NCBI GenBank assembly: GCA_023667765.1
Contig: JAMOZS010000003.1
Span: forward strand, 57,296 to 121,295
DNA length: 64,000 nt
Source of the DNA: Roseburia sp.
GTDB lineage: Bacteria; Bacillota; Clostridia; Lachnospirales; Lachnospiraceae
Direction of reading: 5' to 3'
Shown here piece after piece: positions 1-64,000 of this stretch (positions are counted from its first letter, which is position 1; each line of letters opens with the position of its first letter). The position numbers and the translations under genes are program-made. Below the pieces are notes generated by a model. It had not been told where the DNA came from. It ran no database searches and worked only from the letters and a program-made list of their open reading frames with translations.

Positions 1-1080
1 TCCTGTATAGTAGACACCCTTACGTTCGTCTCCCAGGCTCAAATCTTCCCTCTTTTGGGCATATCCCAGAGTGACATTATCTCCTCTGTAGACCAATTCA
101 CCATCCGCCTCTGCCGTTTGAATAACATTTCCTTCCTCATCCGCCAGAAATAATTCGCCCTTGGGGATTGCCTTACCAATACTGCCTATGTGCTCCAGAG
201 CCTTATCAGGCTCAAGATATGCCAGTCTGGCAGTAGTCTCTGTCGTCCCGAAGGTTGCAAAAAACTTTTTCCCGGTTCTCTCGGCATATTCCGCAAGCTC
301 CCGAAACATTTCGTCGGAAAGCTTACCCCCTCCCTGGGCCAGTATTCTCAAATCCGGTAAATCCATTTTAAAGAATCTCAGTTTCTTTAGCAATTCATAA
401 TTATAGGGAACTCCTGTAATATTGGTTACATGCCTTTCCTTGAAAACCTGCCAATATTCTCTCTCCATAGCCGTCTTTGTGGTCATGACAAGAGTTGCCC
501 CGGCAAAAAGACTGCTGCATGCCACGTTTAATCCCATTGTATAATGGAGTTGTAAATCAATCAGCGGCCTGTCCCGGTCAGTAAACCCAAAAAAGGAGGC
601 TACATTCTCCGCATTTGCAAATAAATTCTTGTAGCTGTGACGTACCAGCTTAGGACTGCCGGTAGAACCGGAGGTCGTTAAAAGCATGGATAATTCCGGA
701 TACAGGGGTGCTTTATCATAACCGGTGCGAATCAAAAGATAATCGTATTTTTCCGCAATCGTCTCATAAGGAAATTCCTTTTGCAGCTCCCTGGGAATCC
801 AGAGATATTCCGGCTGGTATGTCTCTATCAGCGTATTTCTCAAGGAAACATCCATTTTGCAGCTAATCATCAGCGGTACGATTTGATTCTCTATGGCAGC
901 CACATGACCTGCCATGGTTGCCATCGTATTCCGACATAATATAAAGATAAGCGAGCGTTCCGGGAGCCATCCGCCAAATTCTTCCACAAAGTCACACAGC
1001 TCGCCGTAGGAATACTGTTCTCCCGTATCTTCCAGAACCGCTATTCTGTCTTTTGGTTTTTCATTTAATCGTAAATACAT
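1..1080 (-). CDS. AMP-forming acyl/amino-acid ligase (3' end outside window)
   Basis: About 360 N-terminal residues of an ANL-superfamily adenylating enzyme are visible, beginning at ATG 1080 (MYLRLNEKPKDR); the rest runs off the left edge. The phosphate-binding A3 motif TTSGSTGSPK and a later GTTETTA motif (A5 position) are intact, so the N-terminal adenylation half looks functional. Such enzymes activate a carboxylic acid as an acyl-AMP and pass it to CoA or to a carrier-protein thiol. It lies 37 bases after an SGNH-like gene and is last in the visible acyl cluster, so a carrier protein of this cluster is a likely acceptor (inference). Substrate cannot be read from sequence, and the C-terminal lid domain is not seen. 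It is a different protein from the DltA-like enzyme at 12-13.5 kb. Confidence 0.85.
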   Translation of the reverse strand, partial: MYLRLNEKPKDRIAVLEDTGEQYSYGELCDFVEEFGGWLPERSLIFILCRNTMATMAGHVAAIENQIVPLMISCKMDVSLRNTLIETYQPEYLWIPRELQKEFPYETIAEKYDYLLIRTGYDKAPLYPELSMLLTTSGSTGSPKLVRHSYKNLFANAENVASFFGFTDRDRPLIDLQLHYTMGLNVACSSLFAGATLVMTTKTAMEREYWQVFKERHVTNITGVPYNYELLKKLRFFKMDLPDLRILAQGGGKLSDEMFRELAEYAERTGKKFFATFGTTETTARLAYLEPDKALEHIGSIGKAIPKGELFLADEEGNVIQTAEADGELVYRGDNVTLGYAQKREDLSLGDERKGVYYTG

Positions 1081-1117
1081 TTTTACCTCTCTATCTGTCC
1101 CACCCTGCTGGCGGCGA

Positions 1118-3496
1118 TTATTCCCATGTTCGCATGGAAAGAATCGCGCCGTTCTCCGTATCATAAACAACGGTGGTAACACCCTGCCGGTCAGACACCT
1201 TGTACTCCATCTTACCAATCCGTAAAGTTACATTTGTATCCCTTACCCGCAGCAAAAAATTTATTTTATTCTGTTTAAATCTATAATCGATATGCGACTC
1301 CTGACTTAATTGATACGTTACGACATCATTTTGCTTAACGCCAACATAATTGTTATCGGCGCTAAACTCATGGAAGCCGCTTTCCTTTAACAGCGTTTCG
1401 GTCTCCTCCGTGACACTGTTTTCCGTTGCCCGATACAGGCACATGATTTCAAAATTTTGGTTTTCTGCAGCTTTTAAATAAGCATCTAAATCCTCTATGC
1501 TGCTTAAATCCTCTTCGGAAAAATAATTTTTGGTCCATACAAATCTGGTTTTATCCACCACTCTTTGAAGCGTTTTATCATAAACCACCACAAATAATCC
1601 GGAACCGCTGCAGTCCATCTCATATTCGTTTATGATGACTTTACACATGGGGTTGTCTTTTTCGGAGCTGCTTATTATCTGCGCCCTCATACCATCAATC
1701 AATAACTGTTTTTCAATGGCCTCCCTTTTTTCTCCCAACTCCTCATATAGTACCTGACTTCCATTGACAACAGCAATATAGGGCTGCTCCTGTTGCCCTC
1801 GAAAGCCCTCCAGATTCATCTTTTTTATTCTTTTATCTACACTTTCCGGCAAATACTTGGCGGCATCCTTGCGTATTCCGATGAAGGAGATATAACGGTC
1901 ATTGTTCCTTAATTTTTTCAGATAGCCAACCGGGTCTTCATGCAATGCCAACAGACTTTTATCCTGAGAAAACACCGGTTTCTCATAAGCCTTTCCGTTA
2001 TAACCGGTGTTGAATGACTTGGTGCACACCACCATCTGCAATTCTTTATCATAAACGACGAAATTAAAGCCTGCCTTGTTCGTGCTGTAATTCTCCCCAT
2101 CAATATAGATAGAAGCCCGATTTCCGGCATAGGCATTCGCATAGCTGGATATCCGAAGCATATGTCCATCCAGAATGCCGCTATAATCTATTTGCTCCTC
2201 GCCATGTTCTTCATATATTACATTCCCATTATCTATGACAGCTATATAGCTTTGGAAAGAATTTTCAAAACTGTCGCCGTTTAATCCCAATTCACCCATC
2301 ATAGCCTTTATATCTTTGGAAAGCAGCTTTGCCGTATCATTTCGGGTGGAAACCAGGACGAAATAATCTTCTCCTTGTAAGCAATTCAGGAAATCATAAA
2401 ATTCGCTTTGCCTCGACATCTCAAAATCAGTCAGTAATCTTTTATATAATTTGTAATCCTTTTCCCATTCCGAATATTGAGGATTGTCTTTTTTATTTTC
2501 CATATGGCATTTTTCAACAAGATATGCCCCTATATAATCACTAATCTTTTTAGAACCGCTGATATTTACATGCATTCCTTCATCGGCAAAATCCGTAGAG
2601 GCGTCAAACTGTATCTCCTGCAGCAGCTCCGGATTACAAAAATCTATATAGTCTATTCCATTGGCGTCGGCAAAGTCCTGAATCGTACGATGTCTGGTCC
2701 AATTCCAATTTGCGCCGGGCGCCTTCATCAGTATCAAGGCAATTCCCTTTTCCTCGCAGATTCGAATCATCTTTTGAAAATATTCTTTTGAAAGGTCGCT
2801 TAATAAATATTCTTCATCCGGTTTTTCACTGTCCGTCTCCATATAATGTTCCCCAAAATGATATGATTTTACGTCGATTGTCGGATACTGTCCTTTATAT
2901 ACATATTTTTGTATTTTGTCTAATTTCGTAAAATCCTCTTTCGCCAGCTCCTCCCATCGGTCGTGATAGACATATAGGGGAAAGAAAAAACCGGTAGGGG
3001 AAAAGCCTCTGTTTTGGGATACTTCAGCAATCAACTGTTTCTTATATTCAGACCAGGGCATATAGTCGACTGCCTCATGCATTTTTGCTTCCAGTTCCGG
3101 AATCTTCTCAATCTCCTGATTCAGCATGGTCACGTCCAGCACGACAGCTTTCAAATCCTGCTTCTCCAGAGTTTCTAACAGGAAATAATAAGACACCTCC
3201 GGTATCTGAATACTGCTTGCTCTGGAATAACCTGTAATCCCATATTTATGAAATATTTCAAGAGGAGAAATTGCATTCCTGACCGTGCTTGCCCCCAGAT
3301 ATAATACGTCCAGCGTGTTATCCTCTTCTTCATAATATCCCTGCACAATCTGCTGCGCAGCCTTATTGTCTTCAAAATTCCATTTCTGTTGCAAAACAGA
3401 ATTCACAAAAAAGCCCAGCGCAAAAAAAAGCAATAGAAACAAAACACTCTTCAGTACAGGCCATATGATATTTCGTTTTTTGCTTTTTTCTCTCAC
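1118..3496 (-). CDS. SGNH/DltD-like membrane-anchored protein with three ILEI/FAM3-like repeats
   Basis: A 792-residue protein with one N-terminal membrane segment (about residues 11-33) and an extracytoplasmic remainder. Residues 62-330 resemble the DltD/AlgX-like SGNH proteins that accompany MBOAT acyltransferases: block I-like LYLGAST with Ser70, and a C-terminal DEGMHVN segment (Asp305, His309) followed by a GSKKISDYIG helix. Residues about 377-498, 534-655 and 681-790 are three related units with the pattern (G)xNFVVYDK, FNTG, RxDxAxxL and SYIAVIDNG. This pattern resembles the ILEI/FAM3 (PANDER-like) domain, known in animal FAM3 cytokines and in a carbohydrate-binding part of POMGNT1. 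The N-terminal two thirds is clearly paralogous to the protein at 7407-8906, sharing TGYSRASSIQ. Likely role (inference): the surface acyl-transfer partner of the MBOAT protein, with sugar-binding C-terminal modules. Confidence 0.75.
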   Translation of the reverse strand: MREKSKKRNIIWPVLKSVLFLLLFFALGFFVNSVLQQKWNFEDNKAAQQIVQGYYEEEDNTLDVLYLGASTVRNAISPLEIFHKYGITGYSRASSIQIPEVSYYFLLETLEKQDLKAVVLDVTMLNQEIEKIPELEAKMHEAVDYMPWSEYKKQLIAEVSQNRGFSPTGFFFPLYVYHDRWEELAKEDFTKLDKIQKYVYKGQYPTIDVKSYHFGEHYMETDSEKPDEEYLLSDLSKEYFQKMIRICEEKGIALILMKAPGANWNWTRHRTIQDFADANGIDYIDFCNPELLQEIQFDASTDFADEGMHVNISGSKKISDYIGAYLVEKCHMENKKDNPQYSEWEKDYKLYKRLLTDFEMSRQSEFYDFLNCLQGEDYFVLVSTRNDTAKLLSKDIKAMMGELGLNGDSFENSFQSYIAVIDNGNVIYEEHGEEQIDYSGILDGHMLRISSYANAYAGNRASIYIDGENYSTNKAGFNFVVYDKELQMVVCTKSFNTGYNGKAYEKPVFSQDKSLLALHEDPVGYLKKLRNNDRYISFIGIRKDAAKYLPESVDKRIKKMNLEGFRGQQEQPYIAVVNGSQVLYEELGEKREAIEKQLLIDGMRAQIISSSEKDNPMCKVIINEYEMDCSGSGLFVVVYDKTLQRVVDKTRFVWTKNYFSEEDLSSIEDLDAYLKAAENQNFEIMCLYRATENSVTEETETLLKESGFHEFSADNNYVGVKQNDVVTYQLSQESHIDYRFKQNKINFLLRVRDTNVTLRIGKMEYKVSDRQGVTTVVYDTENGAILSMRTWE

Positions 3497-3519
3497 GTTT
3501 CTCCTCTCAGACCCGGCGT

Positions 3520-3762
3520 TTAGAAAATATTGTATTTTTTCAATACTTCTATCCCCTTTTCAAAGGATGTAATAGCCAGTATATCGTCCGGCTCTAACTC
3601 GATATCAAATTCATCTTCTAAACCTACTATTAAATTCATATGTGCCACAGAATTCCACTTTTCCGTTACATTCAGGCAATATGTTTTGATTGCTTCTTCC
3701 TCTTCCTCAAAAGTATCCATAAAAATCTTAATATACTTATCCATGTTTTCCATTTTGGTCAC
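3520..3762 (-). CDS. acyl carrier protein with atypical NSV motif
   Basis: An 80-residue acidic helical protein with the carrier-protein layout. The presumed phosphopantetheine serine lies in EKWNSVAHMN, where the usual Asp-Ser-Leu is Asn-Ser-Val, followed by LIVGLEDEFDIEL, typical of helices II-III. The start is probably GTG at 3762, with an AAGG element six bases upstream; ATG codons at 3753 and 3744 are alternatives. It lies between the SDR gene and the large SGNH-like gene in the acyl cluster and is one of three discrete carriers in it. It should hold the growing or activated acyl group as a thioester (family knowledge). Whether the Asn-Ser-Val site is modified by the phosphopantetheinyl transferase cannot be told. 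Confidence 0.8.
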   Translation of the reverse strand: MTKMENMDKYIKIFMDTFEEEEEAIKTYCLNVTEKWNSVAHMNLIVGLEDEFDIELEPDDILAITSFEKGIEVLKKYNIF

Positions 3763-3833
3763 ATAACGCCTTGTCTTACCAAAGACGTATTTCCTTTCCT
3801 ATCATTTCATAAAACCTCTATGTATCATTGTTT

Positions 3834-4583
3834 TTAAAATCTTCCGCCGTCCACCTTCAGAATCTCACCGCTGATAAAAGAAGCCTGTTCCGAAGCTAAG
3901 AACAAAACCGCCTTTGCAATCTCTTCCGGTTCTGCCTGCCTTTTTAAATTCATTCGTTCAAGCACTTTCGCATCTATGGTATTCTGAATCTGTGCTGTCA
4001 TGTCAGTTTTTGTGGAACCGGGGGCAATTCCGTTGACCCTGATGCCATAGGGGGCCAATTCTCTCGATATCGTCCGGGTCATCCATAATAGCGCTGCCTT
4101 CGAGCCTCCGTAGGCAACTGTGCCGGGGGTATGCTCTATACCGCTCACAGAACCCACATTAATTATTATACCGCTTTTTTGCCGTATCATTCTTTTGGAG
4201 ACTGCTTGAATCAACTGAATCGGCGCATAATAATTTACCTGCATTAAGCGTTTGATTTCCTCCAGACTCGTCTGCAAAAAAGCATTCTGTGAAAAAGCTC
4301 CTGCATTATTAATCAGAATATCGATATTGATTTTCTCGGCAGTAATCTCTTTCATAGCTCCTTTTATACTGTCAGAATCAGATAAATCCGCATTTACCGC
4401 CTTCAGCCAAACGTCGTTTTGCTGTTCACAGGCACGAAGCTCCTCCTCAAACTGACTATCCACCGTACGTACCATACACCAGCAGTTCGCTCCCGCCTCT
4501 GCAATACCTTTCAGTATGGCATTACCAATTCCTCTGTTCGCGCCGGTAAGAATTACATTTTTGCCCTGCAATATTTTTTCCAT
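3834..4583 (-). CDS. SDR-family 3-oxoacyl-ACP reductase-like protein
   Basis: A 249-residue classical short-chain dehydrogenase. The NAD(P)-binding motif TGANRGIG is at residues 14-21, NNAG in the middle, a Ser near NVGSVSG, and YGGSK supplies the catalytic Tyr and Lys. It ends GEILKVDGGRF as FabG proteins do. Family members reduce a 3-oxoacyl thioester to a 3-hydroxyacyl thioester, usually with NADPH. It follows the ketosynthase III gene after 25 bases and is the second ketoreductase of the cluster, so it either works on a different intermediate or forms a hetero-oligomer with the one at 5679-6416 (inference). No dehydratase gene accompanies it. Confidence 0.85.
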   Translation of the reverse strand: MEKILQGKNVILTGANRGIGNAILKGIAEAGANCWCMVRTVDSQFEEELRACEQQNDVWLKAVNADLSDSDSIKGAMKEITAEKINIDILINNAGAFSQNAFLQTSLEEIKRLMQVNYYAPIQLIQAVSKRMIRQKSGIIINVGSVSGIEHTPGTVAYGGSKAALLWMTRTISRELAPYGIRVNGIAPGSTKTDMTAQIQNTIDAKVLERMNLKRQAEPEEIAKAVLFLASEQASFISGEILKVDGGRF

Positions 4584-4608
4584 AATACCAAAACCCTATC
4601 TCCCTCTT

Positions 4609-5658
4609 TTATTCGGAAACCGTACAGTCATTGTCGTCGTCATAATAATGATTTGTTGCAAAGATATCAATCACTGCATCCGGTGCCAGAACCATATCTG
4701 CGACCCCCCATGACAGGCCAATGCCAAAACCGGACATCAAAATATGCGTATCCTTATCCCTATTATGTTCCAGAGAGGTTGTAATAACCAGCGGAATAGA
4801 AGAACTGCTGGAATTCCCATATTCTCTCAGGACAATGGGCGTCTTTTCCATCGGGAATTTGCATTTTTTTGCAATCTGCTTAATAATCAACTCATTTGCC
4901 TGATGCAAGGCAAATAAATCTATTTGCTCTAAATCAATCCCGTATTGACTGATAAAATTCTTAATGGCCTTTGGCACCTCTGTGATGGAAAACGTAAAGA
5001 CGTCCATCCCTGACATTCCCACATAAACCTCTTTGCTTTCCGGATGTCTGAATTCTCCTCCACGAGCAAAAATACTCTTATATCCGGAACCATCCGCCCC
5101 TAATAAATAATGAATATCGGGGCAGCCCTCAGAGATTTCCAATGCTGTTGCAGAACCGATATCTGCAAACAACAGACTGGAGGTTACATTCGGATCCACC
5201 GCCTTACTGCTTAAATCACCGCAAAGTAATAAGGCGCGCTTCGTATCGGAGGTCTGCATAAAAGAACCTATCACCGATAAGCCATATACATATCCGGAAC
5301 ACCCCAGTTTGATATCAAGCACCATTGTTTCCTTAGACAGATTCAACCTTTTTTGGAGTACTCCGCCGTTTGCGGGTCTCTTATAATCCTGAGCCAGTGT
5401 TACAAAAACCAGGGCGCCTATACTTTCTTTTTCCCATTTCAACTCTTCTATCAATCTTTCCGCCGCCTCATAACACAAATCGGAAGCGGTCTGCTTTTCC
5501 TTAGTACGATAGGTAGAACGCACCCCCGTCTGGTCAACTACGCGTTCCAATACTTCCTTTTCAAATTTGTCCGTGTAATCCACTGTCATCTTTTTGTTAT
5601 CAGGAAGAGCACATACCACCCCTTTAATTCCTATGCCCTTTAACTGTCCTAATGCCAT
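4609..5658 (-). CDS. 3-oxoacyl-ACP synthase III (FabH-like)
   Basis: A 349-residue thiolase-fold ketosynthase. The complete KAS III catalytic triad is visible: Cys in LGCSGYVYGL, His in ALHQAN, and Asn in YGNSSSSS. ATG 5658 has a strong GGAGG upstream. KAS III enzymes condense an acyl-CoA starter with malonyl-ACP to give a 3-oxoacyl-ACP. It sits between the two ketoreductases and close to a malonyltransferase gene, forming a minimal condensation-reduction set. Since the cell's housekeeping FabH would normally sit in a fab operon with FabF and FabZ, this copy is more likely specialised for the cluster product (inference). Some KAS III relatives act as ester-forming acyltransferases, so that role cannot be excluded. 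Confidence 0.9.
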   Translation of the reverse strand: MALGQLKGIGIKGVVCALPDNKKMTVDYTDKFEKEVLERVVDQTGVRSTYRTKEKQTASDLCYEAAERLIEELKWEKESIGALVFVTLAQDYKRPANGGVLQKRLNLSKETMVLDIKLGCSGYVYGLSVIGSFMQTSDTKRALLLCGDLSSKAVDPNVTSSLLFADIGSATALEISEGCPDIHYLLGADGSGYKSIFARGGEFRHPESKEVYVGMSGMDVFTFSITEVPKAIKNFISQYGIDLEQIDLFALHQANELIIKQIAKKCKFPMEKTPIVLREYGNSSSSSIPLVITTSLEHNRDKDTHILMSGFGIGLSWGVADMVLAPDAVIDIFATNHYYDDDNDCTVSE

Positions 5659-5678
5659 TGGCTTCTCCTCCTACATTT

Positions 5679-6416
5679 TTAAAAACTGCCGCCGTCTATT
5701 ACCATACCGGCTCCTGTAATAAATTTTCCCGCATCCGATAATAAATACGCCGCCATATTGGCAATATCTATGGGCTCGCCGACGCCCAATAACTGATTGA
5801 CAGAATCTCTGTCTGCCTGATTAAAATAATCATTGGCCATCTTTGTATGAATGAATCCCGGCATAATACTGTTTACACGGATATTTTTATGGGCCAGCTC
5901 CTTAGCCAGCACCTTTACGGCCGAATTTAACGCCGCCTTGCTCGGCGCATATGCCAGCTGTCCCTTATTATTTGATTTCGCTGCTTTGGAAGAGATTGCG
6001 ACAACGCTTCCTCCGTTATTATTCTTTTTCTTCTCATATTGACGCATCAATTCAATAAAAGAATAATAGTTAATCCTCATTACCTCGTCGATTTTATCGA
6101 TGCTTAACATACGAAGCGCACAGGTTTTCGTGATTCCCGCACAATGAACCAATCCGTCCAGCTTCTGACCGTCATAGGAAACGGCTTCGTTGACCAGTTC
6201 TTCTATCTTTTCCGTCTGAGACAAATCACATGCGATACAATAATGCCCCTCTCCCTCCATCATGGACAGGGTTTCCTGCAGCGCCTCCTGATTCCGGGCT
6301 ACCGCCACCACCTTTGCGCCTATCTGGCTTAGCAAAATTGCGGTTTCACGGCCGATTCCCGAAGAAGCTCCTGTGACCAGAATTTTTTTTCCGTTTAATG
6401 CAATAATTGTTTTCAC
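5679..6416 (-). CDS. SDR-family 3-oxoacyl-ACP reductase (FabG-like)
   Basis: A 245-residue SDR with TGASSGIG near residue 15, a VHCAG motif in place of NNAG, VAISSKAAKS carrying the catalytic Ser, YAPSK with Tyr and Lys, and a GAGMVIDGGSF C-terminus. The start is GTG at 6416, supported by GGAG six bases upstream inside the preceding gene; the two genes are separated by one base, implying translational coupling with the malonyltransferase. Predicted reaction: NADPH-dependent reduction of 3-oxoacyl-ACP. It is about the same length as the second SDR at 3834-4583 but clearly divergent from it, so this is not a recent duplication. Confidence 0.87.
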   Translation of the reverse strand: MKTIIALNGKKILVTGASSGIGRETAILLSQIGAKVVAVARNQEALQETLSMMEGEGHYCIACDLSQTEKIEELVNEAVSYDGQKLDGLVHCAGITKTCALRMLSIDKIDEVMRINYYSFIELMRQYEKKKNNNGGSVVAISSKAAKSNNKGQLAYAPSKAALNSAVKVLAKELAHKNIRVNSIMPGFIHTKMANDYFNQADRDSVNQLLGVGEPIDIANMAAYLLSDAGKFITGAGMVIDGGSF

Positions 6417-6417
6417 G

Positions 6418-7329
6418 TTATTCTCCGTATCTCATCAAATCTTCTACTGTCTCGATATTTTCCACTAAAACATCCTTTGTAATTTTTCGAATAAATTTCT
6501 TTAATGTATTTCCGGGACCGATTTCAATAAATTTTTCCACCCCCTGCGCCAACATGGTTTCCACACTCTGCTGCCATAAAACAGGGGAGCTAATCTGTTC
6601 CACAAGTATATCCGGTATCACTTCCTTGTCTTCTATCAGCCGGGCATTCCTATTGGCAACATAGGGAATCTGCAATGGTCTCCAATGAATTTGTCCCAAT
6701 TCGCTTCTTAATTTTTCTCCCGCTTCTCTTAACATGGGAGAATGAAAGGGTCCGCTGACATTAAGAGGAACCACCTTTAACGCCCCCGCCTGCATAAGCG
6801 CTTCACTCACTTCCCGAACCTTCGCAGACGCTCCAGAAATAACGGTCTGACCGGGACAATTATAATTTGCAATGGTAACCTTCCCCTCCGTCTGCGCACA
6901 AATCTCTTCTATTGAGCGAATATCCAATCCCAGGACAGCGCTCATCGCACCCTGCCCTGGAGGAACGGCCTCCTGCATATAAAGGCCTCTTTTTCCCACG
7001 CATTGCAGGGCTTCGCCAAAATCATAAGCCCCTGCCACATACAAAGCTGCATACTCTCCCAAACTCAATCCTGCCGTTAATTTGGTTTCTAATCCAATCT
7101 CTCGAAACGCTTCATACATGGCCACGCAAACGGTAAACATGGCCGGTTGGGTATATTCCGTAATGTTTAATTTATCGTTTTCCTCAAAACAAAGCTTACA
7201 GATATCCATCTTCAGGGTATCTGACGCCTCTTCCAGAATCTTCCTACTTACATCAAATGTTTCATAGAAATCCTTCCCCATTCCAAAATACTGGGCGCCC
7301 TGCCCGGGAAAAACAACCGCCGTTTTCAT
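6418..7329 (-). CDS. malonyl-CoA:ACP transacylase (FabD-like)
   Basis: About 303 residues from ATG 7329 (MKTAVVFPGQGAQ), chosen because GAGG lies six bases upstream; longer starts exist but lack the family N-terminus. The QGAQ oxyanion motif, the nucleophile motif GLSLGEYAAL and the His motif GPFHSPM are all intact. FabD enzymes move malonyl from CoA to the carrier phosphopantetheine, supplying the extender for KAS III. It lies between an SGNH-like gene and a ketoreductase in one apparent operon. A dedicated malonyltransferase here suggests that the cluster loads its own carrier proteins rather than relying on the housekeeping set (inference). Confidence 0.9.
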   Translation of the reverse strand: MKTAVVFPGQGAQYFGMGKDFYETFDVSRKILEEASDTLKMDICKLCFEENDKLNITEYTQPAMFTVCVAMYEAFREIGLETKLTAGLSLGEYAALYVAGAYDFGEALQCVGKRGLYMQEAVPPGQGAMSAVLGLDIRSIEEICAQTEGKVTIANYNCPGQTVISGASAKVREVSEALMQAGALKVVPLNVSGPFHSPMLREAGEKLRSELGQIHWRPLQIPYVANRNARLIEDKEVIPDILVEQISSPVLWQQSVETMLAQGVEKFIEIGPGNTLKKFIRKITKDVLVENIETVEDLMRYGE

Positions 7330-7406
7330 AGCTAACCTCATTCCTGCGCCCTTCCCTGTCAATACCCTTTCAAGCGCAAAATTTATTTCTTTTAAAAGCT
7401 ATCCCT

Positions 7407-8906
7407 TCAACCTCTGGTATATAACCTTCCTGTTTTCCCTGTATTGAATGCCTTAGAATCAATGACTCTTCCAAGCGTTTTATCATAAACGACAAAATTG
7501 AGTCCGCTTCTCGTTTCCGCCTCCAGCGTATCGTTGATGGAAATATTCATATAAGATTCGGACAATCTGTCCGATTCGCTCATCAAATAAATATCGACCC
7601 CATCCAGAACGGTTTGATATTCCACACGCTGGGAAACAGAAACCTCTTCATAGACGGCTTCTCCTCCGTCTACAAGAGCCACATAACTATTAAAAGGATA
7701 TCGGGAATGATCCACCTCCAGTCCCAGGGTTTTCATCTGCTCATAGATTTCCTCCGTGAAATACGTGGAGGTATCATATCTGGAAGTTACGGCAACCAAA
7801 TAATCTTCATCCGAAAGCATATCAATATAGGAAAAGATATCGGAGCACTTGGTCAGCTCATACGCTTTCCATTCTCTTTCGTATCGCTGATAATCTAAAT
7901 CCCATTGCTCATAGCCGGTCTTTCCCCTTTTATCCGTCAATTCATAATTGTCAGATAAAAATTCACCAAGGGACTTGGATACTTTTGTAGCGCCGTTTAC
8001 ATTTAAATGAGCGCCATAATCCTTAAAGTCCGTTTTGGTATTCAGATTGACTGCCTCCATCGTATCCTGTACGGCATAGTCAAGAAATTTCAGGCCCTTT
8101 TCCTCCGCATATTGCCGGATAAGATGATGTTTTTCGTTTGTCCATGTCACTGTGGGCATTTTCAACAAAACCAATTCAGCCCCGTTTTGCTCACACAATT
8201 GTTTCATGAGTTCCACACAGTATGCCGTCGTATCGTCAATGGCAAGCGGCTCTTCAGAAATTACATCGAAAGAACCCTCCGGATATTCATAAGCTGTTGT
8301 CGTGATTGCCGGGTACTGGCCCTTATACGCATAGTGATTATCTGACGAAAGGGCAAAATCCTCTTTTGTTAATTCTTCCCATCTGTCATGATAACGATAT
8401 AAGGGCGAGGCCAGACTCAGGAATGATAACTCACTGTTTTCACAAATGGAATTTATCATCTTGATTTTCGGAACAGACCAGGGCATATTATCCACAACCT
8501 CATGCAACTTGCCTTCATTTTCCTCATAATCATTTAAGGATTCCGCCGTAACATTACACAAACCGGAGGCTTCATAGAACACTACCTTGGGGCTTTGATG
8601 TTGAAAGGTTTCCTCCAACAACCAGTAAGATACAATGGGAGGCTGTATACTGCTGGCTCTGGAATACCCGGTATATCCATACTCATTCCAGATTTCCAGA
8701 GAAGAAATACCATTTCTGACTGCACTGAATCCCAGATAAATAATATCCAACGTATTATCCGGCTCATCATAATATCCCTTCATGATTTCCGTCGCTGCAT
8801 TATCATCCATATAATTCCACTTTTTGGAAAAAACATAACTCATGGATATCACTGAGAAAATCAAAACAATACCCATTATGAATATGCTTCTTAGAATTTT
8901 TTTCAT
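7407..8906 (-). CDS. SGNH/DltD-like membrane-anchored protein with one ILEI/FAM3-like unit
   Basis: About 499 residues from ATG 8906, with TGAGGTG upstream overlapping the MBOAT stop. One N-terminal membrane helix (about residues 4-25) is followed by an SGNH-like domain: IIYLGFSAV with Ser61 as presumed nucleophile and a KDYGAHLNVNGA segment with Asp and His late in the domain. The C-terminus carries one unit like those in the protein at 1118-3496 (DYLVAVTSRYDTS, SYVALVDGG, RSGLNFVVYDKTL, AFNTG). The paralogues share KWN, GYYxExDNTLD and TGYSRASSIQ. Its position directly after an MBOAT gene is the classical arrangement for AlgX/AlgJ and DltD partners, which hand acyl groups on outside the membrane; that role is inferred. 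Confidence 0.75.
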   Translation of the reverse strand: MKKILRSIFIMGIVLIFSVISMSYVFSKKWNYMDDNAATEIMKGYYDEPDNTLDIIYLGFSAVRNGISSLEIWNEYGYTGYSRASSIQPPIVSYWLLEETFQHQSPKVVFYEASGLCNVTAESLNDYEENEGKLHEVVDNMPWSVPKIKMINSICENSELSFLSLASPLYRYHDRWEELTKEDFALSSDNHYAYKGQYPAITTTAYEYPEGSFDVISEEPLAIDDTTAYCVELMKQLCEQNGAELVLLKMPTVTWTNEKHHLIRQYAEEKGLKFLDYAVQDTMEAVNLNTKTDFKDYGAHLNVNGATKVSKSLGEFLSDNYELTDKRGKTGYEQWDLDYQRYEREWKAYELTKCSDIFSYIDMLSDEDYLVAVTSRYDTSTYFTEEIYEQMKTLGLEVDHSRYPFNSYVALVDGGEAVYEEVSVSQRVEYQTVLDGVDIYLMSESDRLSESYMNISINDTLEAETRSGLNFVVYDKTLGRVIDSKAFNTGKTGRLYTRG

Positions 8907-8917
8907 CTGCCAACACC

Positions 8918-10516
8918 TCAAAAATTCATGTACGTAAAGCTCGCCGCATCATATCCCATGCCATATGCGCCAAAGATAATAATGGAATAAATTCCCACAA
9001 GATAAATCATCCATCGCACGACAAGATTCTGCTTATGCAGGACTTCCCGCATTTGATAACCCTTTTCCTGGCACAGACTTACAATCAATACTATCAGCAA
9101 AGCAATCAGCACCACATGAAACTGCTTTTCCGTTACTCCCAGTGTATATAAAGAGCCGTCAAATAATATCCAGGGATTAAATGTCTTAAATACGGAGCTT
9201 ACCGCAATCTTTACCTCCGACCAATTCGTTGCCTTGTAAAAAGGTCTTACCAAAAATACAATCCAGAATGTTCTGAGAACTCTGATTACCTTCCAGCTTA
9301 AGCATTCCGTATTAATCTTAAGCTTCCGGGTAATCTTTTTGATGACATCTTCCAGGGAAAAGGATAACGCCACTAAAATACCATGATATAAACCGCCAAT
9401 CAGATATACACAATTTGCGCCGTGCCAGAAACTGTTTATCACACGAACTACCAACAGCGAAAGCATAATAGGCACTTTCTTACCGAAATTTGCACCAAAA
9501 ATCTTTCGGCATTTTTGACCCAGCTTCGTTAAAGGCTTTGATAATGTCATGGGGTAGAAAATATAATCTCTCCACCAATCATTGAGAGACATATGCCATC
9601 TGCGCCAAAATTCCGGAAGCGAATCGGCAAAAAACGGCCTCTTGAAATTTTCCGCCAGTTCAATTCCCAGCATTTCCGCCACTCCGCGAGCAATATCTAT
9701 TCCGCCGGAGAAGTCCATGTACAATTCTATCCAGCTCAACGGACTGGCAACGACCAGCCACATTCCCGGATATTCCTGAGGATTGGATAAAATAGCAGTA
9801 TTCATAATGGTCAATCTGTCCGCTATAACCATCTTTTTAAAATATCCCCACAGCATTAACTCGGCGCCTGAGCGGATTCGGCTAAAATCGAATTTCCTGG
9901 ACTCAAATAATTGAGTAACCAAATCGTCATATCTTGCCACAGGTCCCTGAATAATCTGCGGAAAAAAGGAGATAAATAAGGCATATTTTGCCAAATTTTT
10001 CTCCGGCGCATATTTATCTCTATAAACATCCACAATATACCCTATCGACGAGAAGGTATAAAAAGAAATTCCCAAGGGTAAAAACAAATTAATCGATGAT
10101 ACTCTGAAATCACTTTTTGTAAAGGATAATACAAAATTAGAGAAACCGCTGATGACATTAAAGTATTTCAGCACAAATAATATGCCAAAATTAGCCAAAA
10201 TAAATAGAGTAAGAATGCTCCTCTTCTGAATTTTATATTGTTCTTTTAATTTATTTTTTTCTTCCTTTGCCGCAGCCTTTCCCAATTCCTTCAACTCGGC
10301 ATTGAAGGCGATATTCTTCTTACCAAGCCATAAGCCGCAGGCATAGGTGGACGCCGTCGTAAAAACAATGAAACCGACTAACTTCACTCCCGCAAACAGA
10401 TAAAAGACATAACTTGCCACAAGTAAAGTCACCCACTGATATTTAGACGGCGTAATATAATATGCTATAACTACCAATGCCAAAAACAGCAAAAAAGAAA
10501 TTGACATAAACGACAT
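8918..10516 (-). CDS. MBOAT-family O-acyltransferase (DltB/AlgI-like)
   Basis: A 532-residue polytopic membrane protein. It has the MBOAT hallmarks: FYTFSSIGYIVDVYR in the N-terminal half, FFPQIIQGPVARY, the family signature FWRRWHMSLNDWWRDY, and the conserved histidine in SFWHGANCVY. Family members move an acyl group from an intracellular acyl carrier or CoA across the membrane to an extracytoplasmic polymer. The next gene downstream encodes an SGNH-like partner, as in alg and dlt systems. It lies in the same operon as two carrier proteins and an adenylating enzyme, so the donor is probably a thioester on one of these carriers (inference). Start ATG 10516 has AGAGG nine bases upstream. Confidence 0.93.
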   Translation of the reverse strand: MSFMSISFLLFLALVVIAYYITPSKYQWVTLLVASYVFYLFAGVKLVGFIVFTTASTYACGLWLGKKNIAFNAELKELGKAAAKEEKNKLKEQYKIQKRSILTLFILANFGILFVLKYFNVISGFSNFVLSFTKSDFRVSSINLFLPLGISFYTFSSIGYIVDVYRDKYAPEKNLAKYALFISFFPQIIQGPVARYDDLVTQLFESRKFDFSRIRSGAELMLWGYFKKMVIADRLTIMNTAILSNPQEYPGMWLVVASPLSWIELYMDFSGGIDIARGVAEMLGIELAENFKRPFFADSLPEFWRRWHMSLNDWWRDYIFYPMTLSKPLTKLGQKCRKIFGANFGKKVPIMLSLLVVRVINSFWHGANCVYLIGGLYHGILVALSFSLEDVIKKITRKLKINTECLSWKVIRVLRTFWIVFLVRPFYKATNWSEVKIAVSSVFKTFNPWILFDGSLYTLGVTEKQFHVVLIALLIVLIVSLCQEKGYQMREVLHKQNLVVRWMIYLVGIYSIIIFGAYGMGYDAASFTYMNF

Positions 10517-10536
10517 CGTATTGTACCTCTCTGTGC

Positions 10537-11382
10537 TTAATCAACAGTCCATTCTTCCATCATTCTGTCAGTCCACTCAAACCCCAGCTTTTTATGGAAC
10601 TTGATAGATTCCCGATTATCCCGGCGCACCCATCCGTATATCTTTTTAACTCCATTTTCCAAGGCATATTTAAAAGAATGGTACATAAACATAATGGCAA
10701 TGCCGTATTCCTTCTGATAGCTTTCCTTTATGGCATACCAACTATGCAGCATCTTATTCTGACATTCGAATTGTCTCACCGCACATATTTCATGTTTCTC
10801 ATTTACCACACAAAGCAGCCAGCCCTTTTCTATCATCTGCAGGTATTCCTCCTCCGTATAATAAGCCAGCTCATAGTATGGTATATTTTGAATTTCGCCC
10901 TGCAGACTTACAAACTCAGATAGCTGGGCCTGTTCCAGCGTCCGGTAATGGAGCTTATTCTGCTCAAAAAGCTTCTCTACTGCTTTCATTGGCTTTTTTA
11001 ATTTCTCCATGGCCGTCTCGGGATGATTCTGGATATAATCCATTACACCGCTTAACCGAAATCCTCCGTTTTCCAAAAGTCCCGTCAACTCCCCATTGGT
11101 CCTGGCGTTAGGATATATCACCTGAGCCAGGACAAGCTTATCCTTTTTACAGACTTTCATATTTAACGAAGGATTCAAATAAAAGTAACAGCGGTAATGC
11201 GTGTCCTCATCAGAATAGAACAGACAGCCCGCCTCTACTTCTTCTACATATAATCTACCCAGTCCGATATACCTTTCGACTTGTTCGCGAAACATATAAT
11301 CATTGGAAACCGTCTTTCCGACGCGGCTTTTTGTTTCTATAATATATTCTTTGTATCTGTCATACGTATCAACTCGAAACAT
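10537..11382 (-). CDS. GNAT-family acyltransferase
   Basis: About 281 residues from ATG 11382, preferred over ATG 11397 because AGAGG lies just upstream. The C-terminal third has GNAT features: a strand with SWYAIKESYQKEYG, an acetyl-CoA-binding-like helix, and the terminal NRESIKFHKKLGFEW, which is the usual Asn-x-x-Ala/Ser-xx-xYxKxGF end motif. The N-terminal 170 residues are less conserved and may form a second, degenerate GNAT fold. Likely function is acyl transfer from CoA, or from one of the neighbouring carrier proteins, to an amine or hydroxyl; the substrate is unknown. The gene sits between the carrier proteins and the MBOAT gene, so it may prepare the acyl group. Confidence 0.7.
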   Translation of the reverse strand: MFRVDTYDRYKEYIIETKSRVGKTVSNDYMFREQVERYIGLGRLYVEEVEAGCLFYSDEDTHYRCYFYLNPSLNMKVCKKDKLVLAQVIYPNARTNGELTGLLENGGFRLSGVMDYIQNHPETAMEKLKKPMKAVEKLFEQNKLHYRTLEQAQLSEFVSLQGEIQNIPYYELAYYTEEEYLQMIEKGWLLCVVNEKHEICAVRQFECQNKMLHSWYAIKESYQKEYGIAIMFMYHSFKYALENGVKKIYGWVRRDNRESIKFHKKLGFEWTDRMMEEWTVD

Positions 11383-11421
11383 CGCTTTCCTCTTCATTCA
11401 CCGCCGTTATCTCTGTCTCAT

Positions 11422-11640
11422 TTAATTCATAAGATTGATTAAATCGCTTACTTTTTTACAGCCCTTTAACACGCCGGATTCTACTTTCTTGCCAAATTCA
11501 TCATCTAACAATACAATAAAATTCAAATAAGCCATCGAATCCCATTCGCCAATCGTATCAAGCTCCATTTCCATATCCAAATCACTTGCTTCCATATCCA
11601 ATACTTCCGCCAGCATTTCTAATTTCTTATTATCATCCAT
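11422..11640 (-). CDS. acyl/peptidyl carrier protein (DltC-like)
   Basis: A 72-residue acidic carrier protein. The phosphopantetheine attachment site is EWDSMAYLNF (Asp-Ser-Met), as in DltC-type and stand-alone peptidyl carriers, followed by IVLLDDEFGKKV. ATG 11640 has GGAGG upstream. It is the second of two adjacent carrier genes that follow the adenylating enzyme, so it may receive the adenylated substrate. The motif around its serine is closer to that of the carrier at 3520-3762 (ExWNSVAxxN) than to its direct neighbour, suggesting separate duties for the carriers (inference). Confidence 0.87.
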   Translation of the reverse strand: MDDNKKLEMLAEVLDMEASDLDMEMELDTIGEWDSMAYLNFIVLLDDEFGKKVESGVLKGCKKVSDLINLMN

Positions 11641-11681
11641 TTTGTTAACCTCCGTTTCCTAAATGGCAAATCATATTGGTT

Positions 11682-11909
11682 TTAACCTTCCACAAGACGA
11701 TTAATCATCTCCATCATAGCATCAACAGACTCAAAATTCTCAGGTTCAATTTCATCTATCGGCACCTCAATATCATATGCTTCATTAACTTCTGTAACAA
11801 TAGAGATAACGTCAAAAGAATCAAGGTCACCGCTTTCCACTAAATCAGTACGTCCCTCAAAGTCAAATCCAGGCTTAATCTCTGCCAGAATCTTCATCAA
11901 CTGCTCCAT
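11682..11909 (-). CDS. acyl carrier protein
   Basis: A 75-residue acidic carrier protein with attachment serine in SGDLDSFDVISIV (Asp-Ser-Phe) and the downstream VNEAYDIEVPIDEIEPENF that marks helices II-IV of ACPs. ATG 11909 has GGAGG at ideal spacing. It lies 122 bases after the adenylating enzyme and 41 before the next carrier. ACPs carry acyl intermediates as phosphopantetheine thioesters; with a malonyltransferase, KAS III and ketoreductases in the same operon, this one is a candidate for the condensation branch, while the DltC-like one may serve the adenylation branch (inference). Confidence 0.88.
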   Translation of the reverse strand: MEQLMKILAEIKPGFDFEGRTDLVESGDLDSFDVISIVTEVNEAYDIEVPIDEIEPENFESVDAMMEMINRLVEG

Positions 11910-12031
11910 TTTTCAACCTCCGTTTTGTTATGTTTACAAATCATGCGAAATTTCTTTTAAATATTCGCTCGTATCTCATCATATCAGTATTCTTGTTAAA
12001 ATACAACACTTATTTTTTGGAAATACGAAGC

Positions 12032-13549
12032 TCAAATTTTCTTTTTATAGATGGCGCTTAATTCCTTTCTGTCTACCTTTCCGTTTTGATTTTTTGGCAT
12101 CTCCTCCAGCGAAAGCATAACATTAGGCAGCATATAGGAAGGAATCTTCTCACTCATATACTTCCGAATATCCTTATCCGTCACATTGCTTCCCTGAAAA
12201 AACAGCACAATTTTTTCCTTATCCGTGTCATATATACATGCACACATTTCTATGCCCGGAACACAGCCCGCAGCATTCTCGATTTCTCCCAGCTCAATTC
12301 TGTTTCCTCTATGCTTAATCTGGAAATCCTTTCGTCCATGATACATGAGTTCTCCATATTTATTTACGCTCACCAGATCCCCCGTTTTGTATATCAGCTC
12401 AGGATAATTGGGATTTAAGGGATTTTGAACAAATACTTCCCGGGTCTTTTCCGCATTATTATAATACCCCAACGCTAAATAGCTTCCCCTTATACAAAGC
12501 TCGCCTATTTCTCCGTCCGGGACTTCCCTTCCCTCCTCATCTAAAATCAGGGCATCTACATTGTCACAGGTATTTCCTATCGGTAACGCTTCATCATCAG
12601 CAAACTCTCTGTTGACAATATAATAAATACCGATATCCGTTATCTCTGTTGGTCCGAATAAATTCGCATATAATGCATTGGGAAGATGTTTTCTCCACAT
12701 ATTCAACTGTTTTACAGGCATAGGCTCCCCTGCAAACAATATCTTCTTAAGATACGGAAGCTCCATTTTATCCAGAGCCTTCAGGTTTGCCACAATACAC
12801 AAGGCCGTGGGAACCCAATAAATAGAATTAATTTTTCTTTCATTTAAATGATTTAATAATTTATTGGGGAACGCAAAAAACTGTTTAGGAATCACATGTA
12901 ATTCCGCACCGCTTCTTATTGTCGCATAAATATCCAGCACTGACATGCTAAAATAAAAAGGTGTCTGATTCCCAAAAATAGTATTTTCATCAAACTGAAA
13001 AGTATCTGTCAACCAGTCCGCATAATCAATCACCGAACGATGACAACATATAACTCCCTTAGGAATACCTGTAGAACCCGAAGTAAACAAAGAATAGACA
13101 GGATCCGTGTCTATTGCCTTGTCACGTACTTTCTGTATTATCTCCTCATCTATCGGTGTTTCTACACCTTTAGAAAACAATATGATATCCGTATTCGCTC
13201 CAATCGCCTTTGCCTTCTCAAAATAATTCTCATCCGTAATAATTGCAAAAGGCTGCACCGTATCGAATATTCTCTCTATTCTGTCATTCGGCATTTCCGT
13301 ATCTATAGGGATATAGAAGTTTCCGCTATAAACTATCCCCATAAAGCTTACCAGCATATCCTTACCTTTTTCCTGTAAAACCGCAACTGCTGTACGCCTT
13401 TTACCGGAAGATGCCAAATATGTTCCGATTGCTTTGGCCTCTTTCACGGCATCTGCATATGTAACCTGACCTTCTTTATCAGAAAATGCTACTTTATCCG
13501 GAAAACGACAAGCAGAATTTTCCAATAACTGTAAAATATTTTTTTTCAT
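12032..13549 (-). CDS. amino-acid/acyl adenylating enzyme (DltA-like)
   Basis: A 505-residue full-length stand-alone adenylation protein. Visible core motifs: FTSGSTGIPKGV (A3), NLFGPTEIT (A5), YKTGDLV (A7), GRKDFQIKHRGNRIELGEIE (A8) and the C-terminal NQNGKVDRKEL with the catalytic lysine (A10). This is the layout of D-alanine:carrier ligase DltA and stand-alone NRPS adenylation domains; it makes an aminoacyl- or acyl-AMP and loads a carrier phosphopantetheine. Two carrier genes follow immediately. Start ATG 13549 has AAGGAGG upstream. Substrate specificity cannot be assigned by eye, so a D-alanine role is only one possibility. A standard dltABCD operon is not present here. Confidence 0.9.
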   Translation of the reverse strand: MKKNILQLLENSACRFPDKVAFSDKEGQVTYADAVKEAKAIGTYLASSGKRRTAVAVLQEKGKDMLVSFMGIVYSGNFYIPIDTEMPNDRIERIFDTVQPFAIITDENYFEKAKAIGANTDIILFSKGVETPIDEEIIQKVRDKAIDTDPVYSLFTSGSTGIPKGVICCHRSVIDYADWLTDTFQFDENTIFGNQTPFYFSMSVLDIYATIRSGAELHVIPKQFFAFPNKLLNHLNERKINSIYWVPTALCIVANLKALDKMELPYLKKILFAGEPMPVKQLNMWRKHLPNALYANLFGPTEITDIGIYYIVNREFADDEALPIGNTCDNVDALILDEEGREVPDGEIGELCIRGSYLALGYYNNAEKTREVFVQNPLNPNYPELIYKTGDLVSVNKYGELMYHGRKDFQIKHRGNRIELGEIENAAGCVPGIEMCACIYDTDKEKIVLFFQGSNVTDKDIRKYMSEKIPSYMLPNVMLSLEEMPKNQNGKVDRKELSAIYKKKI

Positions 13550-13610
13550 AATTCCTCCTTAAATTTTTGTTCTACCTCTATCACATTCTGTTCCGGCAAA
13601 CATAATATAT

Positions 13611-14252
13611 CTAAGTAATTCTAAAATCCGTCCTATACCCGGACATTCCATGGCCCGGATATATATACCCATCAGGGGCAATATTCTCCAAAAAAGGCTT
13701 TGTTATTTCGTTATATTTTTCTTTGCTTCCGGATTTCATTTTCGTTGTGACATCTGTATCTCTCAACAGACTGTCACCTGTAAAAACATATACTTTATCA
13801 ATCACAATACAAATACTTCCTTCGGAATGCCCCGGCGTTTCTTTCAAATAGACATCATGCCCCTCCCAATGTAGAAGAGCCTCTTCCTCAAATTCCCAGG
13901 TAGCCGTACATTCATACGGTTCTGTTCTTTTATATTCCGTCATGTCTTTATTCAAAAACAGTATGTCATAATACCTGGAAATATTATCTTTTGCACTCTG
14001 AATATTCTTTGCGCACTTTTTAGAGCATACCACCTGACACTGAAACTTCTCCTTAAAAGCATTTACACCGGAGATGTGATCATAATGTTCGTGCGTCAAT
14101 ATAATCAGAACTTCTTTCACTCCATTATTATCCAATAAACTAAAAGCCTCTTCTCTAATACAGGGATCAATAACCAATGCTTTATTTTTTTCAATGATTA
14201 TATACATTTTAGAGTCTATTGGTTGAAAACTATAATCCTGAACCCTCATCAC
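13611..14252 (-). CDS. metallo-beta-lactamase-fold hydrolase
   Basis: A 213-residue protein of the glyoxalase II-like MBL fold. The metal-binding motif is LTHEHYDHISG (HxHxDH), with a further His in ETPGHSEGS, an Asp in VFTGDSLLRD and a His in YPGHGM, so all usual dinuclear metal ligands are visible. It is the first gene after the promoter at about 14.4 kb and precedes the adenylating enzyme by 61 bases. Members hydrolyse thioesters, lactones or phosphodiesters. In this operon an editing thioesterase that clears misloaded carriers is plausible, but that is inference. Start is GTG 14252 or the adjacent ATG 14249, with GGAGG upstream. Confidence 0.8.
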   Translation of the reverse strand: MMRVQDYSFQPIDSKMYIIIEKNKALVIDPCIREEAFSLLDNNGVKEVLIILTHEHYDHISGVNAFKEKFQCQVVCSKKCAKNIQSAKDNISRYYDILFLNKDMTEYKRTEPYECTATWEFEEEALLHWEGHDVYLKETPGHSEGSICIVIDKVYVFTGDSLLRDTDVTTKMKSGSKEKYNEITKPFLENIAPDGYIYPGHGMSGYRTDFRIT

Positions 14253-14382
14253 AATTCTTCGCCTCCCTGTCTACCGACGAAAGCTTTCTCCAATTTATCA
14301 AATTTACTTTTTCAGGGATAATATCCGGTGCCAGTCTCTGCTTCATGTTCCTTTATTTTTTATCATAAATGCCGCATATCCT

Positions 14383-14411
14383 ATGATATAGGTTACCACC
14401 TTAAAAGTCAA
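14383..14411 (-). promoter_or_regulatory. sigma-A promoter of the acyl cluster
   Basis: On the minus strand TTGACT (14406-14411) and TATCAT (14383-14388) are separated by exactly 17 bases. The -10 lies inside a short inverted repeat, CCTATATCATAGG. The predicted leader to the MBL gene is about 120 bases. No other comparable promoter was noticed before gene 1, so the whole cluster may be one transcript. Confidence 0.6.
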
Positions 14412-14479
14412 TATACAAAAAATTTGAGTTCAAAAACGGTAAGAACAAATCTATTTTTGACTCTTTTCTCAGCGTTTTT

Positions 14480-16003
14480 CTAAAATTTACGCATAGCAAA
14501 AATTGCTATAAATACTCCATACAAAAATACCCCCGCCGCCACCTGGCCTGCCACCAAAAGCAGAGACGCTTCCGCCATCCTGCCGATACTGCTCACGGCC
14601 AGATACATGATAAAACCGGCCGCCCCATAGGGTATACCCTGCCTGATATATTTCCCCACAGGCAGTTCCCTTGCTGCATAAATAGTCTGATACAGCATAA
14701 CCGCCGTCTCCGCCAGAAGTGTTCCTATCACCGCTCCCAGCGTACCCATTCGGGGAATCAACAGCAGATTCGCGATGATGTTCACAACGGCGCCTCCTGC
14801 CACGGAAGCCACATATATTTTGTCATGCTGATTCGGCAGCAGATATTGGGTGCGAATGACATTTGCCCAGGATTTAATAACTCCCAGAGGCGCCAGCCAC
14901 CGCATCAATACACCGCAGGGAAGAAATTCCTTTCCAAAATAAACCGGCGCCAGATTATCCGCTACGGAAGCCAGTCCAAAAGAAACAGCAAAGGCCAATA
15001 GTAAAGTAAAATGCATGGATTTTTCGATATAAAGCCGCCCCTGCCTATGCTCCCCCTTCTGCACCAGAGCAGACATCTTTGGCAGCATGACCATTCCAAG
15101 GGCATTGATAAAGGCATGGGGGATTTCCATGACCTTGTAAGCATTATCATAATAGGAAACTTCCGCTTTATTATGCAAAAGCCGGCCAATCATAATCTTG
15201 TCCATCACATTGTATACACTGATGGCAATGACCGGTATAAACAACACCAAATTCGGTTTGATATGGGCGGCTATCTCCCTGCCCTTTAGCCGAACAGGCT
15301 TTACAAACCGCGGCAGATACGGCCAGAGCGCCAGCGCACTGATAAAGATGCTTCCCGCCATGATAATCGTATATATCCATAAATCTCCGGGCTTTTTTAT
15401 CAAGAGAAATACAGCGGCAATCGAGGCAAGCTTTACCATACTGTTTCGTATCACGGTCAGCTTAAACTGCTCCATGCCAAAGAAAAACCAGTTAATATCC
15501 GCCAATGCGGAAGCCACATAAAGCAGCTGGATACATGCTATATTTTTATCCTCAACCGCACCAAAGAGTAGATACCCGAGATAGCACAAGACAGCCGTCA
15601 TGGCAGTCAGAAACTGGAGCGCGTAAATACTCCAAAATGTCCTGCTGAGTATATCCGTCCTCTTATCGGCCCCCTGCTGCTCTTGCCCACAGGGCTCATC
15701 CTGCCTGCATGGCTCTTCGCACTGGCGCCGCCCATCCTGTTTGCATGGTTCTTCCATCCGGCACGGCTCGTGCAGGCGCTCTCCCTCCGCCTTCGCCCTG
15801 GCAATCTGTCTGCTCCCATAATTATTTAATCCCAGCATGGCAAACAACAGAAAGTAATGGGCATTAGCCAGGGTATAGGAATAAACTCCCGTCTGATTAG
15901 CTCCCAGCGTTCTGGTGATATAAGGAGTCACCAAAAGCACGCTTCCGATACTCAAAAACTGATACATTAAATTGTAGGAGAAATTCCTTCTGACGCTACT
16001 CAT
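14480..16003 (-). CDS. polysaccharide flippase (Wzx/MATE-like) with Cys/Glu-rich insert
   Basis: About 507 residues from ATG 16003 (MSSVRRNFSYN), which overlaps the previous stop by eight bases. It has 12-14 hydrophobic segments of the MOP/Wzx flippase family: the N-terminal NLMYQFLSIGSVLLVTPYIT and RTLGANQTGVYSY are typical. It should move lipid-linked repeat units across the membrane. Residues about 72-117 form a highly charged, cysteine-containing insert with repeated EPC motifs (Cys81, 87, 95, 99, 105) in a loop between the second and third hydrophobic segments, which is not usual for the family. No clear terminator is visible in the 230 bases downstream, which hold the promoter of the acyl cluster. 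Confidence 0.88.
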   Translation of the reverse strand: MSSVRRNFSYNLMYQFLSIGSVLLVTPYITRTLGANQTGVYSYTLANAHYFLLFAMLGLNNYGSRQIARAKAEGERLHEPCRMEEPCKQDGRRQCEEPCRQDEPCGQEQQGADKRTDILSRTFWSIYALQFLTAMTAVLCYLGYLLFGAVEDKNIACIQLLYVASALADINWFFFGMEQFKLTVIRNSMVKLASIAAVFLLIKKPGDLWIYTIIMAGSIFISALALWPYLPRFVKPVRLKGREIAAHIKPNLVLFIPVIAISVYNVMDKIMIGRLLHNKAEVSYYDNAYKVMEIPHAFINALGMVMLPKMSALVQKGEHRQGRLYIEKSMHFTLLLAFAVSFGLASVADNLAPVYFGKEFLPCGVLMRWLAPLGVIKSWANVIRTQYLLPNQHDKIYVASVAGGAVVNIIANLLLIPRMGTLGAVIGTLLAETAVMLYQTIYAARELPVGKYIRQGIPYGAAGFIMYLAVSSIGRMAEASLLLVAGQVAAGVFLYGVFIAIFAMRKF

Positions 16004-17867
16004 GCAACACAACCCCGCATTTTCTCACCATAGCCTGCAGCCGCTCTCCCCTGACCCAAACATACTCGTCCTCGTCCAAAGCGCAGCCCTGATAGCCTTC
16101 GCAGCCTGCCACGGGACACTCGGCGCCGTTTGTAAAAACAAGAGCCTCCGCCGTATCCTCCGCCGGCTTGTCCGGCACGATTCTGTAATCATTCATATAA
16201 AATTGCAGCAGATAATAATTCTGGTGGTCTTTCAGTTCTCTGGACTCTACCACATAAATGCTGTCCAAATGAAAATCCGGCTGTTCCTCCAGAGATTTCA
16301 CAAGTTCATAGCTGCTCTGCACCGTATAGTAATAAGCCTTCTGGTCAACCAAGTCATAGGCAACTGCATTATAACAATACTGATACATTAAATATCCCGC
16401 AAGTACAACGACCGCCGGCATCGTTTTTTTCTTATAATAACAAAGGCAGAAAAACAGCGCCAGCAGGGCGGATAAAATAGTAGCCGGTATATAGAGGTTT
16501 CTCTCCAGATGCAAATCTCTGATATTCTGCAAGGCCGCAGGCAGATAGCATTCCAGGGCATAGGTATTCTGATAAACATAGGGGTAGACTCTCCTGCCCC
16601 ACAGCAGATGCAACGCCCACGTAACTATCATGCCAAAGACGGCAAGAAGCGAACCTGTATTGGCCTTCCCGGACTTGATACGACTGCCGGCAGCCTGATG
16701 CATATAAGCAAGCACCGCCAGTAACACCGGGCCCAGATAAGGCCCCATGTAACGCATGTAAGTAGTGGCCTTCATGCCATATGCCCAGGTGCCTGTTCCA
16801 AGCTCCATGGCCTCTTTGGTCTGTTTCAGCCACATCAGCGACTGAGCTGCTATCGTTCCGAGAATCAGCAGGCCAAAATACAACAGAATCAACAAATAAT
16901 TCCACTCGATTTCTGTCTTTTTTCCCTTTGCGGTAAACACGTGTTTACCGTAACGAAAGAGCAGCACAATCCCCAGTATCAGTCCGATGATTAATAAACC
17001 GCCCGAGATGACTGCCGCTGTATTCATCTGTCCCAACACGATATTACTCCATGGTCCTCTGTTCTCCGGCCTCAGAAAATCAAGGGAAAGACGAATATTA
17101 ATCTTAGTATTCTTAAGAGCTCCGTTCTCCTTCGTCGCCCAAAGCAGCTTCTGCACCAGCCGGACGATTTCTTTGCTGCCCAAATATCCTGCCACCGCCA
17201 AAGGCGCCAGTATTTTCCAGGATAACAGCATTTTTCTCTCCGCTATCAGATACAGAAGCGCTACCACTGCTAAAGCTATCCAGTAAATAACAGACCTTGT
17301 GTGAAGCGTCAGAGCATAGGTCAGCACACATATGATAAGAAAACTGCCCCCATTCTTCCGCTTCCCGTCTCCCGTCTTAACTCCGTCATAAAGTATCAGC
17401 AAAAGCCATGCTATCAGCCAGGAACAGAAAATCAGAGCATGTTCATTATATACAATCATGGTTCTGGTCACCACCATATAAGAACAGGCGACAGAACACA
17501 CCGTTACATATAGGGAATGGGTGATTCCATAATATCTGGTCATCAGATGAAAAGCTATCAAAGCCACCAGACTTTGCAGCAGAGATTCCGTTATCAACAT
17601 GGTGCGATACAAAACAACAGGATTGTCCACAAAATGAAATAAGGGGGCAAACAGTACGGAAAACCCAAAACCATAATAGTTGGCATTCCCCACCACCAGA
17701 CTCCAGTCCTTTCCCGCAAAATAGGCGGCAGAGGAGATGGTTGCCAGCTCATCAGAAAGCGTCCTCAAAGGATATGCCGTCATATTCAATAGGACCCTGG
17801 GAATAAAAGCCAGCAAAAAAGCCGCCAGCCGGTATCGGTATTTTTTTATCCATTGGACGGTTTTCAC
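15996..17867 (-). CDS. GT-C-like integral membrane protein, probable glycosyltransferase
   Basis: A 623-residue protein with roughly 11-13 hydrophobic segments and a soluble C-terminal tail. The first extracytoplasmic loop carries TLSDELATIS, an acidic pair in the place where GT-C enzymes (PMT/ArnT, GT39/GT83-like) carry their catalytic Asp/Glu. Such enzymes transfer sugars from polyprenyl-phosphate donors on the outer face of the membrane. It is translationally coupled to the flippase (eight-base overlap), consistent with modification or assembly of the exported glycan. Detailed family and acceptor are unknown; the call rests on topology and the acidic motif. Confidence 0.55.
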   Translation of the reverse strand: MKTVQWIKKYRYRLAAFLLAFIPRVLLNMTAYPLRTLSDELATISSAAYFAGKDWSLVVGNANYYGFGFSVLFAPLFHFVDNPVVLYRTMLITESLLQSLVALIAFHLMTRYYGITHSLYVTVCSVACSYMVVTRTMIVYNEHALIFCSWLIAWLLLILYDGVKTGDGKRKNGGSFLIICVLTYALTLHTRSVIYWIALAVVALLYLIAERKMLLSWKILAPLAVAGYLGSKEIVRLVQKLLWATKENGALKNTKINIRLSLDFLRPENRGPWSNIVLGQMNTAAVISGGLLIIGLILGIVLLFRYGKHVFTAKGKKTEIEWNYLLILLYFGLLILGTIAAQSLMWLKQTKEAMELGTGTWAYGMKATTYMRYMGPYLGPVLLAVLAYMHQAAGSRIKSGKANTGSLLAVFGMIVTWALHLLWGRRVYPYVYQNTYALECYLPAALQNIRDLHLERNLYIPATILSALLALFFCLCYYKKKTMPAVVVLAGYLMYQYCYNAVAYDLVDQKAYYYTVQSSYELVKSLEEQPDFHLDSIYVVESRELKDHQNYYLLQFYMNDYRIVPDKPAEDTAEALVFTNGAECPVAGCEGYQGCALDEDEYVWVRGERLQAMVRKCGVVLHE

Positions 17868-17991
17868 TTGCTTCGCGCCTCGCTTTCTCCCAATAGAAAC
17901 AGAATGTACTCATGCTATGAAAATCACAAAAATAATATACTATAGTATAGAAAAAGGGTCAAGGATTATCAAAAGGGCAATCTGAATTTGA

Positions 17992-18020
17992 TTGAAATTT
18001 TGTCCTATTAATGATATGAT
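17992..18020 (+). promoter_or_regulatory. sigma-A promoter of the type I toxin mRNA
   Basis: TTGAAA (17992-17997), a 17-base spacer, then TATGAT (18015-18020). Transcription should begin near 18027, about 100 bases before the toxin ATG. Confidence 0.7.
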
Positions 18021-18026
18021 TATGAT

Positions 18027-18120
18027 TGTGGCGAGAGCCACCAGGAAAGTACCCATGACAGGGTGGTAGCCTCCCGAACCGATTACCCCAGCTTGCTGGG
18101 AGTACATAAGAGGGGAGGTG
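18027..18120 (+). promoter_or_regulatory. structured 5' leader and ribosome binding site of toxin mRNA
   Basis: The leader holds three short hairpins: GTGGC-GAGA-GCCAC at the predicted 5' end, TACCC...GGGTGGTA, and CCCAGC-TT-GCTGGG close to the Shine-Dalgarno AGGGGAGGTG (18111-18120). Structured leaders that protect the mRNA or delay translation are known in type I toxin mRNAs; that function is inferred here. Confidence 0.5.
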
Positions 18121-18126
18121 CGTAAT

Positions 18127-18243
18127 ATGACAGCATTTGAGATTATCTCAATTTTCATTGGAATACTAACATTGTTAGCAACCTTTGGCAGCTTGATTGT
18201 TGCGTTTCTTGCCTTTCTCGATAAGAGGAACAAGAAGAAATAA
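18127..18243 (+). CDS. holin-like type I toxin (38 aa)
   Basis: A 38-residue peptide (MTAFEIISIFIG..., ending DKRNKKK) with one membrane helix (about residues 5-30) and a basic Lys/Arg tail. This is the pattern of the putative holin-like toxin (Hol-Tox) family of type I toxin-antitoxin systems in Firmicutes, related in design to TxpA and BsrG. The ribosome binding site is strong, yet translation would be opposed by an antisense RNA transcribed from the opposite strand over its 3' end (18240-18338). It should insert in the membrane when free of antitoxin. It lies between two surface-polysaccharide gene blocks, in the only long stretch without large genes here. Too short for ordinary gene callers. 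Confidence 0.85.
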   Translation: MTAFEIISIFIGILTLLATFGSLIVAFLAFLDKRNKKK

Positions 18244-18248
18244 AAATG

Positions 18249-18274
18249 CCTATCCTGTCGGCTTACAGGATAGG
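18249..18274 (-). terminator. intrinsic terminator of antitoxin RNA
   Basis: A perfect 10-bp stem, CCTATCCTGT/ACAGGATAGG with a 6-base loop. On the minus strand it is followed by CATTTTTATTT, a good U-tract. On the plus strand it is just after the toxin stop codon, without a U-tract. Confidence 0.75.
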
Positions 18275-18309
18275 CGGTGTCCATAAGGACAAACTTAACC
18301 TATTCGGGA

Positions 18310-18335
18310 GCATCCACTTTGGAGTGGGTGCTTTT
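18310..18335 (+). terminator. intrinsic terminator of toxin mRNA
   Basis: Stem GCATCCACT/AGTGGGTGC (nine pairs, one G-U) with a TTGG loop and a following TTTT run. It lies within the region covered by the antisense RNA. Confidence 0.7.
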
Positions 18336-18344
18336 CCTATGTCT

Positions 18345-18373
18345 AATATAACATAAGGGGTAGAGAAATTCAA
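18345..18373 (-). promoter_or_regulatory. antitoxin RNA promoter
   Basis: On the minus strand TTGAAT (18368-18373), 17 bases, TATATT (18345-18350). It faces the toxin gene and starts transcription just beyond the toxin terminator. Confidence 0.65.
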
Positions 18374-18417
18374 TAGCTTTTTGCTCCATCATTCTTCCTT
18401 GCATTGCCTGTTTCCTT

Positions 18418-18445
18418 TTGATATAGTAGTAGTTGTTGTTATAGT
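18418..18445 (+). promoter_or_regulatory. promoter of plus-strand glycosyltransferase gene
   Basis: TTGATA (18418-18423), 16-base spacer, TATAGT (18440-18445), 53 bases before the start codon at 18498, which has AGAAAGGA upstream. Confidence 0.5.
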
Positions 18446-18497
18446 GAAAATGTCCTTTTTATTTAGGATGAAACCATAATCTCAGAAAGGATTCCTC

Positions 18498-19682
18498 ATG
18501 CGTATTTTATATATCAATGATGAACTGGCCACAGGGGATGGCAGCAATTATCATGCTCTGGGCATCTGGAATGCCCTGAAGGCGTCGCTGGGGGAGGAGA
18601 ATGTGCGGGCATATCCCGCTCCGGCAGACGGTTCTGGCGTCAGCGTAAACCGCGGTGTGCTGGGTTTCAAAGAGCATCTTCGATTCCCTCTGCAGCTCGT
18701 CAGGCTTGTCCGCAAAACCGTTTTATCCCGCCGCCGTTTTAGGAAACTAAGCAGGCAGCTTCAGCGGGAGGGCTTTGTGCCCACGCATATTATCTCCCGG
18801 GCAGTCCTCTTTGATACCACCGCTCTTCTGGCGGCCCGACATTTCCGGGCGAAGCTTGTCAGCGAGTTTAATGCGCCCATGTATTACGAACATGGGGTTT
18901 TGGGCGGTCTGCCTCTGACCGGGGCTATCGGGCGCTGGGAACAGAAGGTTCTTACCGGCTCCGACCTGATTTATACCGTATCCGACGTCTGTCGGGATAT
19001 GTTATGCGAGCGCTATTCCTTGCCCAAGGAGAAATGCAGAACCATTCCCAACGGGTATATGTCCCGCCTTTTTACCGGGGACGCCTCCGAAAGAGAGCTG
19101 ATTCGACAGACGCTTCGCAGACAGGAGGGGTTTGACCGGCAATTTGTGGTGACCTTTGTGGGCAGCTTAAAGAAATGGCACGGTATTGATGCGCTATGCC
19201 AATTAGCGGACTATTTAAAGGATAACAGAGACTTTCATTTTCTGGTCATCGGAGACGGAAACGAACATGAACGGATTGAGCAGTACTGCAAAACCCATGA
19301 GAATATGACTTATAAGGGAAAGCTATCTCTGGAGCCCATGGCCGAATATTTATATGCCGCCGATTTAGGTATCATGCCCTATCATAAAATGGAGCATTTC
19401 TACTTTTCTCCTCTGAAGCTCTATGATATGATTGGCGCCGGACTGCCCTTCATCGGCACAAAACAGGGACAGATTGCCCAAGTCTGCCGGGAAAGCTTAA
19501 ACGAAGCTTTTCTGTTGGAGGACTGCGATGCGAAGCTGATGGCGGAAAGGCTGGTATCCATTGCCTCAAGACCGGAGGTCTATCAGGAAATGAAGGCGTC
19601 CGTCCTGAAAGCTCAGACGGCTATGTCCTGGGAAGCACGCACGGAGAAGCTGTTAGAGGCAATCCGGGAAATCATTCCCTAA
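18498..19682 (+). CDS. family 4 glycosyltransferase
   Basis: A 394-residue GT-B protein of the GT4 type. The N-terminal domain begins MRILYINDELATGDGSNYHA; the C-terminal nucleotide-sugar domain has VVTFVGSLKKWHGID, FHFLVIGDG, and the late GIMPYHKMEHFYFSPLKLYDMIGAGLP region, in which the usual EX7E is represented by FSPLKLYD. It should transfer a sugar from a nucleotide donor to a lipid-linked intermediate in the cytoplasm. It is the only large plus-strand gene in the polysaccharide region and converges on the next gene with an 11-base 3' overlap, suggesting independent regulation from its own promoter. Donor and acceptor are unknown. Confidence 0.85.
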   Translation: MRILYINDELATGDGSNYHALGIWNALKASLGEENVRAYPAPADGSGVSVNRGVLGFKEHLRFPLQLVRLVRKTVLSRRRFRKLSRQLQREGFVPTHIISRAVLFDTTALLAARHFRAKLVSEFNAPMYYEHGVLGGLPLTGAIGRWEQKVLTGSDLIYTVSDVCRDMLCERYSLPKEKCRTIPNGYMSRLFTGDASERELIRQTLRRQEGFDRQFVVTFVGSLKKWHGIDALCQLADYLKDNRDFHFLVIGDGNEHERIEQYCKTHENMTYKGKLSLEPMAEYLYAADLGIMPYHKMEHFYFSPLKLYDMIGAGLPFIGTKQGQIAQVCRESLNEAFLLEDCDAKLMAERLVSIASRPEVYQEMKASVLKAQTAMSWEARTEKLLEAIREIIP

Positions 19683-20901
19683 CCTTAAGAAGCCGTTCAT
19701 ACACCTGTAAATACTGCCCCGTCATTTCCTCCACCGAATTCTCTTTTCGAATGATTGCGGCCAGTTCCTCTCCCCGAAGCAGATTGCTCTTTGGAGACAG
19801 CGCCTGCCTTACCGCCCGGGTAAAGGCCTCCCCGTCGCCCGCCGGCACGGCAATCCCCCTTTGACCGATCAGCTGCTCCGGTATGCCTCCTGCCTGAAAG
19901 CCCACTACCGGCGTTCCGCAGGCCATGGATTCCAGGGATACGGTAGCATAATTTTCCGCCAGGGAGGGCAATACAAACACATCCGCCAAAGAATAGTATT
20001 CCGCCAGCATATCAGCATCCGGCGTAGGCGGCATGGCAATGATATTGGAAAGACCCTTCAACATTTCATTGTTTTTTTCCTCCCAGCCAATCAGGATAAC
20101 CTTTGCCTCCTTTTCCAGAGCTTTTGCCATGCGAATAATATATGCGGCGCCCTTCCTGGGGTCGCCATAGCCTACCGCAATGCCCAGCGCCAGCTTCTCC
20201 GTCTCCGAAAACCCGTATTTCTTCCGGCAGGCCTTTCGGTCTCTGGGATAGAAGGTGTCATGTACATCAATACCGTTTCTGATGGTCATACAGGGATATT
20301 GGCCCAGAAAGGATTTTTCGGCCTCCCCTGTAAGCCAGTCGGAGGGTGTGACAATGATACGCCGACTTCCCCCGGTGAATAATTCCTTTTTTCGCCGCCA
20401 CATATAACCGGTAAAATCAAAAAACAGACTGGCCGGATACTGCTTCAGATACGGACATTTACCGCAGCCCTCCTTCCATCTCTCACAGTCAAAGAAATAA
20501 CCACAGTTCCCTACAAAGGCATGGCAGTCGTGAAAGGTCCATACACAGGGAATGTCCCTCTCGTTCAGATAGCGAAAGAGCATGGGCATATTCAGGTAAT
20601 AGCCATGAAGCGTATGCATATGAATCACATCCGGCCGTATTCTTTCCATAAAGGATAAAAGCCTCCTGGTGGCCAGATAATTGCCCCAGCCGTTCAGACC
20701 CGAAAGGCGGCTGAAAAGCGCAGAAGCATACACCTCCGGCACGGTATCAATGCGCCGGATATTTTCCTCTTTGGCGGCCGCTCCTCTGCCATAGGCTACA
20801 TAGGACTGCTGCCCTCTGGCCAAAAGCTCTCTGTGAATACAAGCCACGATTCGGGCTGCGCCCCCCTGATTATAATGACTGCTGATTTGCAAAATTTTCA
20901 C
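19672..20901 (-). CDS. family 4 glycosyltransferase
   Basis: A 409-residue GT4 protein. It begins KILQISSHYNQGGAARI (glycine-rich loop of the acceptor domain) and has HMHTLHGYYLN, TFHDCHAFVGNCGYFFDCERW with a Cys-rich segment typical of WcaC-like colanic/exopolysaccharide transferases, then ADVFVLPSLAENYATVSLE, which carries the EX7E motif. Start is GTG 20901, chosen for GGGAGG eight bases upstream. It is the last gene of the long minus-strand polysaccharide run and ends 11 bases inside the convergent plus-strand glycosyltransferase. Sugar specificity unknown. Confidence 0.87.
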   Translation of the reverse strand: MKILQISSHYNQGGAARIVACIHRELLARGQQSYVAYGRGAAAKEENIRRIDTVPEVYASALFSRLSGLNGWGNYLATRRLLSFMERIRPDVIHMHTLHGYYLNMPMLFRYLNERDIPCVWTFHDCHAFVGNCGYFFDCERWKEGCGKCPYLKQYPASLFFDFTGYMWRRKKELFTGGSRRIIVTPSDWLTGEAEKSFLGQYPCMTIRNGIDVHDTFYPRDRKACRKKYGFSETEKLALGIAVGYGDPRKGAAYIIRMAKALEKEAKVILIGWEEKNNEMLKGLSNIIAMPPTPDADMLAEYYSLADVFVLPSLAENYATVSLESMACGTPVVGFQAGGIPEQLIGQRGIAVPAGDGEAFTRAVRQALSPKSNLLRGEELAAIIRKENSVEEMTGQYLQVYERLLKVRE

Positions 20902-20977
20902 GCTAACCTCCCTGTCAGAGCCTCAAATTCTTCTCACAACTTCCGGTCATGCCGGCCCAGGCGGCACAGACCATCAC

Positions 20978-21715
20978 TTATCCCAAGAGCATTTTTGCCG
21001 CCTCGATTGCCACGCACTCAACGAAATACCATCTGCTGTAGCCGTTTATGCGGTAGCAATATTGGTAACGGTCATGTATCCGCTTCCTGGCCGCTTTCCA
21101 ATCCTTATGATTGCTGGCGCCGCCCATTCTGAAATTTGCCAGCACCCTGTCCACCACCAGAATCCGTCGGTTCTGCTTCTTCATCTGCAGGAAAAAGCCA
21201 TAATCGTCATGGATTCCCAAATCCCGAAAGGGATATTGCTTATATAATTGCGCCTGCACAAAGGTTGTCGGATGATTCCAATCCCGCGAGGTCTGAAAGC
21301 GGCGGCTTCTTGCTTTCTTAATAAAGGTACTCCCATCCCTCTTATGCATACGGATATTGGCATACAGTAATTCCGGATTCTGCTCTGCAAATGTCTTTCT
21401 CACAATCTCTATAGCGTCCGGCTCATACCAGTCATCGCTGTTTAAAATACCGATAATATCCCCTGTAGCCCTGCGAATCCCCTTATTCATAGCGTCATAA
21501 ATCCCTTTGTCCGGCTCACTGGAAATATGATAGGCAATTCCTCTCCGGTCAAACGCCTCCCGATAGCTCTTCGCAATCTCCACCGTTTTGTCTGCGCTCT
21601 TTCCGTCAATAATCCAGTATTCTATATTGGCGTCCGTCTGATTCAGAACGGATTCAATGGTATGCGCTATGGACGCCTGACTGTTATACGATACTGTAAT
21701 AATGCTAACCTTCAT
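20978..21715 (-). CDS. family 2 glycosyltransferase
   Basis: A 245-residue GT-A enzyme. KVSIITVSYNSQASIAHTIE at the N-terminus, WIIDGKSADKT, and ILNSDDWYEPDA supply the donor-binding strands and the DXD-like Asp pair; a late IHDDYGFFLQM fits the catalytic base region. It resembles the WcaE/EpsE-type short GT2 enzymes of exopolysaccharide clusters. Start ATG 21715 with AAGGAG upstream overlaps the stop of the epimerase gene by 11 bases, indicating coupling. Substrate unknown. Confidence 0.87.
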   Translation of the reverse strand: MKVSIITVSYNSQASIAHTIESVLNQTDANIEYWIIDGKSADKTVEIAKSYREAFDRRGIAYHISSEPDKGIYDAMNKGIRRATGDIIGILNSDDWYEPDAIEIVRKTFAEQNPELLYANIRMHKRDGSTFIKKARSRRFQTSRDWNHPTTFVQAQLYKQYPFRDLGIHDDYGFFLQMKKQNRRILVVDRVLANFRMGGASNHKDWKAARKRIHDRYQYCYRINGYSRWYFVECVAIEAAKMLLG

Positions 21716-22610
21716 GGGTTCTCCTTATGCTCTCCTCTAAAGAATACAGCTGATATCCTGTGATTCGCCGGTTGCTTAGCTCCTGCTCTATGGTAAGGGA
21801 GCCAAAAGCCTTATTCACCAGCTTGCCCGGTTTGCCGGGCAGACGGGAAGCCAGATACACAAAAGGCCTGCCGATGCTCCAAAGTCTCATTTTCTTCCCC
21901 CTGCTCTCCCGAATCAGTTTCACCATGACTCCGGTATCCGTATATTCCCGATTCTGGGGCCAAAAAATGCCCCCTTCTCCCGATTCCACCAGAAGCCTTA
22001 AAAACTCCGCCAAATTTTCTATATAAATCATACTGCGGGCATTCCCTACCTTCGGAAACACAGGCATTTTATCCGCCAGCTTACAAAGCAGGGGATAATT
22101 GCCCCTGCTGCCCCTGCCATACACCATGGGCGTACGCACAATAGCCACGGAAAAATCCTCTGACGCAAGCTGTGTCAGCCTTTGCTCCGCCTGCCATTTA
22201 CTGTCCCCATAAAAATCGGCAGGCGCAGGCAGGGTATCCCCGGTGATATGCTTTGTGCCGCCTACCTTGGCGCTGTCGCCATAGACAATCACGCTGCTCA
22301 TATAAATAAACTGCCCGGCGCCATCCGCCTTTGCCTTACGGGCAGCCTCCTCCGCCAGGTCACAGTTCGTCTCATAATACCGCTTCTTCTCTTCCTCCGA
22401 CACTCTGCCCACGTCCGCATGGGCAAGCCCGGCCACATGTAAGATAGCGTCAAACCGGCCGAAATCTGCCTGCTTCCATTCCTCTCCCCGCAGGGAAATT
22501 TTTTCTGTCCGGTAAACCTCCTTGCCCGGTTTCTTATGGTATTCCTGCAAATAAGCCTCCACGGAATCTCCAATATAACTATGCAGACCGGTCAGTAAAA
22601 TACTTTTCAT
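21705..22610 (-). CDS. NAD-dependent epimerase/dehydratase (extended SDR)
   Basis: A 301-residue extended SDR. It has LLTGLHSYIGDSVEAYL as a degenerate GxxGxxG cofactor motif, FDAILHVAGLAHAD, YMSSVIVYGDSAK with the catalytic Ser, and DFYGDSKWQAEQ with YxxxK. It resembles the UDP-sugar reductases/epimerases commonly found beside the short sugar-phosphate transferase in clostridial glycan loci. It should modify a nucleotide-linked sugar used by its neighbours. It is 12 bases downstream of the sugar transferase gene. The exact reaction (4-epimerase or 4-keto reductase) cannot be decided. Confidence 0.82.
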   Translation of the reverse strand: MKSILLTGLHSYIGDSVEAYLQEYHKKPGKEVYRTEKISLRGEEWKQADFGRFDAILHVAGLAHADVGRVSEEEKKRYYETNCDLAEEAARKAKADGAGQFIYMSSVIVYGDSAKVGGTKHITGDTLPAPADFYGDSKWQAEQRLTQLASEDFSVAIVRTPMVYGRGSRGNYPLLCKLADKMPVFPKVGNARSMIYIENLAEFLRLLVESGEGGIFWPQNREYTDTGVMVKLIRESRGKKMRLWSIGRPFVYLASRLPGKPGKLVNKAFGSLTIEQELSNRRITGYQLYSLEESIRRTHEG

Positions 22611-22622
22611 ATCAAACTCCTC

Positions 22623-23231
22623 TTATTTCACCCGCCCGGAGGGATTTCCGGTTCCTCCCTCCACAACGCCGTCGCCGCGAAATACCTTTAAAAAGGTGCC
22701 GAAAAAACATCTCGCATCCATTCCCAGCCCCATTTTTTCTACATATTCTCCGTCGAAACGGGCCTTTACCGGAATTTCCAGTTCGTCTCTGCCGTTAATC
22801 TGGGCCCATCCGGTCAACCCCGGACGCACATCATTAGCGCCGTATTTGTCTCTCTCGGCAATCAAATCCTCCTGATTCCACAGCGCAGGCCTGGGGCCTA
22901 CAATCGCCATATCTCCCTTTAATATATTGATAATCTGGGGAAGCTCGTCCAGACTGGTTCTTCTTAAGAATTTTCCCACTCTCGTAATATATTGCTCGGG
23001 ATTTTGCAGCAGATGGGTGGGCATGTCCTTAGGGGTATCTATCCGCATGGTGCGAAATTTCAGAATCTGGAAATAGGTCTTATGAATTCCCACACGCTTC
23101 TGCCGAAAAAGCACCGGCCCTCTGGAATCCAGCTTAATTGCCAGAATCAACCCCAAAAATACCGGGGATAACAATATAAGCCCCAACAGCGCCAGCAGCC
23201 TGTCCAAAATATTTTTCACCACCAGATACAT
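22623..23231 (-). CDS. short initiating sugar-phosphate transferase (PglC-like)
   Basis: About 202 residues with one N-terminal re-entrant/membrane helix (NILDRLLALLGLILLSPVFL) and the catalytic domain of polyprenyl-phosphate hexose-1-phosphate transferases: RQKRVGIHKTYFQILKFRTM, RRTSLDELPQIINILKGDMA, VGPRPA and GLTGWAQINGR. It transfers a sugar phosphate from UDP-sugar to undecaprenyl phosphate, starting repeat-unit assembly. Start ATG 23231 sits six bases after GGGAGG; ATG 23237 is an alternative. The window holds a second, long-form transferase at 37633-39072, so two glycans may be initiated from this region. Confidence 0.92.
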   Translation of the reverse strand: MYLVVKNILDRLLALLGLILLSPVFLGLILAIKLDSRGPVLFRQKRVGIHKTYFQILKFRTMRIDTPKDMPTHLLQNPEQYITRVGKFLRRTSLDELPQIINILKGDMAIVGPRPALWNQEDLIAERDKYGANDVRPGLTGWAQINGRDELEIPVKARFDGEYVEKMGLGMDARCFFGTFLKVFRGDGVVEGGTGNPSGRVK

Positions 23232-23270
23232 TCTCATCCTCCCATATCAAATTACACTACACTTACCGAC

Positions 23271-24977
23271 TCAGTCTCTGAAAATATCCGGATGCTGGAC
23301 AAAATACATGAGAAACATAATAATCTGCCCCAGGTTCCAGACAATTTCCGTAAGTCCGAACAGGAAAAAGATAGCGCACACAAAAATCGGCAGTACCCTA
23401 TATGGCCCTCCGATATTACCTCGTATCTTCCTTATCTGAGAAATTAAGATTGCTAAGGTCAATGCAATACTCAGTATGCCCGCCGGTATGCCAAAGGTAT
23501 AGCCCATCTGAATCCATAAATTCTGCGCATGCCAGGATTGATATCCCGTGTCGCCGATTTTATAATACCCGCTGCCGGGGCCGTTGCCGAACCACTTCAT
23601 ATCCCGCAGATAAGTCTTATAAATAGTCAGACGGATACGGGTACTCTCGTCCTGCGTCCAGGGCACGCTCACCAGCTCCACCCGCTCCAAATTTTCCTCT
23701 TCCTGCTCTATTTCTTCCGAATCCGATTCCTCCGGCGTTGTCCCTTTCTGTTCCATACTTCCGGCTTCCGGCTCCTGGGGCATTGTCCCCTCCTGCCGGA
23801 TATTCCCGGCTTCCGCCTCCTCGGGCCGCCGCTCTGCCGGTAACTCGCCCTCCGCCTCCTGGGGTTTATTCTCTGCGCCGTTTAGCGTCCTGAGTATCCG
23901 CCCTGCGGCCTCCTCCATAAATTCCTCTAAACTGACATATTTGTCGGAATTGGGCGGGTCAAAGGAATGCACCTTGTCTACAGAGTATTCCCCGTCATAC
24001 CAAATACGATAATGCAGTATTGTCGGCAGCCACCGAATGGTTTCATAGACCGGCAGAAATGTCAGCGCCGCAGAGAGCGCCAGCGCACCGCCCCGCATAA
24101 GGATGCACCCCCAAGTGAGACCCCAATACTTCCTTATCACCAGCACCCCATATAGCAGCGTTATGACGGCGGACACCAGCCAGGCCGTCCTGCACAGCGT
24201 AAACAGCTGGAAACATAAAAGGCCTCCCGCGCCTGTCAGATAAAACAGCTTCCATCCCTTATGAGCCTTTTTCATCTGCAGCTGATGGAGCTTAAACAGC
24301 ACCATACAATAAACCACCAGATAATACAGAGCCATGGCATTGCAATTTCCGTAAGCCCCCACATATCTCACAGTATCATAGGGCCTGAAGCCATAGGCAT
24401 AAATCTGAATACCAAAAAAGGAAAGAATCGTACCGTCCACCATTCCTTCCCGCAAAGCCCGGCCTCTTTCGGGCGTATATTTCGTCAGATAAAAAGCCCC
24501 AAACATCAAAAAATACCAGAGCGGCCAAAGCTTCTGGCTGACGGAGCATATCATAAATACAGACAGCGCTATCCAAATCCATCCCACATAATCAGGTTTC
24601 AGAGGAATCTGCTTTTGTACCAGTATTTTTTCAAACAGGTATTTCAGAAGAATACCCAGCCACCATACATTCAAAAGGGCCGTTTCTCGCTGCCACAGAT
24701 TATAATGCCCTATATTCTGCAGCCAGTGCAGATAGACCCCCGCCATGGCTGCCAGACAAAACAGCGTGTACACCACATTCCCCCGGGTTAAAAAATCCCT
24801 CAGAGGGTATGCGCTGAACAATATTACCATCATCACCAGCCCGGTGCAGTTTACCGCTACATACCAGACGTCCCCGGTCTGGCTGGCCTTTAAAAACTCA
24901 ATCAGATTGATGGCTATAAAGCATATAACATATAAAGTTTTACAGGAAAAGAGCCTTCCGAACCATTTTTTCAGCAT
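23271..24977 (-). CDS. O-antigen ligase/polymerase-like membrane protein with acidic repeat insert
   Basis: About 568 residues with some 11-12 hydrophobic segments and the large extracytoplasmic loop that marks Wzy/WaaL-type proteins; the loop ends with RDMKWFGNGPGSGYY and YQSWHAQNLWIQMGYTFG, resembling the conserved H-N-L-motif region of O-antigen ligases. The loop carries a Glu/Pro-rich insert of about 69 residues containing a 15-residue tandem repeat. Start ATG 24977 is supported by AAGGAG. It probably polymerises or ligates lipid-linked glycan on the outer face of the membrane. Family call is by topology and loop motif; specificity unknown. Confidence 0.75.
   Translation of the reverse strand: MLKKWFGRLFSCKTLYVICFIAINLIEFLKASQTGDVWYVAVNCTGLVMMVILFSAYPLRDFLTRGNVVYTLFCLAAMAGVYLHWLQNIGHYNLWQRETALLNVWWLGILLKYLFEKILVQKQIPLKPDYVGWIWIALSVFMICSVSQKLWPLWYFLMFGAFYLTKYTPERGRALREGMVDGTILSFFGIQIYAYGFRPYDTVRYVGAYGNCNAMALYYLVVYCMVLFKLHQLQMKKAHKGWKLFYLTGAGGLLCFQLFTLCRTAWLVSAVITLLYGVLVIRKYWGLTWGCILMRGGALALSAALTFLPVYETIRWLPTILHYRIWYDGEYSVDKVHSFDPPNSDKYVSLEEFMEEAAGRILRTLNGAENKPQEAEGELPAERRPEEAEAGNIRQEGTMPQEPEAGSMEQKGTTPEESDSEEIEQEEENLERVELVSVPWTQDESTRIRLTIYKTYLRDMKWFGNGPGSGYYKIGDTGYQSWHAQNLWIQMGYTFGIPAGILSIALTLAILISQIRKIRGNIGGPYRVLPIFVCAIFFLFGLTEIVWNLGQIIMFLMYFVQHPDIFRD
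23691..23825 (-). repeat. 3 x 45-bp in-frame repeat (15-residue units)
   Basis: The insert of the O-antigen ligase-like protein holds three tandem units: PEEAEAGNIRQEGTM, PQEPEAGSMEQKGTT and a decayed PEESDSEEIEQEEEN. Units one and two are close copies; the third has drifted. In-frame period keeps the reading frame open. Confidence 0.75.
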
Positions 24978-25007
24978 ATCCACTCCTTTTTCCGCTGTTT
25001 TTTCAAT

Positions 25008-26876
25008 CTAATCCTCATAATGATACGTGGGCACAATTTCCTTTACGCAGGCGCGTATATCAACCGCCTCCGATTTTACAGCCTCCTCCAGTCTGCGAAG
25101 CTGCTCTTCAAATTTATCGCCGTCAAATTCAATAGGCTTTCCGATGAAAATCATTTTATTTGCGGTTTTGCCCAGCCCTTCCTCATTCATCAGAAGCTCC
25201 TCATACATCTTTTCACCGGGGCGCAGTCCCGTGAATCTGATTTCGATATCCTCATCCACTCGGTAGCCGGAAAGCTTTATCAGATTCTTTGCCAGGTCCA
25301 ATATCTTTACAGGCTCCCCCATATCCAACACAAATATCTCACCGCCCCGGGCATAGGCTCCCGCCTGAAGCACCAGAGAGACCGCCTCCGGAATCGTCAT
25401 AAAATAACGGATAATGTCGGGGTGCGTCACAGTTACCGGCCCGCCCTCCGCAATCTGCTTTTTAAATAAAGGAATCACGCTGCCGTTGCTGCCCAGCACA
25501 TTGCCGAAGCGCACCGACACAAAGCTTGTCTGCGAGCGCGCCTCCATCATCTCCATAATCATCTCGCAGATATACTTAGAAGCCCCCATGATATTGGTAG
25601 GATTAACCGCCTTATCCGTAGAAATCATCACAAATTTCTCAACACCGTATCTGTCTGCGGCCAGGGCTGTCTTATAGGTTCCGAACACATTATTTTTTAT
25701 CGCCTCATTCGGACTGTCCTCCATCAGCGGCACATGCTTATGCGCGGCCGCATGATATACAATATTCGGACGATATATCTCAAAAATATGATGGATTCTC
25801 CGAGTGTTGCGCACGGAAGCTATCAATACCTTCAAATCCAGACGGGGATATTTTCTCAGAAGCTCCTGCTGAATCTCATAGGCATTATTCTCATAAATGT
25901 CCAGAATAATCAGCTGTCTCGGCCGGTGAGCCGCAATCTGTCTGCAAAGCTCGCTACCGATAGAGCCTCCGCCTCCGGTGACCATAACTACCTTGCCCCT
26001 GACAAAATCCAACACCTCATCCGTATTTATCTCGATAGGCTCTCTTCCCAGAAGGTCCTCAATAGCCACCTCGCGCAGGCTTGATACCGATACCTCTCCG
26101 TTAATCAGCTGATACATGCCCGGCAGGGTTCTGAGCTTACAGCCGGACTCCTTGCAGATATCCAAAATCTCCTTGCGGGTTACCATATTGGCTGTGGGAA
26201 TGGCAAAGATAATCTCATCCACTCCAAACTGCTGTACTGCGTCTAATATTTTGTCTCGGCCCCCTACAATCGGAATGCCCCGCAGCAGCTTGCCATGACA
26301 GCTCTCCGAATCGTCTATAATACATTTTACTCTTAAATTCAGATATTGACTGGATTCAATCTCCTTTAAAATTGTGTTGGCCGCCGCTCCGGCCCCCACT
26401 AAAAGCACATTCACCCTGTCCGAGCCGCCCAGCTTGTCCGTGCGTTTCGTATGAATGACCTGCAGGAAACGATAGCTGAAGCGAATCACACAGGTAGCTC
26501 CAAAAAGGACAAACCAGTATAACAGATAATAGCTTCTGGGCATTCTGTGGTTGAAGCCATAACAGAAAGCCAACTGGCAAACGGCCGTACAGGTCGTTGC
26601 AAAGGTGATATTCAGAAGCTCCGTCACTCCCGCATAGCGCCAGACGCTCTTGTACAGACGCCACAATATGAAAAATACCAGTGTTGTAAAAATATTAAAG
26701 GGAAGCAGCTGCTCAAACTTCGTCATATATTCCTGGGGTATGCTCTTAAAGCTAAAATCAAAACGAAAATAAATCGCCGCAAAGGAAGCCACCACTGTGG
26801 CCATAATATCCAGAATAAGCAATGCCAGCACTTGATTCACAGGGGTATTCAAAATATGGGTACTCTTTTTCTTCAT
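25008..26876 (-). CDS. CapD/PglF/WbpM-type nucleotide-sugar 4,6-dehydratase
   Basis: A 622-residue protein: four N-terminal membrane helices (about residues 10-130), a CoA-binding-like Rossmann domain (VLLVGAGAAANTILKEI near 155), and a C-terminal extended SDR domain with VTGGGGSIGSELC near 300, HAAAHKHVPLMEDSP and FVMISTDKAVNPTNIMGASK. The Tyr of the normal YxxxK is Met here, as is known for the WbpM/FlaA1 group. Family members convert UDP-GlcNAc to the 4-keto-6-deoxy sugar, first step to bacillosamine, QuiNAc or FucNAc. It is near the short PglC-like transferase, the usual consumer of such sugars. Confidence 0.92.
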   Translation of the reverse strand: MKKKSTHILNTPVNQVLALLILDIMATVVASFAAIYFRFDFSFKSIPQEYMTKFEQLLPFNIFTTLVFFILWRLYKSVWRYAGVTELLNITFATTCTAVCQLAFCYGFNHRMPRSYYLLYWFVLFGATCVIRFSYRFLQVIHTKRTDKLGGSDRVNVLLVGAGAAANTILKEIESSQYLNLRVKCIIDDSESCHGKLLRGIPIVGGRDKILDAVQQFGVDEIIFAIPTANMVTRKEILDICKESGCKLRTLPGMYQLINGEVSVSSLREVAIEDLLGREPIEINTDEVLDFVRGKVVMVTGGGGSIGSELCRQIAAHRPRQLIILDIYENNAYEIQQELLRKYPRLDLKVLIASVRNTRRIHHIFEIYRPNIVYHAAAHKHVPLMEDSPNEAIKNNVFGTYKTALAADRYGVEKFVMISTDKAVNPTNIMGASKYICEMIMEMMEARSQTSFVSVRFGNVLGSNGSVIPLFKKQIAEGGPVTVTHPDIIRYFMTIPEAVSLVLQAGAYARGGEIFVLDMGEPVKILDLAKNLIKLSGYRVDEDIEIRFTGLRPGEKMYEELLMNEEGLGKTANKMIFIGKPIEFDGDKFEEQLRRLEEAVKSEAVDIRACVKEIVPTYHYED

Positions 26877-26947
26877 TGGAAACGCCTTTCCTTATCTTTC
26901 CTTATCATACCGAAATACCCCGGTGAATGCAAGTATAACATGATTAT

Positions 26948-28633
26948 CTATAAAATATCATCCGTCCACTCAATATCCACATCTTTGTTGTCATCCGGCT
27001 TCGAAGGCTCCGGCTCAGGGTCAGGAGTCGGGGTGGGGGTCGGGTCGGGGGTCGGGGTCGGCGTAGGGTCAGGAGTTGGCGTTGGTGTGGGCGTAGGGTC
27101 AGGAGTTGGCGTCGGTGTCGGCGTAGGGTCAGGGGTTGGCGTAGGCGTAGGGTCGGGGGTCGGTGTGGGCGTAGGCGTAGGGGTCGGGTCGGGGGTCGGT
27201 GTGGGCGTAGGCGTGGGCGCAGGCTTCTGCCCGGCAGAAGGTTTCTTCGTTGTGTCAGACTTTGTCGCCGGCTTTACCAGATTTCCCGTGTTTACCACAG
27301 ACGAAGCAATCTCCTGATGAGAAGCATCCTCCGGCTCCCTGTTAAGACCCTGGGCATACGTTCTGAAAGGATCCTGCTTCTCATATTCCGCCACGCTTCC
27401 CGCATCTATCCAGGCCGTTCCCAAGAACACCTGTATCTGACCGTCGTAAATGCGTACCCGAAGCTCTCCTGAATCCGCTGCTTCCTCCTGTTTCCCTTCT
27501 TCTCTCACCTGATAAACGCTTATCTGAGGATAATCCTCCCAGCCCATATCCTTCCCGATAAAGCTGTAGGAAGCGGCATCCATGCCCTCGGAAAGCTCAT
27601 AAAACAGACACTTCTCTTTGTCTGCGGAACAGGCATATACCAGGAAGCCCCCTTCCCGGCCGTCATCAGGCTTTAACACCAGGGTTTTTCCGTCAGGCTG
27701 CTCTACAAGGGTTTTGCCCTGTTCATCGAACTCTCCCGTATATTCCACATAGCTAAAGCTCTCCCTGCCGCTCCATAACTGAAAGGCATCGCTGCTGCCT
27801 GTGCCCTCATGTCTCCCGGCAGTATATGCGCCGGTATAGCTTCCATTCTGAAAGGTTCCCGTCTCCTTCAGCACATCTCCCCGGGCAGGAACGAGGCTCC
27901 AGGCTTCAAAGGCTCCCTGATAGCCTGCTTCGGAAAGTCCCGTCTGCAAAATCCTCACCACACCGTCCCGGCAGGAGAGGAAGGTAACCTGACTGTCGGA
28001 ATCAAGATACCAGACATTCACATACTTTGCTCCATTATCCTGATAGCCCGCCTGTATGGCAAGGGCAATCCTGCCTTCCGTCTCCAGATAATAGTTTCGT
28101 CTGCCTTCATAGAGCTTCGGCATCATGATTTGGAACCATTCGGAGCTTTCGGCAAGATGAATGCCCTCCTTCCTATAATCCGCAAGCTCCAGATTCTGCT
28201 GCATCAGCATAGCTCCCTGCCGAATGCCCTTTTCCTCCTCCGCCAGATTCACCCAGATGCTCTGCAGGGCGTCCCAGGCTTCCCGGTCATCATAAAGTCT
28301 GTAGCTTTCCTCCAAAAGATTTCTTCTCTTGCGGATAAGCCCCTGCTCCTCGTAAAGCGCCGCAAGCGCATGATAATCCTCCAGGGAAAGACTTCCCTCC
28401 TGATAGGCTGTCTCATACTCCAAAATAGCCTTCTGGGTCTCTGTCAGTTCTTCTTGCGGTTTCACATCGGACGTTTCCTCCGGGCTGTCCCCCATGGAGG
28501 CAGAAACAGCCTCTGCACCGCCGTTCCCGCCATTGATTACCGGTTCTTCCTCGCCGCAGCCTGCCAGCGCCAAGAGCAATATACCAGCCGCCAGCCAATA
28601 TTTATTTTTTATTTTTAACATTGTTTTTTTCAT
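26948..28633 (-). CDS. lipoprotein with Pro/Thr repeat tail
   Basis: A 561-residue predicted lipoprotein: signal peptide with lipobox LALAGCGEEE (Cys at about residue 26), an acidic linker, a helical region about residues 60-190 with TPR-like spacing, then a beta-rich part containing GTFQNGSYTGAYTAG and YTGEFDEQGKT, which looks like MORN-type motifs, and a C-terminal tail of about 70 residues built from PDPTPTPT units ending in an acidic stretch. The Pro/Thr tail may span the wall or be glycosylated (inference). It lies eight bases downstream of a GH73-type glucosaminidase gene and is probably co-transcribed. No enzymatic domain recognised. Confidence 0.75.
   Translation of the reverse strand: MKKTMLKIKNKYWLAAGILLLALAGCGEEEPVINGGNGGAEAVSASMGDSPEETSDVKPQEELTETQKAILEYETAYQEGSLSLEDYHALAALYEEQGLIRKRRNLLEESYRLYDDREAWDALQSIWVNLAEEEKGIRQGAMLMQQNLELADYRKEGIHLAESSEWFQIMMPKLYEGRRNYYLETEGRIALAIQAGYQDNGAKYVNVWYLDSDSQVTFLSCRDGVVRILQTGLSEAGYQGAFEAWSLVPARGDVLKETGTFQNGSYTGAYTAGRHEGTGSSDAFQLWSGRESFSYVEYTGEFDEQGKTLVEQPDGKTLVLKPDDGREGGFLVYACSADKEKCLFYELSEGMDAASYSFIGKDMGWEDYPQISVYQVREEGKQEEAADSGELRVRIYDGQIQVFLGTAWIDAGSVAEYEKQDPFRTYAQGLNREPEDASHQEIASSVVNTGNLVKPATKSDTTKKPSAGQKPAPTPTPTPTPDPTPTPTPTPTPDPTPTPTPDPTPTPTPTPDPTPTPTPTPDPTPTPTPDPTPTPTPDPEPEPSKPDDNKDVDIEWTDDIL
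27008..27217 (-). repeat. low-complexity Pro-Thr/Asp-Pro coding repeat
   Basis: About 210 bases of GT/GC-rich short-period repeats with units of 18-30 bases encoding alternating PDP and PTPTPT blocks. The opposite strand has an open reading frame rich in GSGVGVG which is only the mirror of this repeat. Length variation by slippage is expected at such a tract. Confidence 0.8.
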
Positions 28634-28641
28634 TTTCCCTT

Positions 28642-30837
28642 TTATCCCTCTTTTATAATTTTTTTCAAGAATTTATAAGCGTCCGAGCCCTCCTCATAAG
28701 TGCCCATTTTCAGAACCTGCTCTGCCAGCGCATAAATGCTCTTTGCCACTACAGGCCCGTATATGATGATTTCTTTCCCGTTCTTCTCAAGAACCGCATA
28801 TCCCCTGAAGGCAAATTCCGTCCGGTACTGACTGGTAGGAATCCCGATTAACACGGAGGTAAAGCGATATCTCTTCGATACCGTCTCATAGATATTATCC
28901 TCTAAATCACCGTCGGCATTCAGCCCGTATGCCATTCCCGAGGAAGTCTTTTCACCGCCCTTTACCAGCGGATATTCCTTCATATTGGCCTGATTCATGA
29001 CTAAGGTTCCATACTCCTTCAGCTGATAACCGTTCACCCCTTCCGTAGTCAGCTTCTTCCTTAAGGAAGTGGAAATACCTGTCTTAAATCGGATTCCCGA
29101 TTTTCCGGTAATCCGAATAGAGAATCCATGGTAGCTCAATAGATTCTGAAGCTTCGGCTGTTCTGTGACGGCATATGCCTTGTTCTTATAGTTCAGCGTC
29201 CACACATACATATCCACAGGCACCCCTGAGGCATTATACTGATAGACCTCCGCCACCTTCGCCTTCGTGTTCTTTGCCTTTACAATACTGTATCCGTTTC
29301 TCTTTTCCGCCTGAAAGGGAACCCCGTCCAGATAGATGGTATCCCCGTCAAAACCCTCCGGTATTTTCAATACCACATTTTTGGAAGAAACAGGCATGGC
29401 GCTGGCATCCTCCGGCATATTGTTGAACACCGGTATGGTGAATACAAAGGCGCAATCCAGAGAATTGGCTCCCTGATACATATCCCTTATCTTCTTTGCC
29501 TCGCTGGCGGGCGCCGAAATGTTCTGCATATACTGATGAGTATACAGGGCATGGGACGCCGAAGGATTCACATTAAATTTCTGCAGGTACAGGCTGTCCT
29601 GTCCCTTGCGGATATAATTGGCGGAAATAAAATGCGCGCCGCCCATAATCGAATAATAGGAATCCTTCCAGGGCATCGGCTCCGAAGGATTTGTAATGCT
29701 TTTAGCATTTCTCGCATAGGTCAACCCGTTCTCAATCACCTCTTTAGTGGTTCTGCCGGTTGCACCGATATTAAAATGATTGTACAGATGCTCAAAGCCG
29801 GGATATGTTCCGCTAATCATAGGCGCATCAGCCTTCCCCTGCTCCTGATACACTCTGGCCGCCAGGTGAAAGGGACTTACGCCGAAACCTTCCGCTTTCC
29901 CTACATTATAAAAAATTTCTCCATAGGTCTTATTCGTGTCCGGCGCATTCGCCTTACTGTTCATAAAAGTCTGATCCAGAAAGACCTCCAGCGCTTCCCG
30001 GGTATGATAGCTTTCATTATAGGTCAATTGTTCAAACTGAAAAATCCCATCCTCCGTCAGACCGTTTCTGGGGTCCATATAGTATTCCAGGATTGCCCGG
30101 GAGGCATAATACCAGTTATTGTCGTCATACACCCCCTCCTTGGTATACTCCGGGAAAGTATAATGCACCAGACTTTTGGCTCCCGTAAGTTCATTGTCAA
30201 TCACGGTCTCCCAATTCAGGCCCGTATTCAGAGGGACAAAAATCCAATTAGGATGCTCCGTTAAAAGCGCCTCCAGGGCAGGGCGATAGCTCTCGGGAAA
30301 CTGCTTCAACATCTTACTGCTACTATTACTACTGCTGCTATTCTTCCTGCTGCTGAAGGTCATGTTACCGGACACCGAATAGAATACGGACCCGGCCCCC
30401 TCACTCCCCACTGGAGAATACGCCTCCTCCCACGCGGCAAAGCGCTCGTCGCTGCAGGCCAGATATTCCCTCTCGATATAGCCCTGATATTCCTCGTCCC
30501 CACGGTAAAAGCTCACAGAAAGCCACATCCCGTTATCGCTGCTTAGACCGACATCCCGAATAAATACGGTCTGTCCGCTGGATACCACAGCCGCCGTCTC
30601 ACTGTTTGAATCCGCCTCTTTCTTTAAGTCGTATTCCCGGCACAGATAAACCACCGCCATTATCTCTCTTTCGTTAATCGCCTCGCGCAAAGCGGCTCTG
30701 GCTTCCTCCGTGTACTCCAGGCCTTCCTGCTCCCTGGCATGCGCCTGAAAAAGAAAGGCCGGACTCACCGGAATGCTTGTAATGAATATCAGAATCCCTA
30801 TCCATAAGCATAACTGCTTTACATTAAATTTTTTCAT
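28642..30837 (-). CDS. secreted GH73-type N-acetylglucosaminidase with SH3-like domain
   Basis: About 731 residues from ATG 30837 (MKKFNVKQLC), preceded by AGGAGG. Order: signal peptide or anchor (to about residue 33), an SH3-like region (TVFIRDVGL ... YQGYIEREYL), a Ser-rich linker, then a LytD-like glucosaminidase domain with FPESYRPALEALLTEHPNW, AARVYQEQGK (probable catalytic Glu) and YNHFNIGATG. A C-terminal beta-rich part of some 200 residues follows. Such enzymes cut between GlcNAc and MurNAc in the wall. Its position among glycan export genes suggests wall opening for surface polymer attachment or display (inference). Confidence 0.85.
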   Translation of the reverse strand: MKKFNVKQLCLWIGILIFITSIPVSPAFLFQAHAREQEGLEYTEEARAALREAINEREIMAVVYLCREYDLKKEADSNSETAAVVSSGQTVFIRDVGLSSDNGMWLSVSFYRGDEEYQGYIEREYLACSDERFAAWEEAYSPVGSEGAGSVFYSVSGNMTFSSRKNSSSSNSSSKMLKQFPESYRPALEALLTEHPNWIFVPLNTGLNWETVIDNELTGAKSLVHYTFPEYTKEGVYDDNNWYYASRAILEYYMDPRNGLTEDGIFQFEQLTYNESYHTREALEVFLDQTFMNSKANAPDTNKTYGEIFYNVGKAEGFGVSPFHLAARVYQEQGKADAPMISGTYPGFEHLYNHFNIGATGRTTKEVIENGLTYARNAKSITNPSEPMPWKDSYYSIMGGAHFISANYIRKGQDSLYLQKFNVNPSASHALYTHQYMQNISAPASEAKKIRDMYQGANSLDCAFVFTIPVFNNMPEDASAMPVSSKNVVLKIPEGFDGDTIYLDGVPFQAEKRNGYSIVKAKNTKAKVAEVYQYNASGVPVDMYVWTLNYKNKAYAVTEQPKLQNLLSYHGFSIRITGKSGIRFKTGISTSLRKKLTTEGVNGYQLKEYGTLVMNQANMKEYPLVKGGEKTSSGMAYGLNADGDLEDNIYETVSKRYRFTSVLIGIPTSQYRTEFAFRGYAVLEKNGKEIIIYGPVVAKSIYALAEQVLKMGTYEEGSDAYKFLKKIIKEG

Positions 30838-30871
30838 CCTAACCTCCTGAGAGCTTCCTTTGTGTATCAAA

Positions 30872-31861
30872 TCATAAACGCTTCAGCTTCCTGTGCAGCA
30901 CCCGAATCCCTCTGGGAGCTATCGCAAAGAGCGTCTGATAGCATTTGTTTTTGGCGGTCAGCTTATGATTACACACACCTCTCCACCAGTTTCTTCTCAT
31001 ATATCCCACTATCTGCCGATACTGCGTATTCTCGGGCTTCATCTGGGAAATCGGTATATGCAGAAGATATTCCAGCCTCTGAAAAACGCCAAATCGCAGC
31101 GCTGTCTGACGCAAATCAGGATAGCTTTCCTTCACCAGCTCCTCCGCCATATCCGCATTGTCCACACAATCTCCATAGACCCTGGAAAAGTCCTCTCTGT
31201 CCGCCCGTCTGGAATTGCTTCCTATCCGGTAAAACACATGATAGCCATAGCCCGGCAGGCTCAACACACCCTCCGTCAGCGTAAGCAGCTGCACCAACAG
31301 CCTGAAATCTTCGTTCAGAAGTCCCTCCGGAAAGCTATGCTCTGCGAACAGCTCCCTGTGTATCAACTTCGTACAAAAGGAACAATCTCCCCGATGCATC
31401 AAAAGCTCCTCCATAAAATCATGACTGCTGAGAAACTCCTGCTTTTCAGGAGGAACACAGATATCAGGCAGGAGTCTGCCTTCCTCATCTATCTCATTTC
31501 TGCCAATCTGGGCAATTCTCGCTCCTGTCTCCACAATACCGGCATACAGTTTTTCATACATATCGGGCTCAATATAATCATCGCTGTCCACAAAACCGAT
31601 ATACTCTCCCTTCGCCAGGGAAAGCCCGGTGTTTCTGGCCGCTGAAGAACCACCGTTCTTGCGATGATAAACCCGGATGCGGTAATCCTGCGCCGCAAGA
31701 CTGTCGCATAGCTTACCTGTCCCATCCGTGGAACCGTCGTCTACCAGAATAATTTCCAGTCTTTCATATGTCTGTGCCGTAATGGAATGTACACAGCGAG
31801 GCAGATAGTTTAGGATATTATACACCGGCACAATAATGCTGAGTAATGGTAATTTCTTCAT
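30872..31861 (-). CDS. family 2 glycosyltransferase (EpsH/CpsJ-like)
   Basis: A 329-residue GT-A enzyme with LLSIIVPVYNILNYLPRCV, IILVDDGSTDGTG, KNGGSSAARNTGL and FVDSDDYIEPDMYEKL: the full donor-binding set including the DXD-like Asp pair. The C-terminal third is less conserved and may bind the acceptor. The gene abuts the double GT4 gene upstream (its start is one base from that stop) and lies 34 bases before the glucosaminidase start. It adds a sugar to the lipid-linked repeat unit; sugar unknown. Confidence 0.9.
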   Translation of the reverse strand: MKKLPLLSIIVPVYNILNYLPRCVHSITAQTYERLEIILVDDGSTDGTGKLCDSLAAQDYRIRVYHRKNGGSSAARNTGLSLAKGEYIGFVDSDDYIEPDMYEKLYAGIVETGARIAQIGRNEIDEEGRLLPDICVPPEKQEFLSSHDFMEELLMHRGDCSFCTKLIHRELFAEHSFPEGLLNEDFRLLVQLLTLTEGVLSLPGYGYHVFYRIGSNSRRADREDFSRVYGDCVDNADMAEELVKESYPDLRQTALRFGVFQRLEYLLHIPISQMKPENTQYRQIVGYMRRNWWRGVCNHKLTAKNKCYQTLFAIAPRGIRVLHRKLKRL

Positions 31862-34402
31862 TTATATCCTCTTTATCAAAAATTTATACATTTTTCTCTC
31901 CGGAATCTCAGGCGCAGGAGCGCAGGGTGCAAACATCGGACGGTCGCTCTTTGCCGGATAAACGCTCTTGTTTTGCAATACCACATCTTCTGTCAGCTTC
32001 CTAAGTCCGGCCGCCGCCTGCTTCGCATTCCAGGTCTGTAAAATGGTCTCATAGGCATTTCTTCCCAGTCTCTCGCAGCGCTCACAATCCTTTACCAGCT
32101 CTTCTAAAATTGAAAAAAACTTCCTTTTATTTCCGCTTTTATATACATAACCGTTTTCACCATGACGTATCAGATAGGGCGCGGCGCCTGTCATGACGTC
32201 CGCCACCAAAGCGCAGCCGCTGTTCATCGCTTCATTTGCCACCGCCCCCCAGCCTTCCCTGCGGTCACTGGTCATCAGAAAAATATTCGCCTGCTCCATG
32301 TATTCCCGAACCCTGTCCGGCTCCTGATAACCCAAAAGCCTTACCTCCTGCTCCAGTCCATGGCGGCTTATAAAGTCCCTTATCTCCCGCTCCAGAACGC
32401 CGCCTCCAATCATCTGCAATTCAAAGGCGATTCCCTTTTCCTTTAGATAGCGCGCCGCCTCCAGGGCAAGAAAGGGATGCTTCCAATCGATGAATCGGCC
32501 GGCCCATAAAATATGAGGCGTTTTATGTCTTTTTGCCTCCATGAGCCTGTCCGGCTCATATGTTTTTAACGGCGGAAAATATCCCCAGCAGAACTTCTTA
32601 CCCGGATACGCCTGAATGATTCGCAAATCATCCGCCACATAGGCGCCCGCACAGAGGAAATAGACGGGAGCGCGCCGATATCTGGTATGGTCATGATACT
32701 TCTTTATCAGACCTTTCGGAGATACGGCCTTCCACTGGCCCTCCTTATACATTCGCTCATCCACCCGGATAACAGGCTTCTGCTGCCGCAGACGTTCGAC
32801 AATATAACTCTCGTCCTCGCAGCCCCCGAACAGTGCCACATCGGCCTGCGCAATCTTCTCCCTGCACCAATCCGGTTCCTCATAGAAACGATGCACATAG
32901 GCGGGACTATGGTCTGCCTGCCATCCCATCGCCAGCCGTTCCTCCTCCATCTCCCGGGTCTGTATAAAAAAGAAATTTCCTTCTGTCTGCTCTGCCATGG
33001 CATCACAAAAAGGTATCTGATGATGATTGATGTAATTGGAAATAAAACATATTTTTAAAGGGCCTTCCTGGGAATTTTCTGCTTCTTTGACGATTTTTGC
33101 ATAGATTTCCATCATTTTTGCTTCATTTTTACTCTTTTCATGGGTTCTTTCTGCATGTTTCCTTGCGTTTTTGCAAAAAACATCTGTTATTTCCGGATGC
33201 TCCCATATACGGACAATGGCCTCTCGCAAAGCATTTGCGATTCTTTCCAATTCCCTATTTGTATCTTGCTTGTCCGATTTTCCCTGATACAGAATCCCAT
33301 CCTCTCCGGCAGTAAAAATGCTGGGAATCCCTCCTACGTCCGCCGCCACACAGGGTACTCCCAAAAGCATGGCCTCCCCCAGGGAATTCGGCGAATTTTC
33401 ATTGGCGGAGCAGCAGACATACACGCTGCATTTCAGATACTGTTCCTTCATCTGTTCCGCATTCAGCGTTCCCAGAAAGGTTACATGCTCCTCCAGATGA
33501 TTGTCTCTTATCAGCTGCCGCAGATATCTCCCATAGCCGGAAATCTTTATCTTATCCTTCATACTTTCGTATCTTACCAGACTGTTTCCGGCTATCCGCA
33601 GTTGCAGGTCAGGATAGCTTTCTTTCATCCGTCCTGCTGCCGTCAGCATATAATGCAGGCCCTTTAGGGGATAATCTCCCTGACTGAGAAAAATACTGTG
33701 AGGAACGCTATTTTCCCGGCTCCACCTTCCCTCATAAAAACATTCCCTCAAGGTTTCATTCAATACCTCGTAATGCACCCGGGGATTTGCTTCTTTTGCA
33801 TAATATCGGTCAAATTCCGTGCGCCCCGCCACATAATGAGCCAGCCTCAGAACCTCCCGCTCCCGTTGTCCCCGCAGCGCAAATTTCTGCTGCTGCCGCA
33901 TAAGACCGTCCCTCTTTAATAAATCCCGAAAACTGTTAGACTGTTGTACCCGTTTTGGGACATCCGCCATATAATCTCTGGCAATCACCTGGCACACCCC
34001 CTGTATGCCCACCAGCACTCTCTCCGGCCGGGGACAGCATTTAAGCAATGCCAGGCTATGCGCATATTCCGTTCCAAAGCAATGAATCACATCAGGCTTT
34101 GCCTGCCGCAGAATCTCTGCCAGACTTTTCTCCAACGCCGAATCATAGGTCTCGGGATGCTGCGTATCCTCGTAAAAGCCATAGGCAACAATACTGCCTG
34201 TGCCTGCGGGCACGGTTTCTCTGAAGCCGTCCAACTCCTTCTCCACAGGAAACGCTACATGCAGCTCCACAGGCTTCTCCTGCTGCCGCTCCCATAACGT
34301 ATCCATAAGCCCGGTCAGCCAGCCTTCCTTATGACTGCTCTCCCTGTTCAAATAAGCCGCCACAACAGGCAGCATCATATTGCAGACCCATAATATCTTC
34401 AT
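31862..34402 (-). CDS. tandem double-domain family 4 glycosyltransferase
   Basis: About 846 residues containing two full GT4 units. Unit one (about 1-410) has KILWVCNMMLPVVA, FLSQGDYPLKGLHYML, VYVCCSANENSPNSLGEAML (EX7E region). Unit two (about 420-815) starts PLKICFISNYINHHQIPFCD and has ILWAGRFIDWKHPFLALEAA and IFLMTSDRREGWGAVANEAM. Both units keep the C-terminal donor-site signatures, so both are probably active, adding two sugars in succession. The start ATG 34402 is preferred over GTG 34408, though the ribosome binding site is weak. Fused GT4 pairs are known in polysaccharide loci but are not the rule. Confidence 0.85.
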   Translation of the reverse strand: MKILWVCNMMLPVVAAYLNRESSHKEGWLTGLMDTLWERQQEKPVELHVAFPVEKELDGFRETVPAGTGSIVAYGFYEDTQHPETYDSALEKSLAEILRQAKPDVIHCFGTEYAHSLALLKCCPRPERVLVGIQGVCQVIARDYMADVPKRVQQSNSFRDLLKRDGLMRQQQKFALRGQREREVLRLAHYVAGRTEFDRYYAKEANPRVHYEVLNETLRECFYEGRWSRENSVPHSIFLSQGDYPLKGLHYMLTAAGRMKESYPDLQLRIAGNSLVRYESMKDKIKISGYGRYLRQLIRDNHLEEHVTFLGTLNAEQMKEQYLKCSVYVCCSANENSPNSLGEAMLLGVPCVAADVGGIPSIFTAGEDGILYQGKSDKQDTNRELERIANALREAIVRIWEHPEITDVFCKNARKHAERTHEKSKNEAKMMEIYAKIVKEAENSQEGPLKICFISNYINHHQIPFCDAMAEQTEGNFFFIQTREMEEERLAMGWQADHSPAYVHRFYEEPDWCREKIAQADVALFGGCEDESYIVERLRQQKPVIRVDERMYKEGQWKAVSPKGLIKKYHDHTRYRRAPVYFLCAGAYVADDLRIIQAYPGKKFCWGYFPPLKTYEPDRLMEAKRHKTPHILWAGRFIDWKHPFLALEAARYLKEKGIAFELQMIGGGVLEREIRDFISRHGLEQEVRLLGYQEPDRVREYMEQANIFLMTSDRREGWGAVANEAMNSGCALVADVMTGAAPYLIRHGENGYVYKSGNKRKFFSILEELVKDCERCERLGRNAYETILQTWNAKQAAAGLRKLTEDVVLQNKSVYPAKSDRPMFAPCAPAPEIPERKMYKFLIKRI

Positions 34403-34450
34403 AATCACTACGTCTTTCTCCCCGATTCAACGGACAGTCCTTCCACTTTT

Positions 34451-35584
34451 TCAGTTAAAAATCCAATTCAGATACGGCAGCAGCCTGATATTGATATCAT
34501 ACATATTTCGCAGCAGCATTCCAAAATAAAGCAGAAATGCGGCTGTCACGCCTATATAGCAAAACCGCCGGAACCATTTCCAGGGTATATCCCTCAACAC
34601 CCGGGGCAGCAGAAAAATCTGGGCCACAATCATATAATAAGCGATTCTGGTAGTCTCCGGAATAAAGGAGCCGCAGCAGAACACGGCAAGACCAAACAGA
34701 TTCAGAAAAAAATAAAAGCGGTTTACCGGGTTATCCTTGATGCTCTGCTTATAACAAATCAGACAGAGCGCCAGCACACAGACACATTTCCCAATATTGA
34801 TATAGGATATCTGCCCATTGTCATACAGGGAATTTTCATAATATGGATAAATCCGAAACAGAATCCACCGATACAGCTTCTGTCCGAACAGCAGACTCAA
34901 AACGAATACCCCGCCCGGAATCCAATGCCATTTTTTTATTCCTGTCACCGCCAGATACCAGGCCACCAGATAGACCGGTATGACCAACAGCGCCGTCTTA
35001 TGAAAAACCGCTGCCCCAAGCACCCAGAGCAAGAATTTGCCGTAATCCCTGCGAAACACATATTTCATGGCATAAAGCACCATAGCCAGCGCCAGATAAT
35101 ACCTGACGGAATTGAGACTGTTAAAATAATAGCCTCCTGTCAAAAGCAGAAATAAAGACAAAGCATAATCACTCGCCTGGTCGTGCAGCGCCTTTACAAA
35201 AAAGAATACGGTAAGTATGGAAAAAAAAGCAAAAACCGGAAGATACTTATCATATCCAAATAACTGCTGTATCCACCTTACCATATAATTAAAACCAAAC
35301 TCAGAGGACACATGGCGTTCCTGGGCTATCAGCTTAAAATTATCCCGATACACCCAGTAATCATTTCCCACCGCAATACGACAGGCCGATACGCCGGTCA
35401 GCAGACAATAAATCATAAATTCCGCCACCAGATTCCTTGCCTGACAGCGCTGAAAGGGCCGATATGCTCCAAAAGCCCTTCCCCCTTGGAGCCGCGGCGC
35501 TACATAAGAGCTGTTGTCAATACAAAGGGCAAGCCCCACTGTAACCGCCGTCAGCAATATATATACCAAAGCGCTGCTTTCCAT
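34451..35584 (-). CDS. EpsG-family polysaccharide polymerase-like membrane protein
   Basis: A 377-residue protein with about 10 hydrophobic segments. It has the EpsG-type features ACRIAVGNDYWVYRDNF in the first outer loop and GFNYMVRWIQQLFGY, followed by AFFSILTVFFFVKAL. EpsG proteins are candidate Wzy-like polymerases of exopolysaccharide loci. Start ATG 35584 has AGGAGGG upstream. It stands between two glycosyltransferase genes and near the Wzz-like gene, so polymerisation of this cluster's repeat unit is likely. A second candidate polymerase lies at 23271-24977. Confidence 0.82.
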   Translation of the reverse strand: MESSALVYILLTAVTVGLALCIDNSSYVAPRLQGGRAFGAYRPFQRCQARNLVAEFMIYCLLTGVSACRIAVGNDYWVYRDNFKLIAQERHVSSEFGFNYMVRWIQQLFGYDKYLPVFAFFSILTVFFFVKALHDQASDYALSLFLLLTGGYYFNSLNSVRYYLALAMVLYAMKYVFRRDYGKFLLWVLGAAVFHKTALLVIPVYLVAWYLAVTGIKKWHWIPGGVFVLSLLFGQKLYRWILFRIYPYYENSLYDNGQISYINIGKCVCVLALCLICYKQSIKDNPVNRFYFFLNLFGLAVFCCGSFIPETTRIAYYMIVAQIFLLPRVLRDIPWKWFRRFCYIGVTAAFLLYFGMLLRNMYDINIRLLPYLNWIFN

Positions 35585-35652
35585 GAGACGCCCTCCTTTC
35601 CTGTCCTGTATTTTCCTGCCTGCTTCCGGCGTAATTCCCTATCATGGTTCCT

Positions 35653-35731
35653 GCCTTTACCTGACCTGCAGCCGTCGACCCTCCCGAATCTCCGCCTTTA
35701 TCTGACCCGCAGCCGTCGGCCCTCCCGAATC
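35653..35731 (-). repeat. 41-bp-period imperfect tandem duplication across a gene end
   Basis: Two 38-base copies (35653-35690 and 35694-35731) differ at four positions. The upstream copy encodes the last residues and stop of the glycosyltransferase at 35698 (IREGRRLRVR then stop); the second copy, beyond the stop, would encode IREGRRLQVR and again a stop codon. It looks like a recent duplication of the gene's 3' end. Confidence 0.8.
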
Positions 35732-36489
35732 CCTGCTTTCATCCAGGCATAGGCCTGCCTGACGCCAACCTCCTGACAGAGAACCGTCCTTTTTGTGAGC
35801 AGAAAGCGCAGCGCCCAAAGCTTCGCCAGGGGGCCGTACAAATAAGGATACAGCACTCCTCTGTCAAAAAAGAATTTCTGATGATAGCCGGTAAACCAGG
35901 AGGACTCCCGGTAAACCTCCCGGCCTAATTTCGCCGTGTCCGCATATAAATGCAGCCCCTTCTTCAGACAATCATGCAAAAACAGACTGTCCTCCCCATT
36001 GCTGTATTTGGCGCCGCCCCCGAACAGCAGAGAAAAGCTTACTCCCGCCCGATGCAGCACTTCTGTTCTTGCCGCTACCGCATAGGTAGGATAGCGACCA
36101 TAATTGTACCAGCGGATTCTGCCGCTCTTTTGGTTATCATAGGTCTTTCTGGAGGCGTCCACCTCAAAATTAAAGGTAATGATATCCGCGTCCGGATTGG
36201 CTTCAAATGCCCCTAGCACCTTTTCCTCATATCCCGTATCAAACACGATATCTTCATCGCTGAACAGACAGATATCTCCCTCCGCTCTCATAAGCGCCGT
36301 ATTCCGGTTCAGACCCACGCCCCGTTCCGCCATAGAATAGCACTGAATACGCTTCCCCTGATACTCATAGGTCTCATATCCGAAGCCCTCGCATTGATTC
36401 ACGATAATGGCTTCGCTCTCCAGATTCATTTTCTCTGCCAAAGTCCTTACATCCGCATTTACCGCTGCCACCAATACCTGCAATCTCAT
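35698..36489 (-). CDS. GT-A-fold glycosyltransferase (family 2-like)
   Basis: A 263-residue protein. It opens MRLQVLVAAVNADVRTL, then has YSMAERGVGLNRNTALMRA and CLFSDEDIVFDTGYEEKVL, in which SDED is the likely DXD motif, and a late FGGGAKYSNGEDSLFLHDCL with the probable catalytic Asp. This is the shape of short GT2-like enzymes seen in clostridial exopolysaccharide loci. It follows the Wzz-like gene after two bases. Its C-terminus is duplicated downstream of the stop as a 41-bp repeat. Substrate unknown. Confidence 0.82.
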   Translation of the reverse strand: MRLQVLVAAVNADVRTLAEKMNLESEAIIVNQCEGFGYETYEYQGKRIQCYSMAERGVGLNRNTALMRAEGDICLFSDEDIVFDTGYEEKVLGAFEANPDADIITFNFEVDASRKTYDNQKSGRIRWYNYGRYPTYAVAARTEVLHRAGVSFSLLFGGGAKYSNGEDSLFLHDCLKKGLHLYADTAKLGREVYRESSWFTGYHQKFFFDRGVLYPYLYGPLAKLWALRFLLTKRTVLCQEVGVRQAYAWMKAGIREGRRLRVR

Positions 36490-36491
36490 GC

Positions 36492-37577
36492 CTATACCTC
36501 TTTTGCCCTCTTCTCAGGTTTCTTTTTACCAAGACGATAATAGCTCCTGATAAGCCTCTCATCCGCCTGCCATAATAAGGCGCCGGTAATCTCCACCTCC
36601 TGGCAGTTCAAAAATTCCAACACATATTCCAGCGGTTTTCCTGCGCCCTCTCCGGCCTTGACAATCAGCACCACGCCCTCTGCCTGACGCAGGCTCTCAC
36701 AGCTTTCCGCGCTCATGGGAGGCGCCGGAAAGGCCAGCCATTCACGAGGCTCTCCGCCGGGCTGCTCTATCCCCCTTAATGCATCCGCAGCCTCCTGCAT
36801 ATTTATTTGCTCCCGAACGGGACACAGGGCAATCCTTCTTTTTCCTCTTAACAAATATTCCATATTCGCCCGGCACTCGGGACTCTTAACCGTGCCCAGA
36901 CAGGGAATGCCGTAACGGCTGCTTAAGACAGCCGGAAGCCAGATACTGTCGTCTCCTATCTCCTTGAGCAGGAAAACACCCCCTACGAAAAGTGCGGAAA
37001 TGACTGCGCTCAGCACAAAGGCCCGGCCAGGCCTCACATCCCATAAAACCTCTCTGGCTACTCCCCTGTCAATCACTCTTATTCCCGCAATATCATCAGA
37101 AACCCCTTCCGCAAACTCTCCAACCATAGTTTCCTCGACTGCCGCCGCAATACACTCCGACAACTGAGGGTCGTTGGTGGTGACAAGAGTGGAGGGGATT
37201 CTCAAATCCGACGCCAGCCTGGCCGACAGCGTCTGGGACAGCTCCTCCGCCGCCATCTCCACACCGCCCTCCTGCCGGCTTAAATGCTGCTGTACATAAC
37301 CCAGAAACTCGCTGGTATGTACCCAGGTATTCCAGGTGGTTTCATTGATATAAGTACCGTACTGGGCCCAGGCAGGGCTTGCAAACTCTATCTTATAGGT
37401 GGATGTGGCGCAATAAGTCCGCTCCGGCCTGAAGATGACATTCTTTATATAATAGCCTCCCCCCAGCAGCAGCGTGCCAATCAGAATATATAACAAAATC
37501 CAATGTATTCTCTTAAGCATCCGCAACAGGGTCAGGCGCAAATCAAAAGGCTCCTTCCCGTAACTACCCTTCCACAT
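36492..37577 (-). CDS. Wzz/CpsC-like chain-length protein with degenerate kinase-like end
   Basis: A 361-residue protein with membrane segments near residues 28-50 and about 185-205 flanking an extracytoplasmic region, the layout of polysaccharide co-polymerases (CapA/YveK). The outer part includes YKIEFASPAWAQYGTYINE and STLVTTNDPQLSECIAAAVE. The cytoplasmic C-terminal 140 residues resemble the start of a BY-kinase-like Rossmann domain (IPCLGTVKS..., EWLAFPAPPMSAESCESLRQ, GVVLIVKAGEG), yet no Walker A lysine motif is visible. It may set polymer length without tyrosine-kinase control, or a kinase lies elsewhere. No separate kinase gene occurs in the window. Confidence 0.72.
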   Translation of the reverse strand: MWKGSYGKEPFDLRLTLLRMLKRIHWILLYILIGTLLLGGGYYIKNVIFRPERTYCATSTYKIEFASPAWAQYGTYINETTWNTWVHTSEFLGYVQQHLSRQEGGVEMAAEELSQTLSARLASDLRIPSTLVTTNDPQLSECIAAAVEETMVGEFAEGVSDDIAGIRVIDRGVAREVLWDVRPGRAFVLSAVISALFVGGVFLLKEIGDDSIWLPAVLSSRYGIPCLGTVKSPECRANMEYLLRGKRRIALCPVREQINMQEAADALRGIEQPGGEPREWLAFPAPPMSAESCESLRQAEGVVLIVKAGEGAGKPLEYVLEFLNCQEVEITGALLWQADERLIRSYYRLGKKKPEKRAKEV

Positions 37578-37632
37578 ATCCTACCTCATTTCCACAATGC
37601 TTTCACAGCCTCCACAGCTTCCCGTCTCTTCC

Positions 37633-39072
37633 TCAAAGCTCTCTCTCCCTGGAGCCGCTCTGCTCCCGAAGCGCCGTAATCTGTTCATTATCTACACCCT
37701 CGGTGCTGTCCGGCCAGAAAAGAACCTTCAGAGTCAGAAGCATCAGCTTTAAATCCAGCCACACGGAATACTGCTCAATATAGGTCAAATCCAGCTTCAG
37801 CTTATCATAGGGAGATGTATTATACTTCCCGTAGACCTGCGCAAAACCGGCCAATCCCGCCTTCACCTTCATGCGATAGGCAAACTCCGGCATAATCTCC
37901 AGATACTGCGCAATAATCTCCGGTCTCTCCGGCCTGGGGCCAATAAAGGACATGTCCCCCTTTAAAATATTAATCAACTGGGGAAGCTCGTCCAGACGGC
38001 ATTTACGAATAAACCTTCCCACAGGCGTAATGCGGTTGTCGTTCTTCTGGGCCAATCTGGCCACGCCGTCCTTCTCCGCATCCGTGCGCATGCTTCGGAA
38101 TTTCAGGATATAAAACTCCCTCTGGTTCTGGGTACAGCGCACCTGCTTATAGAGAATCGGACCGCCGTCATAGAGCTTTACGGCAAGAGCCGTGAGCAGC
38201 ATAAAGGGCGATGCAATCACCAGGAGAATGGCGGCGCATACCATATCAATGGCTCTCTTGATAAAGCGCTGCTCCATGGTAAGCTGATATTCTCTGGTCA
38301 GCAGAATAGGGGAGTCAAATACATGCAGCTCCTCGGCTCCCAACAGAATCACATCTGTAAGCTTAGGCATCATGTACACCCGAATAGATTTGCCATAACA
38401 GAATTTCAAAAGCTCCTTACGCTCCTCGGTTGTCATATCCCAGAGCACTACCGCATTGATTTCACCCTTCTCATAGCTGTCCGTAATTTCCCTGCAGAGT
38501 CTCTCCTGACCCAAGTCCATGGGCAGAGCTTTCTCTATGCGATACTTGTCCCTGCGGCTCTCAAACTTCGCCCGGATATCCTCTATGGGTCTGTCCCCGT
38601 GAATCAACAAAAGCTTCCTGGGCGGGAACATGGAGCGGTACAGCCTGTTGGCAATATTGATATAAATGATGACGACTGCCACCTGCTCCAGAAACAACAT
38701 CACAAAGACCTTAGGCACAAAGAGCTGAAACGCCATCAGGGAAAGCTCTCCGTAAATAATTAAGTCTGCCAGCAGCGTGGCAAAAATCTGAGAAAAAATA
38801 ATCTCTGCGTTTTTCAGATATCCCAAACGCATACCGCCGTACATATTGGACAAAAAGAGCAGAATCACACCATAGATAGCAAATTCCAGTAAATGTCCGT
38901 TAAAATAAAAGTTCCTCAGCGCTTCCACCAGGCTGTGCTGGAAATGAACCAGCCAGTTATATGCAAATATGGCAATTTCCAGAGCCAGACAGCCCGCCGA
39001 CAAACCCAGATTAATCAGGCGCTTAAAGGACTCCATTCTCTGTAATTTGTTCTCATTGCTGTTTTTTGCCAA
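37633..39072 (-). CDS. long-form undecaprenyl-phosphate sugar-phosphate transferase (WcaJ/EpsL-like)
   Basis: A 479-residue protein: four to five N-terminal membrane helices, a central CoA-binding-like region (LLLIHGDRPIEDIRAKF), another helix, and the catalytic domain with KLYDGGPILYKQVRC, YILKFRSMRTDAEKDG, RKCRLDELPQLINILKGDMS, FIGPRPERPE and KAGLAGFAQVYGKYN. It moves a hexose-1-phosphate from a UDP-sugar to undecaprenyl phosphate. The start is TTG 39072 with GGAGG eight bases upstream. It likely initiates the glycan encoded at 30.8-41.8 kb. Confidence 0.92.
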   Translation of the reverse strand: MAKNSNENKLQRMESFKRLINLGLSAGCLALEIAIFAYNWLVHFQHSLVEALRNFYFNGHLLEFAIYGVILLFLSNMYGGMRLGYLKNAEIIFSQIFATLLADLIIYGELSLMAFQLFVPKVFVMLFLEQVAVVIIYINIANRLYRSMFPPRKLLLIHGDRPIEDIRAKFESRRDKYRIEKALPMDLGQERLCREITDSYEKGEINAVVLWDMTTEERKELLKFCYGKSIRVYMMPKLTDVILLGAEELHVFDSPILLTREYQLTMEQRFIKRAIDMVCAAILLVIASPFMLLTALAVKLYDGGPILYKQVRCTQNQREFYILKFRSMRTDAEKDGVARLAQKNDNRITPVGRFIRKCRLDELPQLINILKGDMSFIGPRPERPEIIAQYLEIMPEFAYRMKVKAGLAGFAQVYGKYNTSPYDKLKLDLTYIEQYSVWLDLKLMLLTLKVLFWPDSTEGVDNEQITALREQSGSREREL

Positions 39073-39151
39073 ATCCGATTCCTCCGTTTCATTCGTAATA
39101 CCATCACTTCCTTACGGAATGTTTCACTCCCCTGCAAATCCCCATGCATCC

Positions 39152-39934
39152 TTAGCTTTTCACGCTTATCCTGCGCAGAACCGCCCGGGCCGCCCAGAAG
39201 CAAAAGCTCCAGGCGCTGGCCAAAATACCCATTCCCTCCGCTCTGCGATAGAGATTCCAAATGCGGCGTATAGCCTCCAGCTTGTTGGAGGACAGACTTT
39301 TACCGGGTCTGCGGTATTTCACAAGATTCTCATCCAGACCATAAGCCGTATAGCCGTTTCTCAAAAGCTGCCACCAAAGCGCCGTATCCTCGCTCTTTAT
39401 CTCCGGCATCATAAGAAGCTCCTTCTTTATGCATGAAGTATCCAACAACACTGTGGAGGTAAAAATTGTCGTGTTCTTCAAAGCCTCCTTATAGCTCAGC
39501 TTCTCCGGCACCCGTACAACTCTGCCCAGGCCCTTCCCCTGTTCGTTCGCAAACTCATAACCGGTAAATACAAAGGCCGCCTTCTTCTGTCTCATAAAGG
39601 CCAGCTCCTTCTCCAGCTTGTCAGACGCCCATAAATCATCCGCATCCAAATATGCGATATATCTTCCTGCCGCCTCCGACACGCCCCTGTTGCGCGCCCG
39701 AGCCGCTCCCTGATTAGAGGGCTGACGTATCAGGCGCAGCCGCTCCTCCCCGGCCAGCTCTAAATATTCCTGAAGCACCGAGAGCGTGTTATCCGTACTC
39801 CTGTCCTCCACCAGCAGCAATTCCCACCTGGGATAAGACTGAGCCCGTACACATTCTATGGTTTCTATGATATATTTTTCCACATTATAGACCGGTACAA
39901 TCACACTAATCAAATCTTCATCCATTCCGTCCAT
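39152..39934 (-). CDS. family 2 glycosyltransferase
   Basis: About 260 residues from ATG 39934 (MDGMDEDLISVIVPVYN), with GAGG six bases upstream. It has the GT2 core: LISVIVPVYNVEKYIIETI, LLLVEDRSTDNTL, NQGAARARNRGV and AYLDADDLWASDKLEKEL with the DXD-type Asp pair, and SEDTALWWQLLRNG for the catalytic Asp region. It resembles TeichUronic/EpsH-type transferases that add the second sugar after the initiating transferase, which is the next gene. Specific sugar unknown. Confidence 0.9.
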   Translation of the reverse strand: MDGMDEDLISVIVPVYNVEKYIIETIECVRAQSYPRWELLLVEDRSTDNTLSVLQEYLELAGEERLRLIRQPSNQGAARARNRGVSEAAGRYIAYLDADDLWASDKLEKELAFMRQKKAAFVFTGYEFANEQGKGLGRVVRVPEKLSYKEALKNTTIFTSTVLLDTSCIKKELLMMPEIKSEDTALWWQLLRNGYTAYGLDENLVKYRRPGKSLSSNKLEAIRRIWNLYRRAEGMGILASAWSFCFWAARAVLRRISVKS

Positions 39935-39996
39935 TCCAAACCTCATTCTCACACGAACCGACATCTTTTAGCCCGGCGAAAACTCAAATCCCATCG

Positions 39997-40839
39997 TCAG
40001 TCGGTCCCCTTGCTCCCCTCCAGCTCCAGCAGATAATACTCTCCCAGACGGCTGGCCTTAACTCCCAGCTTCTTCTCTATCCGCTTTAGTCCCTTCTCCT
40101 TAAGACTTACCGGTAAAAGAATTCTGTTTACCCCCATTGCAACGGCAGTCTCCACACAATCCATGCCGCTTATCTGCCCCTTACGCATGTTACCGGTAGC
40201 CCCTACCCAATCCATCCAAATATAACAATCCTCCTGTTCCTGAGTGTAGGCATCATAGGAATAGGCATTCAAGGTCCTGTCCCACATATTTCTGCCATAA
40301 AGCAGCGTGATATCTCCCCGCAGCTCTCTGGCATACTCCAGCACCTCCTGGGGCGCCCATAGACAGATTTCCTGATTCTCGGGCGCCTTCAACTGCTCCA
40401 GCACCTGTTCTATCTGCTGCCTTTCTCCCCTATCATTCTCTATTGTCCACTGGGAATTTGCCAGCCTGCCGCAAAGCAATGTAACCGCCAGCGCCGCTGC
40501 CAGAATCAGAATTCTCTGGCTATTCTTTCTGGCTAAATTTTTACAGTAATCCGTCAGAAACACTACGCCCCCATAGGCAATAACGGTCACCATGGGAACG
40601 GCGCTCCAAATCCATTCATAATTATAAAATCTGGTCTGATACAGCATCAGGATTGCCGCCGTAAAAGGAAAGATACAGACTGCCGCCATAATGCCGGTAT
40701 AAATCAAAAGCCGCTCCTGCTGACGCCCTCTGCCTCTGAGCCAGAACAGAAAAAGCACCAAAAGCAGCAAAGCCACCAGCTTACCATTACCCTTAAAGCC
40801 CTGCCAGCCCTGCCAGGCATTTTTTACCAGCTCTGCCAT
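39997..40839 (-). CDS. membrane protein, C-terminal partner of the preceding gene (possible split gene)
   Basis: A 280-residue protein from ATG 40839 (MAELVKNAWQG), chosen because AGGAGGAGCAGG is just upstream; the same frame stays open further 5' but there it is only the mirror of the previous gene. It has about three to four hydrophobic segments and a soluble, mixed C-terminus (YGRNMWDRTLNAYSY ...). It overlaps the preceding gene by 16 bases in a different frame. Together the two have the size and order (helices first, soluble end last) of single clostridial membrane proteins of polysaccharide loci (DUF6077-like), so this may be one protein made as two chains. Function not known. Confidence 0.6.
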   Translation of the reverse strand: MAELVKNAWQGWQGFKGNGKLVALLLLVLFLFWLRGRGRQQERLLIYTGIMAAVCIFPFTAAILMLYQTRFYNYEWIWSAVPMVTVIAYGGVVFLTDYCKNLARKNSQRILILAAALAVTLLCGRLANSQWTIENDRGERQQIEQVLEQLKAPENQEICLWAPQEVLEYARELRGDITLLYGRNMWDRTLNAYSYDAYTQEQEDCYIWMDWVGATGNMRKGQISGMDCVETAVAMGVNRILLPVSLKEKGLKRIEKKLGVKASRLGEYYLLELEGSKGTD

Positions 40840-41816
40840 ACCTGCTCCTCCTTTGCCTGAGCTTGTCTCCTTTTCTTCCACCATTTCAGAACAAGGCCGG
40901 TTAGAGACATTCCTGCCGCCACAAGGAAGCACATGCCGAAACCATAGAGAGTCCAGACGATACAGGCCTCCGCCAGAATACATAATACCGAAAGCTTCCA
41001 CTTCCCGCGCAGCATAAGCCCTACCGTATAAGGCGCCAGCACGGCGCTCCGAATGGTAACGCCCCGAAAGCCGCTGTGTAAAAGTCCGAAGCCCTCCATG
41101 CCATACATAGAATCTCCCACCCATACCAGCAACGCCACGGACACCATAAAGCAGCCCGCTCCAAAACGGTTCTCCTGAAACAAAGCCCGGGCTACCGTTC
41201 CATATGCCAGATAACTGGCAATCAGCGTCACCAACGGCACAAGCACCCAGACCACCGTCTCCGGTTCCAGTTGAAAAACACGGGACAGCGCACCATAAAG
41301 AGAAGGCAGACACAGAAGCTTCAAACGGGAGGGCATTCCCAGCTCATAGGCACGACCTGTCAGCGGATTTACCTGATAGATGGCATCCGTAGCCAGGAAG
41401 CTCTTTACGGTTTCCAGCGTCATATCCCCTCCCCGATATACTCTGTGATTAAAAAGCAATGTCAGAAGCTGTGCCCCAAACATCAAAATAAACAAAAGCC
41501 ATACTGTTTTTTCCCTTGCTGTCGTTTTTCCTATTATATTATTTTCTGATTTCCTGTTTTTTAATAATAGATAATGTACCGCCAGTATCAGGATTGCCGC
41601 CGCGCAGCATATCAAAACACTTAAGACAAACAGTTTGACACAATCAGAAAAAGACCGCCCAAGAAGCGTTACGCTCGCATGCGCCGCTTCCGCCAGTCCT
41701 ATACTTACTATCCATCCTGTCAGAAAGCTGTCCCCGATAAAAAGTTCCCGGTCCGCCCGCTTCCCGTACAGGATTAAAAGGCTTCCTTTGCCTAACAGCC
41801 AGGGTATCAAAATCAT
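40824..41816 (-). CDS. multi-pass membrane protein, N-terminal partner (DUF6077-like, tentative)
   Basis: About 330 residues from ATG 41816 (MILIPWLLGKGSLLILYG), which has AAGGAG upstream; an upstream in-frame ATG at 41900 overlaps the predicted promoter and is unlikely. Eight or so hydrophobic segments are visible, with a loop VYRGGDMTLETVKSFLATDA between helices that could hold catalytic acidic residues as in GT-C enzymes. It is first in the long polysaccharide operon. The 16-base overlap with the next gene points to coupled expression. The family call is tentative; export or glycosyl transfer are the likeliest roles. Confidence 0.55.
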   Translation of the reverse strand: MILIPWLLGKGSLLILYGKRADRELFIGDSFLTGWIVSIGLAEAAHASVTLLGRSFSDCVKLFVLSVLICCAAAILILAVHYLLLKNRKSENNIIGKTTAREKTVWLLFILMFGAQLLTLLFNHRVYRGGDMTLETVKSFLATDAIYQVNPLTGRAYELGMPSRLKLLCLPSLYGALSRVFQLEPETVVWVLVPLVTLIASYLAYGTVARALFQENRFGAGCFMVSVALLVWVGDSMYGMEGFGLLHSGFRGVTIRSAVLAPYTVGLMLRGKWKLSVLCILAEACIVWTLYGFGMCFLVAAGMSLTGLVLKWWKKRRQAQAKEEQVWQSW

Positions 41817-41861
41817 TTCCTTATACTCCTTTGCATCCCTGTGCCTATCTCGTTCACGGTC

Positions 41862-41890
41862 ATTGTAGCATAATATCCAGAAAATGGCTA
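41862..41890 (-). promoter_or_regulatory. probable promoter of the polysaccharide operon
   Basis: On the minus strand TAGCCA (41885-41890), 17 bases, TACAAT (41862-41867), with the start codon at 41816 about 40 bases further on. The -35 is weak (four of six matches), consistent with activator or sigma control, but this is uncertain. Confidence 0.4.
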
Positions 41891-41909
41891 TATCTTTCAT
41901 AAAAATTAA

Positions 41910-41932
41910 GGTGGCCGCAATATGCGGTCACC
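41910..41932 (-). terminator. intrinsic terminator after the Spo0A-like gene
   Basis: Ten-pair stem GGTGGCCGCA/TGCGGTCACC (one G-U) with a three-base loop; on the minus strand it is followed by TTAATTTTTAT. It separates the regulator gene from the polysaccharide operon. Confidence 0.75.
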
Positions 41933-41995
41933 CGACAATCATCAATAAAGAGTCATTAATCATTTGAATATTCTTAAATACGGTTCCATTACTTT

Positions 41996-42373
41996 TTACA
42001 TAGATTTGATGTCCAGACGAACCTTGTCAGCAATACGGGCAATGTATTCGCTATTAGTGGGCCTTGTCTTACCGGAAGCCGCGGAATAGCCAAACATCTT
42101 CTCGAAAGTCTCATTGTTTCCCCTTACCCATGACACTTCGATAGCATTACGAATCGCCCTTTCTACTTTCTGGTCTGTGGTTTTAAAACGCCTCGCTACA
42201 GCGGGATATAAACGCTTTGTCACACTACTGACTACTTCCATATCCCTGCCGGAAAGCAGTATGGCGTCTCGCAGATAATGATACCCCTTTAGATGAGCCG
42301 GAACGCCAATGTCCAGCATAATATCTGTGATATACCTTTCTAACTCATAGTCCTTTACAGTTGCAAGCTCCAT
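41996..42373 (-). CDS. Spo0A C-terminal-domain protein without receiver
   Basis: About 125 residues from ATG 42373 (MELATVKDYELERY), with AAAGGGGA upstream. The whole protein matches the Spo0A output domain: ITDIMLDIGVPAHLKGYHYLRDAILL, the recognition-helix area KRLYPAVARRFKTTDQKVERAIRNAIE, and SAASGKTRPTNSEYIARIADKVR. The phosphorylated receiver domain of Spo0A (about 130 residues) is absent, so it could bind 0A boxes constitutively or compete with Spo0A (inference). It lies directly upstream of the long polysaccharide operon and has its own promoter with 0A-like boxes, so control of glycan genes and self-control are both plausible. Confidence 0.88.
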   Translation of the reverse strand: MELATVKDYELERYITDIMLDIGVPAHLKGYHYLRDAILLSGRDMEVVSSVTKRLYPAVARRFKTTDQKVERAIRNAIEVSWVRGNNETFEKMFGYSAASGKTRPTNSEYIARIADKVRLDIKSM

Positions 42374-42392
42374 TATGAATTCCCCTTTCATA

Positions 42393-42425
42393 TGTCGAGT
42401 TTTGCTCCTTATTGCGACTGTCGAG
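42393..42425 (+). promoter_or_regulatory. pair of 0A-box-like motifs TGTCGAG
   Basis: TGTCGAG occurs twice in direct orientation (42393-42399 and 42419-42425), 26 bases start to start, one base off the Spo0A core TGTCGAA. Both lie between the predicted -10 and the start codon of the Spo0A-like gene, where bound protein would repress. Confidence 0.45.
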
Positions 42426-42428
42426 TAG

Positions 42429-42456
42429 ATTCTATCATATCTATCAAAAAAAGCAA
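42429..42456 (-). promoter_or_regulatory. promoter of the Spo0A-like gene
   Basis: Minus strand TTGCTT (42451-42456), 16 bases, TAGAAT (42429-42434). The leader of about 50 bases holds the two 0A-like boxes. Confidence 0.5.
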
Positions 42457-42507
42457 ATACTTTTTATCAAATAATTGCTACAAATTCGTGTGCATCCGCC
42501 GAAGGCT

Positions 42508-42542
42508 CTAAGGAAGGGCTGGTTTCATCAGCCCTTCCTTAG
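42508..42542 (-). terminator. strong hairpin after the GT2 gene
   Basis: A perfect 14-bp stem (CTAAGGAAGGGCTG and its complement) with a seven-base loop, starting one base after the stop codon at 42544. On the minus strand no clear U-tract follows, so it may act by stabilising the 3' end as well as by termination. Confidence 0.6.
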
Positions 42543-42543
42543 G

Positions 42544-43473
42544 TTATATTTCCTCTTTTACAAGATAAATTGGGCGATTTTTGACTTCCATATAGGTCTT
42601 AGCCAGATATTGTCCCAAAATACCCGTGCAGAAAAACTGCACTCCGCTGGTCATGAGTATGATACATACCAGCGAGGGCCAGCCGGACACCGGGTCCCCG
42701 AAAATCATCTTTCGCACAATAATAAAGACAATCATAATAAAAGCCACTACACAAAAAAACACTCCTATAAGGGACGCCAGCATTAAGGGCACTGTGGAAA
42801 ATGCAGTAATTCCCTCAAAGGAATACAGCAGAAGCTTCCAGAAATTCCATTTGGTTTCTCCTCTGGCCCTCTCCACATTCTCATATTCCAGCCACTTGGT
42901 CTGAAAGCCTACCCAGCCGAATATTCCCTTGGTAAAGCGGTTGTACTCCCGCATAGACAGAATGGCATTCACCATCTGTCTGGTCATGAGACGATAATCC
43001 CGAGCCCCATCCATAATTTCCGTTTTGGATATTCTCTTCATCAACCTATAAAAACATCTGGCAAAAAAACTTCGCACCGGCGGCTCGCCCTTGCGGCTGA
43101 CACGCCTGGTGGCCACGGAATCATAACCCTGCTCTATATAGGAAAACATCTCCGGCAGAAGTGCAGGCGGATCCTGCAGGTCTACATCCATCAATACTAC
43201 ATAATCCCCCTTAGACTTTTCCAGTCCGGCATACATGGCCGCCTCTTTGCCGAAATTCCGGGAAAAAGAAATCAGATGCACCCGCTTGTCCTGCTGCCGC
43301 AGCTTCTTTACCTCGGCCACGGTGCCGTCCCCTGAGCCGTCGTCAATATAAAGCAGCTCCAGCTCAATTCCCTTTTCTTCAAAAAAAGCGTCGTTTTTTA
43401 TGAATTCGGAATAAAATAACGCTACGCTTTCCTCCTCGTTATAGCAGGGAACAATTACACTCAAAAGGCTCAT
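42544..43473 (-). CDS. polyprenyl-phosphate glycosyltransferase (GtrB/DPM1-like GT2)
   Basis: A 309-residue GT2 enzyme with two C-terminal membrane helices (about residues 228-262 and 268-292). Motifs: LSVIVPCYNEEESVALFY, LLYIDDGSGDGT, SFSRNFGKEAAMYAGL, VLMDVDLQDPP (DXD), and ARGETKWNFWKLL. This is the GtrB/YkcC/CsbB group, which makes undecaprenyl- or dolichyl-phosphate-linked glucose or mannose in the cytoplasm for later use by GT-C enzymes on the outside. Start ATG 43473 has GTGAGGG upstream. The GT-C-like protein at 15996-17867 could be a user (inference). Confidence 0.92.
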   Translation of the reverse strand: MSLLSVIVPCYNEEESVALFYSEFIKNDAFFEEKGIELELLYIDDGSGDGTVAEVKKLRQQDKRVHLISFSRNFGKEAAMYAGLEKSKGDYVVLMDVDLQDPPALLPEMFSYIEQGYDSVATRRVSRKGEPPVRSFFARCFYRLMKRISKTEIMDGARDYRLMTRQMVNAILSMREYNRFTKGIFGWVGFQTKWLEYENVERARGETKWNFWKLLLYSFEGITAFSTVPLMLASLIGVFFCVVAFIMIVFIIVRKMIFGDPVSGWPSLVCIILMTSGVQFFCTGILGQYLAKTYMEVKNRPIYLVKEEI

Positions 43474-43634
43474 ATGCCCTCACCTTCCGCCAGTTATTGA
43501 CATAAATTATTATAATCCGTATTCAGTATACTATTCCCTGTTTCTTTGCGCAAGCAAAATCGGAGGAACCGCTTCGCATTTGTATTTGTACTTGTTGCTA
43601 TTCACGCACATCAAGCTGAAAACTGCTGAATCGG

Positions 43635-44831
43635 TTAGGGCGTGAATTGTAATTTGTATTTTTTTCTTATCGCTAACACACAGACTACCAGCACAATCGG
43701 AAAACCGATTCCTGCAAGCACCCCCGCCTGGAGATTTTCTCCTGCCTTTTGCGACACGCTGCCAATGATTGCAGGGCCCACAGCCCCGCCCAAATCTCCC
43801 GCCAGCGCAAGCAAAGCAAACATTGCCGTACCCCCCGTGGGAAGTATTTTCGATGAGATACTGATAGAACCCGGCCACATAATACCAACTGAAAAGCCGC
43901 ATACCGCGCAGCCAATCAACCCCATGAACGAAATATCAGACAGTCCGGCTAATAAATAGCAGCACAGACAGAGAATCCCGGACACTGTCATAAATAGGGT
44001 TAAATTCACCTTCTCGCCAAATTTTCCATATAGGGTACGGCTGATTGCCATAAATACGGCAAATCCGCACGGCCCTGCAAGGTCTCCCACAGTCTTGGAA
44101 ACATGCAGCGCAGATTCCGCAAATGCCGACGCCCATTGCGCCATGGCAAGTTCAGAGGAACCGGCACATACCATCAGTAACAGGAAGAGCCAGAACATTT
44201 TTGTTTTGAACAACTGCCCCATGGTCATACTTTTACCATCCTCCACCAGGGGTTCCATCGGGCATGTAACAAAGTTAAAAATGTTATACAGGGGGATAAT
44301 TGCCCATATAACCGCCAGCAGCCGCCAGTTCTCTATGCCAAAGAAAGAAAAAAACAAGGTAGTGCCCAGAATAACGCCTGCAGAGCCCCAACAATAAAAC
44401 GAATGGAGCAGGCTCATCATTCCCTCTTTGTTTTCAAAGGGACATGCCTCGATAATCGGACTCCCCAAAACCTCCGTAAGCCCGCTGCCCACGGCATATA
44501 TGATAACACATATCAGAATCCCCGAAAAAGGAGACGGCATCCGGTCAGGCAGTACTGCAAGACCGGCCAGTCCCACTCCGGAGGTAACTTCTGCGGCTAT
44601 AATACAAGGTCTGTAACCGATTTTGTCTACCACTTTGGCACAAAAAAAGTCTATTACCAACTGTGTAAAAAAGAAACAGGTCGATATCAATGCCAATTTA
44701 CTAAAGGGTATTCCGTATGTATGATAAAATGTCAGATACAATAACGGAACAAAATTTGCACAGATAGCCTGCGTTATAAATCCTAAATAACATGCCAATA
44801 ATGTTCTTCTATATTTCCCGGTATTTTCCAT
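43635..44831 (-). CDS. MFS transporter (12 TM)
   Basis: About 398 residues from ATG 44831 (MENTGKYRRTLLACYLG), with GGAGGG upstream. Some 12 hydrophobic helices in two halves are visible; the loop between helices 2 and 3 has FCAKVVDKIGYRPCIIAAE, close to the MFS signature GxLxDrxGrr. Overall it resembles the FucP-type sugar:proton symporters of Clostridia. It is a single-gene unit with its own promoter, with 161 bases before the next gene on the same strand, which show no clear gene. Substrate unknown; a sugar or polyol is the default guess. Confidence 0.82.
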   Translation of the reverse strand: MENTGKYRRTLLACYLGFITQAICANFVPLLYLTFYHTYGIPFSKLALISTCFFFTQLVIDFFCAKVVDKIGYRPCIIAAEVTSGVGLAGLAVLPDRMPSPFSGILICVIIYAVGSGLTEVLGSPIIEACPFENKEGMMSLLHSFYCWGSAGVILGTTLFFSFFGIENWRLLAVIWAIIPLYNIFNFVTCPMEPLVEDGKSMTMGQLFKTKMFWLFLLLMVCAGSSELAMAQWASAFAESALHVSKTVGDLAGPCGFAVFMAISRTLYGKFGEKVNLTLFMTVSGILCLCCYLLAGLSDISFMGLIGCAVCGFSVGIMWPGSISISSKILPTGGTAMFALLALAGDLGGAVGPAIIGSVSQKAGENLQAGVLAGIGFPIVLVVCVLAIRKKYKLQFTP

Positions 44832-44893
44832 TTCCTTTCCCTCCACTATAAAGAGTAAGTATTACATTAGGGCATCCGCCAAAAACTCACATC

Positions 44894-44922
44894 ATTATAT
44901 CATCAAAAATACAAAATTTCAA
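44894..44922 (-). promoter_or_regulatory. promoter of the MFS gene
   Basis: Minus strand TTGAAA (44917-44922), exactly 17 bases, TATAAT (44894-44899): nearly perfect sigma-A promoter, leader about 60 bases. Confidence 0.75.
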
Positions 44923-45136
44923 TTATCCTTCACAATCACTGGGGCGATATTCCTTTTGGTTTGTGATGCTGTTGCTTTCTCCCTGCTGTTCATCATCCTG
45001 CGACAGTCTTTCATAGAGAGCGGTAATCAGCCGCTAATCTTGCCCTAAACCCGGCATGGACTTTTTTTTACTTTTGGTATATACTATATAGGTGATTTTT
45101 TGATACTACTGAAATATTTCCCGAATGGAGACGGTC
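44923..45136. other. divergent intergenic region
   Basis: Together with the MFS leader this forms about 305 bases between divergent genes. Apart from the MFS promoter, a TATACT at about 45080 could be a -10 for the plus-strand gene (with a weak TGGACT 16 bases upstream). No RNA gene or clear riboswitch fold was recognised. Confidence 0.35.
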
Positions 45137-45595
45137 ATGTATTCTTGGCAAGCTTTTTTTAACAACACTGTTTTTATAGCGGCAGTCAGCGGCTGGTTCG
45201 TCGCTCAGATATTAAAAACCGCGATTCATATGTTCTTTACCAAAAAATTTGTAGCGGAACGTCTTGTGGGAAGCGGCGGTATGCCCAGCTCTCACTCCGC
45301 CACTGTCTGTTCCTTATCCACCGCCTCCTATATTCTGTACGGGCCGGGAAGCTTTGAATTTGCGATTTCCCTGATTCTGGCGATTATTGTTATGTATGAT
45401 GCCATGGGCGTTCGCCGGGAAACCGGTATTCAGGCAAAAGTATTAAATGATATGGCCCGCATTTTTGCCGATATGGGACGAAATGAAATCTCTGCTGACG
45501 AGAAGCTGAAGGAATTTGTGGGACATACCCCTTTGCAGGTACTGGTAGGCGCTATTCTCGGCGTCCTTGTGGCCATTGTCATCTGCAGCCTATAA
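45137..45595 (+). CDS. divergent PAP2-family membrane protein (YuiD-like)
   Basis: About 152 residues from ATG 45137 (MYSWQAFFNN), chosen because GGAG lies six bases upstream; ATG 45125 has no ribosome binding site. It has four hydrophobic segments and the YuiD/DUF212 signatures GSGGMPSSHSATVCSL and YDAMGVRRETGIQAKVLN, which resemble the PAP2 phosphatase motifs. Members are thought to be divergent membrane acid phosphatases, possibly acting on prenyl or lipid phosphates; the actual substrate is not established. It is followed by a DUF3048 lipoprotein gene on the same strand. Confidence 0.9.
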   Translation: MYSWQAFFNNTVFIAAVSGWFVAQILKTAIHMFFTKKFVAERLVGSGGMPSSHSATVCSLSTASYILYGPGSFEFAISLILAIIVMYDAMGVRRETGIQAKVLNDMARIFADMGRNEISADEKLKEFVGHTPLQVLVGAILGVLVAIVICSL

Positions 45596-45666
45596 AGCCG
45601 CTCAAAGCTTTACTCAGGATAAATACATGTAGTCCATGGATGGCGGAAAGCGAGGATTACGAATAT

Positions 45667-46818
45667 ATGAAGAAATGGAAAATCTGCCTGATTCTCCTGG
45701 CCTCCGCAGGCGTTATGGCTTCCTGCGGAAAACCCCTGGGATTGCCGGGCAGTCCTGTTATAGTAGACGAGGCCGATATACCCTCAGAAGGCGCTATTGA
45801 CGATGCTGCTTCTGTATCTGCCGATATTCCCCAAAGGATTGTCATTGAGGATGATACCCTTCCTCCGCAGGAAGGTATGGTACGGAGCAGACTGACCAAT
45901 GAATGGGTAGATGCATCTGTCGCAGCTATGCGTCCCATTGCAGTAATGACTCCAAACGAAAGCGCCGCTCAGCCCCAATATAATCTCTCCAAAGCCTCCG
46001 TTATCTACGAGGCAAATGTCGAATGGCAAATGACCAGAATGATGGCCATTTATGAAAATTGGAAGGATATAGACACACTTGGCAATATCCGCAGTCTGCG
46101 CTCCTATTTCGCTTACTGGGCTTTTGAATGGGACGCCTTTATTGTACATTTTGGCGGGCCCTTCTTTATCGACGAGCTGCTTGCCCAACCCACTACTCAG
46201 AATATTAACGGTATTGTTAAGGAGGCGCCCGCTTTCTTCCGCTCCCCCGAAAAAAAGGCGCCCCATAATGCCTACGCGACCGGAGACGGGCTGTATAAAG
46301 CAATCACTGACAAGGATTATGAACCGGCTTATCGGGGCCTGGCGGATGAAGAGCATTTCCGGTTTACCCCTAAGGCGGAGCCGAATACATTGGAACAATA
46401 CGGCACCGGCGCCCGAAATGCTGCTTATATTGACATGACCAGCTGTTATCCTCTGACCAGATGTTACTTTGAGTTTAATGAGGAGGATGGGCTGTATTAC
46501 CGCTACCAATATCTTACGGGCAGCGTGGACGGCCCCCACGTGGATGCGTCCGGCGAACAGCTCTGCTTTAAAAATATACTGGTGCAGAACACCAAGTATG
46601 AGGAACTGGGAGAGGGTTATCTCGCCTTCCAATGCCACGACTCCACCCGAGACGGTTGGTACTTTACCAATGGCAAAGGCATCCATATCAACTGGGAAAA
46701 GACTTCGGACTATGGTGCGACCAGATATTATGATGATAATGGGGATGAAATTACTTTGAATACAGGCAAGACGATGATATGTATTGTAGAAGATGGCGAT
46801 GATTTCACTTTTCGATAA
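45667..46818 (+). CDS. DUF3048 lipoprotein (YerB-like)
   Basis: About 383 residues from ATG 45667 (MKKWKICLILLASAGVMASC), a lipoprotein signal peptide with Cys at residue 20. The mature part has the DUF3048 features RPIAVMTPNESAAQPQYNLS, ASVIYEANVEWQMTRMMAIY, IGNIRSLRSYF-like DTLGNIRSLRSYFAYWA, and a C-terminal DGWYFTNGKGIHINWEK. B. subtilis YerB is of this family; its function is unclear. It would lie on the outer face of the membrane. It follows the YuiD-like gene after 71 bases and shares a bidirectional hairpin terminator with the HPr gene. Confidence 0.9.
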   Translation: MKKWKICLILLASAGVMASCGKPLGLPGSPVIVDEADIPSEGAIDDAASVSADIPQRIVIEDDTLPPQEGMVRSRLTNEWVDASVAAMRPIAVMTPNESAAQPQYNLSKASVIYEANVEWQMTRMMAIYENWKDIDTLGNIRSLRSYFAYWAFEWDAFIVHFGGPFFIDELLAQPTTQNINGIVKEAPAFFRSPEKKAPHNAYATGDGLYKAITDKDYEPAYRGLADEEHFRFTPKAEPNTLEQYGTGARNAAYIDMTSCYPLTRCYFEFNEEDGLYYRYQYLTGSVDGPHVDASGEQLCFKNILVQNTKYEELGEGYLAFQCHDSTRDGWYFTNGKGIHINWEKTSDYGATRYYDDNGDEITLNTGKTMICIVEDGDDFTFR

Positions 46819-46822
46819 CAAC

Positions 46823-46848
46823 AACAAAGCGGACAAGTCCGCTTTGTT
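46823..46848. terminator. bidirectional intrinsic terminator
   Basis: Perfect 12-bp stem AACAAAGCGGAC/GTCCGCTTTGTT with an AA loop, between the convergent DUF3048 and HPr genes; T-rich ends on either strand. Confidence 0.8.
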
Positions 46849-46883
46849 ATACAGAAATTTCAACAGAATTTCCTTTCCCTTTC

Positions 46884-47147
46884 CTATTCCCCCAGTCCGT
46901 TTTCAACTGCGGCCACCAAGGTTTGCAGAGCCGCATCCTCGTCCTCGCCCTCACACGAAAACTCAATTTCGTCTCCGCATTTTACACAGGCACCCAATAC
47001 GCTCAAAACGCTTTTGGCATTAGCTGTATTTTCCCGGAACTTAAATGTAATCAATGATTTAAACTGCATTGCTTCTTTACAGAGAATACCTGCGGGCCTT
47101 AAATGTAATCCGGTGGGATTTTTAATAACTACTTTCTGACTTACCAT
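46884..47147 (-). CDS. ptsH: HPr phosphocarrier protein
   Basis: An 87-residue protein from ATG 47147 with GGAGGGTGA upstream. The PTS histidine His15 lies in NPTGLHLRPAG and the regulatory Ser46 in NAKSVLSVLG, so it has both the enzyme I phosphorylation site and the HPr-kinase site of Firmicutes. It therefore can serve sugar transport and, as HPr-Ser-P, CcpA-type catabolite control. It is a single-gene unit with its own promoter; no enzyme I gene is adjacent. Crh-like proteins lack the histidine, so HPr is the better call. Confidence 0.9.
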   Translation of the reverse strand: MVSQKVVIKNPTGLHLRPAGILCKEAMQFKSLITFKFRENTANAKSVLSVLGACVKCGDEIEFSCEGEDEDAALQTLVAAVENGLGE

Positions 47148-47187
47148 AAGGTCACCCTCCACTTCCTGATACCTGTCTCATATAATA

Positions 47188-47216
47188 ACTATAGCATGTT
47201 TATGCTGTAATCTCAA
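47188..47216 (-). promoter_or_regulatory. promoter of the HPr gene
   Basis: Minus strand TTGAGA (47211-47216), 17 bases, TATAGT (47188-47193). The spacer contains an inverted repeat AGCAT-AAAC-ATGCT that could be an operator. Confidence 0.6.
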
Positions 47217-47268
47217 GCAATTTTCCTCAGATTTCGGACTAAAACTCTGAACGGTCTGTCACGCTGCG

Positions 47269-48552
47269 CTACTCCTCCGAAACTCTCTCGATAAGAACCC
47301 GAACCCTTATTTCGTTATCCTGACTGATACTCTCATTTAGAGTAAACGTAACGGGAATATCATAGGCGCCCTGAGACAACTCCGTTATATTATGCTGGTT
47401 CATCCATGCGGCAATATCGACGCTTCCGTAAATGTTGTTCTGCTGAAGGGGCATAATTCTATCGGCCAGACCGGATATCTTAAGAATATAAGGTTTGTCC
47501 GGCTCATCCAGTTGCGCTGTATAATCCTCCGGCACATTGATTATCGTCAGATTCCCCGGCAGTATCTCCAGCTCTCTCTCTTCTATCGGCTCAATAAAAA
47601 TTGAAACTGTCAGCTTGCTGTTCGCACCGGCATCTACTAATTTAATATTCTCCGGCAGATAACTTCTGAAGTCCAGCGCTTTTGTAACGGTTTCTTCTGC
47701 GTCCGTAATATCCAGGTCCTCCTCCGGAATCACTATCCGGTTTATATTTGAGAGCGCATAGGAACTGCCGGCAATTTTGACAGAGGAAAAGCTGCTTTCT
47801 GTAACTCCCGTGGCGAGATAACCGTCCGCCGGTTCTCCTGACACCTTAAGCTCTATAGGCACTTCCTTCGTTGCCAGCACTTCCACAGACATATGCACAT
47901 TGTCCACATTTTTCGTAATTCTCCTCTGATCCATTTTTACGCCGTTCTTATTATAAAGGTCAAAGCTGATATTTGCAGAAGTATTGGTAGTGGCTCCCGC
48001 TACATCCATCTCTAAATAAGCATAGCTGATTTGGTCAACAATGGATTTGGGCCCGGATACTTCTATCTGGGTCTGGTCCGGTGATGCGCTGGTTACCACA
48101 TAGCCCTCCGCAACCTCGCCCACCGTTGTATAATTTAAGCGAATCCACTTTCTGGTGCGATCCTCCACACTTAACCGCACCATCTCATGATCTCCGGTGA
48201 TACCGTCTATATCTGCATCCTGTACATTCTGTATCCGATAACTGATGGCAATCGTGTTGATATCCGTAAGCTTGCTGATATCCGCTTCCGCTATAATATC
48301 AGAAGAGCGCAGATTACTGATGATGCTTCTGGGCGCCGTTACAGACACTCTCACCGTATCCGTATTATCCAATACCTCATAAACCTTATTTTCATCCTCC
48401 AGAAGCTTTGTGTTCGTCAATCTGACCGAGATATTGCTATAGTATTTCGTATCCAAAGGGTCGCCTATCTCCGCCACCAAAAACCACAGCATACAGGCAA
48501 GCACTACCGAAAGCAGCTTCAGACCCAGATTATGCGTTAATTTCCTTTTCAT
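47269..48552 (-). CDS. cdaR: YbbR-domain regulator of c-di-AMP synthesis
   Basis: A 427-residue protein with one N-terminal membrane helix (LKLLSVVLACMLWFLVAE) and an extracytoplasmic part of four repeated beta-rich YbbR domains, each with the pattern VxVxG...I; examples are KVYEVLDNTDTVRVSVTAP, EGYVVTSASPDQTQIEVSGP and DGYLATGVTESSFSSVKIAG. CdaR binds and adjusts the membrane diadenylate cyclase CdaA. Its start overlaps the cdaA stop by four bases (ATGA), the usual coupling. It is the last gene of a run that begins with recD2. Confidence 0.93.
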   Translation of the reverse strand: MKRKLTHNLGLKLLSVVLACMLWFLVAEIGDPLDTKYYSNISVRLTNTKLLEDENKVYEVLDNTDTVRVSVTAPRSIISNLRSSDIIAEADISKLTDINTIAISYRIQNVQDADIDGITGDHEMVRLSVEDRTRKWIRLNYTTVGEVAEGYVVTSASPDQTQIEVSGPKSIVDQISYAYLEMDVAGATTNTSANISFDLYNKNGVKMDQRRITKNVDNVHMSVEVLATKEVPIELKVSGEPADGYLATGVTESSFSSVKIAGSSYALSNINRIVIPEEDLDITDAEETVTKALDFRSYLPENIKLVDAGANSKLTVSIFIEPIEERELEILPGNLTIINVPEDYTAQLDEPDKPYILKISGLADRIMPLQQNNIYGSVDIAAWMNQHNITELSQGAYDIPVTFTLNESISQDNEIRVRVLIERVSEE

Positions 48553-49421
48553 TTCTTAGTCTTGCTCCTTCCCTTCCAGATACGTTTGCTCTTTTCATTA
48601 TTTTCTGAGCTTTTCAGCAATATCTGCCGCATACAATCCTTCAGCTTTTCCATATCCAGGTTACGGTTCAATTCCCCCTCATAGGCCACACTAATTTTTC
48701 CGGTCTCCTCGGACACTATAATGGTCAAAGAATCCGTTACCTCGGAAATGCCCACGCCGGCCCGGTGTCTGGTTCCCAAATCCTTACTCAGACCCAGATT
48801 GTCGGACAAGGGCAGATAACAGGTGGCTGAAATAATCCTGTTGCCGCTGACAATGACAGCCCCGTCATGCAAAGGCGTATTATGCTCAAAAATATTGATT
48901 AACAGTTGGCTGCTCACCACTCCGTCCACATCAATACCGGTTCTCTCATAATCCTTCAAGGAAACCTTCTGCTCAATGACAATCAGGGCGCCGGTCTTTA
49001 CTCTGCCCATCTCCACACAGGCTCTGGCTATCTCATTGATAGTTCTCTCGGAAATAATGCTCTCCTCCCTGTGTCCACTGTCAAAAAGAAAGACGGACCT
49101 CCACAGGCTTTTATTGCCCAATTCCTCCAGAGCCTTACGCAATTCCGGCTGTAATACGATAATCAGAGCGATGACTGCAAAGCTGATAATATTTTGTGCC
49201 ATCCAGAGAATCGTATCCATATGGACAAAATACGCCAGCACCAAAAATGCGCAAATGACAATAAGACCCTTTAAGAGCGCCCAGGCCCGGGTCTTTTTCA
49301 TCCATACTAAAATATAATACAACAATAAGGTGATGATAAAAATTTCAATTGCATCACCCAAATCCATTTTTGTCCGGCTAAATCTTTTCAGATATTCCTG
49401 CACTTCCTGAAGCCACTGCAT
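48549..49421 (-). CDS. cdaA: diadenylate cyclase CdaA
   Basis: A 290-residue protein with three N-terminal membrane helices (about residues 20-90) and a C-terminal DAC domain. The catalytic motifs are LHDGAVIVSGNRI (DGA) and TRHRAGVGISEV (RHR), both intact. It joins two ATP to c-di-AMP, a second messenger controlling potassium uptake and osmotic and wall balance in Firmicutes. It is followed by cdaR (four-base overlap). In Bacillus the third gene is glmM; here none follows before the HPr gene, while an unknown membrane protein gene lies directly upstream. Confidence 0.95.
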   Translation of the reverse strand: MQWLQEVQEYLKRFSRTKMDLGDAIEIFIITLLLYYILVWMKKTRAWALLKGLIVICAFLVLAYFVHMDTILWMAQNIISFAVIALIIVLQPELRKALEELGNKSLWRSVFLFDSGHREESIISERTINEIARACVEMGRVKTGALIVIEQKVSLKDYERTGIDVDGVVSSQLLINIFEHNTPLHDGAVIVSGNRIISATCYLPLSDNLGLSKDLGTRHRAGVGISEVTDSLTIIVSEETGKISVAYEGELNRNLDMEKLKDCMRQILLKSSENNEKSKRIWKGRSKTKK

Positions 49422-49447
49422 AACACATAATTCCTAACTCATTATTT

Positions 49448-50584
49448 TTAAAACAATTCCTCGAAGTCTCCCGAATCTCCATCCTCTGTTAAATTACTGC
49501 TGTTGATAGTGACGCTGCGGCTGTTGTTTACGCGGTCATTACTGCGGCCGTTATAGGAGCTTTGTCGCCGCTGTGAACCGTATGCCCCCGTTCCCGTGCG
49601 TTCCGTCGTAACGCTTCTGGTTCTGACTGTTGTACGTCCGTTAGCAGGTGCGGAAGGCCGCTGCTGCGTATTGATTTTTTTTACGGTCTTTGTGGGTTCA
49701 GCCACCGTCATTTTGGGAATGGCCTTTACATAATAATAATACTCATCATCCTCAAACTGCACCTTTTCCGTTCTGCTGTAATCCACACAAAAACCGAAGA
49801 ATTCTACGATTTTTCCTACAAGAACAGCCAACACGGAACCCAGAATCGACGCCAGCACCGAAATATGCGTATCATACATCAGGTCTCCTACTAACAGGAT
49901 AACCAGATTCATCATAGCTCCTGCCACCATGGCAATCGTCCAGCAGTAATCAACCGCCATTCTGCGAATTAAATATACCACGACCACAGTAATCGCAAAG
50001 GCGGCAATCATCACAAGCATTGCCTTGTTCTCCAAAAGCCCGTCCACCACCAGACGTATCTTGGCAGTAGCCTCATCCCCCATGGTATTGATGGTAGGCG
50101 CACTGTCAATCACCACGGACAGGAGATAATAAACGACGATACCGCAGGCTACGGATACTGCCGACATCGGCGTCCCGACAAGTCCCATAACCACAGGTAT
50201 CACACAGGGAATTTTCATAATAAACAGCAGCGGAGTCAGCACTACTGCCAGAGAATCCCGAGGATTAAATCTGAAAAACAACAGAAACAGCACCAGATAC
50301 AGACAAAAGCCCACCAGCACTACCTCAATGGAGAGAGCATACATATGCAACAGCGTAAAAAGTGCGGCAAATAAAATCAGGCTGGCACCCGGTAAAAAGG
50401 AACACATCAGGCTGATAATCAGCACAATGGCTATATTGTCCAGCTTTGTCATATAACCCATTTTCCCATTGATAAGGTTCAAAGTCACGAATGCAAGTAA
50501 AAATTTTATAACCGGTAAAATAAATACCGCATTTCTGCTGTATATTTTTTTAATCATTTCTCGAAATTCCAGTAAAGACGTCAT
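49448..50584 (-). CDS. unknown polytopic membrane protein upstream of cdaA
   Basis: About 378 residues from ATG 50584 (MTSLLEFREMIKKIYSR), with GGAGGAAATA upstream. Roughly eight to nine hydrophobic helices occupy residues 18-270, followed by a soluble tail that begins EFFGFCVDYSRTEKVQFEDDEYYYYVKAIPK and continues as a Ser/Thr/Arg/Gln-rich, probably disordered region ending in an acidic DGDSGDFEELF. I do not recognise a named family, though the protein is laid out like a structural or transport membrane protein. It is 26 bases upstream of cdaA, so it may be co-expressed and act with c-di-AMP or wall enzymes (inference). Confidence 0.65.
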   Translation of the reverse strand: MTSLLEFREMIKKIYSRNAVFILPVIKFLLAFVTLNLINGKMGYMTKLDNIAIVLIISLMCSFLPGASLILFAALFTLLHMYALSIEVVLVGFCLYLVLFLLFFRFNPRDSLAVVLTPLLFIMKIPCVIPVVMGLVGTPMSAVSVACGIVVYYLLSVVIDSAPTINTMGDEATAKIRLVVDGLLENKAMLVMIAAFAITVVVVYLIRRMAVDYCWTIAMVAGAMMNLVILLVGDLMYDTHISVLASILGSVLAVLVGKIVEFFGFCVDYSRTEKVQFEDDEYYYYVKAIPKMTVAEPTKTVKKINTQQRPSAPANGRTTVRTRSVTTERTGTGAYGSQRRQSSYNGRSNDRVNNSRSVTINSSNLTEDGDSGDFEELF

Positions 50585-50611
50585 TATTTCCTCCAAGCCA
50601 AAGCTTTCTCT

Positions 50612-51001
50612 TTATTGCTCATGATACAAAGAATTGAGCTTTTTTAAGTTTTGATAATAACATTTCAGGCTTTTTTTCACCTTCGCATAGCGATGGGAGC
50701 AGACCGCATAGGCTATAATCCCATAAGCAACCACAAAAAACACATAGTACATCAATACATTCTGGGCAAAGCTGAACAAATCCATCTTATAAATATCCTG
50801 CATAAATGTCTCAAAATCATAGAAAATATACAGTGCAAAAAGAATCAGAAAAGCTATTGTAGCGCTGCCAACCGCCTTCAGTACCTGTATAGAGATATAA
50901 TCGCTGCGAAAATAGTTGCCGATAGAGATATTTTTTTTGCCTTCCTTTTGCTCATAGGATGCCATCTTTGTCATTAATATAATACGCTCTTCATTTAACA
51001 T
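50612..51001 (-). CDS. small two-helix membrane protein of unknown function
   Basis: A 129-residue protein with a basic N-terminus, two hydrophobic helices (about residues 42-66 and 78-102) and a basic Lys/Tyr-rich C-terminal tail (VKKSLKCYYQNLKKLNSLYHEQ). Start ATG 51001 follows a GGGGG stretch. It lies 27 bases upstream of the polytopic membrane protein gene and 13 bases after the YvyF-like gene, in what looks like one operon. No family recognised. Confidence 0.6.
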   Translation of the reverse strand: MLNEERIILMTKMASYEQKEGKKNISIGNYFRSDYISIQVLKAVGSATIAFLILFALYIFYDFETFMQDIYKMDLFSFAQNVLMYYVFFVVAYGIIAYAVCSHRYAKVKKSLKCYYQNLKKLNSLYHEQ

Positions 51002-51014
51002 ATACAGCCCCCGC

Positions 51015-51428
51015 TTACGACAAAAATCTCATTTTTGCAGATTGGGATTTGTTATCCGGCTTCGGCCTGTCTGGCTTTTTACTCTCAGGCTGATGCATCG
51101 CATTCTTAAGCCCTGACAGCAAATTCGCCTTGCATTTTTCACAGTATTTACCGGATCTGATGGGTGCGCCGCAGCTCTCACAGTCCAGATAAACGGCAGA
51201 ATCCTCCGCCATTTCCAGCCTTTCCTCCCTCAGCCACTGTCTGATTAACGATGTCTCCACATCACATTCCTCAGACACCACATGCATGCTTACACCCGGA
51301 TGTTCCTGAATATAAGTCTTAACTTCCTGAAACTTCGCTTCCAGGCTTTCTCTGCATGCCGGACAAATAATGGGTCCTCTGACATAGTTAAAAATATTCC
51401 CACAGTTTCTGCAGTTTCTGATATCCAT
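51015..51428 (-). CDS. YvyF-like zinc-ribbon flagellar operon protein
   Basis: About 137 residues from ATG 51428 (MDIRNCRNCGNIFNYVRG), with GGAGGGAAAGCC upstream. It has two zinc-ribbon-like Cys pairs at the N-terminus (CRNCGNIF ... CPAC), a helical middle resembling a winged helix (VSEECDVETSLIRQWLREERLE), and a second ribbon (CESCGAPIRSGKYCEKC). This matches the YvyF family (flagellar operon protein of Firmicutes). The direct neighbourhood to comF is the same as in Bacillus, where yvyF lies between comFC and flgM. No flgM follows here. It may be a regulatory protein for flagellar genes (inference). Confidence 0.82.
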   Translation of the reverse strand: MDIRNCRNCGNIFNYVRGPIICPACRESLEAKFQEVKTYIQEHPGVSMHVVSEECDVETSLIRQWLREERLEMAEDSAVYLDCESCGAPIRSGKYCEKCKANLLSGLKNAMHQPESKKPDRPKPDNKSQSAKMRFLS

Positions 51429-51446
51429 GGCTTTCCCTCCTGTCAA

Positions 51447-52199
51447 TTATATTCCTTTGCCACAGGCCAATGCTATAAAATACACCTGCTCCACACCCCA
51501 CGCCTCCAGGACGCCGGCCGCTTCATCTACCGTGCTGCCTGTTGTATATATATCATCTACGACTATAACTTTCTTTAATTTTACATCATTTTCTATCACT
51601 TTAAAAGCCTTTTTCAAATTATTTTGCCGTTCTTTTGGATTTTGCTCTTTGAGGGGACTGGTATTTTTGATGCGAACAAGAAGGTTTTCATATACAGGCA
51701 GCCCCGTATAGGTCCCTATTGCACGGGCAAGCAGGCCCGCCTGATTATATCCCCGCTTCCTCTCCCGCTTTTTATGCAGGGGAATCGGAATCAGCCCCTC
51801 CGGTTTTACATGCCCTATGAAGCTCCCCAACCCCCGGGCCACCTCCTCCCCAAAAAAATCCGCATATTCCCGCCTGCCTCCATATTTAAAGCGATAGATA
51901 GAGGGCGCGGCGCTTTCATACTGATACAGCGCCCTCCCCCGAAGGAAGCGATGCTCCCGGGTTCTGCAATCCCTGCACAGCTTCTCCTGCCCTGTTAGCG
52001 CCTTACCGCAGCGCATACACCAGGGAGCCGCTAGAGGCTTCAGCCCCTCCATACAGCCAAGACAGATTTTTTCTCCTCCGGGAACAATTCCATCACACAC
52101 GGGACATCGCAGGGGAAACAAAAGCTGCATCCCGGACGCCCTGATTTCATTCCAGATTTTCTGATACCCCTTCTCTTCCGTTTCCTTCCGAATTCTCAT
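51447..52199 (-). CDS. comFC: ComF-family protein (ComFC-like)
   Basis: About 250 residues from ATG 52199 (MRIRKETEEKG), with GGAGGGGG upstream. The N-terminal part has zinc-binding cysteines (CPVCDGIVPGGEKICLGC, CMRCGKAL, CRDC). The C-terminal phosphoribosyltransferase-like domain has KRGYNQAGLLARAIG and the PRPP motif VIVVDDIYTTGSTVDEA. ComFC takes part in DNA uptake in competent Firmicutes. It lies between recD2 and the yvyF-like gene, with no comFA gene seen next to it. Confidence 0.92.
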   Translation of the reverse strand: MRIRKETEEKGYQKIWNEIRASGMQLLFPLRCPVCDGIVPGGEKICLGCMEGLKPLAAPWCMRCGKALTGQEKLCRDCRTREHRFLRGRALYQYESAAPSIYRFKYGGRREYADFFGEEVARGLGSFIGHVKPEGLIPIPLHKKRERKRGYNQAGLLARAIGTYTGLPVYENLLVRIKNTSPLKEQNPKERQNNLKKAFKVIENDVKLKKVIVVDDIYTTGSTVDEAAGVLEAWGVEQVYFIALACGKGI

Positions 52200-52220
52200 A
52201 GCCGCCCCCTCCACTTGCTT

Positions 52221-54449
52221 TTAAATACCCTGCATTTCGCGAATTCTGTCAGCCAGGGCAGTAAAACGGCTGTTTTCTCTGACATTGTCAATCATATCCC
52301 TCACGACGTCGCTGCTGCCTAAGATAGTCACACAATTCTTCGCCCTGGTAATCGCCGTGTAGAGCAGATTTCTGTTAAAAAGAAGCCTTGGCCCCCCCAA
52401 AAGCGGCAAAATAACCGCCGGATACTCGCTTCCCTGCACCTTATGGATGGTAACCGCATAAGATAGCTCCAGTTCCTCCAGCAGCGCAAAGGGATAAGTA
52501 ACTCTTCTGGCTTCGTCGTATTCCACCACCAGGCTGGCGCTGCCCTCGCTTATTTCTATAATACGGCCCATATCCCCATTAAAAACTCCCATTCCCTTAT
52601 CAACAGGAATCCCGTAGCGGCTCACAATCTCCCATTCAAGCTGATAATTGTTCTTTATCTGCATGACCTTATCCCCCACCCGGTATATCGTATCCCCATG
52701 GATATGTTCCGCCTTACTCCTGTCAGGGGGATTTAAGTAGCGCTGCAAAATAGGATTCAATGTCTCGCAGCCCAGCCCTCCCTTACGCATAGGGGTCAGC
52801 ACCTGAATATCAAAGGGCGTGGCTTTCACATATCCGGGAAGCTTATCCTGTATGAGTTGTATCATATGCTTGTATATGACGTTTATGTCACTTCTCTCCA
52901 ACAGGAAGAAGTCTCGGGATTTATTGTCTAACGCAATTTGTTCCCCTTTGTTAATTCGATGCGCATTGACAACAATGTCACTTTCTCCCGCCTGCCGGAA
53001 AATCTTCTTCAGTATTACCATCGGAAAGCTCTTGCTGCTCATAATATCCCGGAGTACCTGTCCCGGCCCTACGCTGGGAAGCTGATTCACATCCCCCACC
53101 AATATCAGCCGCGTCCCCGGCGTAACAGCCTTAAGCAGCGCCAGAAATAATTGGATATCCACCATGGACATCTCATCTATAATAATCACATCCGCTTCCA
53201 GCGGATTCTCCTCATTGCGCTCGAATCTGGCTCCTCTGCCATCCTCATCAGAAAGAGCGCTGTTTAACTCCAAAAGCCTATGTATTGTCTTTGCCTCATA
53301 GCCGGTGGCTTCCGTCATGCGCTTAGCTGCCCGTCCTGTAGGCGCCGCCAGAAAAATGTCCAGCCGCTCCGACTCAAAGTAACGGATTATCATATTAATG
53401 GTTGTCGTCTTACCTGTACCGGGCCCTCCCGACAGGATAAAAAGTCCGTTTTTGATACATTCCTTCACCGCCTCCAGCTGCAGCTCGTCCAGCTCCATCT
53501 TAAGCTCTCCAGCTAACTGTTCCAGCCTCCTGGAAAGCATGTTTTCCTGGGAAGGAAGAAAATCCGCCTCTGGCACAGGCAGATTCAGTTGATGCAGCAT
53601 TCTTGCGCAATTCAGCTCTGCGTAATAATAGGACGCCGCAAAAACAGCTTCCCCCTTGATAACCACTTTTTTATCCATCATCAGGTTATCCAGCATTGGG
53701 CGAATATTTTCTTCGCTTACCTGCAATAAATCCCTCGCTCTCTCTAACAGAAGCCCCACGGGAAGATAACAATGCCCCTCTCCCACGGCTCTTTGCAGCG
53801 TATACAGCAGACCGCACCGGATGCGATAATCCGAATCCGTATGAATACCGATTTTTGCTGCGATTTCATCGGCAATACGAAAGCCTACCCCATTTATATC
53901 CTCCGCCAGACGATAAGGGTTCTCCTTCATTACTCCATATAATTCCATACCATAGGTATTGTATATTTTTACCGCCAGCGTATTGGATATGCCATATTGC
54001 CCAAGATACACCAAAGCCTCCCGCAAATCCTTCTTTTCCTCCAGCTGTACCGCAATCTCCTGAGCCTTACGCTCACTGATGCCTTTAATTTCTGTCAGGC
54101 GCTCAGGCTCCTCCTCCATAATGCGAAAGGTATCGTCCCCAAATTTTTTTACAATACGGGCGGCCAGCGCCGCTCCCACTCCCTTTACAGCCCCGGAGCC
54201 CAGATATCTTTCGATATCGGCGCTACTTTTAGGCTTTATCGTCCGATAACCGCTTATCTTAAACTGGCTCCCGTATACCGGATGATCCACAAACTCCCCC
54301 TGGGCCTCAAGGCTTTCTCCCTGGCTCAGGCCCTTACATACCCCCACACAGGTAATCTCCTCCCCTTCCGCCATCAGATTCAGCACCGTATATCCGTTCT
54401 CGTTATTCTGAAAAATAATATGCTCTACATAGCCGCTTACTGTTTCCAT
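52221..54449 (-). CDS. recD2: ATP-dependent DNA helicase RecD2
   Basis: About 742 residues counted from ATG 54449 (METVSGYVEHIIF), the family N-terminus; an earlier in-frame ATG at 54506 is possible and the ribosome binding site of the chosen one (AGGAG, 13 bases away) is long-spaced. Motifs: an OB-like and helix-hairpin-helix N-terminus (VKGVGAALAARIVKKFG), Walker A GGPGTGKTTTINMI, Walker B VIIDEMSMVD, GDVNQLPSVGPG, and the late YAVTIHKVQGSEYPAVIL. RecD2 is a 5'-3' helicase involved in DNA repair and recombination, independent of RecBC. It heads the operon with comFC. Confidence 0.93.
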   Translation of the reverse strand: METVSGYVEHIIFQNNENGYTVLNLMAEGEEITCVGVCKGLSQGESLEAQGEFVDHPVYGSQFKISGYRTIKPKSSADIERYLGSGAVKGVGAALAARIVKKFGDDTFRIMEEEPERLTEIKGISERKAQEIAVQLEEKKDLREALVYLGQYGISNTLAVKIYNTYGMELYGVMKENPYRLAEDINGVGFRIADEIAAKIGIHTDSDYRIRCGLLYTLQRAVGEGHCYLPVGLLLERARDLLQVSEENIRPMLDNLMMDKKVVIKGEAVFAASYYYAELNCARMLHQLNLPVPEADFLPSQENMLSRRLEQLAGELKMELDELQLEAVKECIKNGLFILSGGPGTGKTTTINMIIRYFESERLDIFLAAPTGRAAKRMTEATGYEAKTIHRLLELNSALSDEDGRGARFERNEENPLEADVIIIDEMSMVDIQLFLALLKAVTPGTRLILVGDVNQLPSVGPGQVLRDIMSSKSFPMVILKKIFRQAGESDIVVNAHRINKGEQIALDNKSRDFFLLERSDINVIYKHMIQLIQDKLPGYVKATPFDIQVLTPMRKGGLGCETLNPILQRYLNPPDRSKAEHIHGDTIYRVGDKVMQIKNNYQLEWEIVSRYGIPVDKGMGVFNGDMGRIIEISEGSASLVVEYDEARRVTYPFALLEELELSYAVTIHKVQGSEYPAVILPLLGGPRLLFNRNLLYTAITRAKNCVTILGSSDVVRDMIDNVRENSRFTALADRIREMQGI

Positions 54450-54624
54450 ATCGCCATACCATCTCCTGTATTTGTCTGTTACAGGCTCACTTTCTGGGTA
54501 TTCCATTCCCCCGTGCAAAGCAGGTATTATGATGGGGAAATGATATACCGGATTTCGTTTATAAGTATTTCCGTCAGTCAGGATTGTGCTTCCGAAAGCG
54601 AAAGCTGTGAAATAGGAATAGACA

Positions 54625-54646
54625 GAGAGCTCTTTGCAGAGCTCTC
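54625..54646 (-). terminator. hairpin after the flagellar/mbl run
   Basis: Perfect nine-bp stem GAGAGCTCT/AGAGCTCTC with a TTGC loop, 57 bases after the rod-binding protein stop. On the minus strand only a weak T-rich stretch follows. Confidence 0.5.
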
Positions 54647-54702
54647 ACAAAATATCAATATACACGGTATCATACACCGCTCAAAAGCCTTATCGAATCA
54701 TT

Positions 54703-55071
54703 TTACAGAGTCACTTTTACCGTATCGTTATCCATACCATAATTACGCCTCATCTGCTCATAAAGCATCTGAGCCAGACCCAGACCATTCTGCTCTGTGG
54801 AATCTGCCGCTATCTTCTGTACCGCCTGATCCTTGAAATAATCAATCATCGTACTGTCAGAGGTAGATTCATCCATGGTAACGGTTTTCTGCATTTCCTT
54901 GAAAACCTGCTCCAGAAAATAACTCTCGAACTGTTTACAGACATCCATCAGCTCATCATCCGTAGCCTTGGAATAGTCATTCTTTAACTGTCCCTCCAGC
55001 TTGTCGGCTGATTGGCTGGCGGCTTTGGAATAGATATCGTCATAAGAGGAAGTCAAACCCGAAATATCCAT
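54703..55071 (-). CDS. flagellar rod-binding protein (FlgJ N-domain-like)
   Basis: A 122-residue protein with the FlgJ N-terminal domain: DDELMDVCKQFESYFLEQVF, KEMQKTV, DSTMIDYFKDQAVQKIAADS and the ending LAQMLYEQMRRNYG. In enterobacteria this domain caps rod assembly and is fused to a muramidase; the short form without muramidase is common in Firmicutes. It follows the FlgG-like gene, so the run mbl-flhO-flhP-rod-binding protein is intact. Start ATG 55071 has AAAGGA upstream. Confidence 0.87.
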   Translation of the reverse strand: MDISGLTSSYDDIYSKAASQSADKLEGQLKNDYSKATDDELMDVCKQFESYFLEQVFKEMQKTVTMDESTSDSTMIDYFKDQAVQKIAADSTEQNGLGLAQMLYEQMRRNYGMDNDTVKVTL

Positions 55072-55114
55072 ATAAATCCTTTCTGCACCTATAGGGCGTC
55101 TTTTATCTTACTTT

Positions 55115-55930
55115 TTATCGTCTCAGATTATTAGCCTGCTGCAGCATCTCATCGGAGGCTGTTATCGCCTTGGAGTTCAACTCATACGCACGCTGCGCTA
55201 CAATCATGTTTACCATCTCGTCCACTACCTGTACGTTAGAGCCCTCCAGATAGCCCTGAATCACCGTAGTCTTTTCTACATTATTATTCAAAGCCTCATT
55301 GATTGCCTGACCGCTGGCGGCTGTCTGCTGATAAAGGCTGTCGCTGAGCTTATACAGGCCGTTAGGATTATTAAACTGGAATAAACCTATGGTAATACCC
55401 ATCGACTGAGGCTGATTCTGCTCATTCGGATAACAGAGCGTTCCATCCTTCGCTACAACTATGTTGCTGACATTGTATTCCGAACTTAAAATAATCGGAT
55501 TTCCCCGGGAATCCAGAACCGGAAAACCTTCCGAGTCGGCCAGCATGTTACCGTTCGCCGCAATGGCAAATTTGAAATTACCGTTTCTGGTATAATATGT
55601 ATTGCCGTCTCTGCCCCTCACCGCAAAGAAGCCCTTTCCGTCTAAGGCAAAGGATGTATCGCTTTCGGAGGACAGCAAATTACCGGTTGTAAATTTCGAA
55701 GAAATGGATGCGTTCCGCACACCCAATCCCACCTGAGCGCTTCCGGGCTTTGTATCGCCATTTGCAGAAGTAGTCTTTGTCTGTATATTTTGATAGAGCA
55801 AACTTTTAAACTCGTTCATCTGCGTCTTATAACCCGTGGTATTTACATTTGCCAGATTATTGGCTATCGTATCCACATTCGTCTGCTGTGCAATCATGCC
55901 TGTGGCGGCTGTCCATAAACTGCGTACCAT
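55115..55930 (-). CDS. flhP: flagellar rod/hook protein FlhP (FlgG-like)
   Basis: A 271-residue flagellar axial protein. The N-terminal motif IANNLANVNTTGYK and the C-terminal GYLEGSNVQVVDEMVNMIVAQRAYELNSK are both intact, and the central part has FALDGKGFFAVRGRDGNTYYTRNGNF. It forms part of the distal rod. Order mbl-flhO-flhP matches Bacillus, where the two genes encode the FlgF/FlgG-like rod proteins. It is 98 bases after flhO, a gap that shows nothing obvious. Confidence 0.9.
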   Translation of the reverse strand: MVRSLWTAATGMIAQQTNVDTIANNLANVNTTGYKTQMNEFKSLLYQNIQTKTTSANGDTKPGSAQVGLGVRNASISSKFTTGNLLSSESDTSFALDGKGFFAVRGRDGNTYYTRNGNFKFAIAANGNMLADSEGFPVLDSRGNPIILSSEYNVSNIVVAKDGTLCYPNEQNQPQSMGITIGLFQFNNPNGLYKLSDSLYQQTAASGQAINEALNNNVEKTTVIQGYLEGSNVQVVDEMVNMIVAQRAYELNSKAITASDEMLQQANNLRR

Positions 55931-56028
55931 ACTTATTCCTCCATTGCCAAAATTTTTCTGTCCTTTTCTTATCGGTTATCTGTCTCGGTATCTATCCACA
56001 AGAACCATCTATACCTGACGGGAATGTC

Positions 56029-56808
56029 TTACTGAACTCTGCCCAGCTGAGAAACTGCTATTTCCAGCGACTCATCATAGGTCTGGACAATCTTCTGATT
56101 ACTCTCATAGGCCCGGGTGATGCTGATTAAGTTCACCATTTCCGATACTGTCTGGACATTGGACATCTCCAGGTAGCCCGAATTAATTTCCGCATCCGAG
56201 CTGATGGTTCTTGCTCCCTCCAAGGGGCGGAAATAGGTCTCGCCGTATCTCTCAAGATAATTGTAATCCTCAAAATCCATTAACTGAATCCGGGCAATAT
56301 TTTGCTCGTCCTGAGAAATCCAGCCATCCTTTGTAATCGTAGTATCCTTCAGGGTATCAATCCTGATACGGCGATTCTGCGTATCCAGCACATAATCACC
56401 CTCCTGGGTTACCAGATAACCCTCTCTGGTCAATGTAAACTGACCGGCTCTGGTATACATGGTAGAGGTTTCTCCCGCCTTATTGGTAAATTCTATGGCA
56501 AAAAAGCCATCTCCCGCTATAGCCAAATCATAGGTATTATCCGTAATGCGGAAAGAACCCTGGGTATAATCGGTATAGTTTTCACCGATTTTAACACCCG
56601 GATTATTGATGCCTGTGCGCCGCACATTCATCTCTCCCTCGGAAGCGTCCTTAATTTTAACCGTGAGAATATCATCGAAGGACTGACTGGTTGAGCCCTC
56701 CTTCTTAAAACCTACGGTAGACGCATTGGCAAGATTATTGGTCAGAATATCCATTCTATTCTGCTCATTTAACAACCCTGTATGTGCAATATATAAGCCC
56801 TTGAGCAT
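56029..56808 (-). CDS. flhO: flagellar rod/hook protein FlhO (FlgF-like)
   Basis: About 259 residues from ATG 56808 (MLKGLYIAHTGLLNEQNR), with AGAGGTGG just upstream; a longer in-frame reading exists but lacks the family start. The motif ILTNNLANASTVGFKK, central DLAIAGDGFFAIEF and C-terminal GYLEMSNVQTVSEMVNLISITRAYESNQK mark it as a rod protein of the FlgF/FlgG group. It lies between mbl and flhP, the Bacillus arrangement. Confidence 0.9.
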   Translation of the reverse strand: MLKGLYIAHTGLLNEQNRMDILTNNLANASTVGFKKEGSTSQSFDDILTVKIKDASEGEMNVRRTGINNPGVKIGENYTDYTQGSFRITDNTYDLAIAGDGFFAIEFTNKAGETSTMYTRAGQFTLTREGYLVTQEGDYVLDTQNRRIRIDTLKDTTITKDGWISQDEQNIARIQLMDFEDYNYLERYGETYFRPLEGARTISSDAEINSGYLEMSNVQTVSEMVNLISITRAYESNQKIVQTYDESLEIAVSQLGRVQ

Positions 56809-56924
56809 ATGCCACCTCTTTCTTTCTGATAGCTGCACGGTATTCCGCTTTCGTTTCCCGACCACTCGGTTCCGCAATGCATACGTCTGTAAATCCTGCG
56901 GCGCCGCATGGCTGAACAATTCCC

Positions 56925-57917
56925 TTAATTCTCTCTGTATCCCGAGAGGAACTCCACATATTTGCCGGTTCCGATGGCAACTGCGGTCATCGGATCCTCC
57001 GCTGTCATGGTATTAATGCCGGTTCTTGCAGAGATTAACTCCTCAAGACCTCTAAGCAGGCTTCCGCCGCCGGTAAGTACAATACCTCTGTCCGCTATAT
57101 CTGCAGCCAGCTCCGGAGGCGTCTTTTCCAGTACGCTGTGAATCGTCTCAACAATCTGCGCCGTTGTCTCCCGCAGAGCCTCCTCGGTTTCCTCAGAGGA
57201 AACCTTTACGGTCTTTGGCAGACCCGTTACCAGATTACGGCCTCTCACATCCATGTAATCCACTTCCGGTCTCTTATAGGCACAGCCTATCTTAATCTTC
57301 AAATCCTCGGCCGTTCTCTCACCAATCAAAAGATTATGCTTTTTACGCATATAACGCACAATGGCCTCATCAAAATCATCACCAGCAATCTTAATGGAAG
57401 CGCTGACCACTGTGCCCCCCAGAGAAATAACGGCAATATCAGAAGTACCGCCGCCGATATCTACAATCATGTTGCCGCAGGGCTTGGAAATATCAATTCC
57501 CGCGCCGATAGCTGCTGCAATAGGCTCCTCTATAATAGAAACCTCCTTGGCTCCGGTCTGATAGGTAGCATCTTCCACAGCCTTCTTCTCCACCTCGGTA
57601 ACACCGCTGGGAACACACACCGCAATGCGGGGTCTGCGAAAAGTTCTCTTACCCAAAGCCTTCTGAATGAAATATTTCATCATCTTCTCTGTAACGGTAT
57701 AATCGGATATCACGCCCTGACGAAGCGGCCTGACCGCTACGATATTCCCGGGCGTTCTGCCCAGCATCAACCTGGCGTCTTCCCCGATAGCTTTTATTTT
57801 ATTGGTGTCGCGGTCAAAGGCCACCACGGACGGCTCCTTTAATACAACGCCTTTTCCTCTAATGTAAACCAGAATACTGGCTGTACCCAGGTCAATACCG
57901 ATATCTGTACACTGCAT
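56925..57917 (-). CDS. mbl: MreB-like actin homologue (Mbl)
   Basis: A 330-residue actin-fold cell-shape protein. DIGIDLGTASILVYIRGKG gives phosphate-1, ICVPSGVTEVEKKAVEDAT the connecting part, MIVDIGGGTSDIAVISLGG phosphate-2 and GIVLTGGGSLLRGLEELI the adenosine motif. MreB/Mbl filaments guide wall synthesis along the cell side. The linkage with flhO-flhP points to Mbl rather than MreB, which would be linked to mreCD. Start ATG 57917 has AAAGGGG upstream at slightly long spacing. Confidence 0.9.
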   Translation of the reverse strand: MQCTDIGIDLGTASILVYIRGKGVVLKEPSVVAFDRDTNKIKAIGEDARLMLGRTPGNIVAVRPLRQGVISDYTVTEKMMKYFIQKALGKRTFRRPRIAVCVPSGVTEVEKKAVEDATYQTGAKEVSIIEEPIAAAIGAGIDISKPCGNMIVDIGGGTSDIAVISLGGTVVSASIKIAGDDFDEAIVRYMRKKHNLLIGERTAEDLKIKIGCAYKRPEVDYMDVRGRNLVTGLPKTVKVSSEETEEALRETTAQIVETIHSVLEKTPPELAADIADRGIVLTGGGSLLRGLEELISARTGINTMTAEDPMTAVAIGTGKYVEFLSGYREN

Positions 57918-57981
57918 CTATAAATACCCCTTTCTATTGGTAGTTATTTCTTTTTTGAAAAATTATGGTCATACATAATGT

Positions 57982-57987
57982 ATTATA
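57982..57987 (-). promoter_or_regulatory. -10 element of the mbl promoter
   Basis: TATAAT on the minus strand, 65 bases before the mbl start. A -35 is weak (ATGAAA with a 16-base spacer). The 238-base stretch 57918-58155 otherwise shows no gene; a clear uvrA terminator was not found. Confidence 0.45.
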
Positions 57988-58155
57988 ACCGAAACTTTTC
58001 CATTTTCATAGGGTATTTATAAAAAATTTTAAAAAAACTGGATACAGAAAACAAAAACAGACTCCTCTGTCCTCTCTCCTGCATCCATGCTTTTACATTT
58101 TACTGTTATGGCTATATTTTTTATCGGTTCATCTGCTCCAATACTTTAGCGCTGA

Positions 58156-61062
58156 TTACAATTTTGTATTGTTTTTTTCCTGAAGCTCTCTGGCCCGTTC
58201 CAGCATTTTCCTGACATAGACTCCGGTATAGGACTTTTTATTCTTTATAATCTCCTCCGGCGTGCCCCTGGCAATGACGGTACCGCCCCGGTCGCCGCCT
58301 TCCGGCCCGATGTCGATAATGTAATCCGCCGTTTTAATTACATCCAGATTATGCTCAATCACTACCACCGTATTCCCGCCGTCCGCAAGCCTGTGCAGAA
58401 TCTCCACCAGCTTATGCACATCCGCAAAATGAAGTCCTGTCGTCGGCTCGTCCAGAATATAAATTGTCTTTCCGGTACTCCTTTTGGAAAGCTCCGTGGC
58501 AAGCTTAATACGCTGAGCTTCCCCTCCCGAAAGCGTGGTGGAAGGCTGCCCCAGTTTCACATAGGAAAGTCCCACATCATATAATGTCTCAATCTTACGG
58601 CGAATAGAGGGCAAATTTTCAAAGAAAGGCAGCGCCTCTTCCACCGTCATATCCAACACCTCAAAAATACTCTTTCCCTTATATTTCACATCCAAAGTCT
58701 CGCGGTTATAACGCTTCCCCCCGCAGACCTCGCAGGGTACATATACATCCGGCAGGAAATGCATCTCTATTTTAATGATACCGTCGCCCCCGCAGGCCTC
58801 GCAGCGGCCGCCCTTTACATTAAAGGAGAAACGTCCCTTGCCGTAGCCCTTTGCCTTGGCGTCCGCCGTTTGGGCAAACAAATCCCTGATTTGGTCAAAT
58901 ACTCCTGTATAGGTGGCAGGATTGGAACGGGGCGTACGTCCGATAGGGGACTGGTCTATATCTATCACCTTATCCAGCTGCTCCATACCCTCTATTCCCT
59001 TATGCTTGCCGGGAATACACCTCGCCCGGTTCAAATCTCTTGCCAGATGCTTATACAAAACCTCATTTACCAGAGAACTCTTCCCGGAACCTGACACCCC
59101 TGTTACACAAGTCATAACCCCCAGCGGAAAGGCAACATCTATATTTTTCAGATTATTCTCCCGGGCCCCCTTTACCGTGAGCCACCCTGTAGGCTTCCTG
59201 CGCTGCTCAGGCACAGGAACACTACGCTTACCGCTCAGATACTGTCCGGTAACGGATTCCTCCACGGCCATAATCTCTCCGGCATCCCCCATGGCAACCA
59301 CTTCTCCTCCATGAGAGCCGGCTCCCGGCCCGATATCCACTATATAATCCGCTGCCAGCATGGTATCCTCGTCATGCTCCACTACAATCAGCGTATTACC
59401 CAAATCCCGTAGATTTTTCAGCGTATTCAACAATTTGTCATTATCCCGCTGATGCAGTCCGATACTGGGCTCATCCAGAATATAGCAGACGCCTACCAAT
59501 CCGGAACCTATCTGCGTAGCCAGACGAATCCGTTGCGCCTCCCCTCCTGAAAGCGTAGCCGTCGCCCTGGAAAGAGAAAGATACTCCAGTCCCACATCCA
59601 CCAGGAAACCTACTCTGGCTCTGATTTCCTTCAATATCTGTTTTCCGATAAGCTGCTGCTGGCTGGTCAGCTGCAAACCCCCCAGGAACTCCTGCAACTG
59701 CAAAACAGACATGCTGGTAACCTCATAAATGTTTTTATCGGAGACAGTGACCGCCAGCGACTCCTTCTTTAAACGCATTCCGCTGCATTCCTTACAGGGG
59801 GTAATCCGCATATAAGTCTCGTACTCCTGTTTCATCGTCTCGGAAAAGGTTTCCTTATATTTACGTTCCACATTCTTAATCAATCCCTCAAAGGCCACCG
59901 GATAAACGCCTCTTCCCCTCTGGCCCACATAATAAACATCCACCTGCTTCCCGTTTGTTCCATGAATCAAAATATCCTGAATCTTCTTGGGATATTGCTC
60001 AAAAGGCGTGTCCAAATCAAAATCATATTCTTTGCACAGAGCCTGCAGCACGGCATTCGTAAAGCTGGACTTGTCTGCACAGGACTGCCAGCCCGTAACG
60101 GTAATCGCCCCCTGCTGAATGCTCAGCGTTTTATCCGGTATCATCAGGTCGATATCAAACTCCATCTTATATCCCAAGCCAAAACACACCGGGCAGGCGC
60201 CAAAGGGATTATTAAAGGAAAAGCTTCTGGGCTCCAGCTCGCTGATGCTGATGCCGCAATCAGGGCAGGCAAAGTTCTGGCTGAAATTCATGGCCTCTCC
60301 GCCAATGATATCCACCACCAGAAGCCCGGACGCTAAATCCAGCACATTTTCAACGGAATCTGCCAGACGTCTCTCAATTCCCGGCTTAATTACCAGTCTG
60401 TCCACCACAATATCAATATTGTGTTTGATGTTTTTGTCCAGACTGATTTCCTCCGTCAGCTCGTACATACTGTCATCGATTCTCACACGCACATAACCGC
60501 TGCGAGCCGCCCGTTCCAGCACCTTCTCATGCTGCCCCTTACGCCCCCGTACCACCGGAGCCAGCAGCTGGATTTTCGTCCCCTCCTCCAGCGCCATAAT
60601 CTGGTCTACCATCTGGTCTACGCTTTGTCTGGCAATCTCCCGGCCGCATTTCGGACAATGAGGAATCCCTATCCTTGCATATAAAAGGCGGAAATAATCA
60701 TAAATCTCCGTCACCGTGCCCACTGTAGAACGGGGATTTCTGTTCGTTGACTTCTGGTCGATGGAAATGGCCGGAGAAAGCCCGTCAATCCGCTCTACAT
60801 TAGGCTTCTCCATCTGTCCCAAAAACTGTCGGGCATAAGAGGACAGAGATTCCATATAACGTCTCTGACCCTCCGCATAGATGGTATCAAAGGCCAGAGA
60901 GGACTTCCCGGAGCCTGACATTCCTGTAAGCACTACCAGCTGATTCCTGGGAATATCCACATCAATACTTTTCAAATTATGTTCATTGGCTCCCCGGATT
61001 TTGATATATTCTCCCGCCTGTTTTCGGGGTAAAATCTTTAATGCGTTTTCTGTCGTTTCCAT
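58156..61062 (-). CDS. uvrA: excinuclease ABC subunit A
   Basis: About 968 residues from ATG 61062 ([15 protein letters not shown]), with AAGAGGTACAGG upstream. Two ABC ATPase units are complete: Walker [15 protein letters not shown] and [17 protein letters not shown] signature LSGGEAQRI twice, Walker [11 protein letters not shown] and [10 protein letters not shown]. Zinc modules are seen in CPKCG/CPDCG...CPVC and CEACGGDG...CEVCGG. UvrA finds bulky DNA lesions and loads UvrB. It is last in a uvrB-nudix-uvrA run, 64 bases after the Nudix gene. Confidence 0.97.
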
Positions 61063-61126
61063 ACCTGTACCTCTTTTGCTTATCTGTTTATTCCTCTGCA
61101 TCCGGCTTTCTTTCAGCTATTAAACA

Positions 61127-61654
61127 TTAATTGCCTGATTCCGGCGGTTTATGCAAATAACCCGCCCTCTCCAGAAATCCCTGATACCTTCTTCTCTGAC
61201 TCCCAATCATTTCACCGGAATTCACGAACTCAATAAATTCCCGCTCGCTCATCCATTTATATGCCACTGTCTCCCCCGCCTGCAGCCGGACGGCCGTCTT
61301 ATCACAATCCACCATACATAAATAACAATAAAATATAGTTCCTCTCTCCCGATAGATTTCATATCCAACCTGGGTAAACGATTCTGCGCAGATACCTGTC
61401 TCCTCCCAAAGCTCCCGCCTGATACACGTAGGCCCGTCCTCCCCCTTCAGGGCGGAACCTCCGGCGGTAGCTTCCCATTCTCCCGGATGTGTCTCTTTCG
61501 CAAAATCTCTCTGCATCAAAAGATAATCTCCGTCCGCATGCCGCACCAACGCCTCGCAAACCATATGATATAAACCCTGGGGAAGCGCCTCTCCCCGAAT
61601 CAAATCCACTCCCGCAAGCGAACCGTCCTCATAATAGCCGTCCCATATTTCCAT
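61127..61654 (-). CDS. Nudix hydrolase
   Basis: A 175-residue protein with the complete Nudix box GGSALKGEDGPTCIRRELWEETGI split as GGSALKGE and RELWEETGI, near residues 65-88. The surrounding DYLLMQRDFAKETHPGEWE and AYKWMSEREFIEFVNSGEM resemble the YfcD/isopentenyl-isomerase-like Nudix group. Members hydrolyse nucleoside diphosphates linked to another group, often as clean-up enzymes. Its place between uvrB and uvrA suggests pool cleansing linked to DNA repair, but the substrate is unknown. Start ATG 61654 has GGGAGGAAGG upstream. Confidence 0.88.
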   Translation of the reverse strand: MEIWDGYYEDGSLAGVDLIRGEALPQGLYHMVCEALVRHADGDYLLMQRDFAKETHPGEWEATAGGSALKGEDGPTCIRRELWEETGICAESFTQVGYEIYRERGTIFYCYLCMVDCDKTAVRLQAGETVAYKWMSEREFIEFVNSGEMIGSQRRRYQGFLERAGYLHKPPESGN

Positions 61655-61671
61655 GACACCTTCCTCCCGGG

Positions 61672-63657
61672 CTACCCCTCTAAATCTCTTAAGTGAGCCT
61701 TCAGTTCTATCATTTTATCCCTCAATTCCGCTGCAGCCTCAAAATTCAAATCCGCCGCGGCCCGCTGCATCTTCTTCTGTACCTCCGCAATGAGCTTCTC
61801 AAGCTCTTTAGAGTCCATTGACTCAGGATCCTTCTCAAAACGCATTTCCTCCTTTGCAATGACTTTGGAAATGCTGATTAAATCTCGAACCGCCTTTTTT
61901 ATAGTCTGAGGGGTAATCCCATGGTCCTCGTTGTATTTCTGCTGAATAGCTCGCCTCCGGCCGGTCTCGTCCAAAGCCAGGCGCATGGAATCGGTAATGA
62001 CATCCGCATACATGATTACATGCCCCTCCGCATTACGGGCCGCACGTCCTATGGTCTGTATCAGAGAAGTACCGCTTCGCAGAAAGCCCTCCTTATCCGC
62101 ATCCAGTATGACTACCAGCGAAATCTCGGGAATATCCAACCCCTCTCTCAGCAGGTTAATACCCACCAATACATCAAACACATCCAGACGCATGTCCCGG
62201 ATAATCTCTGCACGCTCCAGCGTATCAATATCCGAATGCAGATATTTTACCCTGATGCCCACCTCCTTCATATAGTCCGTTAAATCCTCCGCCATGCGCT
62301 TGGTCAGCGTTGTAATCAATATCTTATTATGCTTCTCTACTTCTTTATTGACCTCGCCAATCAGGTCATCTATCTGCCCCTCTACCGGGCGCACCTCCAC
62401 CTGCGGATCCAGCAGGCCGGTGGGACGGATAATCTGCTCCGTGCGCAGCAATTCATGCTCTGCCTCATAATCGGAGGGAGTTGCCGACACGAAGAGCATC
62501 TGGTCAATATGAGACTCGAATTCCCCGAAATTCAAGGGCCTGTTATCCAATGCCGAGGGCAGACGGAAACCATAATCCACCAGTGTAGTCTTACGGGAAC
62601 GGTCTCCCGCATACATTCCCCTTATCTGGGGAATTGTCATATGGGACTCATCTATAATAATCAGAAAATCCTCCTTAAAGAAGTCCAAAAGAGTCATTGG
62701 CGGCTCTCCGGGCTGCGCTCCGTTCAGATGCCGGGAATAATTTTCGATACCGGAACAAAACCCGGTCTCCCGCAGCATCTCAATATCAAAGTTTGTACGC
62801 TCTGAAATGCGCTGGGCCTCAATAAGCTTATCCTCCCCTTTAAAATAACGAACCCGCTCCTCCATCTCCCGTTCAATAGTATCACAGGCCCTCTTTATCT
62901 TATCCTGGGATACCACATAATGAGAGGCCGGAAAAATTGCAATGTGCGTTAGTTCCGCGTGTACCTTACCCGACAGAGGCTCTACCTGACAAATACGCTC
63001 TATCTCGTCACCGAAGAACTCGATACGGATAAGATAATCGCCGCCCTCGGCCGGATACACCTCCAGCACATCCCCATGCACCCGAAAGCACCCCCGCTCC
63101 ATGTCCAGGTCATTTCGGGTATATTGAATATCCACCAGCTCCCGCAGCACCTGGTCTCTGTCCTTGACCATTCCGGGACGCAGCGATACAATCATATCCT
63201 GATATTCGTCCGGGCTTCCTAATCCATAGATACAGGAGACACTGGCTATCACTACCACATCCCTGCGCTCCGTCAGAGAGGCCGTGGCGGACAAACGCAG
63301 CTTATCTATCTCATCATTGATGGAAGAATCCTTGGCAATATAGGTATCAGAAGAAGGCACATAAGCCTCCGGCTGGTAATAATCATAGTAGGACACAAAA
63401 TACTCCACCGCATTCTCAGGGAAAAATTCCTTGAACTCGCCGTACAGTTGGGCAGCTAAGGTCTTATTGTGCGCTATTACCAAAGTCGGTTTCTGTAACC
63501 GCTCTATTACATTAGCCATTGTAAAAGTCTTGCCGGAACCCGTAACCCCTAGTAAAGTCTGGAATTGGTTGCCCTCCTGAAAGCCTTTTACAAGGGCTTC
63601 TATCGCTTGAGGCTGGTCGCCTGTCGGTTCGTATTCTTTGTGCAATTTGAACAACAT
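61672..63657 (-). CDS. uvrB: excinuclease ABC subunit B
   Basis: A 661-residue helicase-fold protein: Walker [16 protein letters not shown], the beta-hairpin region [20 protein letters not shown], Walker B-like IIIDESHMT, motif VI-like [12 protein letters not shown] and a C-terminal UVR domain ([19 protein letters not shown]). UvrB opens and verifies lesion DNA and recruits UvrC. Start ATG 63657 has GGAGGTGA 12 bases upstream. A sigma-A promoter with a LexA box lies about 190 bases upstream, so SOS control is expected. A perfect inverted repeat occupies the long leader. Confidence 0.97.
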
Positions 63658-63710
63658 GGGACAAAAATCACCTCCAAAATCTATAACAAAAAAGTTCGCC
63701 TATTAGGCAG

Positions 63711-63764
63711 AAATTCGTCGAAGCACGTCTTCACTTTTTCCAAAAACGGCGTTTCGACGAATTT
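63711..63764 (-). promoter_or_regulatory. large inverted repeat in the uvrB leader
   Basis: AAATTCGTCGAA (63711-63722) is repeated as a perfect 12-bp inverse at 63753-63764 with a 30-base loop. It lies between the promoter and the uvrB ribosome binding site. It is not followed by a U-tract, so it is not a normal terminator. Confidence 0.55.
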
Positions 63765-63843
63765 TGGTTACTCGGTCCACTTTTCCGTACCAGACGAAAG
63801 TAGTAAAACCGGACGGACAAATCGAGAAACAAAATCGGAATTT

Positions 63844-63872
63844 ATTATACCACACTCACCTTCTTTTGTCTA
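63844..63872 (-). promoter_or_regulatory. sigma-A promoter of uvrB
   Basis: Minus strand TAGACA (63867-63872), exactly 17 bases, TATAAT (63844-63849). One mismatch in the -35, none in the -10. Confidence 0.75.
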
Positions 63873-63879
63873 TACAGAA

Positions 63880-63893
63880 CAAACATTTGTTCG
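63880..63893 (-). promoter_or_regulatory. LexA (SOS) box
   Basis: CGAACAAATGTTTG on the minus strand (CAAACATTTGTTCG on plus), one mismatch from the Bacillus-type palindrome CGAAC-N4-GTTCG, seven bases upstream of the -35 of the uvrB promoter. Bound LexA would interfere with RNA polymerase. Confidence 0.65.
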
Positions 63894-64000
63894 TTCTTTT
63901 TTATACAACTCTTTTTATCTGCTAGCACCCTTTTCCGGCAAAAATCCATCTGTATTTATTACTGTATCTTCTATATTATTATTGGCATTGTCATTATCTG
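63894..64000. other. right window edge, no feature seen
   Basis: AT-rich sequence upstream of the uvrB control region; no gene start or end or strong hairpin was recognised. Confidence 0.4.

What the first reader, a model, noticed from the sequence alone, without database searches (positions are those of the whole stretch)
1..14252. Hybrid acyl-building and surface acyl-transfer cluster
One co-oriented run combines a dlt-like half (adenylating enzyme, carrier proteins, MBOAT, SGNH-like partners) with a fatty-acid/polyketide-like half (malonyltransferase, ketosynthase III, two ketoreductases, another carrier, second AMP ligase), plus GNAT and MBL-fold enzymes. Known dlt, alg and oat systems use ready-made acyl donors; here the cell seems to build a dedicated acyl group and put it on an outer polymer. 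All key catalytic motifs are intact. The logic as a system is my inference.
Basis: partly seen in the sequence, partly recalled or inferred. Interest (0 to 1): 0.8.

Follow-up and report, generated by a model that had tools for sequence, protein, structure and literature searches.

The report
Acyl-building operon with surface acyltransferase
A bacterial genome of the class Clostridia carries, inside the genes for a surface sugar polymer, one operon that seems to make its own small acyl group and hand it to a membrane enzyme pair that can attach it to that polymer; both halves are known separately, their union is rare.

Summary
Thirteen co-oriented genes lie complete at 1118-14252 and a fourteenth runs off the left edge; gaps are at most 122 nt. 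Further left the genome has a carboxyltransferase and a second MBOAT/SGNH/ligase/carrier module, all in a polysaccharide locus.

Both halves are known kinds. KAS III + ketoreductase is a recurrent cassette of surface-glycan clusters, often beside amino-sugar genes; F. psychrophilum authors attribute a 3,5-dihydroxyhexanoyl group to such genes. Ligase, carrier, MBOAT and SGNH-like genes form common operons in this family, with a DltX-like shuttle motif fused to the MBOAT. Their union is rare: KAS III and MBOAT stand in one operon here and in congener G231; it was in none of 50 other family MBOAT loci, and 4 of 80 KAS III loci have an MBOAT somewhere within reach.

Best reading: a carrier-bound 3-hydroxyacyl group passes through the MBOAT (His308/His365, Tyr529) and an SGNH serine to the polysaccharide. 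Supporting: interleaved gene order, G231, no PglD/NeuD homolog in 103 kb. Not shown: acyl group, carrier hand-over, acceptor. New variant of a known kind.

The parts
13611..14252 (-). A: MBL-fold hydrolase, possible editing thioesterase (role inferred); recurrent near KAS III cassettes
   Evidence: PF00753 56 bits; homologs in the KAS III loci L015, L016, L046, L048 and L160
12032..13549 (-). B: DltA-like adenylating enzyme; Ser201 where adenylation domains have Asp
   Evidence: TIGR01733 over cut-off; DltA model TIGR01734 305.6 bits, under its 559.85 cut-off; of 43 sequences, B included, 38 Asp, 3 Ser, 1 Val, 1 Ile
11682..11909 (-). C: DltC-like carrier protein, Ser31
   Evidence: PF00550; DltC models 33.4 and 24.5 bits, under cut-offs; five best homologs lie in MBOAT loci
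11422..11640 (-). D: fatty-acid-type acyl carrier protein, Ser35
   Evidence: PF00550; best homolog is the carrier next to KAS III in G231
10537..11397 (-). E: GNAT acyltransferase of a family that co-occurs with B-type ligases
   Evidence: PF13420/PF00583; 10 further members in 9 other loci
8918..10516 (-). F: MBOAT (DltB-like core) with fused C-terminal acyl-shuttle motif FTYMNF; H308, H365, Y529
   Evidence: PF03062; DltB structures, E 1.7e-23; motif and residues
7407..8921 (-). G: SGNH-like protein (S66, D301, H305 counted from the TTG at 8921; an ATG lies at 8906) with one C-terminal ILEI-like domain
   Evidence: motifs; ILEI 25.9 bits, just under cut-off 27; comparison with M
6418..7362 (-). 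H: second FabD (malonyl-CoA:ACP transacylase)
   Evidence: TIGR00128 305.6 bits, over cut-off 260.9; other FabD 46% identical on C16
5679..6416 (-). I: 3-oxoacyl-ACP-type reductase KR1
   Evidence: PF13561; FabG models match under cut-off
4609..5658 (-). J: KAS III of the surface-glycan type (C120, H252, N282)
   Evidence: PF08541/PF08545; best solved relative 4efi; relatives
3834..4583 (-). K: second ketoreductase KR2
   Evidence: PF13561; best homologs lie beside L- and N-type genes in L096, L015, L046
3520..3762 (-). L: divergent acyl carrier protein, Ser38
   Evidence: no Pfam match, weak NCBIfam carrier matches; homologs in L015, L018, L046, L096, L160
1118..3496 (-). M: SGNH-like protein (S70, D305, H309) with three ILEI-like domains; paralog of G
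   Evidence: PF15711 31.7 bits, over cut-off 27; repeats; motifs
1..1080 (-). N: second AMP-forming acid ligase, cut by the window edge (whole gene C35:56975-58375)
   Evidence: PF00501 134.6 bits; best homolog in the C. symbiosum KAS III cassette

Best explanation
An operon of a surface polysaccharide locus joins a type II fatty-acid-like R-group cassette to an MBOAT-SGNH transmembrane acyltransferase. Inferred route: FabD (H) loads malonyl on carrier D or L; KAS III (J) condenses it with a short primer (acetyl-CoA, or an acid loaded by ligase N or B); KR1/KR2 reduce the ketone; with no dehydratase or enoyl reductase among the operon's genes the product stays a short 3-hydroxyacyl group (simplest case 3-hydroxybutyryl). 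The carrier-bound acyl goes to MBOAT F, onto its own C-terminal Tyr529, then to the SGNH serine of G or M, then as an ester to the polysaccharide. Shown: the genes, their motifs and co-orientation, the recurrence of each half elsewhere, and KAS III next to MBOAT in a second species. Inferred: co-transcription, the acyl identity, the hand-over to F, the acceptor.
For: Fourteen same-strand genes with gaps of 1 to 122 nt. Interleaving: D and E sit between C and F, whereas ligase-carrier-MBOAT-SGNH is uninterrupted in 22 of 51 family MBOAT loci; SGNH M sits between L and N, whereas no SGNH-like gene separates the L, K and N types in L015, L046 and L096. G231 has SGNH-MBOAT-KAS III-carrier-FabA/Z-type ... 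carrier-AMP ligase; its KAS III is J's closest relative seen (53%, clade support 1.0) and it also gave the best D and L matches (G760's L-type carrier was fetched later and is not in that comparison). FabD and KAS III copies lie with a fab set on C16, so H and J are extra. No homolog of five NeuD/PglD-type queries in C35:18000-121295. F has the FxYxxF shuttle motif and both DltB active-site histidines.
Against: Relatives nearly always keep the halves apart: KAS III in 0 of 50 family MBOAT neighbourhoods other than G231's; MBOAT in 4 of 80 KAS III loci, none of them directly joined in one co-oriented run: L071 has MBOAT-SGNH on the opposite strand right after the cassette, L070 has it about 4 kb further on, L062 and L087 have AlgI-like ones. 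G231's MBOAT and ligase are nearer to the second module (U, S) than to F, B or N, and its KAS III has Tyr for the catalytic His, so the parallel is imperfect. Ligase-carrier-MBOAT-SGNH with Ser-type B occurs without KAS III in L138 and L148, so this module may use its own acid. B and F have different nearest relatives, so the module is a mosaic. GNAT E is an alternative transferase. No expression or chemistry data.
Confidence: 0.5

Rival explanations
1. Two separate decorations share one operon: B-C-F-G transfers an acid activated directly by B, while the KAS III cassette makes a second acyl group that GNAT E puts on an amino sugar in the cytoplasm.
For: The four-gene run stands without KAS III and with Ser-type B in L138 and L148. 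The cassette without MBOAT is the rule, with an amino-sugar marker (NeuD, DegT, PglC or NeuB type) in 49 of 80 loci, 36 of the 48 full-length ones. E-family GNATs lie in fetched loci without an MBOAT hit, all but L030. The own locus has a DegT aminotransferase and two dehydratase-type genes that could serve an amino sugar.
Against: Interleaved order in both directions; the aminotransferase lies about 31 kb from the KAS III gene (C35:29409-30674 and 61904-62953) and no NeuD/PglD homolog was found in 103 kb; in G231 KAS III stands beside MBOAT, and the iterative search with E found no member in its locus L018.
Confidence: 0.3
2. Composite acyl: E joins the 3-hydroxyacyl group on D to an amine-bearing acid on C, and the joined group is exported by F.
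For: Gene order C-D-E-F; 8 of the 9 other loci with an E-family GNAT also hold a B-type ligase (all but L059, an 8.1-kb contig); some relatives have other amino-acid or amine-modifying enzymes within 6 kb of the MBOAT: formyltransferase in 3, PLP-decarboxylase-like in 8, E-like GNAT in 1 of 51 loci.
Against: Ser201 in B argues against an alpha-amino acid, so the amine would have to sit elsewhere in the acid; nothing shows coupling.
Confidence: 0.12
3. An ordinary dlt operon for D-alanyl esters, with an unrelated fatty-acid cassette dropped next to it.
For: B, C, F, G mirror dltA, dltC, dltB, dltD in kind; B, C and F match DltA, DltC and DltB models; B is the only close DltA-like gene found in the genome, the next hits being 25-27% identical.
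Against: The Dlt models matched by B, C and F score below their cut-offs; Asp lost in B; no gap of DltX size between these genes, the shuttle motif being fused to F.
Confidence: 0.05

Closest known systems
Flavobacterium psychrophilum O-antigen wfpC-wfpG R-group genes (PMC6519341, passages)
   Same: Dedicated carrier, 3-ketoacyl-ACP synthases and a reductase, proposed by the authors to build 3,5-dihydroxyhexanoyl for a surface polysaccharide
   Different: There two synthases, and a PglD homolog predicted to N-acylate a nucleotide sugar; here one KAS III, FabD, two reductases, no PglD homolog found, and MBOAT-SGNH genes instead. Their sequences were not compared here
Dlt teichoic acid D-alanylation (DltA, DltC, DltB, DltX, DltD)
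   Same: AMP ligase, carrier, MBOAT, SGNH-like protein; acyl-tyrosine motif
   Different: Scores below the Dlt cut-offs, Asp replaced by Ser in the ligase, shuttle motif fused to the MBOAT, acyl-building genes in the same run, polysaccharide locus
PatA/PatB and other MBOAT-SGNH pairs with fused shuttle (PMC12148441, passages)
   Same: C-terminal FxYxxF on the MBOAT, SGNH-like partner
   Different: The paper says that those lack a carrier and use acyl-CoA; here carrier and AMP ligase genes sit in the operon
[Clostridium] symbiosum ATCC 14940 cassette (L046)
   Same: MBL, KAS III, KR1, L-type carrier, KR2, N-type ligase and, after one further gene, a P-type carboxyltransferase
   Different: Follows DegT-PglC-NeuD types; no MBOAT hit in the 21-kb locus
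Rhizobium leguminosarum exopolysaccharide with 3-hydroxybutanoyl on galactose (PMC11598398, passages)
   Same: A substituent of the kind proposed here, on a surface polysaccharide
   Different: Its biosynthetic genes were not compared here

Membership tests
Dlt D-alanylation system | DltA, DltC, DltB at curated cut-offs | tested here: not met
   TIGR models: B 305.6 of 559.85, C 24.5 of 52.35, F 139.2 of 375 bits; the other DltA and DltC models are also under cut-off (315.9 of 476, 33.4 of 68)
Dlt D-alanylation system | Asp of the ligase that holds the D-Ala amino group | tested here: not met
   Ser201 aligns with Asp in two gramicidin synthase domains and in 38 of 43 sequences. That DltA uses this Asp is recalled; a text search of PMC13231372 for it found nothing
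Dlt D-alanylation system | separate DltX microprotein | tested here: not met
   No gap over 122 nt between A and N, motif fused to F; DltX was not searched elsewhere in the genome
Dlt D-alanylation system | activates D-alanine | not testable with these tools
   needs an enzyme assay
MBOAT-SGNH envelope acyltransferases | MBOAT active-site histidines and C-terminal acyl-shuttle Tyr motif | tested here: met
   H308, H365, Y529 in FTYMNF
MBOAT-SGNH envelope acyltransferases | SGNH partner | tested here: inconclusive
   D292, H299, N301 of row 1 invariant in 18 MBOAT-linked homologs, the serine position not among the invariant columns; Ser and D..HxN motifs seen in G; no significant match to a solved SGNH protein; structure prediction was not obtained
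Surface-glycan R-group cassette (wfp type) | KAS III, ketoreductase and dedicated carrier in a glycan locus | tested here: met
   the same set in other glycan loci
Surface-glycan R-group cassette (wfp type) | PglD/NeuD-type N-acyltransferase | tested here: not met
   no homolog of five NeuD-type queries among my ORFs of C35:18000-121295 (C35:1-17999 not searched); present in 30 of 80 other loci
Housekeeping type II fatty acid synthesis | KAS II, dehydratase and enoyl reductase with the set | tested here: not met
   none among the operon genes; a fab set lies on C16 (KAS II and enoyl reductase there are my reading of protein starts)

The most novel reading that the evidence does not exclude
A cell-envelope assembly line: a purpose-built 3-hydroxyacyl chain on carrier D is joined by GNAT E to a second, amine-bearing acid held on carrier C by ligase B, and the composite group is exported through a carrier-fed MBOAT with built-in tyrosine shuttle and two SGNH enzymes with sugar-binding-type domains onto a surface polysaccharide.
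Probability: 0.12. Interest if true: 0.75.

Novelty: new variant of a known kind. Interest (0 to 1): 0.5.

Why it matters
If the built group is what the MBOAT exports, envelope acylation need not depend on ready-made acetyl-CoA or D-alanine: a small synthase cassette plugged into a dlt-like exporter would let a cell put new ester groups on its surface. The MBOAT operons seen here also hold both a carrier gene and a built-in shuttle motif, which the paper read (PMC12148441, passages) assigns to different systems. Of 53 F-like MBOATs from relatives 50 end in the motif, and 30 of the 53 have both the motif and a carrier gene within 6 kb.

Tried and rejected
Plain dlt operon: rated low because of cut-offs, Asp loss and fused shuttle. 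Ser201 as unique to this cluster: first suggested by 11 sequences, then withdrawn, because the MBOAT-linked B of L138 and L148 share it; the distant L029 ligase (115 bits) also shows Ser in a divergent motif. B as plain dlt-type partner of F: the trees put B with ligases of KAS III clusters plus L138 and L148 (L073, also from a KAS III cluster, falls elsewhere), while F's best matches are in L019 and L020. The second KAS III type as a CerJ-like transferase (recalled idea): not supported, all 21 of that type keep Cys-His-Asn. Co-occurrence of KAS III and MBOAT as a broad rule: rejected. The promoter and terminator scan gave numbers near the shuffled expectation and decided nothing.

Papers: of ten searches, 36, 60, 61, 78 and 103 bear on MBOAT or Dlt with acyl building; no listed title describes an MBOAT fed by a KAS III cassette, but 60, 78 and 103 held more papers than were listed. 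Searches were on precedents. I read passages of PMC12148441, PMC6519341, PMC9802357, PMC11598398 and PMC11035591; a term search in PMC13231372 gave no passage; of the others I saw listings and starts of abstracts. The library lacks most subscription journals.

Limits: comparing MBOAT and KAS III positions between searches was by eye, and the MBOAT list was truncated. The 51 MBOAT loci were taken mostly from the top of that score list (plus L018, chosen for its KAS III), several from one genome; a 52nd, L146, was dropped because my ORF picker missed its MBOAT. Genes in relatives were called by my own ORF picker and best match to reference proteins, not curated.

Full report
WHAT IS THERE. The window is contig C35:57296-121295 of a 2.79-Mb genome in 101 contigs. 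Transcribed right to left are A MBL, B DltA-like ligase, C and D carriers, E GNAT, F MBOAT, G SGNH-like, H FabD, I KR1, J KAS III, K KR2, L carrier, M SGNH-like, N AMP ligase. Gaps from A to N are 1 to 122 nt. Left of the window the same strand continues: UDP-glucose/GDP-mannose dehydrogenase type, an MmdA-like carboxyltransferase (P), a GT2, then SGNH-like R, ligase S, carrier T and MBOAT U, the last 4 to 9 kb beyond the edge. The surroundings are a polysaccharide locus: two flippases, GT4, GT8, pyruvyl transferase, EpsG, two initiating sugar transferases, dehydratase-type genes, DegT and GDP-mannose dehydratase. G+C is 0.38-0.44 over the operon and about 0.50 between 18 and 24 kb.

THE BUILDER HALF. 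On C16 the genome has FabD, reductase, FabA/Z-like, carboxylase and KAS III homologs together (a KAS II and an enoyl reductase there are my reading of protein starts). H, J and P are therefore additional copies. A scan of genome contigs with five KAS III sequences kept 80 named loci. In these a ketoreductase was labelled in 72 of 80, two or more KAS III in 44, DegT in 45, NeuD/PglD type in 30, any amino-sugar marker in 49, a carrier in 24, FabD in 4, MBOAT in 4. MBL, KAS III, KR1, L-type carrier, KR2, N-type ligase and a P-type carboxyltransferase recur in C. symbiosum (L046), and H, J, L, K, N types in L096. G017 has the A, D, I, J, K, L, N types; G760 has D, A, J, I, K, L and an S/N-type ligase beside NeuA, NeuB and NeuD types. 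F. psychrophilum authors attribute a 3,5-dihydroxyhexanoyl group to such genes (PMC6519341, passages). So building an acyl group for a surface glycan is a known kind of thing.

THE TRANSFER HALF. 111 of 200 family genomes have an F-like MBOAT at E 1e-60 or better. Of 52 loci examined 51 gave an MBOAT; an SGNH-like gene was found in 46, an AMP ligase in 42, a carrier in 33. All four stand on one strand within 6 kb in 27 of 51, in the order ligase-carrier-MBOAT-SGNH in 22 of 51. F ends in FTYMNF and U in FAYQQF. Of 53 further F-like MBOATs 50 end in F-x-Y-x-x-F/Y/W; 30 of the 53 have the motif and a carrier gene within 6 kb, 20 the motif alone, 3 a carrier alone. PMC12148441 (passages) describes this hexapeptide as the acyl shuttle: on the microprotein DltX in the carrier-fed Dlt system, and fused to the MBOAT in pathways that lack a carrier. 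The operons here have both. G carries one and M three ILEI-like domains. FAM3/POMGnT1 stem domains bind sugars (PMC9802357, passages); that these belong to the ILEI family is recalled, so a polymer-gripping role is plausible but untested.

THE LIGASE. B has Ser201 where adenylation domains have Asp (two gramicidin synthase domains). Of 43 sequences, B included, 38 have Asp, 3 Ser, 1 Val, 1 Ile. The Ser-bearing L138 and L148 form a clade with B (support 0.981), which groups with seven ligases of KAS III clusters (0.996). L138 and L148 are ligase-carrier-MBOAT-SGNH operons without KAS III in the fetched stretch. The plain reading is that this sub-family activates an acid without an alpha-amino group; it does not by itself tie B to the builder.

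ARE THE HALVES LINKED? For: interleaving in both directions, one gap-poor run, no NeuD/PglD homolog found in C35:18000-121295, and G231, the only other of 138 genus genomes with this KAS III at E 1e-60, where KAS III follows MBOAT directly. The two KAS III are sisters with support 1.0. Against: KAS III is absent from all 50 other family MBOAT neighbourhoods, and the family loci of G017, G180, G188, G108 and G760 show the cassette with no MBOAT hit in about 20 kb. Strong KAS III homologs are rare anyway: 5 of 397 family genomes at 1e-55 and 7 of 391 class genomes at 1e-58, this genome counted in both. G231's KAS III has Tyr for the active-site His, alone among 136 aligned, and its MBOAT and ligase are nearer to the second module U and S than to F, B or N, so even the one parallel case may do different chemistry.

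VERDICT. The best-supported model is a mosaic operon in which a glycan R-group cassette feeds, or at least accompanies, an MBOAT-SGNH exporter with carrier and fused shuttle. I give 0.5 to feeding, 0.3 to two separate decorations, 0.12 to a composite group and 0.05 to plain D-alanylation. It is a new variant of known kinds: interesting because the union is testable and the MBOAT architecture is frequent here, not because either half is new.

Noticed in passing
L026, L116, L119, L122, L129, L143, L147, L149: A PLP-dependent ornithine/DAP-decarboxylase-like gene lies within 6 kb of the MBOAT in 8 of 51 family loci, between ligase and carrier in L026, L147 and L149; it may make or alter the acid that is loaded. 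Only the L026 protein was checked against Pfam.
   Followed up: partly
L019:11556-12440, L024:6697-7599, L111: Formyltransferase-type genes near the MBOAT in 3 of 51 family loci, in L019 between the DltA-like ligase and the carrier; Pfam confirms those of L019 and L024. This suggests formylated aminoacyl esters.
   Followed up: partly
L018:9649-10707: KAS III of congener G231 has Tyr in place of the catalytic His, alone among 136 KAS III aligned.
   Followed up: no
C35:48270-55580, left of the window (L007): A second SGNH-ligase-carrier-MBOAT module and an additional carboxyltransferase continue the same strand; its ligase resembles that of G231 and of L139.
   Followed up: partly
window 7407-8921 and 1118-3496: G and M are paralogs with one and three ILEI-like domains; matching stretches of about 50 nt are 76% identical in DNA.
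   Followed up: partly
window 22623-23237 and 37633-39072: Two initiating sugar transferases in one locus, which suggests two polymers or a composite locus.
   Followed up: no
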